Assembly: GCA_019683805.1 (NCBI GenBank)
Contig: JADGHQ010000027.1
Span: 1 to 32,167 of the forward strand
Source: Thermoleophilaceae bacterium
Lineage (GTDB): Bacteria; Actinomycetota; Thermoleophilia; Solirubrobacterales; Thermoleophilaceae
DNA: 32,167 nt
Reading direction: 5' to 3'
Shown here piece by piece: positions 1 through 32,167 of this stretch (position 1 is the first letter of the stretch; the number at the start of each line of letters is the position of its first letter). The notes below the pieces were generated by a model. That model saw only the letters and a list, made by a program, of their open reading frames with translations, made no database searches and was not told where the DNA came from. Position numbers and translations under genes: made by a program.

Positions 1-81
1 CGCCGCGGCGGGGGCGCCGTGGTGGCGGAGCGGCGCGAGCGGCCGCGCGAGCCCTCGCGCGGGGCGGCGGCGGCCGTCTAG
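1..81 (+). CDS. Possible 3' end of a truncated plus-strand gene
   Basis: The plus frame beginning at base 1 is open up to a TAG at 79-81 and encodes a short tail rich in Arg, Ala and Gly. No function can be assigned. The gene would be convergent with the SAF-domain gene that ends at 132. A GC-rich inverted repeat (CCGCCGG near 87-93 against CCGGCGG near 115-121) could be the shared terminator, though it has no T tract. In a genome this GC-rich, stop-free frames are common by chance, so this may not be a gene at all. Confidence 0.25.
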   Translation, partial: RRGGGAVVAERRERPREPSRGAAAAV

Positions 82-131
82 GGTCGCCGCCGGCCGAGCC
101 GAGGGCCCGCCGCGCCGGCGGTCCGCCCGCC

Positions 132-827
132 TCACAGCGACTCCTCCACCCGCCGCCCCCGCGCCGGCTCGCCCGCCGGGCGCGCCAGCAGCCGGATCTC
201 CCGCGCGAAGCTCTGCACGGCGGTGAGGAAGACCGCCTGCCGCAGCGTCACCCGCAGCGTCGCGAGCGCGGTCCCGCCTGAGCGCGCGCCGTCCGCCGTC
301 GCGGGCTCGCCGCCCGGGCGCAGCGCGAGCAGCTCCACGTCCTCGAGCGCAAGCCAGCTGCGGCCGCCGCCGCCCGAGCCCGCCGCGGCGGTCGCGACGA
401 CGTCCACGCGGGCGCCCGGCCCGGCTCCTGCGAGCACGTCGGCGCCCGCGACCGCGACCTCGACCGCGCGCTCCCCGCGCCGCAGCGGCGCGCCGGCGGC
501 GGTCCCCGTCCCGCGCTCGGCGAGGACGCCGGCCGTGAGGTAGCCGCCGCGCGGGATCGGCACCGCCGCGCGCAGGGCGGCCGCCTCCCGTGGGTCGGAG
601 AGCGCATCGGGCGGGACGAAGCGCGCCGGGACCTCGCGGCGCTCGAGCAGACGCGCCGCAAGCCGCTCCCCAGCGTGCAGGTCCGCCCGGGCGACGAGCA
701 CCGGGACCGGCGCGCCGACCCGCTCCTCGACCGCGCGCTCGCGGCCCCGCACGCGCGAGGCGGCGAGCCCGCCGCACGCAAGGGCGAGCGCGATCAGCGC
801 GAGCGCGCGGCGCCGGCGCGCGCTCAC
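132..827 (-). CDS. SAF-domain, CpaB/RcpC-like secreted protein
   Basis: A 231-residue protein starting at a GTG (825-827) that overlaps the stop of the upstream histidine kinase as GTGA. The N-terminus is a short basic stretch followed by a hydrophobic segment (about residues 8-22), consistent with a signal anchor. A SAF-like segment follows at about 42-105, with the family pattern PVPVLVARADLHAGERL then a conserved E-VP-RFVP-DAL stretch. The C-terminal half resembles the RcpC/CpaB extension. CpaB proteins belong to Flp/tad pilus assembly, but no other pilus gene is visible here; such genes could lie beyond base 1. Coupling to a two-component system suggests coordinated expression. The family call is fairly safe; the role is inferred. 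Confidence 0.7.
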   Translation of the reverse strand: MSARRRRALALIALALACGGLAASRVRGRERAVEERVGAPVPVLVARADLHAGERLAARLLERREVPARFVPPDALSDPREAAALRAAVPIPRGGYLTAGVLAERGTGTAAGAPLRRGERAVEVAVAGADVLAGAGPGARVDVVATAAAGSGGGGRSWLALEDVELLALRPGGEPATADGARSGGTALATLRVTLRQAVFLTAVQSFAREIRLLARPAGEPARGRRVEESL

Positions 828-1528
828 GACCGCCGCCGCCTGTCCGAGAGCGGCAGCTCGATCGCGACGGTGGCCCCCTCGGCCCCGTGCACGAGCTCGA
901 GCCGCCCGCCTGCCTCCTCCACAGCACGCCGCGCGATCGCGAGCCCGCGTCCGCGCCCCGCGCGGCGATTCGGCCGCCCGCCGGCTCCGAATCCCGGGCC
1001 GCGGTCGCGCACCTCGACCCGCAGCGTGCCAGGGCCGCGACGCCCGCTTACGACAAGCTGCCCTCCCCCGTGCTCGATCGCGTTCGCGACCAGGTTGTCG
1101 AGCGCCTGGAGCACACGGCCGCGCTCGGCCTCCGACGGCGCGTCGCCCGCTCGCCAGTCGAGCGCGAGGCTCCCGCCCGCGGCGCGCGCCGCGCGCTCCC
1201 ATCCGGGCGCCGCCCGCCGCACGAGCGACCCGACGCGCGCGGCCCCGCCCGCGCGCCGCGCCCGCCGTCCCGCGCGCGCGGCCTCGAGGTCCGCGAGCCC
1301 GAGCTTCGCCCGCTCGAGCTGCGTCTCGACGCGCGAGCCGCGCCCGTGCTCGTGGGGGCAGCCTGCGCACAGCGTGCGCAGCCGCTCGGCCTCGAGCGAC
1401 ACCACCGTGAGCGGCGTCCGCAGCTCGTGAGCGGCGAGCGCGACGAGCTCGAGCCGCCCCGCGAGCGCGGCGCAGCGCGCCACCGCCAGCGCCGCCACGA
1501 GCCACCCTGCGAGCGCGAGCGCGGTCAC
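824..1528 (-). CDS. Small membrane sensor histidine kinase
   Basis: A 234-residue kinase starting at a GTG (1526-1528) that overlaps the response-regulator stop as GTGA. One hydrophobic segment (about residues 3-23) is followed directly by the HisKA motif HELRTP, with the phospho-acceptor His at residue 34. The ATPase part has the N box (DNLVANAIEHG), the G1 box (DRGPGFG) and a G2-like GRGRGLAIA. There is no periplasmic or PAS sensor domain, so any signal must be sensed through the single membrane segment or a partner. Its partner is surely the adjacent response regulator. It is short compared with typical kinases, which run to 350 residues or more. Confidence 0.85.
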   Translation of the reverse strand: MTALALAGWLVAALAVARCAALAGRLELVALAAHELRTPLTVVSLEAERLRTLCAGCPHEHGRGSRVETQLERAKLGLADLEAARAGRRARRAGGAARVGSLVRRAAPGWERAARAAGGSLALDWRAGDAPSEAERGRVLQALDNLVANAIEHGGGQLVVSGRRGPGTLRVEVRDRGPGFGAGGRPNRRAGRGRGLAIARRAVEEAGGRLELVHGAEGATVAIELPLSDRRRRS

Positions 1529-2235
1529 AGCGGCTCCGTGAGTCGGTAGCCGACGCCGCGCACGTTCAGCACGAACGGCCGCGGCGAGCGCGAGAGCTTC
1601 CTGCGCAGCCTGCAGGCGTGGGCGTCGAGCGTGCGGGTCGAGCCGATCGACCTGTAGCCCCAGACGTCGCGCAGCAGGTCGTGCTTGAGGTGCACGCGCT
1701 CGGGATCCTGCGCGAGCGCGTGCAGGAGCGCGAACTCCTTGGGCGCGAGCGTGACCGGCTCGCCCGAGAGCATGACCGTGCGCCTCGCAGGGTCTAGCGT
1801 CAGCTCGCCCACCCGGATCACGCCCTGCGAGCGGCGCGGGCGGCTGCGACGCAGCAGCCCGCGCACACGCGCGAGGAGCTCCGCGTAGGAGAACGGCTTG
1901 ACGAGGTAGTCGTCTGCCCCGCGCGAGAGGCCGCGCACGCGGTCGACCTCGGCGCCACGCCCGCTCACCACGATCACCGGCAGCTCGGGGTCGACGCGCG
2001 AGGCGAGCCCGTCGGCCGCGCGCACGTGGTCGAGCACCGCGAGGCCGCTGCCGTCCGCGAGCATCAGGTCGAGCACGACGAGGTCGGGGTGGCGCACCTC
2101 GATCGCGCGGATCGCCTCGCCCGCGCCTGCGGCCGTCGCCACCTCGAACCCGTCGGCCGCGAGGTTGTCCGCGAGGAAGGCCGCGGTGCCCTCGTCGTCC
2201 TCCACCACGAGGAGCGAGTCCGGTGTTCCGTCCAT
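1525..2235 (-). CDS. OmpR/PhoB-family response regulator
   Basis: A 236-residue protein starting at ATG 2233-2235. The receiver domain has the acidic pair at 13-14 (VVEDDEG), the phosphorylated Asp at 56 (LVVLDLML) and the conserved Lys at 113 (DYLVKPF). The C-terminal part (about 140-234) is a winged-helix Trans_reg_C domain: L-LDPARRTV-L-GEPVTLAPKEFALL, ending in RGVGYRL. It should bind DNA as a phosphorylation-dependent dimer and is translationally coupled to the kinase that follows. It is first in its operon. The 171-bp region separating it from the divergent gene at 2407 holds a palindrome (2339-2365) that could be a binding site, although OmpR-family sites are usually direct repeats. 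Confidence 0.92.
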   Translation of the reverse strand: MDGTPDSLLVVEDDEGTAAFLADNLAADGFEVATAAGAGEAIRAIEVRHPDLVVLDLMLADGSGLAVLDHVRAADGLASRVDPELPVIVVSGRGAEVDRVRGLSRGADDYLVKPFSYAELLARVRGLLRRSRPRRSQGVIRVGELTLDPARRTVMLSGEPVTLAPKEFALLHALAQDPERVHLKHDLLRDVWGYRSIGSTRTLDAHACRLRRKLSRSPRPFVLNVRGVGYRLTEPL

Positions 2236-2338
2236 GCCCCGCTAAGCCCGCGGCGCCGCGGAACTCGCCCCCCGTGGGGCGCCAACCGGGGCTTCGGAGG
2301 CGCTCTGGCGCGCGCCCGTGCAAGTCCGGTTGCAGCCT

Positions 2339-2365
2339 TCTAGCCGGGAAGGAATCCCGCCTAGA
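2339..2365. promoter_or_regulatory. Near-perfect palindrome upstream of the gene at 2407
   Basis: Arms of 11 nt (TCTAGCCGGGA at 2339-2349 and TCCCGCCTAGA at 2355-2365) match at 10 of 11 positions around a 5-nt spacer AGGAA. The right arm overlaps a -10-like TAGAAT at 2362-2367, placed about 40 bp before ATG 2407. That position suits a repressor operator. An RNA hairpin in the 5' leader is the alternative. The element is AT-richer than its surroundings, which makes chance pairing less likely. Confidence 0.45.
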
Positions 2366-2406
2366 ATGCCGACGCCCGCGGGGCGCGGGAGGCGCCCCCG
2401 CCCTGG

Positions 2407-2883
2407 ATGGACGGATTCATCTTGGACACGACCAAGCGCGGAAACTACGAGTCCGGTAGCGACTACGTGCTCGAATACGGGGAGCTGCGCTTCACCTTCA
2501 ACGAGCTCGACTTCACCGAGCGCGTGGAGCAGGCGGCGATCAAGCTCGGCTTCGTGCCCGGCCCGCTCGAGGACGAGGAGCGCGAGGACCTCGTGAACCT
2601 CGCCGTCAACGGCGAGGTGACGGAGCCCGCGTCGGAGCTGGGCGAGCACATCAACGCCTGCTGGCGCGAGCTGAGCGGCCCCTCGGAGCGCTCGCTCGTG
2701 CACTGGCTGCGCCGCCTCGTGTTCCGCGGCGCGTGGCTCGACCAACGCGTCAAGGAGGGCGAGCTCGAGGTGGTTTTCGATCCCGAGAGCTTCACCTTCG
2801 GCTACGCGCAGCCGGATCGCGGCTGGGAGCTCGTGGAGCTCTCGCCCGAGCCGTCCTGGGCGGCGGTGGCGTACCGACGCTAG
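2407..2883 (+). CDS. Conserved-looking protein of unknown function
   Basis: A 158-residue acidic protein starting at ATG 2407, with a purine-rich GGGAGG at 2388-2392 that is a little distant (about 14 nt). No signal peptide or membrane segment is visible. It has a soluble, alternating-charge composition with several aromatic residues near the C-terminus (FTFGYAQPDRGWELVEL), and no motif I recognise. It is the only plus-strand gene between two minus-strand operons and is divergent from the two-component system. Codon use and third-position GC match a genuine gene here. The start could lie further downstream, but the MDGFILDTTKRGNYESG segment looks natural. Confidence 0.75.
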   Translation: MDGFILDTTKRGNYESGSDYVLEYGELRFTFNELDFTERVEQAAIKLGFVPGPLEDEEREDLVNLAVNGEVTEPASELGEHINACWRELSGPSERSLVHWLRRLVFRGAWLDQRVKEGELEVVFDPESFTFGYAQPDRGWELVELSPEPSWAAVAYRR

Positions 2884-2924
2884 CCGGCGGGTCCGTCCGC
2901 GTCGCGTACCGGCGACAGCCGGCG
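2869..2924. repeat. Imperfect 21-nt direct repeat, 35-nt period
   Basis: The 21 nt spanning the stop codon of the gene at 2407-2883 (2869-2889) recur at 2904-2924 with 18 of 21 identities; both begin GCGTACCG and end AGCCGGCG. In the second copy the stop triplet TAG reads CAG. It fills the short convergent gap before the Rho-like gene and looks like a small local duplication. Confidence 0.5.
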
Positions 2925-2925
2925 C

Positions 2926-4095
2926 TCAGGAGAGCAGGTCGGCCCGCGTCGTGCCGGACGCCGGGGCGAGCTTCGGCCTCCGCGCGCGAGCGCTCGCGGG
3001 AGACTCGAGCACGATTCGGGTGGTCGCGACGCGCAGAGGCTCGCGCGCGTCGCCGACCGCGGCGATCACCGTGAGCGAGCCGCCCTCCTCGGCCTTGCGC
3101 GCCGAGCCGAACACGCGCCGCGCGACGGCGGCCGGCAGCACGTCCAGCGCGTCGACGAGCAGGACCGCGTCGCCGCCGCGCTCGACCGCGCGCTTCGCCA
3201 GCTCGAGCGCCATCTCCGCCGCCTGCGTCTGCTGCTCGCCGGCAGCGTCGTAGCCGCCGCCCGCGACCCGCAGCCCCGACTCGCGGCGCCACTCCGTGAC
3301 CTCCTCCGGCCGCACCCCCGCGAGCACGACAAAGGCCTCGATCCCGGCGACGCGCGACAGCTTCTTCGCCAGCTCGCGCAGGATCGAGGTGACGCCCGAG
3401 CCGGGCTCGCCCGCGATCGCCACGCGCGAGCCCTTCCCGAACGGAGCGGCGTCGAGCGACGCGGGGGCGGGCAGCCTCTCGGTCGGGAAGACCGGCGTGA
3501 GATCCTCGAAGCGCGGGCGCTCCGCCGGCGGCTCCGACGGCCCGCCGTTGACCGCGTCGACACGGATCAGCGACGGGTAGCGCTCCGCGCGCCGCGGCGG
3601 GCGCACGGGCCCCGTGATCTCGTCGCCCGCGCGCAGCTCGCAGCGGCGGATCTGCGCCGGGGAGACGTACACGTCGTCGCGCGAGTGCGCGAACGGGTCC
3701 GCACGCATGAAGCCGCTGCCGTTCGGGAGGATGTCGAGGGTCCCGGTGCGCACCTCGCCCTCCTCGCGCTCCTCTTCCTCGGAGACGCCCTCCGGCGCGG
3801 CCTCGCCGGCCTCCTCGGAGACGTCCTCGACCTCGGCCCCGCCGGGCGCTCCCGCCCGCGCACGACCGGCGCGCCGCGCGCGCCTCGGGCGCGTGCGGGC
3901 GGCCGCCGCCGCCGTATCCTCGCCCTCGTCCTCGACGACCGGGGCGGCCTCCGCCCCACCGGTCTCGCCGAGGATCGCGGCGATCAGCTCGGCCCGGCGC
4001 AGCCGCCGGTAGCCCTCGACGCCGACCTCGGCCGCGATCGCGTGCAGGTCGGCGAGCGGGCTCTCCTCGAGCTCCTTGCGATCGAGCACCGACAT
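2926..4095 (-). CDS. Degenerate Rho-like protein with inactivated ATPase
   Basis: A 389-residue protein. ATG 4093-4095 lies 2 nt after the transaldolase stop. The parts in order are: a Rho_N SAP-like helix bundle (about 10-45); a low-complexity acidic and Ala/Arg-rich linker (50-115); the Rho RNA-binding cold-shock domain (116-182, with GTLDILPNGSGFMR and DDVYVSPAQIRRC); then a RecA-like core. The core keeps the family landmarks RPEEVTEW, RRVFGSARKAEEGGSLTVIA and SGTTRADLL. It has lost catalysis: the P-loop reads GEPGSGVT with Val235 for the invariant Lys, and LIDERPEE has become LAGVRPEE (catalytic Glu to Val261). The Q-loop region is deleted, and the usual C-terminal 40 or so residues are absent. 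Canonical Rho is about 420 residues or longer. The tal-rho order matches the classical locus known in Bacillus, so this is probably a decayed or repurposed Rho that can bind RNA but not hydrolyse ATP. Confidence 0.85.
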   Translation of the reverse strand: MSVLDRKELEESPLADLHAIAAEVGVEGYRRLRRAELIAAILGETGGAEAAPVVEDEGEDTAAAAARTRPRRARRAGRARAGAPGGAEVEDVSEEAGEAAPEGVSEEEEREEGEVRTGTLDILPNGSGFMRADPFAHSRDDVYVSPAQIRRCELRAGDEITGPVRPPRRAERYPSLIRVDAVNGGPSEPPAERPRFEDLTPVFPTERLPAPASLDAAPFGKGSRVAIAGEPGSGVTSILRELAKKLSRVAGIEAFVVLAGVRPEEVTEWRRESGLRVAGGGYDAAGEQQTQAAEMALELAKRAVERGGDAVLLVDALDVLPAAVARRVFGSARKAEEGGSLTVIAAVGDAREPLRVATTRIVLESPASARARRPKLAPASGTTRADLLS

Positions 4096-4097
4096 GC

Positions 4098-4796
4098 CTA
4101 GCCCGCCGCCACCGCCTGCCGGCCCGCCACCAGCCCGCTCAGCCACTCCGCGAACTCCGGTCGCGCCTGCCAGTCCGCCTTGAAGCGCTCGATGCCGGCC
4201 GTCGTGAGCGGGTGCTCGAGCATCTGGCGAAGCACCTTCGCGGGCACCGTGGCGACCTCGCACCCGATCTGCGCGGCCTGGACCACGTGGCCGGGGTGGC
4301 GCAGCGACGCCGCGAGGACCTGCGAGTCGGAGTACGACGGCGCAAGCGCGCCCACAACCTCGGCGAGCACCTGGGCCGAGTCGATCGAGATGTCGTCGAG
4401 CCGGCCCATGAAGCAGGAGATGTAGGCGGCGCCGGCCTCCGCGGCGAGAAGCGCCTGGTTGGCCGAGAAGACGAGCGTCATGTTCACGCGGATGCCGTCG
4501 GAGGAGAGCTCGCGGCAGGCGGCGAGCCCGGCCTTCGAGAACGGCGTCTTGACCACCACGTGCTCGTGCAGGCCCGCGAGCGCGCGGCCCTCGGCGACCA
4601 TCCCGCGGGCGTCGTCGGAGACGACCTCGGCGGAGGTGGGCCCGTCGACGAGCTCGCAGATGCGGCGGATGATGTCGCCCGGGGAGCCCTGCTCCTTCGC
4701 GAGCAGCGAGGGGTTCGTAGTAGCGCCCGAGAGCACGCCCCAGGCGGCGATCTCCTCGACCTCCGCGACCGATCCGGTGTCGATGAACAGTTTCAC
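4098..4796 (-). CDS. tal: Transaldolase, short TalC/MipB type
   Basis: A 232-residue enzyme starting at GTG 4794-4796, overlapping the 2-phosphoglycerate kinase stop as GTGA. It begins VKLFIDTGSV and has the family motifs SGATTNPSLLAKE (23-35) and VVVKTPFS, whose Lys83 is the expected Schiff-base lysine. The length matches the small transaldolase/fructose-6-phosphate aldolase family (about 215-230 residues). It transfers dihydroxyacetone units in the non-oxidative pentose phosphate pathway. The sequence alone cannot fully separate transaldolase from F6P aldolase. It sits between the cDPG genes and the Rho-like gene, and tal next to rho is a conserved neighbourhood. Confidence 0.9.
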   Translation of the reverse strand: MKLFIDTGSVAEVEEIAAWGVLSGATTNPSLLAKEQGSPGDIIRRICELVDGPTSAEVVSDDARGMVAEGRALAGLHEHVVVKTPFSKAGLAACRELSSDGIRVNMTLVFSANQALLAAEAGAAYISCFMGRLDDISIDSAQVLAEVVGALAPSYSDSQVLAASLRHPGHVVQAAQIGCEVATVPAKVLRQMLEHPLTTAGIERFKADWQARPEFAEWLSGLVAGRQAVAAG

Positions 4797-5686
4797 GCGG
4801 CGCCCGATGATGACACACGACCGACCGACTCGAGCACGAGGTCCATCGTGCGCGCGAGCGCCTCGTCGATGCTCTCGTTCTCGATCACGGCGACACCCGC
4901 CTCCCGGCCCCGCTCGACCAGGTAGTCCTGCAGCTTGCGGATCTGCGCGAAGCGGCGCAGGTAGCGCTCGGGCGGACGCTGCCCGCCCCGCATCGAGAAG
5001 TGCGCCCGGTGCAGGTGCTCGTCCGCGACGGAGAGCACGGCCTCGACCGCGACGCAGCGGCCGCGCAGCTCGCTGGCGAGCGCCCCGGGGACGAGGTGCA
5101 CGCCCTCGACCACCATCGGCGTGCGCTCGAGGCACGCGCGCTCGACGATCGCCTCGACGCCGGTCTCGACGGCGTCGGCCTGGCGGACGAAACCGACGAT
5201 GTCGCGGTCCGCGCCCGCGGGCGCGTCGACCACCGCGTCGCCGGCCTCGAAGGCCGAGTGCTGCACGACCGGCATGAGCTCATGCGAGAAGAATGCCCGC
5301 AGCACCTGACGGATCACGTCGGTGGCGATCACGCGGGTGATGCCGAGCCGGCTCGCGAGCATCGTGGCGAGGGTCGACTTGCCCACCCCGGTCGTGCCCG
5401 AGAGCAGCACGATCAGCGGGCGGTCGAGATCGGCGAGCTTGCGCCACTGGCGGAAGCGGCGCAGCGCGCCCTCCCCCTCCTCCTCGGCGAGCACCGCCTC
5501 CACTAGGTCGTAGAGGTCCGACCGCACGATCCCCGCCTGCGGACGGCCGTCGAGCCGCCGCTCCACGACGCGCGCGAGCTCGTAGGCGCGCGCGGGGTTG
5601 AGCCCCGACGCCGACAGCGTCTGCGCCATCAGGCCCTTCGAGTAGGGCAGGCCCGGGCCGTCGTCGAGCACCAGCGTCTCAGGCAT
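4793..5686 (-). CDS. 2-phosphoglycerate kinase (cDPG pathway)
   Basis: A 297-residue protein; ATG 5684-5686 overlaps the cDPG synthetase stop by 8 nt. An N-terminal ATP-cone-like domain (about 1-85, with YSKGLMAQTLSASGLNPARAYELA) precedes a P-loop kinase domain with Walker A SGTTGVGKST at 96-105. A later VVEGVHLVPG segment is typical of this kinase group. Archaeal 2-phosphoglycerate kinase has this same two-domain plan and converts 2-phosphoglycerate plus ATP to 2,3-bisphosphoglycerate, the substrate of cDPG synthetase. That enzyme is encoded immediately upstream, which makes the assignment firm. Confidence 0.88.
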   Translation of the reverse strand: MPETLVLDDGPGLPYSKGLMAQTLSASGLNPARAYELARVVERRLDGRPQAGIVRSDLYDLVEAVLAEEEGEGALRRFRQWRKLADLDRPLIVLLSGTTGVGKSTLATMLASRLGITRVIATDVIRQVLRAFFSHELMPVVQHSAFEAGDAVVDAPAGADRDIVGFVRQADAVETGVEAIVERACLERTPMVVEGVHLVPGALASELRGRCVAVEAVLSVADEHLHRAHFSMRGGQRPPERYLRRFAQIRKLQDYLVERGREAGVAVIENESIDEALARTMDLVLESVGRVSSSGAA

Positions 5687-6929
5687 CGCCGTGGAGCCTC
5701 ACGAGCTCCTCGTCGAGGTCGCCGTCGAGCGCGACCGGGCGGTTGCGCACGAAGATCACGCGCGCGCCCTCGCGCCGGGCGCGCTCGGCCACGGTGTCGA
5801 TCCCAGCCGCCTTCACCTCGACGAGCCAGGTGTCGCAGCGCTCGGACGCGGCCCGCTCGACGTCCCCCGCGAGCGCGGCGCGGCGCGCGAGGTTCGGCGA
5901 GTACACCACCGGGTCGGCACCGTCGCAGGCCGGCGCCCCGGTCGTGAACAGCGCCACGCGGGCCGCGCCGTCGAGCGGCTCGACCGGCTCGGGGCGCAGC
6001 TCGCAGGTGAGCACGCGCGCCCGGCAGACCTCGCGCACGCGCTGCGCCAGCGCGCGGTCTCCGCCCATCGCGAGCACGAGCTGCGCGCGCAGGAGCCGGT
6101 AGGGACCGAGGCCGCCGAGGGCGCCCTCCGCGTCGCCGGCCACGCAGACGGTCGCGTCCACCTCCACGGGCGGAACCGTGGCCCCCGAGCCCTCGAAGAT
6201 CAAGGTCCCGGGGTCGAGCGACGCCGCGAGCCTCGCGCCCTCGAGCACGTTCGAGGCGAACGCCTCGCCCGCCAGGCCGCCGCCCACCCGGCGGCAGCCG
6301 ACCGCCGGCACGCCCGCCACGGCGGCGTCCTCGAGGTAGTCCGAGGCGGCGTGGTCGCCGCTCGCGGCCACCGCGAGCAGGTCCTCGAGCGACGCCCCGG
6401 CGCGCGCGAGACGCGGCTCCGCCGGCCCGCCGCGACCCATCGAGACGATCGCGGGGCGGGCGCCGCGCTCGCGCAGCAGCGCGGCCCAGTGGCAGGCCAC
6501 AGCCGTCTTGCCGGTGCGCTTGCCGGTCCCGATCACCGCGAGCTTCGGCCCCTCGAAGGCGACCCGCTCGTAGCGCGGAGGCCGGAGCACGAGGCCCGGG
6601 GACTCGAACACGAGCCCGAGGCTCAGCGCGTGCGCGGCGAGCCGCAGCTTCGCCGCGGGCGGGAGCACGGGCTCGTCGGCGAGGTCGACCACCGCCGTCG
6701 CGCCGGCGGCCGCGAGCCGCTCGAGCGCCGCCACCGGGTCGCCCAGCTCGAGCGGGCGCCCGTAGAAGCGCTCCGCGTCTTCGAGCACGCCCGCGCGCAC
6801 CTTCTCCTCGCCGCCGCAGAAGACCGTGCCCGCGAGCCCGCGCTCTGCGTCGAGCCGGTCGAGCGCCTCGCGCACGACGCCAGGATGATGCTCGCCGTCC
6901 ACGAGCGCGATGGCGAGGCCGCCCGCCAC
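5679..6929 (-). CDS. cpgS: Cyclic 2,3-diphosphoglycerate synthetase
   Basis: A 416-residue protein starting at GTG 6927-6929, 36 nt after the phosphoesterase stop and without a clear Shine-Dalgarno site. It has the N-terminal segment ALVDGEHHPGVVREAL and a central P-loop VIGTGKRTGKTAVACHWA (about 130-150). A glycine-rich IFEGSGATVPPVEVDA segment is followed by late segments PVVYSPNLA and EVKAAGIDTVAERA. These match the enzyme described from Methanothermus fervidus, which cyclises 2,3-bisphosphoglycerate using ATP. cDPG is a thermoprotectant and phosphate store in methanogens. A bacterial copy coupled to its substrate-forming kinase points to a complete two-step pathway. An AT-richer AACAAT 7 nt before the GTG could be an internal leaderless promoter. 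Confidence 0.88.
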   Translation of the reverse strand: MAGGLAIALVDGEHHPGVVREALDRLDAERGLAGTVFCGGEEKVRAGVLEDAERFYGRPLELGDPVAALERLAAAGATAVVDLADEPVLPPAAKLRLAAHALSLGLVFESPGLVLRPPRYERVAFEGPKLAVIGTGKRTGKTAVACHWAALLRERGARPAIVSMGRGGPAEPRLARAGASLEDLLAVAASGDHAASDYLEDAAVAGVPAVGCRRVGGGLAGEAFASNVLEGARLAASLDPGTLIFEGSGATVPPVEVDATVCVAGDAEGALGGLGPYRLLRAQLVLAMGGDRALAQRVREVCRARVLTCELRPEPVEPLDGAARVALFTTGAPACDGADPVVYSPNLARRAALAGDVERAASERCDTWLVEVKAAGIDTVAERARREGARVIFVRNRPVALDGDLDEELVRLHGDA

Positions 6930-6965
6930 GCCCGGAATTGTTGCGCCTGGCCGCCCGGTGCGCCG

Positions 6966-7757
6966 TCAGCCCGTCGCTGTCTCGCCGAGGAGCGCCGAGG
7001 ACTTCTCGTACTCGAAGGTGACCGGGTCGAACGCGATGATCAGGTCGCGGTCGTGGAACGGGTACTTGCGGTACACCGTCACCCGCTCCGGCGTCGCCTC
7101 GATCACGTTGTAGCAGGGCTTCGTCTTGCCGCGCAGGCGCGTCGTGGAGACGGTGCCCGCGTTCACCACGAAGAGGTCCTCGAGCCGCCACGCGTACGGG
7201 ACGTGCTTGTGGCCGCAGAGCACGAGGTGCACGTCCGCCCGCAGGAGCGCCTCGAGCGCGTCGCCCGCGTCGTGGACGATGTTGCGCTCGCGGCCTGTGC
7301 CGGGGACCGGCAGGAGGTGGTGGTGGAGCACGAACACGCGCAGGTAGGCGTCCCGGCTGAAGACGCTCTGGATCCATGGGTAGCGGCCGCGCCCGATCGT
7401 GCCGTGGTCGACGTCCGGCTCGGTGGAGTCGAGCGCCGCGATCGAGACTCCGTCGAGGTGCAGCTCGCGCTGGCGGTCGCCGAACAGCTCCTCGAAGTGG
7501 ACGTAGCCGACGTTGCGCGAGTCGTGGTTGCCGGGCACGACGATCAGGCGCTCGCACTCCACGCGGTCGAGGTGGTCGCGCGCGAGCTCGTACTCGCCGC
7601 GGTAGCCGGCGTCCGTGAGGTCGCCCGAGACGATCACGACGTCGACCCCGAGCTCGTTGATCTCACCGATCGCGCGCTCCAGCAGGCTCGGCACGAAGTG
7701 CGGCGAGCCGCAGTGAAGGTCGGAGATCTGAGCGATCGTGACGGCGCGAGCGCTCAC
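6966..7757 (-). CDS. Metallophosphoesterase, CpdA/Icc-like
   Basis: A 263-residue calcineurin-like phosphoesterase starting at GTG 7755-7757, overlapping the folP stop as GTGA. All metal-binding motifs are present in order: D-x-H (ISDLHCG, about 11-16), GDLTD, GNHD, a lone His pair in VLHHHLLP, and GHKH. The length and layout fit class III cyclic nucleotide phosphodiesterases of the CpdA type, but the substrate cannot be read from sequence. There is no signal peptide, so it acts in the cytoplasm. Its place just upstream of the cDPG genes allows a role in phosphoester turnover; that is speculative. Confidence 0.85.
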   Translation of the reverse strand: MSARAVTIAQISDLHCGSPHFVPSLLERAIGEINELGVDVVIVSGDLTDAGYRGEYELARDHLDRVECERLIVVPGNHDSRNVGYVHFEELFGDRQRELHLDGVSIAALDSTEPDVDHGTIGRGRYPWIQSVFSRDAYLRVFVLHHHLLPVPGTGRERNIVHDAGDALEALLRADVHLVLCGHKHVPYAWRLEDLFVVNAGTVSTTRLRGKTKPCYNVIEATPERVTVYRKYPFHDRDLIIAFDPVTFEYEKSSALLGETATG

Positions 7758-8635
7758 GCCGACTCCCTCCTCAGCTCCTCGGCGAGCTCGAGGTCATCGG
7801 GCACATTATCCTCAGCGCGCAGCGCAGCCCGCACGGCGAGGAAGTCGCGGACCTCGCGCACGTCGTGCACGCGCAGGATCGCCGCGCCGGCGTCGACCCC
7901 CTCGGCGATCGCGGCGAGCGTGCCGGCGAGCCGCTCGCGCGGGCGCCGCTGCGTGAGCGCCCCCACGAAGTCCTTGCGAGAGACGGCGAGCAGCAGCGGT
8001 CGGCCGAGCTCGTGCAGGCTGCCGAGTCGCCGGAGCACCTCGACGGTCTGGGCGGGGGTCTTCGCGAAGTCGGGCCCCGGGTCGAGGACGATCTGCTCCT
8101 CCCCCACCCCGCGCCCCCGCGCGACCGCCACGCGCTCGCGCAGGAACCCGATCACGTCGGCGACCACGTCGTCGTAGGCGGGGAACGCCTTCACCTTGGG
8201 CTGCGCGCGCGTGTGCATCACCACGAGCGCCGCCCCGTGCTCGGCGCAGGGGTCGGCGAGCGCGGGGTCGCGCAGCCCGCTCACGTCGTTCACCATCGCC
8301 GCCCCAGCCGCCACCGCCGCGCGCGCGACGTCGGGCTTCCAGGTGTCGACCGAGACGGTCACGCCCTCGGCCGCGAGCCGCTCGACGAGCGGCACCACCC
8401 GCTCCGCCTCCTCCTCCGGGGAGATCGGCGGGCGGTTCGTGACGCCCGACTCGCCGCCCACGTCGATCAGGTCGGCGCCCTGCTCGACGAGCTCGAGCGC
8501 GCGCGCCACCTGGGCGTCGAGCCCGCGGTACTCGCCCCCGTCGGAGAACGACTCCGGGGAGGCGTTCACGATCCCCATGACGAGCGGCCGCCCGGGCTCG
8601 AGCTCGATCGCGCGGTCGCGCAGCCTGAGCCTCAC
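7754..8635 (-). CDS. folP: Dihydropteroate synthase-like protein
   Basis: A 293-residue TIM-barrel protein starting at GTG 8633-8635, overlapping the glpD stop as GTGA. Pterin-binding landmarks are present: VMGIVNASPESFSDGG near the start, IDVGGES, VSVDTWK, MVNDVSG, LDPGPDFAKT and SRKDFVG. It should condense 6-hydroxymethyl-dihydropterin diphosphate with p-aminobenzoate in folate synthesis. Several positions deviate from the usual sequence: N-A-S-P-E for N-V-T-P-D, and GGESG in place of GGEST-RP. It may therefore be a divergent lineage form or a second paralogue. No other folate gene is nearby. Confidence 0.82.
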   Translation of the reverse strand: MRLRLRDRAIELEPGRPLVMGIVNASPESFSDGGEYRGLDAQVARALELVEQGADLIDVGGESGVTNRPPISPEEEAERVVPLVERLAAEGVTVSVDTWKPDVARAAVAAGAAMVNDVSGLRDPALADPCAEHGAALVVMHTRAQPKVKAFPAYDDVVADVIGFLRERVAVARGRGVGEEQIVLDPGPDFAKTPAQTVEVLRRLGSLHELGRPLLLAVSRKDFVGALTQRRPRERLAGTLAAIAEGVDAGAAILRVHDVREVRDFLAVRAALRAEDNVPDDLELAEELRRESA

Positions 8636-10278
8636 CGGGGGTCGATCCCCTCCGCCGCCGCGAGCTCGCCCCAGGTCTCGAGCTCACGCTCGCGCCGCTG
8701 CGCGTCCCAGCCCAGCTCGCGCGCGAGCGCGTCCGCGACGGCGCGCGCGCCCGCGCTGTCGGGCCGCGCCAGCTCCGGCGCGGCGAGGATCCCGAGCCGC
8801 GTGCGCCGCAGCAGCACGTCGCCCAGGCGCTGCGCCTGCTCGCGGCGGGCGGCGAAGACCGCCTCGGCGACGAGGTCCGGCAGCTCCGGCACGATCCGCC
8901 GCGCCAGCGCCGGGTCCTCGGCGGCGACGGCGAGCACGTCGTGCGCCGCGTAGCCGTAGCGCGCGGCGAGGTGCGCGCGGCTCGCCTCGTCCACGCCCGG
9001 CACCGCCTTCAGCTCGTCCACCTCGATCGGCAGGCCGAGCGGGATGTCCTGCGTGCGGCAGGGCGCCTCGCGGCCCTCCCGCTCGACCATCCGGTCGACG
9101 GCCATCTTCGCCATTCGCCGCCAGGTGGTGAGCTTGCCGCCCGTGATCGTGAGCAGGCCCGAGCTCGTCTCGTACAGCTCCGCCCGGCGCGAGATGTCCA
9201 CCGACCGCTTCGGGTCGCCGGTCGAGATCAGCGGGCGCACGCCGGCGAACGCGCCGGTGAGGTCGGGCGCCGCGAGCGCCGTGCCGAAGAACGCGTTGCA
9301 GGCGTCGAGCAGGTAGTCGATGTCCTCGGCTGACGGGGGGACGTGATCGAGCGGGCCCTCGTAGTCGTTGTCCGTCGTGCCGACCAGGGTGCGCCCGAGC
9401 CAGGGCAGCGCGAAGATCGTGCGGCCGCCCCCGGCGGGCACGATCGCGCCGTCGACGAGCGGCAGCTTCTCGCGCGGCAGCGTGATGTGGGTCCCGCGGC
9501 TCGGGCGGATGCGCGGGACCTCCTCCTCCGCGTAGAGCTCCTCGGGCCTGATGCGGTCTGCCCACACGCCGGTCGCGTTGATCACGTTGTCGGCGCGCAC
9601 CTCGAGCTCGGCGCCGCCGACCCGGTCGACGCAGCGCACGCCCGCGGCCCGGCCAGCGTCCTCGAGGAGCGCCGTGACCTCGCAGCGGTTCGCCACCACC
9701 GCGCCGAAGCGCTCCGCCTCGCCGAGCACCGTGAGCACGAGGCGGACGTCGTCGGTCTGGCAGTCGTAGAACAGGTAGGCCGAGCTCGGCTCGCGCGCGG
9801 CGAGCGCGGGGATGCGGCGGACGGTCTCCTCGCCGTCGACGATCCGGTGCCGGTCGGGCGTCCAGTCCTCCTCCCCGCCGCGGCGCGCGCGCGGGCGCAG
9901 CCGCTCGGTCGCCATCACGTCGTACATGTTCAGGCCAACGCCCATCACCCGGTCCGGACGGCCGTCGAAGGCGGGCACGAGCAGCGGCAGCGGGCGCACG
10001 AGGTGCGGCGCGAGCTTCACGAGCAGCGCGCGCTCGAGCAGCGCCTCGCGGACGAGCCCGAGGTCGAAGTTCTGCAGGTAGCGCAGCCCGCCGTGGACGA
10101 GCTTCGAGGAGCGGCTCGAGGTGCCGGACGCGAAGTCGTCGCGCTCGACGAGCGCCACGCTGTAGCCGCGCGAGGCCGCGTCGAGCGCCACGCCCGCGCC
10201 GGTGATCCCGCCTCCGACGACCACCACGTCGAAGCGCTCGGAGGCGAGGGCGGCCAGTGCGTCGTCGCGCGCGATCAC
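8632..10278 (-). CDS. glpD: Glycerol-3-phosphate dehydrogenase, FAD-dependent
   Basis: A 548-residue flavoprotein starting at GTG 10276-10278, overlapping the nitroreductase stop as GTGA. The Rossmann motif VVVVGGGITGAGVALDAA lies at about 20-37, followed by the GlpD signature FASGTSSRSSKLVHGGLRYL. Later hallmarks are SRGTHITLP, GTTDNDYEG, AGVRPLIS and TGGKLTTWR, and an alpha-helical C-terminal domain makes up the last 120 residues. It oxidises glycerol 3-phosphate to dihydroxyacetone phosphate at the membrane and passes electrons to quinone. Together with transaldolase and the cDPG enzymes it gives this stretch a triose-phosphate flavour. Confidence 0.93.
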   Translation of the reverse strand: MIARDDALAALASERFDVVVVGGGITGAGVALDAASRGYSVALVERDDFASGTSSRSSKLVHGGLRYLQNFDLGLVREALLERALLVKLAPHLVRPLPLLVPAFDGRPDRVMGVGLNMYDVMATERLRPRARRGGEEDWTPDRHRIVDGEETVRRIPALAAREPSSAYLFYDCQTDDVRLVLTVLGEAERFGAVVANRCEVTALLEDAGRAAGVRCVDRVGGAELEVRADNVINATGVWADRIRPEELYAEEEVPRIRPSRGTHITLPREKLPLVDGAIVPAGGGRTIFALPWLGRTLVGTTDNDYEGPLDHVPPSAEDIDYLLDACNAFFGTALAAPDLTGAFAGVRPLISTGDPKRSVDISRRAELYETSSGLLTITGGKLTTWRRMAKMAVDRMVEREGREAPCRTQDIPLGLPIEVDELKAVPGVDEASRAHLAARYGYAAHDVLAVAAEDPALARRIVPELPDLVAEAVFAARREQAQRLGDVLLRRTRLGILAAPELARPDSAGARAVADALARELGWDAQRRERELETWGELAAAEGIDPR

Positions 10279-10784
10279 TCGAGGTAGGAGACGTAGTCGC
10301 CGGGGGAAGCGCGCTCGGGCACTCGCTGCCGCTGGCGCGGCCGGCCGAGATGCAGGAGGCCCACGAAGCGCTCGTCGTCGCCCATCCCGACGGCCTCTCG
10401 GCCCTCCGGCGTGCGCAGCACGGCGGGCGTGCGCCAGTAGCTCGCTAGGCCGCGCCCGTGGGCGGCGAGCAGGACGATGTAGGCCGCGCACGCGGCGGCC
10501 ATCAGGTCCTCCTCGTCCTGCACGGGGTCGCCCGACTGGACGGCGGAGCAGACGACGAGCGTGGGCGCGCGCTCGAGCTTCGCCGCCGCCTCGGGCCCGG
10601 CCGCCCGCTTCAGCCGCTCGAGCGAGCGCGGCCCGAGCACGCGGAAGCGCCAGGGATTCGTGAGGTGGTGGTTGGGGGCCCAGCGCGCCAGCTCGAGCAG
10701 ATCGTCGAGCGTCTCGCGATCCACGGGCTCAGGACGGTACGCCTTGTGCGTACGGCGGCCGCGGATCGCCCCTTCGAGGTCCAT
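10275..10784 (-). CDS. Nitroreductase-family flavoprotein, YdjA-like
   Basis: A 169-residue protein starting at ATG 10782-10784. It has the N-terminal pattern AIRGRRTHKAYRPEPVDRETL and the WAPNHHLTNPWRF motif typical of the short YdjA-type nitroreductases, with an FMN-site segment SYWRTPAV later. It is an NAD(P)H-dependent flavin reductase of unknown substrate. It starts 35 nt after the cobalamin transporter fusion gene. The nitroreductase fold also includes BluB, which makes the lower ligand of B12, but the APNHHLT pattern and the short length argue against BluB. A TACGTT-like -10 lies just before the ATG, so it may have its own leaderless start. Confidence 0.8.
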   Translation of the reverse strand: MDLEGAIRGRRTHKAYRPEPVDRETLDDLLELARWAPNHHLTNPWRFRVLGPRSLERLKRAAGPEAAAKLERAPTLVVCSAVQSGDPVQDEEDLMAAACAAYIVLLAAHGRGLASYWRTPAVLRTPEGREAVGMGDDERFVGLLHLGRPRQRQRVPERASPGDYVSYLE

Positions 10785-10819
10785 GTCCGCAACGTATCGA
10801 AGCCGGCGGGCGGGCTCGC

Positions 10820-12694
10820 TCAGGCCGCGGCGCCGCCCGCGCGCCGGCGACGGCGCAGACCGAGCCAGCCGGCGGCCGCGAGCCCGGCCGCGCCGAGCGC
10901 CGCGCCGCCGATCGCCGGGGCCGACGGGTCGCCCCGCCCGCCCGAGGACGAGCTCGCGCGCCGCTGCGGCGCGGGCGCGGGGGAGCGCTCAGGCGGGCCG
11001 AGCGGCTTGTGCAGCGTCGCGGGCGGGCCGCCGGGGCGCTCGGCGCGGCGGGCGCGGGCCCTCGCCCTCGGGGGCGCCGCCGGCGGGCGCTTCGCCGACG
11101 CGGCCGACGGGGGGCTCTCGCTCCCGGCGAGCCTCGCCTTGCGGCGCTGCGGCACCGGCGCGAGCGGCAGCGGCTTGCGCGCCAACGCCATCAGCGCCTG
11201 CGCCGTCACCCACACCGGCGACTGCGCGCTCGTGCGCGAGTAGCGCACCATGCCGTTGCCGCCCTGCAGCGAGCGCAGGTAGCCGAGCGGCGTGCGCCCG
11301 CCGCGCCGGAAGCGCCCCGGGTCGCGGCCGACCGCGACGAGCCCCTGCACCGCCCACGCGGTGGACTGGGCGTTCGAGGGCCGCCCGCGCATCTGGCCGA
11401 AGCCGCCGTCGGCGTTCTGGACGCGCGCGAGGTAGCGCACCGCCTTCGCGATCGTCGCCCTTCCGCGGCGGGCGGCCGCAAGAGCCTGCAGCACGGCGCC
11501 TGTGTCGTCCACGTCGCTCGTCCCGCCGCGCTCGGCGAACCCGAAGCCGCCGTCCGGGCTCTGCTGGCGCTCGATCCAGCGGGCGGCGCTGCGCACGAGC
11601 GGCGAGCCCGCCGCCACGCCGCCGGCGCGCAGCGCGAGCACCTCGAACGCCGTCTGGTTGACGAGGTTCCCGATCGAGCCGTTCGGGTGCCTGCGCGAGA
11701 CGAGCTCCCGCACGAGGTCGCGGCGCGCGAAGCGGCGCGGGCTCCGGCCGGCGGCGCGCACGAGCAGGATCGTGCGCTCGAGCTCGCCGGCGTCGTTCAG
11801 CGCGCGCGCGGGGCGGGCGGTGAAGTCGAGCGCGGAGCGCTTGCCGCGGCGGACGCCCGCGGGGTTCACCCCGCCGGCCGCGAGGCCGAGGCCCGCCCAG
11901 CCCGTGTAGAGCTGCGACGAGCCCGCGCGCGGCGCCGGCCCGAAGCCGCCGTCCGCGTTCTGGGCACGCTCGAGGTAGCCGACCGCACGCTTGGGCGCCG
12001 GGACGGCCGCGCCGGCGCCCGGCGCCGCTTCCCCGCCGAGGGCCGCGGCGAGCGCGAGCACGAGGCACGCCGCCGCTCCCGCAGGCGCCGCCCAGCGCAC
12101 CTCGAGGCGCCGGCGGTAGCGGCGCAGCGAGCGCACGAACGCCGGGCCGAGCAGCACGGCGAAGACGGCGTTCCCCGCGGCGTGGGCGATGTTGTAGGCG
12201 AGCGAGGTGCCGGAGATCGCGGCGTAGGTGGCGGCGTCCTGCCGCGCCGCGAGCGTCCACTGGTAGAGGTCCATCAGCGCCCCGAACGCCAGGCCGGCGA
12301 GCGCGCACGCCGCCGCGAGCGCGAAGCGGCCGGGCACGCGGCCGCCGGTCGCGCGCGCGAGCGCCGCGCCGCCGACCCCGACGGCGCCCCACGCCGCCAT
12401 CTGCCACGGGGTCCACGGCCCCTGCCCGAAGAAGAGGTTCGAGACGAGCGCCGCCGTCGCGCCCACGGCGAACCCGGGCGCCCCGCCGAGCGCGAAGCCC
12501 GAGAACAGCACGACGTCGGTGGTGGGCTTGACGTTCGGCAGGGCGGCGAACGCGATCCGGCCGACCACGGCGAGCGCGGCCAGCGACGCCACCAGCGCGA
12601 GCACCTTCGCCTGCGGTCGCGAGCGCTCGTACCAGCCGAACCCGGCCGCGAGCGCCGCCCCGAGCACGAGCGCCGATCCAAGCTCCCAGCTCAT
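10820..12694 (-). CDS. ECF S component fused to alpha/alpha toroid domain
   Basis: A 624-residue fusion; ATG 12692-12694 overlaps the EcfA stop as ATGA. Residues 1-195 form a membrane protein of about six helices with NVKPTTDVVLFSGFALGG and SNLFFGQGPWTPWQMAAWG, resembling substrate-binding S components linked to cobalamin. A further hydrophobic segment (202-220) leads to an external region (about 232-505). That region carries repeated QNADGGFG or QSPDGGFG motifs of the squalene-cyclase/prenyltransferase alpha/alpha-toroid type, the fold used by the B12-binding alpha domain of intrinsic factor and transcobalamin. A Pro/Arg/Ser-rich linker (510-590) and a last membrane helix (about 594-613) followed by RRRRR anchor the C-terminus. 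Topology places the toroid outside, next to the S component. Direct B12 binding is inferred from the fold and from the riboswitch-controlled operon. Confidence 0.85.
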   Translation of the reverse strand: MSWELGSALVLGAALAAGFGWYERSRPQAKVLALVASLAALAVVGRIAFAALPNVKPTTDVVLFSGFALGGAPGFAVGATAALVSNLFFGQGPWTPWQMAAWGAVGVGGAALARATGGRVPGRFALAAACALAGLAFGALMDLYQWTLAARQDAATYAAISGTSLAYNIAHAAGNAVFAVLLGPAFVRSLRRYRRRLEVRWAAPAGAAACLVLALAAALGGEAAPGAGAAVPAPKRAVGYLERAQNADGGFGPAPRAGSSQLYTGWAGLGLAAGGVNPAGVRRGKRSALDFTARPARALNDAGELERTILLVRAAGRSPRRFARRDLVRELVSRRHPNGSIGNLVNQTAFEVLALRAGGVAAGSPLVRSAARWIERQQSPDGGFGFAERGGTSDVDDTGAVLQALAAARRGRATIAKAVRYLARVQNADGGFGQMRGRPSNAQSTAWAVQGLVAVGRDPGRFRRGGRTPLGYLRSLQGGNGMVRYSRTSAQSPVWVTAQALMALARKPLPLAPVPQRRKARLAGSESPPSAASAKRPPAAPPRARARARRAERPGGPPATLHKPLGPPERSPAPAPQRRASSSSGGRGDPSAPAIGGAALGAAGLAAAGWLGLRRRRRAGGAAA

Positions 12695-14286
12695 CTCACA
12701 AGCTCCCTCCCGAGGATCTCCAAGCCCTCCTCCGGGGTGAGCGCGCCGCCCGCGCCCCCGAGCACGCGCGCCACCTCCGTCGCGAAGTACCAGCCGCCTG
12801 AGAGCACCTCGGCCGGCGTGCCGTCGGCGATCACCTCGCCCTCGCCCAGCAGCACCACGCGGTCGGCGAAGCGCGCGGCGAACTCGCTGTCGTGCGTCGC
12901 GACGATCACCGCGCTGCCCGCGGCGGCGACCCGGCCGAGCCGCTCGGCGAGCGCGGACTTCCAGGCGCGGTCCATCCCGCGTGTGGGCTCGTCGAGGCAG
13001 AGCACGGCGGGCTCGCCCGCGGCGAGGACGATCTCGAGCGCGAGGCGCTGGCGCTCGCCGCCCGAGAGGTCGCGCGGGCTCGCGCCGCCGCGCCCCTCGA
13101 GACCGGCCGCCGCGAGCGCGTCGGCGCCCGCCTCCTGGTCGACGCGCTCGTGGACGAGGTAGTCGCCCGGCGTCTGCAGCAGCAGCGCCACCTCGCCCGC
13201 GCGCTCGATCCGCCCCCGCGTGGGCTCCGCAAGGCCCTTCAGGTGCCGGAGCAGGGTGCTCTTGCCCGCGCCGTTGCGGCCCATCAGCGCGACGCGCTCG
13301 CCCGCCTCGAGGCGCAGGCTCACCCCGCGCAGCACCGCTCCCCCGCTGCGCAGCTCGTGCCAGACGCCGCGCAGCTCGGCCGCGGGCGGCGGCCCCCCGC
13401 GCCGGCGCGACCTCCCGGGCCGAGCGCCCTGCGGGCCGCCGTCTGCGCCGCCCGGCGCGAGCCCCGCGCCCTCGAGCCGCGAGCGCGCCTGCTTGACCGA
13501 GGCGGGCAGCGGGCGCAGCCCCGCGAGCGAGAACATGCGGGCGGCGGGCGTCGCGAGCGCCGGCCGCTCCTCGACGGCCCAGGCGAGGAAATCCTCGGGC
13601 GCGGCGTCGCAGGCCAGCCGGCCGCGGTCGAGCGCGATCACCCGGTCGGCGGCCGAGAGGCAGCGCTCCAGCCGATGCTCGGCGATCACGACCGTGGTGG
13701 CGAAGTCCTCGTTCAGGCGCCGCAGCAGCCAGAGCAGCTCGTCGCCTGCCACCGGGTCGAGCTGGGAGGTCGGCTCGTCGAGCAGCAGCAGCGACGGCCG
13801 GTGCGCGACCGCCGCGGCGAGCGCCACCCGCTGCAGCTCGCCGCCGCTGAGCGTGTCGACGCGGCGGTCGAGCAGGTGGGCGATCCCGAGCGCGAGCGCC
13901 GCCTCCTCGACCGCGCGAGCGACCGCCGCGAGGGGCTCGCCGCGGTGCTCGAGCGCGAGCGCGATCTCGGCGCGCACCCCGCCCATCACGACCTGCGTCT
14001 CGGGATCCTGGAAGACGGTGCCGCACACCCGCGCGAGCTCGCGCGGGCCGTGGTCGCGCAGCGACATGCCCGCCACCTCGAAGCGCCCGGACGCCTCGCC
14101 GCCGTGGAAGTGCGGCACGAGCCCGCAGGCGGCGCGCAGGAGCGTCGACTTGCCGCTGCCCGACTCGCCCGCGAGCACGACGAAGCTGCCCGGCTCGATC
14201 GCGAGCGAGATGTCGCGCAGCACGGGCGCCGCCGCGTCGGGATAGCGGTAGCCGAAGCCCTCGGCGAGCAGGATCGGCTCAGGCAC
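12691..14286 (-). CDS. ecfA: ECF transporter ATPase, two ABC domains fused
   Basis: A 531-residue protein with GTG 14284-14286, overlapping the EcfT stop by 8 nt. Two complete ABC modules are present. The first has Walker A GESGSGKST (about 41-49), signature LSGGELQRV and Walker B LLLLDEPTSQLD. The second has GRNGAGKST, LSGGERQRL and VLCLDEPTRGMD. A basic, Pro/Gly-rich linker joins them. It replaces the separate EcfA1 and EcfA2 subunits and powers the importer formed with EcfT and the S component. The following fusion gene starts within its stop codon, so subunit stoichiometry is probably set by coupling. Confidence 0.93.
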   Translation of the reverse strand: MPEPILLAEGFGYRYPDAAAPVLRDISLAIEPGSFVVLAGESGSGKSTLLRAACGLVPHFHGGEASGRFEVAGMSLRDHGPRELARVCGTVFQDPETQVVMGGVRAEIALALEHRGEPLAAVARAVEEAALALGIAHLLDRRVDTLSGGELQRVALAAAVAHRPSLLLLDEPTSQLDPVAGDELLWLLRRLNEDFATTVVIAEHRLERCLSAADRVIALDRGRLACDAAPEDFLAWAVEERPALATPAARMFSLAGLRPLPASVKQARSRLEGAGLAPGGADGGPQGARPGRSRRRGGPPPAAELRGVWHELRSGGAVLRGVSLRLEAGERVALMGRNGAGKSTLLRHLKGLAEPTRGRIERAGEVALLLQTPGDYLVHERVDQEAGADALAAAGLEGRGGASPRDLSGGERQRLALEIVLAAGEPAVLCLDEPTRGMDRAWKSALAERLGRVAAAGSAVIVATHDSEFAARFADRVVLLGEGEVIADGTPAEVLSGGWYFATEVARVLGGAGGALTPEEGLEILGRELVR

Positions 14287-15160
14287 GGGCCACCCCCAGC
14301 CGCGCGCCGGGCGCCGCGAACGGCAGCGCCGCCGCGAGCGCGAGCGCCGCTGCGAGCCCGGCCTCGGCGGCGCCGGCGTCGAGCGAGGTCGTGGGATACG
14401 GGGCGAAGCCGGCCGCCCCGGCCGCCCTGGCAGCGATCGCGAGCGCGGCGATCGCCGCCGCGGCCGCGAGAAACGCGAGGTCGTGGCGCGACCAGGGGCG
14501 CCGCGTGCGCGCCGGCCTGCGCGCGCCCGCGTAGCCGCGTACCTCGAGCGCGGCGGCGAGGTCGAGCGAGCGCTCCAGCGCGCCGCCGAGCGCGGCCCGC
14601 ACGAGCTCGACCCGGCCCGGCGGGCTCGGCCGGCAGCGGGCCGCGTCGCTCATGCGCGCCGCGTCGCGCGCGAGCAGCGGCACGAGCCGGCAGGCGAGCG
14701 CCGCGGTGAGCGCCGAGCGGTAGCCGAAGCGGCGCAGCGAGCGGACGATCTCGTCCGGGTCGACAGCCGCCGAGAACAGCCCGCAGACCGCGACGAGCGC
14801 GACGATCCGCAGCGCGGCGGCGCCGCCCGCGGCGAGCGCCTCGAGCGTCACGTCGTAGCGGCGGCCGAGGAAGCTGCCGAGCCGCGCGATCACCGTCGCG
14901 CCGCCCTGCGACACGAGCGCGTTCACCGCGACGATCAGCAGCGCGAGCGGCAGCGCGACCCACGCGGCGCGCGCGAGCTCGCGGCCTGCGCGCGCGCCGA
15001 CCGCGGCGACCACGGTGGCGGCGAGCGCGCCGCCCAGCACGAGCGGGTTCTCGTAGAGGAGCGCGACGAGCGCGAGCGAGGCGCAGAACGCGCCCGACGC
15101 GCCGGCGCGCGCCGCGTGCATCGGCGTCGCGCGGGGCCGGTAGACGGGCACGACGCTCAC
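14279..15160 (-). CDS. ecfT: ECF transporter transmembrane T component
   Basis: A 293-residue membrane protein starting at GTG 15158-15160, overlapping the lipoprotein stop as GTGA. Several hydrophobic helices cover about residues 20-150 and the last 60 residues. Between them lie the coupling-helix motifs of EcfT: CRLVPLLARDAARMSDA and the A-x-RG signature ALEVRGY. It links the ATPases to the S component. Translation would run directly from the DUF4430 lipoprotein gene into this one, which ties the exported proteins to the transporter. Confidence 0.9.
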   Translation of the reverse strand: MSVVPVYRPRATPMHAARAGASGAFCASLALVALLYENPLVLGGALAATVVAAVGARAGRELARAAWVALPLALLIVAVNALVSQGGATVIARLGSFLGRRYDVTLEALAAGGAAALRIVALVAVCGLFSAAVDPDEIVRSLRRFGYRSALTAALACRLVPLLARDAARMSDAARCRPSPPGRVELVRAALGGALERSLDLAAALEVRGYAGARRPARTRRPWSRHDLAFLAAAAAIAALAIAARAAGAAGFAPYPTTSLDAGAAEAGLAAALALAAALPFAAPGARLGVARA

Positions 15161-16104
15161 CGTCCGCCTCCCGCGCGCAGCGGCAGCCGCTCGAGGCCGG
15201 AGGGCGTGACGGCGACCGCGAAGGCGTTCGCGAGCTTCGACCGCTCGAGGGCGTCCACGGCCCGCGCCACCCCGGCGTCGTCCACGCCGGTGATCAGCCA
15301 CGTGGCGCTCTCGCCGGGCGTCTCCGTCGCAGCCACGAGCCCCGTCCCCGGCGGCGCCGCGCGGACCGGGTCGCCGTGCGGATCGAGCAGCTCGAGCCTC
15401 GTGCCGCTGCCGTCGAAGCGGGCGAAGACACCGCTTGCGCGCGGGCCGCGCTCGAGCAGGGCGGCGGCGGTGACCTTGTCGACGATCTCCGAGGCCCGCC
15501 CCACGACCACGCGCAGCACCGCGCCGCCCGAGCCGACCCCGATGTCGGCTGGCGCAACCTCGACCCCCGCGTCCGCGAGCCTGCGCTGCGCCGCCATGCA
15601 CGGGTCCGACGACGGCTGAGCGCACTCGACCCGCACTGGAAGCCGCTTGCCGTTCTCGCCGTGCACGAACGGCTCGGGGTACGCGCCCACGATCGCCGGC
15701 ACCCGCATCGCGCCGCTCCAGTCGCGGTAGTCCCACTGCACGACGTCGCCCGGGTGCAGCTTGCGGTCGGCCGCGCCGGTCGAGGCCTCGATCCCGTTGA
15801 CGAAGTAGAACCAGTCGCGCCGGCCGCCCGGGCCCGCACCCGAGAGGCCGTCGACCGACTGGACGAAGCCGCCGCCGTAGCGCGTCGTGACCTTGTGTCC
15901 GCGCGCCAGCAGGCGCATGACGGTGTCCGACTCGCGGACCTCGCTCACCCGCAGCGGCCTGCCGAGCCGCTGCTGGCCGAAGTCGCGCGTGACGGTCAGC
16001 TCGACGGCGCCCGAGCGCGCCTTGCCGGGCCCGACGCCGCAGCCCGCGAGCGCCGCCGCCAGCACGGCCGCCGCCACTAGTCCGATCGCGCGGCGCGGGG
16101 CCAT
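15157..16104 (-). CDS. DUF4430-domain lipoprotein
   Basis: A 315-residue protein starting at ATG 16102-16104, one nt after the previous stop. A signal peptide ends in the lipobox L-A-G-C with Cys22, so it should be a lipid-anchored surface protein. Residues about 32-135 match the DUF4430 fold family: VTRDFGQQRL, SDTVMRLLA, GGGFVQSVDGL, RRDWFYFVNGIEA and HPGDVVQWDYRDW. This fold is also the beta domain of intrinsic factor and transcobalamin. The rest (140-315) is a soluble region with two Cys in its first part and no family I recognise. Behind a cobalamin riboswitch and in front of ecfT, it is a strong candidate B12-capture protein. Confidence 0.85.
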   Translation of the reverse strand: MAPRRAIGLVAAAVLAAALAGCGVGPGKARSGAVELTVTRDFGQQRLGRPLRVSEVRESDTVMRLLARGHKVTTRYGGGFVQSVDGLSGAGPGGRRDWFYFVNGIEASTGAADRKLHPGDVVQWDYRDWSGAMRVPAIVGAYPEPFVHGENGKRLPVRVECAQPSSDPCMAAQRRLADAGVEVAPADIGVGSGGAVLRVVVGRASEIVDKVTAAALLERGPRASGVFARFDGSGTRLELLDPHGDPVRAAPPGTGLVAATETPGESATWLITGVDDAGVARAVDALERSKLANAFAVAVTPSGLERLPLRAGGGR

Positions 16105-16105
16105 G

Positions 16106-16852
16106 TCAGCGCACCACCGCCCTCTCGGGGAACGAGCGGATCTGCCCCCGCGCCTCCGCCCAGACGGTGTAGCGGCCGGGCGCGAGCGTGAGGCGTGCGG
16201 CGCCGTCCGCGCCGGTCATGGCGGTCGTGGCGCCCACGTGCACGGTCGCGCCCGCGGCCGGTGCGCCGCGGCCCTCGTCGTCGTAGCTGCGCACCGTGAC
16301 GACGAGCGCGCCGCCGCCCTGCGCTGCGAGCCTGACGGCGAGCGTGCGCTCGCAGCCGCCGCGCCGGTCGAGGTGGCAGAAGAACCACAGCACGCGCGCC
16401 CCCGCCCGCAGCCGCCCACTGCCGAACGGGCCAGCGGGGTCGGCGGCCCCGGCGGTTCCCTGCCGGTTGCCGACCTTGTAGACCCAGCCCGCCCTGCCGC
16501 GCGCGCGGTCGGGCCCGATCTGCCGCACGTAGAGCCCGCCCGCGCTGCGGGCGCTGCGGCCGCAGGAGCCGTAGTCGCGGAGCCCGACCCTCGCGACGCG
16601 GCTGCGGAGCAGCGCCGCGAGCGGCGTGGCCGCGGGCACCGCGCAGCGCCTGCGGCCGACCCTGGCGCGGGCCGCCGCGGCCCGCACCGTCCTCACCTTC
16701 GCCGCGCCGCTCGCGAGCACGACCATCTGCTCGACGGCGGGCGCGCGCGCCGCCCCCGCGGACGGCGGGCGCCCGCCCGCAGGCGCGGCCGCGACCAGCG
16801 CGACCAGCGCCGCCGCGGCTCCGAGGCGTGCTGCGCGCCCGCCCGCGGTCAT
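16106..16852 (-). CDS. Secreted DUF4430-like protein with Ig-like tail
   Basis: A 248-residue protein; ATG 16850-16852 overlaps the previous stop as ATGA. A signal peptide spans about residues 1-30. The middle region (about 50-175) has the layout of a divergent DUF4430 domain: GLYVRQIGPD, GWVYKVGNRQG and GARVLWFFCHLD. It also has several Cys (RRRCAVP, YGSCGRS, FFCHLDRRGGC) that could form disulfides. The last 65 residues look like a carboxypeptidase-regulatory or Ig-like beta domain (PAAGATVHVG, GAARLTLAPGRYTVWA). Export and the Cys pairs suggest function outside the membrane, probably in cobalamin capture with its neighbours. The DUF4430 call is weaker here than for the two flanking proteins. 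Confidence 0.7.
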   Translation of the reverse strand: MTAGGRAARLGAAAALVALVAAAPAGGRPPSAGAARAPAVEQMVVLASGAAKVRTVRAAAARARVGRRRCAVPAATPLAALLRSRVARVGLRDYGSCGRSARSAGGLYVRQIGPDRARGRAGWVYKVGNRQGTAGAADPAGPFGSGRLRAGARVLWFFCHLDRRGGCERTLAVRLAAQGGGALVVTVRSYDDEGRGAPAAGATVHVGATTAMTGADGAARLTLAPGRYTVWAEARGQIRSFPERAVVR

Positions 16853-17958
16853 CGCGTCACCCGGAAGTCGATCCGCTCGCGGGCGGCGTTGAAGGAGGTG
16901 TCGATCGCCTTGGTCTCGAGCACGTAGCGCCCACGCGGCAGCCTGTCGGGCAGGAGGTACGACCAGCTCGCCTGCTTGCCGAGCCGCACGAAGCGCGCGT
17001 GGGCGCAGTGACCGGGGCGCGTGAAGCGGTCGGCCCGGCCGCTGTACCAGCGGCAGCCGCCGGCGGCGTAGAGGCGCAGGCGGAAGTAGACCCCGTAGAG
17101 CGCGACGTCGTCGGAGGCCCGGCCGCGCAGCACGCGCGGTCCGCGCGCGTAGCGCGCCCCGTCGCGCGGCGAGGCGATCGCGGCGGTGGGCGCCGTGGAG
17201 TCGTGCGCCTGGCCGCCTCCCTGGCCGTCCTCGCCGCTCGAGGGCGCCGTGCCGCACGCGCCGCTGCCGGGCGCGTAGACGCAGACGGCGAGAGCGTTCG
17301 AGCGCACGGAGCTCGGCTCCTCGGCCTTGAGCGTCTCGACGCCCGGGGCGGCGAAGCTCAGCGTCGCGTCGCCGGAGCCGTTCGTGGTGGCGCCCCCAAC
17401 GGTGGCGCCCGCCACCGGCGAGCCGTTCTGGCCGTCGACCACGTGGACCGTGATCGCCTCGCCGATCGCGGCCTTCGCAGGCCCCGAGAGCTTCAGCAGG
17501 TGGCTCTTGTTGAAGAAGTCGTAGGCGAAGAGGACCTCGTCCCCGTCCCTGACCTGCTGCTGGCAGCCGCCGACCGCCGACGGTGTGTAGTTGAGGGCGT
17601 AGCCCCAGTAGCGGTTGTTCGCGGTGTCGCTCGAGTCGGGGCCGATCCGGTCGATGCCGAAGTCGCCGAACCCGAACCAGGTGCCGTCCCAGGTGAAGCC
17701 GTGCTGGATCGAGGCGTCGTCGAGCGCGGTCGTCATGGTCGGCCCGGGCGTCGGGTTGGCGCCGCCGTTCGTGCCGTCGCAGGGGTGCGGTCCGGTGCCG
17801 TCCTTGGTGAGTTGCTTCGCGTCGGTCGTGACCGGGCCCTCGTAGATCGTCTGCGTCAGGCCCTCGACACGCAGGTTCACGGTGACGGGCGCGGCGGCGG
17901 CGGCCGGCGCGGCGGTCAGAGCGATGAGGGTCCCGAGGACCCACGGGCTTCGAATCAT
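16849..17958 (-). CDS. Secreted DUF4430-like protein with two Ig-like domains
   Basis: A 369-residue protein, first gene of the cobalamin operon. ATG 17956-17958 is preceded at 8 nt by a strong GGGGAGG (17967-17973). A signal peptide spans about 1-23. The N-terminal domain (24-155) is DUF4430-like: VTVNLRVEGLTQTIYEG, NNRYWGYALNYTPSAVGGC, and VRDGDEVLFAYDFF. It carries a likely disulfide between Cys near 61 and 133. Residues about 160-235 resemble an Ig-like repeat (SPVAGATVGGATTNGSGDATL), then comes a low-complexity Gly/Ser linker. The C-terminal Ig-like domain has two further Cys. No anchor is visible, so it is released or wall-associated. Position directly under the riboswitch ties it to vitamin B12. 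Confidence 0.78.
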   Translation of the reverse strand: MIRSPWVLGTLIALTAAPAAAAAPVTVNLRVEGLTQTIYEGPVTTDAKQLTKDGTGPHPCDGTNGGANPTPGPTMTTALDDASIQHGFTWDGTWFGFGDFGIDRIGPDSSDTANNRYWGYALNYTPSAVGGCQQQVRDGDEVLFAYDFFNKSHLLKLSGPAKAAIGEAITVHVVDGQNGSPVAGATVGGATTNGSGDATLSFAAPGVETLKAEEPSSVRSNALAVCVYAPGSGACGTAPSSGEDGQGGGQAHDSTAPTAAIASPRDGARYARGPRVLRGRASDDVALYGVYFRLRLYAAGGCRWYSGRADRFTRPGHCAHARFVRLGKQASWSYLLPDRLPRGRYVLETKAIDTSFNAARERIDFRVTR

Positions 17959-17966
17959 CGTATGAG

Positions 17967-17986
17967 CCTCCCCTTTCCGCGAGGGA
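17967..17986 (-). promoter_or_regulatory. Ribosome site in a possible riboswitch-controlled hairpin
   Basis: The Shine-Dalgarno GGGGAGG (17973 to 17967 on the minus strand) can pair with an upstream TCCCT (17986-17982): five base pairs including one G-T, with an 8-nt loop. It lies between the riboswitch and the ATG. This fits a translational expression platform in which cobalamin binding hides the ribosome site. No T-rich terminator is present in this leader. Confidence 0.5.
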
Positions 17987-17997
17987 TTCGTGGCTTG

Positions 17998-18147
17998 CGG
18001 TCGGGCAGGTCTCCTGGCTTCCGGCTTGCCGTCGCCGCGCCTTCCCAGGAGCGATGGGCCGCTCCCAGTGGCCTCGTGCGGCGGGCCTATCCGGTTACAG
18101 TGGCGGGTCCGCGCCGGACTCTCACCGGCTTCCCTTCACCCGAACCG
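17998..18147 (-). ncRNA. Cobalamin riboswitch
   Basis: The minus-strand leader shows the full set of conserved segments in order: GGTTCGGGTGAAGGGAAGC, CCGGTGAGAGTCCGG, CCGCCACTGTAA, GCCACTGGG, GGGAAGGC and GCAAGCCGGAAGCC. These are followed by the B12 box AAGCCAGGAGACCTGCC at 18020-18004. The ends CGGTTCGGG and CCCGACCG pair as the closing P1 stem. It senses cobalamin, most likely adenosylcobalamin from the long form with peripheral elements, and should switch off the downstream uptake genes when the vitamin is plentiful. A -10-like TATGCT (18166-18161) sits just upstream, giving a start close to the aptamer 5' end. Confidence 0.96.
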
Positions 18148-18267
18148 TATGGACGGCCGAAGCATACAGCGGGGTGCAGGCGGCAAGGCGGGGCGGGCGA
18201 AAGCGCTGCAAAGCGGGCCGTTCGGGCGCGGCCGCGCGGCTCCATGGGCCGGCGCCGGCCGGTTCGC

Positions 18268-18273
18268 TACACT
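18268..18273 (+). promoter_or_regulatory. Candidate -10 box for tRNA-Glu
   Basis: TACACT lies 13 nt before the mature tRNA 5' end, a normal place for a tRNA promoter -10. No convincing -35 is seen 16-18 nt upstream. Confidence 0.35.
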
Positions 18274-18286
18274 CACCGCCCGGCGA

Positions 18287-18359
18287 GCCGCCATCGTCTA
18301 GGGGACTAGGACGCCGCCCTCTCACGGCGGAAACCGGGGTTCGAATCCCCGTGGCGGTA
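18287..18359 (+). tRNA. tRNA-Glu (CTC)
   Basis: A 73-nt cloverleaf without encoded CCA. The acceptor arms GCCGCCA (18287-18293) and TGGCGGT (18352-18358) pair with a terminal G-T. The anticodon stem CCGCC/GGCGG encloses the loop CTCTCAC, with anticodon CTC at 18321-18323 (Glu, GAG codons). The T arm is CGGGG-TTCGAAT-CCCCG, and the discriminator is A18359. The 3' part from within the T loop is the target of the integrated element downstream. Confidence 0.96.
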
Positions 18360-18361
18360 CT
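18341..18361 (+). repeat. attL-type repeat at the tRNA 3' end
   Basis: 21 nt from the T loop of tRNA-Glu to 2 nt past its discriminator base are repeated exactly at 19640-19660. This is the signature of site-specific integration into a tRNA gene, with the incoming sequence restoring the tRNA 3' end. Confidence 0.85.
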
Positions 18362-18363
18362 CG

Positions 18364-18392
18364 CGAAGGCCCTGCAAATCGCGGGGTCTTCG
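18364..18392 (+). terminator. Terminator after tRNA-Glu (element-derived)
   Basis: The stem CGAAGGCCC (18364-18372) pairs with GGGTCTTCG (18384-18392), including one G-T, and is followed by TCTCTCT. It lies just inside the left repeat, so it belongs to the inserted DNA. Confidence 0.65.
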
Positions 18393-18786
18393 TCTCTCTA
18401 GGGCCGCTGCGCGGCAGTGAGCGGCAAAAGATGGTTCGCACTGCCCGCCGCGGCGGCCCCTACGCCATCGGGGCGCAGCACAAGCTCGCCGGGATCGCCG
18501 CCGCGTTCGCGCTCGAAGTAATCGAGCCGCTCGGCCGCGGGCGCGCCAGCGCCGTCAAAGGTCACCGTCGTCAAGGACCGCCACGGCCGCCTGCGCGACC
18601 ACGTCGAAGGCGGCAAGCGGATCGCCGTCCTGCGCGTCCGCTCCACCGTGAAGGCACTCTCCGTGTGAGCGAGCGGCGAACGAGATGCGGATCGGCGCCA
18701 GATTTGGCACTATCGCGCCGAGTGAGCCCGCCGACACCGCTACAGGCCCCGGCTTGTTCGGCCGACGTATAGGGTAGGAACCGATC
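18393..18786. other. Stretch without a convincing gene inside the element
   Basis: No complete gene is supported. One plus-strand frame that opens after a TAA at 18519 and ends with TGA at 18666-18668 reads protein-like near its end (KVTVVKDRHGRLRDHVEGGK and on), with no good start. It may be the 3' fragment of a decayed gene. The minus strand over 18420-18560 is also open with plausible codon use (AERLDYFERERGGDPGELVL). Neither matches a family I know. GTAGGA just before 18787 can serve as ribosome site for the next ORF. Confidence 0.35.
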
Positions 18787-19005
18787 ATGGCTCCTCGCTA
18801 CCGCTACACCCGCACTAGCGCCCAAGCGCGCGGATTTCGCAGCGGGCTCAGGTCGATCCTCAGCGGCGGCGCGTACAAGGCGTCGCCAGCTCGGATGCGC
18901 AAGTTCGTCGGCTCAGCTGCCACCGATAACGCCGCGAGACGTAACGACGTCGACCGCATTCGAGCGGACGTGAGGCGAGCCGAGCGCGTTGTCCTTGGCC
19001 GGTAG
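18787..19005 (+). CDS. Small basic protein of the integrated element, unknown
   Basis: A 72-residue, strongly basic protein (MAPRYRYTRTSAQARGF at the start). ATG 18787 is preceded by GGTAGGAA at a suitable distance. No membrane segment or known motif is visible; the charge would suit nucleic-acid binding. Its end overlaps the TTG start of the DUF2335 gene, an operon-like arrangement. It may be a real element gene or a fragment. Confidence 0.45.
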   Translation: MAPRYRYTRTSAQARGFRSGLRSILSGGAYKASPARMRKFVGSAATDNAARRNDVDRIRADVRRAERVVLGR

Positions 19006-19496
19006 CCATCCCGACGCACCTGAACCCTCCCGCGAGCACGAAGTCGAGGCCGCGGAAGTAGTCGATGGCGAGGTCGTCCGTCCCGAGTCAGAGGCACCCG
19101 AAGCACTCGCGAAGGCTCGGGGTTGAGTGGCAGGAATCGCGCTATGCGAGCCCGCTACCGTCGCCGGATGACCTCGAGCGTTACTCGCGCCTCCTGCGAG
19201 ACGCTCCCGAGCGGCTGCTAGCTGCCGGCGAGCGCTAGCAGAAGCATCGCCACGAGATCGAGCGGCGACTAGCCGCGCTCGATGAGGAGGTAATGCCGAA
19301 GTTCTACGCCGGCCAGCGACGCGGGCACTACATCTCACTCGCGCTCGGCGCGATGTACGAAGCGATCATGCTCGTCGCGGTCTTGAAGGGCTACGCCCTC
19401 GAGGGCGTCGTCGGCGCGGCAGTCGGCATTGGCGGAATGATCTGGGCGATTCGCCGTGATCCCAACGGTTCCGACGGAAACCCGCCCGAGCCCTAG
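18989..19496 (+). pseudogene. DUF2335-family membrane protein, frameshifted and with amber stop
   Basis: Three pieces line up with one DUF2335 protein. First, TTG 18989 to TGA 19124 gives an acidic N-terminus (EVEAAEVVDGEVVRPESEA). Second, the +1 frame continues from 19125 with EWQESRYASPLPSPDDLERY and PERLLAAGER up to an in-frame TAG at 19236-19238. Third, the same frame resumes with QKHRHEIERRLAALDEEV and two hydrophobic helices (ISLALGAMYEAIMLVAVLKG and GVVGAAVGIGGMIWAIRR), ending at TAG 19494-19496. The SPLPSPDDLERY and QKHRHEIE segments are the family's core. DUF2335 genes are frequent in phages and genomic islands. Two lesions suggest decay. Translation of the last part alone from ATG 19293 (67 residues) remains possible. 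Confidence 0.7.
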
Positions 19497-19639
19497 GATC
19501 ATCCGCGCTAGTGCGCGCCAGTTGTGCGCCAGTAACACACCGATTTAGCCGGATTCGGCCGAACCGTGGGGAGCGAGGTTCTCCCTGCAAACTGGCCATT
19601 TTGGCTCAAGCAAGCCGAAAACCTCCCCACGTTCACGGC
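19497..19639. other. Right-end region of the element with repeats
   Basis: A non-coding, GC-poorer stretch. It has a short direct repeat (GTGCGC-GCCAGT near 19511 and GTGCGCCAGT near 19524) and a 10-bp perfect palindrome TTCGGCCGAA (19554-19563). It also has an inverted pair CGTGGGGAG (19565-19573) and CTCCCCACG (19623-19631) flanking an A/T-richer centre. Such clusters next to an attachment site are typical integrase or excisionase binding regions. Confidence 0.45.
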
Positions 19640-19660
19640 TCGAATCCCCGTGGCGGTACT
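19640..19660 (+). repeat. attR-type repeat
   Basis: An exact 21-nt copy of 18341-18361, the tRNA-Glu 3' end. Beyond it lies what appears to be the original chromosomal tRNA terminator, so this is the chromosome-side junction. Confidence 0.85.
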
Positions 19661-19663
19661 GAG

Positions 19664-19688
19664 GAAGCCAGCTCTAGGAGCGGGTTTC
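19664..19688 (+). terminator. Displaced original tRNA-Glu terminator
   Basis: GAAGCC-A-GCTC pairs with GAGC-G-GGTTTC around a TAG loop, followed by GTCTCTTGAG. Its tail resembles that of the element's terminator at 18364-18392, supporting the view that it once followed the tRNA directly. The following 120 nt up to 19810 contain no gene. Confidence 0.55.
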
Positions 19689-19772
19689 GTCTCTTGAGGC
19701 GCCTGGCAGAAGCAATGGCGGAAGTCGGCGGTGGAAGCGTTGGCCCGCCGGGTCCCCTGTCAAGGACTGGTG

Positions 19773-19802
19773 TTGCGCCCCCCGCCGCGCCCTCGGTAGG
19801 CT
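19773..19802 (+). promoter_or_regulatory. Candidate promoter of the alpha/beta hydrolase gene
   Basis: TTGCGC (19773-19778) and TAGGCT (19797-19802) are 18 bp apart. The GTG start at 19811 lies 8 nt beyond the -10, so the transcript would begin at or next to the start codon (leaderless). No Shine-Dalgarno site is present. Confidence 0.4.
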
Positions 19803-19810
19803 CGCGCGCC

Positions 19811-20635
19811 GTGACTGAGCTATCGAGCTACAGGAGCGGCTCCGGCGAGCCGCTCGTGGCAATCCACGGCTTCACCGGGACCCGGCACAACTGGGATCCC
19901 GTTCTCCCCGCCCTTGAGCGCCGGCACGACGTGCTTGCCGTGTCGCTCCTCGGGCACGCCGGCGGCGCGCCGCTGCCGGCGGGCACGGCGCCCTCGCTCG
20001 CCGCGCTCGTCGACGGCGTCGAGCGCGACATGGACGCGGCGGGGTTCGAGACGGCGCACATCGTCGGCAACTCGCTCGGCGGCTGGATCGGCGTCGAGCT
20101 CGCGAAGCGCGGCCGCGCGCGCACGCTCGTCGGGATCGCGCCCGCCGGGGGCTGGGCGCCCGGGAGCAAGATCGAGCGGCGCATCCAGAAGATGTTCCGG
20201 CGCAACCACCACCTGGTGCGCTGGGCCGCGCCGCGCGCCCGCGCGCTCGTCTCGCGCCCGCGGCTGCGCGCGCTCGCGCTGCGGGACGTCGTCGCGTTCC
20301 CCGAGAGGGTCCCACCGGCCGCCGCCCAGCAGATGATCGAGGGCGCCGCCGGCTGCTCGATCGACCTGGCGCTGCTCGACGCCCTCGGCGATCACGGCCC
20401 GATCACGGACGTGGCGGGCGTCGGCTGCCCGGTGCGCATCGTCTGGGGCACGCGCGACAGAATCCTGCCGCTCGGCCCGTGCTCCGACCGCCTGCGGGAG
20501 CTCCTCCCGCGGGCGGAGTTCGTCGAGCTCCCCGGCCTCGGGCACGTGCCGATGTACGACGATCCCGAGCGAGTCGCGCAGGCGATCCTCGACTTCACCG
20601 CCCGCGCGGCGGCGAGCGAGCCGGCCACCGCCTGA
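19811..20635 (+). CDS. Alpha/beta-hydrolase fold protein
   Basis: A 274-residue protein. GTG 19811 is chosen because the family-typical N-terminus (GSGEPLVAIHGFTGT) follows and a promoter-like pair ends 8 nt before it. The oxyanion motif is HGFTGT. The nucleophile elbow is GNSLGG (Ser at about 90), the acid is probably in WGTRDRILP, and the catalytic His lies in GLGHVPMYDDP. A full set of catalytic residues indicates an active hydrolase such as an esterase or C-C bond hydrolase; the substrate is unknown. It is cytoplasmic and convergent with the MFS gene, only 8 nt apart. Confidence 0.85.
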   Translation: MTELSSYRSGSGEPLVAIHGFTGTRHNWDPVLPALERRHDVLAVSLLGHAGGAPLPAGTAPSLAALVDGVERDMDAAGFETAHIVGNSLGGWIGVELAKRGRARTLVGIAPAGGWAPGSKIERRIQKMFRRNHHLVRWAAPRARALVSRPRLRALALRDVVAFPERVPPAAAQQMIEGAAGCSIDLALLDALGDHGPITDVAGVGCPVRIVWGTRDRILPLGPCSDRLRELLPRAEFVELPGLGHVPMYDDPERVAQAILDFTARAAASEPATA

Positions 20636-20643
20636 GCGCGCGC

Positions 20644-21939
20644 TCAGGCGGGCCGGGTCTCGGCGGCCTCGGCCTGTCGAGCGATCCCGCGCCTCTCGAC
20701 GGCGTCGCCATCGTAGGCGGCGAGCTCCGGGAACAGCAGGGCGACGAGCGCGACGCCCGCGATGCACGCGAGCCCGCCCGAGACGACCGACACGCGCGGG
20801 GTCGCGAGCGACGCGACGCCCCCTGCCTCCACGTCGCCGAGACGCGGGCCGCCCGCCACCACGAGGCCGTACACCGACGACATGCGCCCGCGCATGCGGT
20901 CGGGCGTGAGCGTCTGAGCGATCGTGCTGCGGCAGACGGCGCTGACGCTGTCCGCCGCGCCGGCCACGCCGAACAGCACGAGCGCGGGCGCGAGCGTGCC
21001 CATCATCCCGGCGAGCGCGATCGCCGCTCCCCAGACCGCCACGGCGGCCATCGTGATGCGGCCCAGCCGGCGCGCGTGGCGCAGCCAGCCGGTCGTGAGC
21101 GCGGCCACGGTCGCGCCCGCCGAGACCGCCGCGAACAGGGCGCCCGTCCCGGTCGCCCCGGCGTGGAACACGCTCAGCGACAGCACCGGGAAGAGCGCGC
21201 GCGGCATGCCGAACGTCATCGCCAGGATGTCGATCACGAAGCTGCCGACGATCGCGCGGTCGCCGCGCACGAACTCGAGCCCGGCGCGGATCGAGCGCAG
21301 CACCGGCTCGTGCCCCTCGCCCGCCGCCGGCGGTCGCGGCCGCATCGCCCATGCGGCCACCGCCATCCCGAGGCAGCTCAGCGCGTCGGCGCCATAGGCG
21401 GCCTGGACGCCGAGCGCGGCGATCAGCGCGCCGCCCGCGGCGGGGCCCGCCACCATCGTGAGCTGGTAGAGCCCGAACGTGGTCGACAGCGCCCCGCGCA
21501 GCTGCTCGGGCTCGACGAGCCCGGGCACGATCGCGGTGCGCACCGCGTGCTCGAACGCGCCGGCGCCCGCGAGCCCGCCCGCGAGCAGGTAGAGCAGCCA
21601 CACGGGCGGCGTCCCGAGCACGGACGCGACCGCGAGCGCGCCCGCCACGACCACGAGCGCGAGCTGCACGAGCAGGAGCAGCGTGCGGCGGTCGTGGCGG
21701 TCGGCGAGCGCGCCGCCGACCAGCGAGAGCGCGACGAGCGGCCCGAGCTCGACCACCCCGAGCATGCCGACGAGCAGGGGGTCGCGCGTGACGACGTACA
21801 CCTGGTACGGCAGCGCGACGAGCGCCGCCTGCGTGCCGAGGCCCGTGACGACCGTCCCGATCGTGAGCAGCCGGAAGTCGCGCGACGCGCGCAGCGGCGC
21901 GACGTCGGGGGTGAGCATGCGAGCGAGCGAGCGGACCAC
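20644..21939 (-). CDS. MFS exporter, EntS/MFS_3-like
   Basis: A membrane protein of 431 residues if GTG 21937-21939 is used, or 424 from ATG 21916-21918. Twelve hydrophobic segments are visible. The N-terminal pattern FRLLTIGTVVTGLGTQAALV and the loop GALADRHDRRTLLL match the enterobactin-exporter-like MFS group, as does TPDRMRGRMSSVYG after helix 10. Family members export siderophores or drugs; the substrate here is unknown. Neither start has a Shine-Dalgarno site. It is divergent from the aminotransferase gene (106 bp). Confidence 0.85.
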   Translation of the reverse strand: MVRSLARMLTPDVAPLRASRDFRLLTIGTVVTGLGTQAALVALPYQVYVVTRDPLLVGMLGVVELGPLVALSLVGGALADRHDRRTLLLLVQLALVVVAGALAVASVLGTPPVWLLYLLAGGLAGAGAFEHAVRTAIVPGLVEPEQLRGALSTTFGLYQLTMVAGPAAGGALIAALGVQAAYGADALSCLGMAVAAWAMRPRPPAAGEGHEPVLRSIRAGLEFVRGDRAIVGSFVIDILAMTFGMPRALFPVLSLSVFHAGATGTGALFAAVSAGATVAALTTGWLRHARRLGRITMAAVAVWGAAIALAGMMGTLAPALVLFGVAGAADSVSAVCRSTIAQTLTPDRMRGRMSSVYGLVVAGGPRLGDVEAGGVASLATPRVSVVSGGLACIAGVALVALLFPELAAYDGDAVERRGIARQAEAAETRPA

Positions 21940-22045
21940 GGGCGACGATTCTGCTACCGCGCTCGCCCCGCCCGCGCGTTCGCCGACTTTCTCGGCGCCC
22001 CGCCGGGCCGCTCGCCGGTCCGCCCGTTGAAGTAAGTTGGCGGTG

Positions 22046-23491
22046 ATGGGCCGCAACGGCAGGAAGCCGGGTCGCGGGCAGGCCGGGTCTCGCCCGTCGC
22101 TCGACGTCGCCGCGATCCTCGACGCGCGCAGGGGCGAGGAGCTCGCCCTCAACGACCTCCACCTCAACCCCCAGTTCGGGCGCGTGCTGCGCACGATCGG
22201 CTACGACCGCACCTGGGTGCGCGGCTACGGGCCGTACCTGTGGGACGACCGCGGCGACCGCTACCTCGACCTCCTCTCCGGCTACGGCGTGTTCGCGCTC
22301 GGGCGCAACAACCCGGCGGTGCGCGCGCAGCTCGAGCGCTTCCTCGCCGCGGAGACTGCGAATCTCCCCCAGCTCGGCGTGACCCTGCTCGCCGGCGTGC
22401 TCGCCGAGCAGCTGCTCGCGCGGGCGCCGTCGCGGCTCGACGCGGTCGTCCTCACGAACTCGGGCACGGAGTCCGTGGAGGCCGCGATCAAGCTCGCGCG
22501 CGCGTCCACCGGCCGGCCGCGCGTGCTCTACCTCAACCACGGCTTCCACGGGCTCACCAACGGCGCCCTGTCGGTGAACGGCAACGAGGAGTTCCGCGAG
22601 CGCTTCGGCCCGCTGCTGCCGGGCTGCGACATGGTGCCGTTCGGCGACCTCGACGCGCTGCGGACGGAGCTTGCGCGCGGCGACGTGGCGGCGTTCCTCG
22701 TCGAGCCGGTGCAGGGCAAGGGCGTGAACATCCCCGAGCCCCATTACCTGCCCGAGGCTCAGGAGCTCTGCCGCGCCGCGGGCACGCTGCTCGTGGTCGA
22801 CGAGGTCCAGACCGGCCTCGGCCGCACGGGCCGCTTCCTCGCGCTCGAGCACTGGGGGCTCGAGCCCGACCTCGTCCTGCTGTCGAAGGCGCTCTCGGGC
22901 GGGTACGTGCCCGTGGGCGCGGTGCTCACGACGCGCGCCGTCTTCGAGCGCGTGTTCGACTCGATGGAGCGCGCGGTGGTCCACGGATCGACGTTCGGTA
23001 CGAACGACCTCGCCGCGGCGGCGGCGATCGCGACGCTCGCGGAGATCGACGACGCCGGGCTCGTCGAGCGGGCGCGCGCGGCCGGCGAGCGGCTGCTCGA
23101 GCTGACCCGGCCGCTCGTCGACCGCTACGAGCTCGTGAAGGACGTGCGGGGGCTCGGGCTCATGTGGGCGATCGAGTTCCAGCCGCCGTCCGGCGGCGCC
23201 GCGCTGCGCGCCTGGCGGCTCGCCGAGGACCGCCAGCCGGGCATCTTCGCGCAGCTCGTGACCGGCCCGCTGTTCAGCGAGCACCGCATCCTCACCCAGG
23301 TCGCAGGCCACCGCATGAACGTGATCAAGGCGCTGCCGCCGCTCGTCATCGAGGACCACGACCTCGTCGCGTTCGCCGAGGCCCTCGACGCCGTGCTCGC
23401 CCGCCTCGAGCGCGGGCTCGCCGGCGCGATGGCGCGCTTCGGGCTCGGCGTGGCGCGGCGCTCGCTGCGCAGGCCCCGCGCCGCGCGCTGA
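22046..23491 (+). CDS. hpnO: Class III aminotransferase, HpnO-like
   Basis: A 481-residue PLP enzyme; ATG 22046 is preferred, and a GTG at 22043 is also in frame. Features are YLDLLSGYGVFALGRNNP, the cofactor segment TNSGTESVEAAIK, NHGFHGLTNG, the Asp motif LLVVDEVQTGLGRTG and the PLP Lys in LLSKALSGGYVPVGAV. HpnO converts the ribosyl-hopane-derived intermediate to aminobacteriohopanetriol. Other class III enzymes (ornithine or acetylornithine type) share these motifs. The hopanoid assignment therefore rests on its convergent neighbour hpnH and the full hopanoid set beyond. Confidence 0.75.
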   Translation: MGRNGRKPGRGQAGSRPSLDVAAILDARRGEELALNDLHLNPQFGRVLRTIGYDRTWVRGYGPYLWDDRGDRYLDLLSGYGVFALGRNNPAVRAQLERFLAAETANLPQLGVTLLAGVLAEQLLARAPSRLDAVVLTNSGTESVEAAIKLARASTGRPRVLYLNHGFHGLTNGALSVNGNEEFRERFGPLLPGCDMVPFGDLDALRTELARGDVAAFLVEPVQGKGVNIPEPHYLPEAQELCRAAGTLLVVDEVQTGLGRTGRFLALEHWGLEPDLVLLSKALSGGYVPVGAVLTTRAVFERVFDSMERAVVHGSTFGTNDLAAAAAIATLAEIDDAGLVERARAAGERLLELTRPLVDRYELVKDVRGLGLMWAIEFQPPSGGAALRAWRLAEDRQPGIFAQLVTGPLFSEHRILTQVAGHRMNVIKALPPLVIEDHDLVAFAEALDAVLARLERGLAGAMARFGLGVARRSLRRPRAAR

Positions 23492-23549
23492 CGGCGGCGG
23501 GGCGGCGGCGCGCGCCGCGCCCGTCCACGCTGGGCCAGCGCCCCCGGGC

Positions 23550-24554
23550 CTAGTGCCCGACCAGCGCCCGCAGCGACTGCCTCAGGGACCCGGCCGTCTT
23601 CAGCACCGCCGTCGGCTCGTACCCGCAGTGCGCCATGCAGTTCTCGCAGCGCGGGTCCTTGCCGCGGCCGTACTTCGACCAGTCGGTCGTCTCGATCAGC
23701 TCCTTGTAGGTCTTGGCGTAGCCGTCGGCCATCAGGTAGCAGGGGCGCTGCCAGCCGAACAGCGAGTAGCTCGGGATGCCCCACGGCGTGCACTCGTAGT
23801 CGACCTTGCCCTCGAGGAAGTCGAGGAACAGCGGCGAGTGGTTGAGCCGCCACTTCTTCCGCCGTCCGCCGGCGAACGCCTGCGAGAAGAGCTCGCGCGT
23901 CTGCTTCACGCCGAGGAAGTGCTCCTGGTCGGGCGCCTTCTCGTACGCGTAGGCGGGCGAGATCATCATCAAGTCGACCTCGAGCTCGTCGTTGAGGAAG
24001 TCGAGCACCCGGCGCACGTTCTCCGGCGTGTCGTGCGTGAAGAAGGTGGTGTTGGTGGTCACCCGGAAGCCCCTCTCCTTCGCCACCTCGATCGCGCGCA
24101 CCGCCTTGTCGAACACCCCCGGGCGGCAGACCGACTCGTCGTGGCGCTCGCGCAGGCCGTCGATGTGGATCGCCCACGAGAAGTACGGCGAGGGCTCGAA
24201 GTTGTCGATCTTCTTCTCGAGCAGCAGCGCGTTCGTGCACAGGTAGACGAACTTCTTGCGCTTCACGAGCTCGTCCACGATCACGTGAATCTCGGGGTGG
24301 ATGAGCGGCTCGCCGCCTGCGATCGAGACCATCGGGGCGCCGCACTCCTCGATCGCCGCCACCGCCTGCTCGACCGGCATCCGCCGCTTGAGCACGTGGT
24401 CGGGGTGCTGGATCTTGCCGCAGCCGGCGCAGGCGAGGTTGCACTGGAACAGCGGCTCGAGCTCGACGATGAGCGGGTACTTCTCACGCCCCTTGAGCTT
24501 CTGGCGCAGGATGTAGCTGCCCACCTTGAGCGTCTGGCGCAGTGAAACGGGCAT
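23550..24554 (-). CDS. hpnH: HpnH, adenosyl-hopene transferase (radical SAM)
   Basis: A 334-residue radical SAM enzyme; ATG 24552-24554 is 6 nt after the HpnG-IspH stop. The cluster motif is CNLACAGC (Cys38, 42, 45), with the SAM-binding segment [13 protein letters not shown] after it. A Cys-rich C-terminal part ([24 protein letters not shown]) is typical of HpnH. It adds 5'-deoxyadenosine to diploptene or hopene, giving adenosylhopane, the first step of C35 hopanoid side-chain formation. It is last in the hopanoid operon, and its substrate comes from the cyclase at the operon start. Confidence 0.95.
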
Positions 24555-24560
24555 CGCGGG

Positions 24561-26102
24561 TCAGCCTCTCTTTCCTGATTCCGGAGGGAGCTTGAAGCGG
24601 ATCGACTCCTCGCGCACGTTGCGCTCCTCGACCTCCACGGGGCCGAGGCCGCTCAGCGCGCCGAGCACGCGCTGCACGAGGCGCTCGGGCGCGGACGCGC
24701 CGGCGGTGAGGCCGACGGTCTCCGCGCGCGCGAGCCACTCGGGGTCGATGTCGCGCTCGTCGTCGATCAGCCGCGCCGGGCATCCGGCCCGCTCGGCCAC
24801 CTCGACGAGCCGGTTCGAGTTCGAGGAGTTGGCGGACCCGATCACGAGGATCAGGTCGCACTCCTGCGCGAGCGCCTTCACCGCGTCCTGGCGGTTCTGG
24901 GTCGCGTAGCAGATGTCGTCCGAGCGCGGGCCGACGAGCTTCGGGAAGCGCGTGCGCAGCCGCTCGACCACGCGGTTCGTCTCGTCGACCGCGAGCGTCG
25001 TCTGGGTGAGGTAGGCGACCCTGTCGGGATCCTCCACCTCCAGCCCCTCGACGTCGGCCGCGTCCTCGACGATCTCGATCGAGTCGGGCGCCTCGCCGTG
25101 GGTCCCCTCGACCTCCTCGTGGCCCTCGTGGCCGACGAGCACGATCGTGTAGCCGCGCTCGGCGAAGCGACGCGCCTCCGCGTGCACCTTCGCGACGAGC
25201 GGGCAGGTCGCGTCGATGACGTGCATCCCGCGCGCGCTCGCGTGAGCGCGCACCGCCGGCGACACCCCGTGCGCCGAGAAGACCACGGTCGAGCCCTGTG
25301 GCACCTCGTCGAGCTCGTCCACGAACACCGCGCCGCGGCGCTCGAGATCGGCGACGACGTGGGCGTTGTGGACGATCTGCTTGCGCACGTACACGGGCGG
25401 CCCGTGCTGCTCGAGCGCGCGCTCCACGATCTCGATCGCGCGCTCCACGCCCGCGCAGGAGGCGCGCGGGCTCGCGAGCACGACCTTGCGGGGCCGGATC
25501 GACGCGGCCCAGCGGTCGAGCGCGCGCGACGCCCGCACGAGCGAGCGGTAGGCGCGCACGCCGCCGCGCACCGTCGCGAGCGCGTCGGAAAGCTCGCGCG
25601 TGGGCGTGTCGACCACCGAGCGCAGCACGGCGAGCGGGCGGTCGTTGGCGGCCGCGGCGAGCCAGGCGGACTCCATGTCCACCGCGATCGCGCCGGTCGC
25701 GCGCAGCTCCTCGCGCTCGGCCCCGTGCACGAGGTGCGGGCTCGACCAGATCGGGCCGGTGCGCACGCGCAGCCCCTCGCGCGCGAGCACGCCCGCGAGG
25801 AGCCCTGCCGACGGCAGCTCGACCACCCCTTCGGGCGAGCGGATCTCGGTGGCGAGCACGAGGTCGCCCGGCTCGAGCTCCGGGTCGAGCGCGCCGCAGA
25901 AGCCCGCGACCGCGATCGCTGCGGCAGCCGCCTCGAGCGCCCGCTTCGAGGCCTCCTCCGCGCGCTCCTGCCCCATGCCGGTGCGGACGACGCGCGCCTC
26001 GCGCACGCCGGAGCGCACCGCGCGCGCCTCGAGCGCGAGCGGCGCGAGCACGAGCAGCCCGTCGTCGCGCGGCTTGGCCGAGGACTCCCGCAGCGAGATC
26101 AC
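24561..26102 (-). CDS. hpnG-ispH: HpnG nucleosidase fused to IspH reductase
   Basis: A 513-residue bifunctional protein; GTG 26100-26102 overlaps the hpnE stop as GTGA. Residues 1-190 form a nucleoside-phosphorylase-like domain ([20 protein letters not shown] and [12 protein letters not shown]), matching HpnG, which removes adenine from adenosylhopane. Residues 204-513 are IspH. It has the three cluster Cys at 216 (SCAGVE), 300 (ATCPLV) and 398 ([10 protein letters not shown]), with spacing close to E. coli IspH. It also has IVHN (His245), GHEEVEGT (His328, Glu330) and SSNSNRL. IspH makes IPP and DMAPP from HMBPP. The frame is continuous with no stop or likely internal start between the parts. 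Both activities serve hopanoid formation, at precursor and side-chain level. Confidence 0.9.
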
Positions 26103-27454
26103 GCGACCACCTCCGCCGCGGCGCGCGGCCGCTCGAGCGCCTCGAGCGCGACGCGCGCGGCCGCGTGGCCGCTGCGCACGGCGCCCTCCATCGTGGCCGG
26201 CCAGCCGGTCGCGGTCCAGGCACCGGCGAGGACGAGGCCGGGCAGCCGCGTGCGCGGGCCGGGCCGCAGCGCCGCCTGCCCGGGCGCGGCGCGGAAGGTG
26301 GCGGCGTGCTCGCGCGTGGCGAACAGCCGCTCGACCCGGGCCTCGCGGGCGCGCGGGAAGAGCTCCGCCAGGGCCGGCAGGTAGCGCTCGCGAAGGCGCT
26401 CGGGCGCCTCCTCCATCTCGGCCTCGGCGCCCGAGAGCGACACGACCAGGTACTGGCCGTCGCCGACGTCCGCTCCGCGCGTGCGGTCGAACACGAACTG
26501 CACCGGCGAGCGCACGCCGGCCGCGAAGGAGTGTTCCATCACCCGGCGGTCGTACACAACGTGGATGTTGACGATCGGCGAGCTTCCGAGCGCGCGCAGC
26601 CGCTCCGCGCCGCCGTCGACCGCGCCCTCCGGCAGCAGCGCGGCGGCGCGCTCGTTCGGCAGCGCGACGACGACGGCGTCCGCCGCGAGCCGCTCCCCGC
26701 CCGCCTCGACCGCGAAGCCGCCCGCGCCTTCGCTGCGCACCGCCTCGACCCGGCAGCGCGTCCGCACCTCCACGCCCGCCCGCGCGAGCGCCCGCTCGGC
26801 GGGGTCGCCGTGGATCCTCTGGAGGGGCACCGCCGCCCAGCCGATGTCGGCGGCGTCGCGCTCGCGCAGCAGCCCGGTCTGGAACACGAACGCCGCGAGC
26901 GCGAGCGACGCCTCGGCCGCCGGTACGTTGAGCGTCGGCAGTGCGATCAGGTCCCAGAGCGCCTCCACAGCGCGCTCGCTCTGGCCGTGCGCGCCGAGCC
27001 ACTCGCCGAAGGTCAGGCGGTCGGCGCCGGGATCGTCGGGATCGACCCGCCGCAGCGCGAGCGCGCAGCGCGTCGCGGACAGGCGCTCGGCAGGCGTCAG
27101 GTGCGGGTAGCGCGCGAGCGCGCCCGCGAGGTGGAGCGGCGCGGGAAGGTCGCTGCGCTCGAGCCGGCCCTCGACGCCCCCGGGAGCGACCACGGGGATC
27201 GACAGGCGCGGCTGCAGCTCGGTGAGGCCCGCGCTGCCGAGCCGCTCGAGCAGGGCGCGGTACTGCGTGCAGCAGCGCAGGAAGACGTGCTGCCCGTTGT
27301 CGATCGTCATCCCGTCGCGCTCGAACGAGTAGGCCGCGCCGCCGAGCCGCGGCCGCACCTCGAGCAGCGTCACCTGCGCGCCCGCGTCGGCGAGGTCGAG
27401 CGCCGCGGCGATGCCGGCGAGCCCACCCCCCGCGATCGCCACCCGCCCGCTCAT
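26099..27454 (-). CDS. hpnE: HpnE, squalene-associated FAD-dependent desaturase
   Basis: A 451-residue flavoprotein; ATG 27452-27454 overlaps the hpnD stop as ATGA. The N-terminal dinucleotide fold is [21 protein letters not shown], followed by [20 protein letters not shown], characteristic of HpnE, and a C-terminal [24 protein letters not shown] segment closes the FAD site. It reduces hydroxysqualene from HpnC to squalene. It is third in the three-step HpnD, HpnC, HpnE route that replaces squalene synthase in many bacteria. Confidence 0.93.
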
Positions 27455-28332
27455 GCGCGCGCTCCGTGTCCGAGTGCCCTGGCGCCCGACGACAGCGCGC
27501 TGCCGGTCATGCTGCCGGCCGCCACCCACGCCTTCTCCCAGACGGGCAGCGAGATCCGGCCCCGCATCGCCTCGGCGGGCCGCTCCTCGATGCGGTCGAG
27601 GATGCGCCGGTAGATCCCGGCCATCGCCGACACGCACGAGGCGCTGCGCATGTCGAGCAGCGGCAGGAGCGCCAGCCCGCGGTCGAACCACTCTCGCGCG
27701 CGCGCGGCCTCGAAGCGCACGAGCCGGGCGCTCGCGAGCGGGTCGCCGCCGTTGCCGGGCTCGCTCACGCCGAAGCGGCGCAGATCCTCCGCCGGGAGGT
27801 ACACGCGCCCGCGCGCGCGGTCCTCGCGCAAGTCGCGCAGGATGTTCGTGATCTGCATCGCCACCCCGAGGTCGTCCGCGAGCGGCATCGCGCGCTCGAG
27901 GTCGCTCGCCCCGAAGATCGCGAGCGACAGGCGGCCGATCGACCCGGCCACGCGGCGGCAGTAGACCACGAGCTCGTCGAAGCTCTCGTAGCGGGTGCCG
28001 CGCACGTCCATCTCGACGCCGTCGATCAGGTCGCCGAACGCCTCGCGCGGGAACGGGAAGCGCCCGGCCGCCCATCCCAGCGCGGCGATCACGGGGTCGG
28101 CCGAGCCCGGCCCCAGCCGCGCGAGCGCCTCCCGCTCGGCCGCGAGCAGGCGCAGCTTCTCGGCGTCGGCGAGCGAGCCGTCGCCGATGTCGTCGACGCG
28201 GCGGGCGAAAGCGTAGACCGCGTACATCGCGCGGCGCTTGTCGGACGGGAGCAGCCTGATGCCGTAGTAGAAGTTCTCGGCCTCCCGCCTGGTGATCTCC
28301 TCGCAGTGCCTGTAGGCGGCGCGCTCGTCCAC
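27451..28332 (-). CDS. hpnD: HpnD, presqualene diphosphate synthase
   Basis: A 293-residue prenyl-condensing enzyme, starting at GTG 28330-28332, 2 nt after the hpnC stop. It has the first Asp-rich motif RRVDDIGDG after [19 protein letters not shown]. The second is in [22 protein letters not shown], and [13 protein letters not shown] lies between. These are features of the HpnD branch. It joins two farnesyl diphosphates to presqualene diphosphate. The absence of a reductase domain and the presence of hpnC and hpnE fit the three-enzyme route. Confidence 0.92.
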
Positions 28333-28334
28333 GC

Positions 28335-29210
28335 TCAGCCTCCCCGAACGAGGGTGGTGAGGAGCGATGCGAGCCGCCGCGCGCGCGAGGGACGCGGCGT
28401 GCCGGAGAGAACGTCGTAGCCTGCGCGCTCGATCGCGCCGAGTGCGGAGCGCCCGCCGGCCACGAACGCGGCCACGGCGAGCGCCGGCCGCCCGCGGAGC
28501 GTGCGGATCAGCGGCGCGCCCTGCGAGAGCAGCGCCCGCGCGCGCGCCACCTCGAGCTCCATCAGCTCGCGGAACGCGGGCGTGGCGCGCCCCGAGGCGA
28601 GATCGTCGCGCGTCACGCCGAAGCGCTCCATGTCCTCCTCCGGCAGGTACACCCGCCCGCGGGCGAGGTCCTCGGCGACGTCCTGCCAGTGCTCGGTGAG
28701 CTGGAGCCCGCTGCAGACGGCGTCGGAGAGGCGCACGCGCTCGTCGTCCGCCGCGCCGAAGACGTGCAGCACGATCTCGCCGACCGGGTTGGCCGAGAGC
28801 TCGCAGTACGCCATCAGCTCGTCGATCGTGCGGTAGGAGCCGACGCGCTGGTCCTGGCGGTTCGCCTCGATCAGGCGGCGGAACGGTCCCGCGGGGATCG
28901 AGAGCTCGCGCACCGTGGCCGCGAGCCTGCGCATCAGCGGATGCTCCGGCTCGCCGTCGTAGACACGCTCGAGGTCGGCCTCGAGCCAGTCGAGCAGCGC
29001 GAGGCGATCGCCCTGCGCCTCGTCGCCCACGTCGTCCACGAGACGCGCGAACCCGTAGACCGCGAGCAGGTGCTCGCGCTCCCGCCGCGGGAGCAGCCGG
29101 CTCGCCACCGGGAAGTTCTCGGCGCCCGCCTGCGCGAGCACCGCCGCTGCGGCAGGCATGGCGGGCCGAGTGTTGAAGTGGTGCAGCTCCGCAGCCCGCA
29201 TTCCGCCCAC
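28335..29210 (-). CDS. hpnC: HpnC, hydroxysqualene synthase
   Basis: A 291-residue protein with GTG 29208-29210 one nt after the shc stop; ATG 29199-29201 is an alternative start. The HpnC hallmark ENFPVASRLLPRREREHLLA is followed by ARLVDDVGDEA. Further on come YCELSANPVGEIVLHVFG and the second Asp-containing motif [18 protein letters not shown]. It converts presqualene diphosphate from HpnD to hydroxysqualene with water. It is paralogous to hpnD, its downstream neighbour. Confidence 0.92.
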   Translation of the reverse strand: MGGMRAAELHHFNTRPAMPAAAAVLAQAGAENFPVASRLLPRREREHLLAVYGFARLVDDVGDEAQGDRLALLDWLEADLERVYDGEPEHPLMRRLAATVRELSIPAGPFRRLIEANRQDQRVGSYRTIDELMAYCELSANPVGEIVLHVFGAADDERVRLSDAVCSGLQLTEHWQDVAEDLARGRVYLPEEDMERFGVTRDDLASGRATPAFRELMELEVARARALLSQGAPLIRTLRGRPALAVAAFVAGGRSALGAIERAGYDVLSGTPRPSRARRLASLLTTLVRGG

Positions 29211-29211
29211 C

Positions 29212-31104
29212 CTATCTCTCAGCGTGCTCGTCCCCCACCAGGCGACCCAGCGCCGTCAGAGGGAAGACAAGCCTGTAGAGGTGGTAGTTGATGTAGAAGT
29301 CGCCCGGGAAGCCCGTGCCCGTGAAGTAGGGCTCGTCCCAGCTGCCGTCCTCGCGCTGGGTGGCCGCCAGGTACGCGAGCCCGCGCTCCACGGCGGGCGA
29401 GCCGCCCTCCCCGGCCGCGTGCAGGGCGAGCAGCGCCCACGCGGTCTGCGAGGCCGTGCTGGCGCCGCGCCCGATCCAGGCCGGGTCGTCGTAGGAGCGA
29501 CAGTCCTCCCCCCAGCCGCCGTCCTCGTTCTGGTGCGCCTCGAGCCACGCGACCGCGCGCCTGATGCGCGGGTCGCGCGGCGACACCCCCATCTCGACGA
29601 GCGCCGGCACCGCGGCGCCCGTGCCGTAGACGTGGTTCACGCCCCAGCGGCCGAACCACGAGCCGTCCTCCTCCTGCTGTGAGAGCAGCCACTCCAGGCC
29701 GCTGCGCGCGGCGGGGTGCGACCGCAGCCCCTCCTGCCCGAGCATCTCGAGCACGTGCGCGCTCACGTCGGCGCTCGGATCGTCGATCACCTCGCCGAAG
29801 TCGCAGAACGGGATCTCGCGGCAGATCGCGCGCACGTTGTCGGCGTCGAACGCGCCCCAGCCCCCGCCCCTGCTCTGCATCCCGATCGTCCAGCGCACGG
29901 CGCGCCGGACGGCGGCGTCCACGCGCTCGGGGTCCGGGTGCTCGACGCGCCGGAGCGCAATCACCACCTCCGCCGTGTCGTCGACGTCGGGGTAGTTCAC
30001 GTTCTCGAACTCGAACGCCCAGCCGCCAGGCGGCAGCGACGGCCGCCGCACCGCCCAGTCGCCGCGCACCCGCACCTCCCGGTCGAGCAGCCAGTCGGCG
30101 GCGCGGATGAGCGCCGGGTGGTCGCGCTCGAGCCCCGAGTCGGCGAGCGCCACCATCGCGAGCGCGGTGTCCCAGACGGGGGACTGGCACGCCTCGAGCC
30201 GGCGCATGCCGTCCTCCTCGATGACGAACGTCTCGATGCCCTCTATCCCCGCCTTCATCGCGGGGTGGTCGAGCGGGTAGCCGCGCAGGTGCAGCGCCAT
30301 CAGGGAGTAGACCCACGGGGGCTGGATGCCGCCCCAGGAGCCGTCCGCCTCCTGACGGCGGAGCACCCACTGCTCGGCCTTGGCGAGCGCGAGGCGGCGC
30401 AGCGGGCGCAGCGGGCGGTGCTCGTAGCGGCGCCCGAGCGCATCCGCGCGCTCGAGCAGCCCCGTCCAGCTCGAGAGCGGGCGGAACCTGCGCCGCGGCG
30501 CGGGCACGCGCAGCTCGTCGAGCGTGAACGGGAGCGGCCGGACCGGGCGGTAGGAGCGCACGATCGTGAGCGCCGCGATCGTCTGCCGCGCCCAGCAGGC
30601 GAAGTCGTAGATGTTGAGCGGGAACCAGCTCGGCAGGAACATCAGCTCCGGCGGCAGGAACGGCACGTCGTCCCAGTCCCAGAGCCCGAACAGCGCGAGC
30701 CAGATGTGCGTGAACACGCGTGCCTGCTCGATGCCTCCCTCGGCGCGGATGCGCTCGGCCGCTCGCAGCATGTGGGGCGCGTCGACCGGGTCGCCCGCCA
30801 GTCGCAGCGCCGCGTAGCACTCGATGTTGGTCGAGAGGTTCGACGGGCCGCCGTAGAAGTTCGACCAGCTCCCGTCCTCGCGCTGCTGGGAGCGGATCCA
30901 GCGCGCCGCCCGCTCGAGCTTGCCCTCGTCGCGGATGCCGAGGAACTCGCGCAGCAGCAGGTCCTCGGCGTCCATCGTCGGGTTCGACTCGAGCTCGGCC
31001 CTCCAGAAGCCGTCCTCGTGCTGGAGCGAGAGCAGGTGCTCGCGGGCGCGCTCGAGCGCACCTCTCGCGTCCGCGTGCGGGCGCGGCTCAACGCTGATCG
31101 CCAT
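29212..31104 (-). CDS. shc: Squalene-hopene cyclase
   Basis: A 630-residue cyclase, first gene of the hopanoid operon, with ATG 31102-31104. Several QW repeats are visible (QHEDGFW, QREDGSW, QEADGSWGG, QSRGGGWGAFD, QQEEDGSWFG, QNEDGGWGE, QREDGSWDE). The catalytic acid motif is DVDDTA at about 373-378. The length matches bacterial SHC, and the C-terminal GTGFPGDFYINYHLYR is conserved. It cyclises squalene to hopene and hopanol at the cytoplasmic membrane. It shares a 165-bp divergent region with the hydroxylase gene. A -10-like TAGTCT (31171-31166, minus) lies in this region without a good -35. Confidence 0.96.
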   Translation of the reverse strand: MAISVEPRPHADARGALERAREHLLSLQHEDGFWRAELESNPTMDAEDLLLREFLGIRDEGKLERAARWIRSQQREDGSWSNFYGGPSNLSTNIECYAALRLAGDPVDAPHMLRAAERIRAEGGIEQARVFTHIWLALFGLWDWDDVPFLPPELMFLPSWFPLNIYDFACWARQTIAALTIVRSYRPVRPLPFTLDELRVPAPRRRFRPLSSWTGLLERADALGRRYEHRPLRPLRRLALAKAEQWVLRRQEADGSWGGIQPPWVYSLMALHLRGYPLDHPAMKAGIEGIETFVIEEDGMRRLEACQSPVWDTALAMVALADSGLERDHPALIRAADWLLDREVRVRGDWAVRRPSLPPGGWAFEFENVNYPDVDDTAEVVIALRRVEHPDPERVDAAVRRAVRWTIGMQSRGGGWGAFDADNVRAICREIPFCDFGEVIDDPSADVSAHVLEMLGQEGLRSHPAARSGLEWLLSQQEEDGSWFGRWGVNHVYGTGAAVPALVEMGVSPRDPRIRRAVAWLEAHQNEDGGWGEDCRSYDDPAWIGRGASTASQTAWALLALHAAGEGGSPAVERGLAYLAATQREDGSWDEPYFTGTGFPGDFYINYHLYRLVFPLTALGRLVGDEHAER

Positions 31105-31233
31105 CGCTTGGCCCCGCGCTGTCGCTTTCGTTGCTCAGCTGCTCCGCCTTCCCCGAGTCGCCGACAGACTAGAGACTGGGTACACCGCCGGACGCCTTTC
31201 GATAGCCCCCGGTCCGGCCCCTGACGAGCGCCC

Positions 31234-31261
31234 TTGCGCCCGCCGGGCTCGGTATTAGCAT
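31234..31261 (+). promoter_or_regulatory. Candidate promoter of the lipid hydroxylase gene
   Basis: TTGCGC (31234-31239) and TAGCAT (31256-31261) are 16 bp apart, and ATG 31270 lies 8 nt beyond. The layout is the same as that before the gene at 19811, again suggesting a leaderless transcript. Confidence 0.35.
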
Positions 31262-31269
31262 TTCGGGGG

Positions 31270-31944
31270 ATGCAGACTCAGGTCCGACCCCCTGCTCCCG
31301 AGCTCGAGAACCTCAGCCGCGCGGAGCTGCTCCGGGCGTCGCCGCCGATGTTCGAGTCGAAGCTGCTCGACAAGCTCTCGCGCGTGCATCCCTCGGTGCC
31401 GGTGATCATCTTCCTCCCGGCGATCGTCGCGCTGCTGGTGCTGGCGGCGCGCGAGATGGCCGCCTGGCCGGTCGTCGGCTTCGTGCTGCTCGGCTACGCG
31501 ATCTGGTCGCTGTCCGAGTACTGGATCCACCGGGTCATCTTCCACTTCGAGCCCGAGGAGGGGTTCGGCGCGCGGCTCCACTGGATCATCCACGGGGTCC
31601 ACCACGACCACCCGAACGATCCGCTGCGGCTCGTGATGCCGCCCGCGGTGAGCGTGCCGCTCGCGGCAGGATTCTTCTTCGCGTTCTGGGGGATCTTCGG
31701 GCTGCCGCACGCGTACGCGGTGGGGTGCGGGTTCTTCGCGGGCTACCTCGCGTACGACATGACGCACTACCACCTGCACCACCACACCTCGAAGACGCGG
31801 CTGGGCAGGCTCCTGCGCGAGCTCCACATGCGGCACCACTTCCAGGACGACACGCGCGGCTACGGGATCAGCGCGCCCTACTGGGACAAGGTCTTCGGCA
31901 CCTGGCTCGACCGCCGTCGCCGCGCCGAGCGGGCGGCTGAGTAG
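31270..31944 (+). CDS. Fatty acid 2-hydroxylase-like di-iron membrane enzyme
   Basis: A 224-residue member of the fatty acid hydroxylase/sterol desaturase superfamily, starting at ATG 31270. Four membrane segments are seen. The His clusters lie in order: SEYWIHRVIFH, HWIIHGVHHDHP, THYHLHHHT and HMRHHF. The segment HPNDPLRLVMPPAVSVPL and the ending YWDKVFGTW are close to the yeast Scs7/FA2H type rather than to carotene or sterol C-4/C-5 enzymes. It probably puts a 2-hydroxyl on lipid acyl chains. Its placement divergent from shc suggests joint membrane remodelling with hopanoids. The exact substrate is unknown. Confidence 0.85.
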   Translation: MQTQVRPPAPELENLSRAELLRASPPMFESKLLDKLSRVHPSVPVIIFLPAIVALLVLAAREMAAWPVVGFVLLGYAIWSLSEYWIHRVIFHFEPEEGFGARLHWIIHGVHHDHPNDPLRLVMPPAVSVPLAAGFFFAFWGIFGLPHAYAVGCGFFAGYLAYDMTHYHLHHHTSKTRLGRLLRELHMRHHFQDDTRGYGISAPYWDKVFGTWLDRRRRAERAAE

Positions 31945-32047
31945 GCCCGGTTCGCGCCGGCACGCGGCGGGTGACGTCGAGCCGTCGCCGGGTCGCCGCC
32001 GAGACCGTACGAGCGCTGCGTTCTCGGCTATCCTCGCCTCCGCCAAC

Positions 32048-32133
<86 letters not shown>

Positions 32134-32167
32134 GGAGAGCTTTAGTTCTCGTTGCAATACGTGACCG

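What the first reader, a model, noticed from the sequence alone, without database searches (positions are those of the whole stretch)
10820..18147. Split, intrinsic-factor-like cobalamin capture and import system
Seen: a cobalamin riboswitch heads six tightly coupled genes. They encode three exported proteins with DUF4430 or DUF4430-like domains (one a lipoprotein), EcfT, a fused double EcfA, and an S component fused to an alpha/alpha toroid. Known: animal intrinsic factor and transcobalamin bind B12 between an alpha6/alpha6 toroid and a DUF4430-type beta domain, and ECF importers such as ECF-CbrT carry cobalamin. Inference: this operon is a bacterial machine using the same two half-sites, with the toroid tethered on the transporter and the DUF4430 halves supplied as surface or secreted proteins that could hand over B12.
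Basis: partly seen in the sequence, partly recalled or inferred. Interest (0 to 1): 0.92.

Follow-up and report, generated by a model that had tools for sequence, protein, structure and literature searches.

The report
Split bacterial vitamin B12 importer
A soil-type actinobacterium that needs vitamin B12 but appears unable to make it carries a B12-controlled operon that splits the two domains of our own B12-carrier proteins between surface proteins and the importer itself; such operons were predicted in 2007, but the version with one domain fused to the importer seems new.

Summary
A cobalamin riboswitch (RF00174, 90 bits) heads six overlapping or abutting genes. The transporter is a dedicated ECF importer whose S component matches CbrT, the solved cobalamin S component (E 3e-14), and no other solved S component. 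The lipoprotein's first domain has the fold of the beta domain of haptocorrin, transcobalamin and intrinsic factor (Z 11-13). The C-terminal half of the S protein is an alpha6/alpha6 toroid, placed outside the cell by an extra helix. The genome (2.56 Mb, 95% complete) has one cobalamin riboswitch, no BtuC, too few corrin methylases, five B12-binding proteins and a class II ribonucleotide reductase. In its order, 44 of 46 DUF4430-bearing genomes have the riboswitch upstream.

So B12/corrinoid capture and import is well supported. That toroid and DUF4430 form one site and hand B12 over is plausible but unproven: the toroid is closer in fold to terpene cyclases, and some relatives lack it. The general idea is not new: Burroughs et al. 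2007 (PMC1796856) described DUF4430-type domains, toroid fusions and CbiO/CbiQ operons as B12 scavengers. What looks new is the S-toroid fusion (28 rows, one clade), tied here to riboswitch, CbrT and auxotrophy.

The parts
17987..18176 (-). Cobalamin riboswitch aptamer (RF00174), 28 nt before the first start codon; a Shine-Dalgarno-like AAAGGGGAGG lies between, so translational control is likely (inference)
   Evidence: 90.1 bits; sequence read; the only RF00174 match in the genome
16849..17958 (-). Exported protein, 369 aa: signal peptide, borderline DUF4430, Ig-like C-terminal region
   Evidence: DUF4430 in 14 of 23 members of the joint P0001/P0002 alignment
16106..16852 (-). Exported protein, 248 aa, DUF4430-like by relatives' profiles only; CarboxypepD_reg-like C-terminal region
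15157..16104 (-). Lipoprotein (lipobox LAGC, C22), aa 28-130 = transcobalamin/intrinsic-factor beta-domain fold (DUF4430); aa 137-309 = BcsB / GH67-GH115 N-domain-like
14279..15160 (-). EcfT (CbiQ family) transmembrane energy-coupling subunit
12691..14286 (-). Fused EcfA-EcfA' ATPase, two ABC domains with Walker A (GESGSGKST, GRNGAGKST) and LSGGE signatures
10820..12694 (-). CbrT-like S component (aa ~25-200) + extra transmembrane helix (aa ~202-220) + alpha6/alpha6 toroid (aa ~229-507) + disordered linker and weak hydrophobic C-terminus

Best explanation
This is a corrinoid (vitamin B12) capture-and-import system, switched off by intracellular B12 through the riboswitch. Shown by sequence or structure comparison: a dedicated group I ECF transporter (EcfT, fused EcfA-EcfA', CbrT-type S component), a surface lipoprotein with a transcobalamin-type beta-grasp domain, one or two further exported DUF4430-type proteins, and a toroid fused to the S component through an extra transmembrane helix. 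Inferred: B12 is caught outside the membrane by the DUF4430 protein(s), in relatives with a toroid probably between DUF4430 and toroid as in intrinsic factor. It is then passed to the S component directly below, which topples and is reset by ATP hydrolysis as in ECF-CbrT. Rough confidence by step: corrinoid import 0.93; DUF4430 proteins bind the corrinoid 0.75; toroid takes part in corrinoid binding 0.6; toroid and DUF4430 of different chains form one shared site 0.45.
For: RF00174 at 90 bits, the only one in the genome. S part hits CbrT 6FNP at E 3e-14 for the single sequence and 1.2e-21 for the family profile; no other S component appears; 6FNP is the cobalamin/cobinamide transporter ECF-CbrT (PMC5997447). 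Lipoprotein model pLDDT 92.5; best Foldseek hits are transcobalamin beta domain, then haptocorrin and intrinsic factor; VIA Z 11.4-13.1 over 93-99 residues. Toroid modelled at pLDDT ~95; intrinsic factor chain Z 21.6, 232 residues, 2.8 A. B12 need: five PF02310 matches above cut-off, NrdJ 602 bits. No synthesis: two TP_methylases only, no CobQ-class GATase_3 match. No BtuC/FecCD. Order survey: 44 of 46 DUF4430 genomes have RF00174 within 5 kb upstream on the same strand. Across phyla, riboswitch on 45 of 51 operons with room upstream. A transmembrane helix follows the S part in the window and in 13 of 13 fused relatives checked.
Against: No binding or transport data. Toroid closer in fold and sequence to terpene cyclases than to intrinsic factor. 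Toroid missing in L047, L043, L072, L080, of which L047 keeps the riboswitch, so it is not essential. Second exported protein has no direct DUF4430 match. Relative placement of S part and toroid is not resolved (pTM 0.58). DUF4430 also occurs in the Lactococcus lactis control genome, so the domain alone does not prove B12.
Confidence: 0.75

Rival explanations
1. The operon imports B12, but the toroid is not a B12 half-site: it is a structural scaffold or docking platform that holds DUF4430 proteins or the cell wall near the transporter.
For: Toroid absent in some relatives with the same operon core; linkers are long and disordered; toroid nearer to cyclases than to intrinsic factor.
Against: Polar residues on the inner-helix starts are nearly invariant in the fused family (N441, S444, T348, D396/T398, W266, W495, T497), which suggests a ligand surface; in Clostridia the toroid sits in one chain with DUF4430 as in transcobalamin.
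Confidence: 0.3
2. The toroid is an enzyme, a membrane-tethered class II terpene cyclase, with only a coincidental link to transport.
For: Best sequence and fold matches are squalene-hopene cyclase and drimenyl diphosphate synthase; the window's copy has an intact DVDD motif at aa 394-397; single-toroid cyclases exist (MstE, 8PAK); a hopanoid cluster lies 5 kb away.
Against: DxDD is intact in only 14 of 26 fused relatives and 10 of 40 toroids of the wider set, while operon and riboswitch persist; the extra helix puts the toroid outside the cell, away from the isoprenoid pool (inference); its partner genes are transport genes in every locus.
Confidence: 0.06
3. The transported substrate is a related molecule: cobinamide or another corrinoid precursor rather than complete cobalamin.
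For: CbrT carries both cobalamin and cobinamide; auxotrophs often salvage precursors; a cobalamin riboswitch would regulate either.
Against: None decisive; salvage genes (CobU, CobS, CobT) were not searched for.
Confidence: 0.15
4. A cobalt or nickel importer of the CbiMNQO type feeding corrin synthesis.
For: EcfT is annotated CbiQ and the ATPase resembles CbiO.
Against: No CbiM; the S part matches CbrT instead; the genome lacks corrin synthesis enzymes; metal importers need no large exported capture proteins.
Confidence: 0.02

Closest known systems
Transcobalamin-like SLBB (DUF4430) operons with CbiO/CbiQ genes and SLBB-toroid fusions, Burroughs et al. 2007 (PMC1796856)
   Same: Exported DUF4430-type proteins, often two per operon, alpha/alpha toroid partner, ECF ATPase and EcfT genes, predicted B12 scavenging in organisms lacking B12 synthesis.
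   Different: That paper describes toroid and SLBB fused in one secreted protein; here they are on different chains and the toroid is fused to the S component. The word riboswitch does not occur in its text, and it does not mention CbrT, whose transport was shown later (2018).
ECF-CbrT of Lactobacillus delbrueckii (6FNP, PMC5997447)
   Same: S component of the same family, EcfT and two EcfA domains, expected cobalamin/cobinamide transport.
   Different: ECF-CbrT is group II (shared ECF module) without exported capture proteins or toroid; here all parts are in one operon and the two ATPases are fused.
Intrinsic factor, transcobalamin, haptocorrin
   Same: Toroid fold and beta-domain fold.
   Different: Animal proteins carry both domains in one soluble chain taken up by receptor endocytosis; here separate chains and an ATP-driven importer.
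BtuBFCD
   Same: Riboswitch-controlled B12 uptake by an ATP-driven importer.
   Different: No FecCD/BtuC protein in this genome.
NCBIfam SCO2321 family membrane protein (NF053823)
   Same: Toroid region matches at 93 bits.
   Different: Far below the family cut-off of 300 bits; not a member by that test.

Membership tests
Dedicated (group I) ECF transporter, CbrT type | EcfT subunit encoded | tested here: met
   CbiQ 59.9 bits, cut-off 25
Dedicated (group I) ECF transporter, CbrT type | Two ATPase domains with Walker A and signature motifs | tested here: met
   two ABC_tran domains; motifs read
Dedicated (group I) ECF transporter, CbrT type | S component homologous to CbrT rather than to other S components | tested here: met
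   6FNP E 3.2e-14, next hit E 0.76; profile E 1.2e-21
Dedicated (group I) ECF transporter, CbrT type | Cobalamin binding and transport | not testable with these tools
   needs protein
Cobalamin riboswitch RF00174 | Covariance model match above gathering score | tested here: met
   90.1 bits, cut-off 31.5, full model length
DUF4430 / transcobalamin-like SLBB domain | Lipoprotein: sequence above cut-off and beta-domain fold | tested here: met
   47.1 bits, cut-off 23.8; Z 11.4-13.1 to TC/HC/IF
DUF4430 / transcobalamin-like SLBB domain | First exported protein: sequence above cut-off | tested here: inconclusive
   20.6 bits, 23.9, cut-off 23.8; relatives reach 39 bits
DUF4430 / transcobalamin-like SLBB domain | Second exported protein: sequence above cut-off | tested here: not met
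   no DUF4430 match; related through intermediate sequences only
Intrinsic factor / transcobalamin family proper | Toroid and beta domain in one chain | tested here: not met
   separate chains in the window
Intrinsic factor / transcobalamin family proper | alpha6/alpha6 toroid fold | tested here: met
   12 helices at high pLDDT; 2pmv Z 21.6, 2.8 A, 232 residues; the fold is shared with cyclases
Intrinsic factor / transcobalamin family proper | Conserved B12-contact residues | not tested
   no residue-level structural alignment was available
Class II terpene cyclase / squalene-hopene cyclase | Conserved DxDD catalytic motif in the family | tested here: not met
   present in the window, but in 14/26 fused and 10/40 of all toroids tested; only D396 and T398 are invariant in the fused set
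BtuFCD-type importer | FecCD/BtuC permease in the genome | tested here: not met
   no match in G000, family found in 13 of 14 controls
NCBIfam SCO2321 family | Score above cut-off | tested here: not met
   93 of 300 bits

The most novel reading that the evidence does not exclude
A transcobalamin split in trans: the toroid is a permanent membrane-tethered half-site above the importer's mouth, and a diffusible or lipid-anchored DUF4430 protein brings B12 as the other half. Closing of the two halves and release into the CbrT-type S component would be coupled to its toppling, a capture-and-handover route not known to me for any ECF transporter.
Probability: 0.4. Interest if true: 0.85.

Novelty: new variant of a known kind. 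Interest (0 to 1): 0.62.

Why it matters
ECF importers are described as working without separate capture proteins, and the origin of animal intrinsic factor is thought to lie in bacterial proteins of this kind. A system whose two B12-carrier domains are divided between surface proteins and the importer makes it possible to test how each half contributes, how B12 could be handed to an S component, and which arrangement came first. It also points to the B12 uptake route of a large group of soil actinobacteria, many of which appear to be auxotrophs.

Tried and rejected
Sequence profiles of the lipoprotein, the toroids and toroid-DUF4430 proteins of Clostridia did not list any transcobalamin or intrinsic factor among the shown PDB matches; the link rests on fold comparison. 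Literature searches for the Streptomyces SCO2321-SCO2325 genes, for DUF4430 with cobalamin and for CbrT gave no paper on such a fusion. A BluB role for the downstream nitroreductase was rejected (33.7 bits against a cut-off of 150). Anti-correlation of DUF4430 with B12 synthesis in the order is weak (Fisher p 0.037) and rests on my sorting of GATase_3 scores by hand, so it is not used as main evidence. CbiMNQO cobalt import considered and rejected.
Full report
WHAT IS THERE. On the - strand a cobalamin riboswitch (17987-18176, RF00174, 90.1 bits, full model) stands 28 nt before the first of six genes, with a Shine-Dalgarno-like sequence between. The genes overlap by 4-8 nt or lie 1 nt apart, so they are almost certainly one transcription unit. 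In order: a 369-aa exported protein, a 248-aa exported protein, a 315-aa lipoprotein, EcfT, a double EcfA, and a 624-aa S component-toroid protein.

TRANSPORTER. The S part (aa 25-196) matches chain A of 6FNP at E 3.2e-14; the next PDB match has E 0.76. The family profile gives E 1.2e-21, and no other S component appears. 6FNP is ECF-CbrT, shown to bind and transport cobalamin and cobinamide (PMC5997447). EcfT and both ATPase domains are intact in sequence and encoded alongside, so this is a dedicated ECF transporter.

TOPOLOGY. Known S components have a cytosolic C-terminus (established knowledge). In this protein RRYRRR follows the S part, then a hydrophobic helix at aa 202-220, then the toroid. 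The same extra helix follows the S part in 13 of 13 fused relatives examined. The simplest reading is that this helix carries the chain out of the cell, so that the toroid sits outside, above the S component. A C-terminal hydrophobic stretch is present in some relatives and is weak here. The topology is an inference.

DUF4430 PROTEINS. The lipoprotein was modelled from 32 relatives at pLDDT 92.5. Its best PDB matches are the beta domain of transcobalamin (5NO0, 2BB5), with haptocorrin and intrinsic factor close behind. VIA-align gives Z 11.4-13.1 over 93-99 residues of aa 21-130, and all top 15 rows are these proteins or the bacterial structure 3U7Z. Its second domain (aa 137-309) resembles BcsB and the N-terminal domains of GH67, GH115 and GH84 enzymes (Z up to 11.3). 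The lipobox cysteine is nearly invariant. The first exported protein is borderline for DUF4430, but 14 of 23 members of the joint alignment with the second protein match. The second exported protein is DUF4430-like only through intermediates; its assignment stays open.

TOROID. Twelve helices at pLDDT ~95. Fold matches: squalene-hopene cyclase Z 27.3, intrinsic factor Z 21.6. Fold alone therefore cannot say B12 binder or cyclase. The catalytic DxDD motif is intact in the window but in only 14 of 26 fused relatives and 10 of 40 toroids of the wider set, while the riboswitch and transporter genes stay. That argues against cyclase activity as the conserved function. Near-invariant polar residues on the inner helices (D396, T398, N441, S444, T348) are compatible with ligand binding; no residue was mapped to a B12 contact.

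GENOME CONTEXT. The genome (2.56 Mb, 95% complete) has five proteins with a B12-binding domain above cut-off and a class II ribonucleotide reductase at 602 bits. It has only two TP_methylase proteins, too few for the corrin ring, no CobQ-class GATase_3 match, and no FecCD permease. This riboswitch is its only one. The organism thus appears to need B12, to be unable to make it, and to have this operon as its only recognised importer. A 5% incompleteness is the caveat.

RELATIVES. One scan of genome contigs gave 80 loci. Among 59 loci of 12 kb or more, 58 have EcfT, 59 EcfA, 56 a DUF4430-type protein and 55 a toroid beside the S gene. A cobalamin riboswitch precedes 45 of 51 operons with room upstream. 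In the order, 44 of 46 DUF4430-bearing genomes have it within 5 kb upstream on the same strand. In Clostridia and Bacilli the toroid is fused to DUF4430 in one large exported protein, often with a second toroid gene beside the S gene. In Ca. Solincola-type Actinomycetota toroid and S component are neighbouring separate genes. In the Solirubrobacterales group they are fused. On an S-component tree all 28 fused rows fall in one supported set of 33 rows, needing two changes, e.g. one gain and one loss. A fusion of neighbouring genes once, with a later loss in L047/L049, is the simplest history. L047 and L049 keep the DUF4430 genes, transporter and riboswitch without a toroid in the sequence held (L049 is a short contig), so the toroid may help but is not essential.

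WHAT WAS KNOWN. Burroughs et al. 2007 (PMC1796856) defined the transcobalamin-like SLBB clade, noted bacterial SLBB-toroid fusions and operons with CbiO and CbiQ genes in organisms lacking B12 synthesis, proposed B12 scavenging, and suggested transfer to animals. I found no description of the S component-toroid fusion; most subscription literature is not in the searched library.

VERDICT. Corrinoid import: very likely. DUF4430 proteins as capture proteins: likely. Toroid as second half of one binding site, supplied in trans: plausible, not shown. New variant of a known kind, of real interest because it is directly testable.

Noticed in passing
window 23550-31104 (-): Hopanoid cluster: squalene-hopene cyclase, two squalene/phytoene synthase family genes, an amine oxidoreductase, LytB, and HpnH (543 bits).
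   Followed up: partly
window 10275-10784 (-): Nitroreductase-family gene starting 36 nt after the S-toroid gene; also directly downstream in L017 and L055; not BluB by score.
   Followed up: partly
window 15157-15700 (-), lipoprotein aa 137-309: Conserved second domain resembling BcsB and the N-terminal domains of glycoside hydrolases; role unknown, possibly cell-wall glycan contact.
   Followed up: partly
L047 8986-9657, L049 4386-5135: Members of the fused clade without a toroid but with the rest of the operon and a cobalamin riboswitch.
   Followed up: partly
L090 (Latilactobacillus curvatus plasmid CP117684.1): A mobilizable plasmid carries LPXTG protein, DUF4430 protein, EcfT, fused EcfA and a related S component as one cluster.
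   Followed up: no
L056, L080: Thermoplasmatota archaea carry DUF4430, EcfT, EcfA and a CbrT-like S component without a toroid in the stretch seen.
   Followed up: no
L012: A contig labelled Chlamydiae bacterium holds the fused actinobacterial-type operon; probably mis-binned.
   Followed up: no
window 18287-18359 (+): tRNA gene divergent from the riboswitch, about 110 nt away.
   Followed up: no
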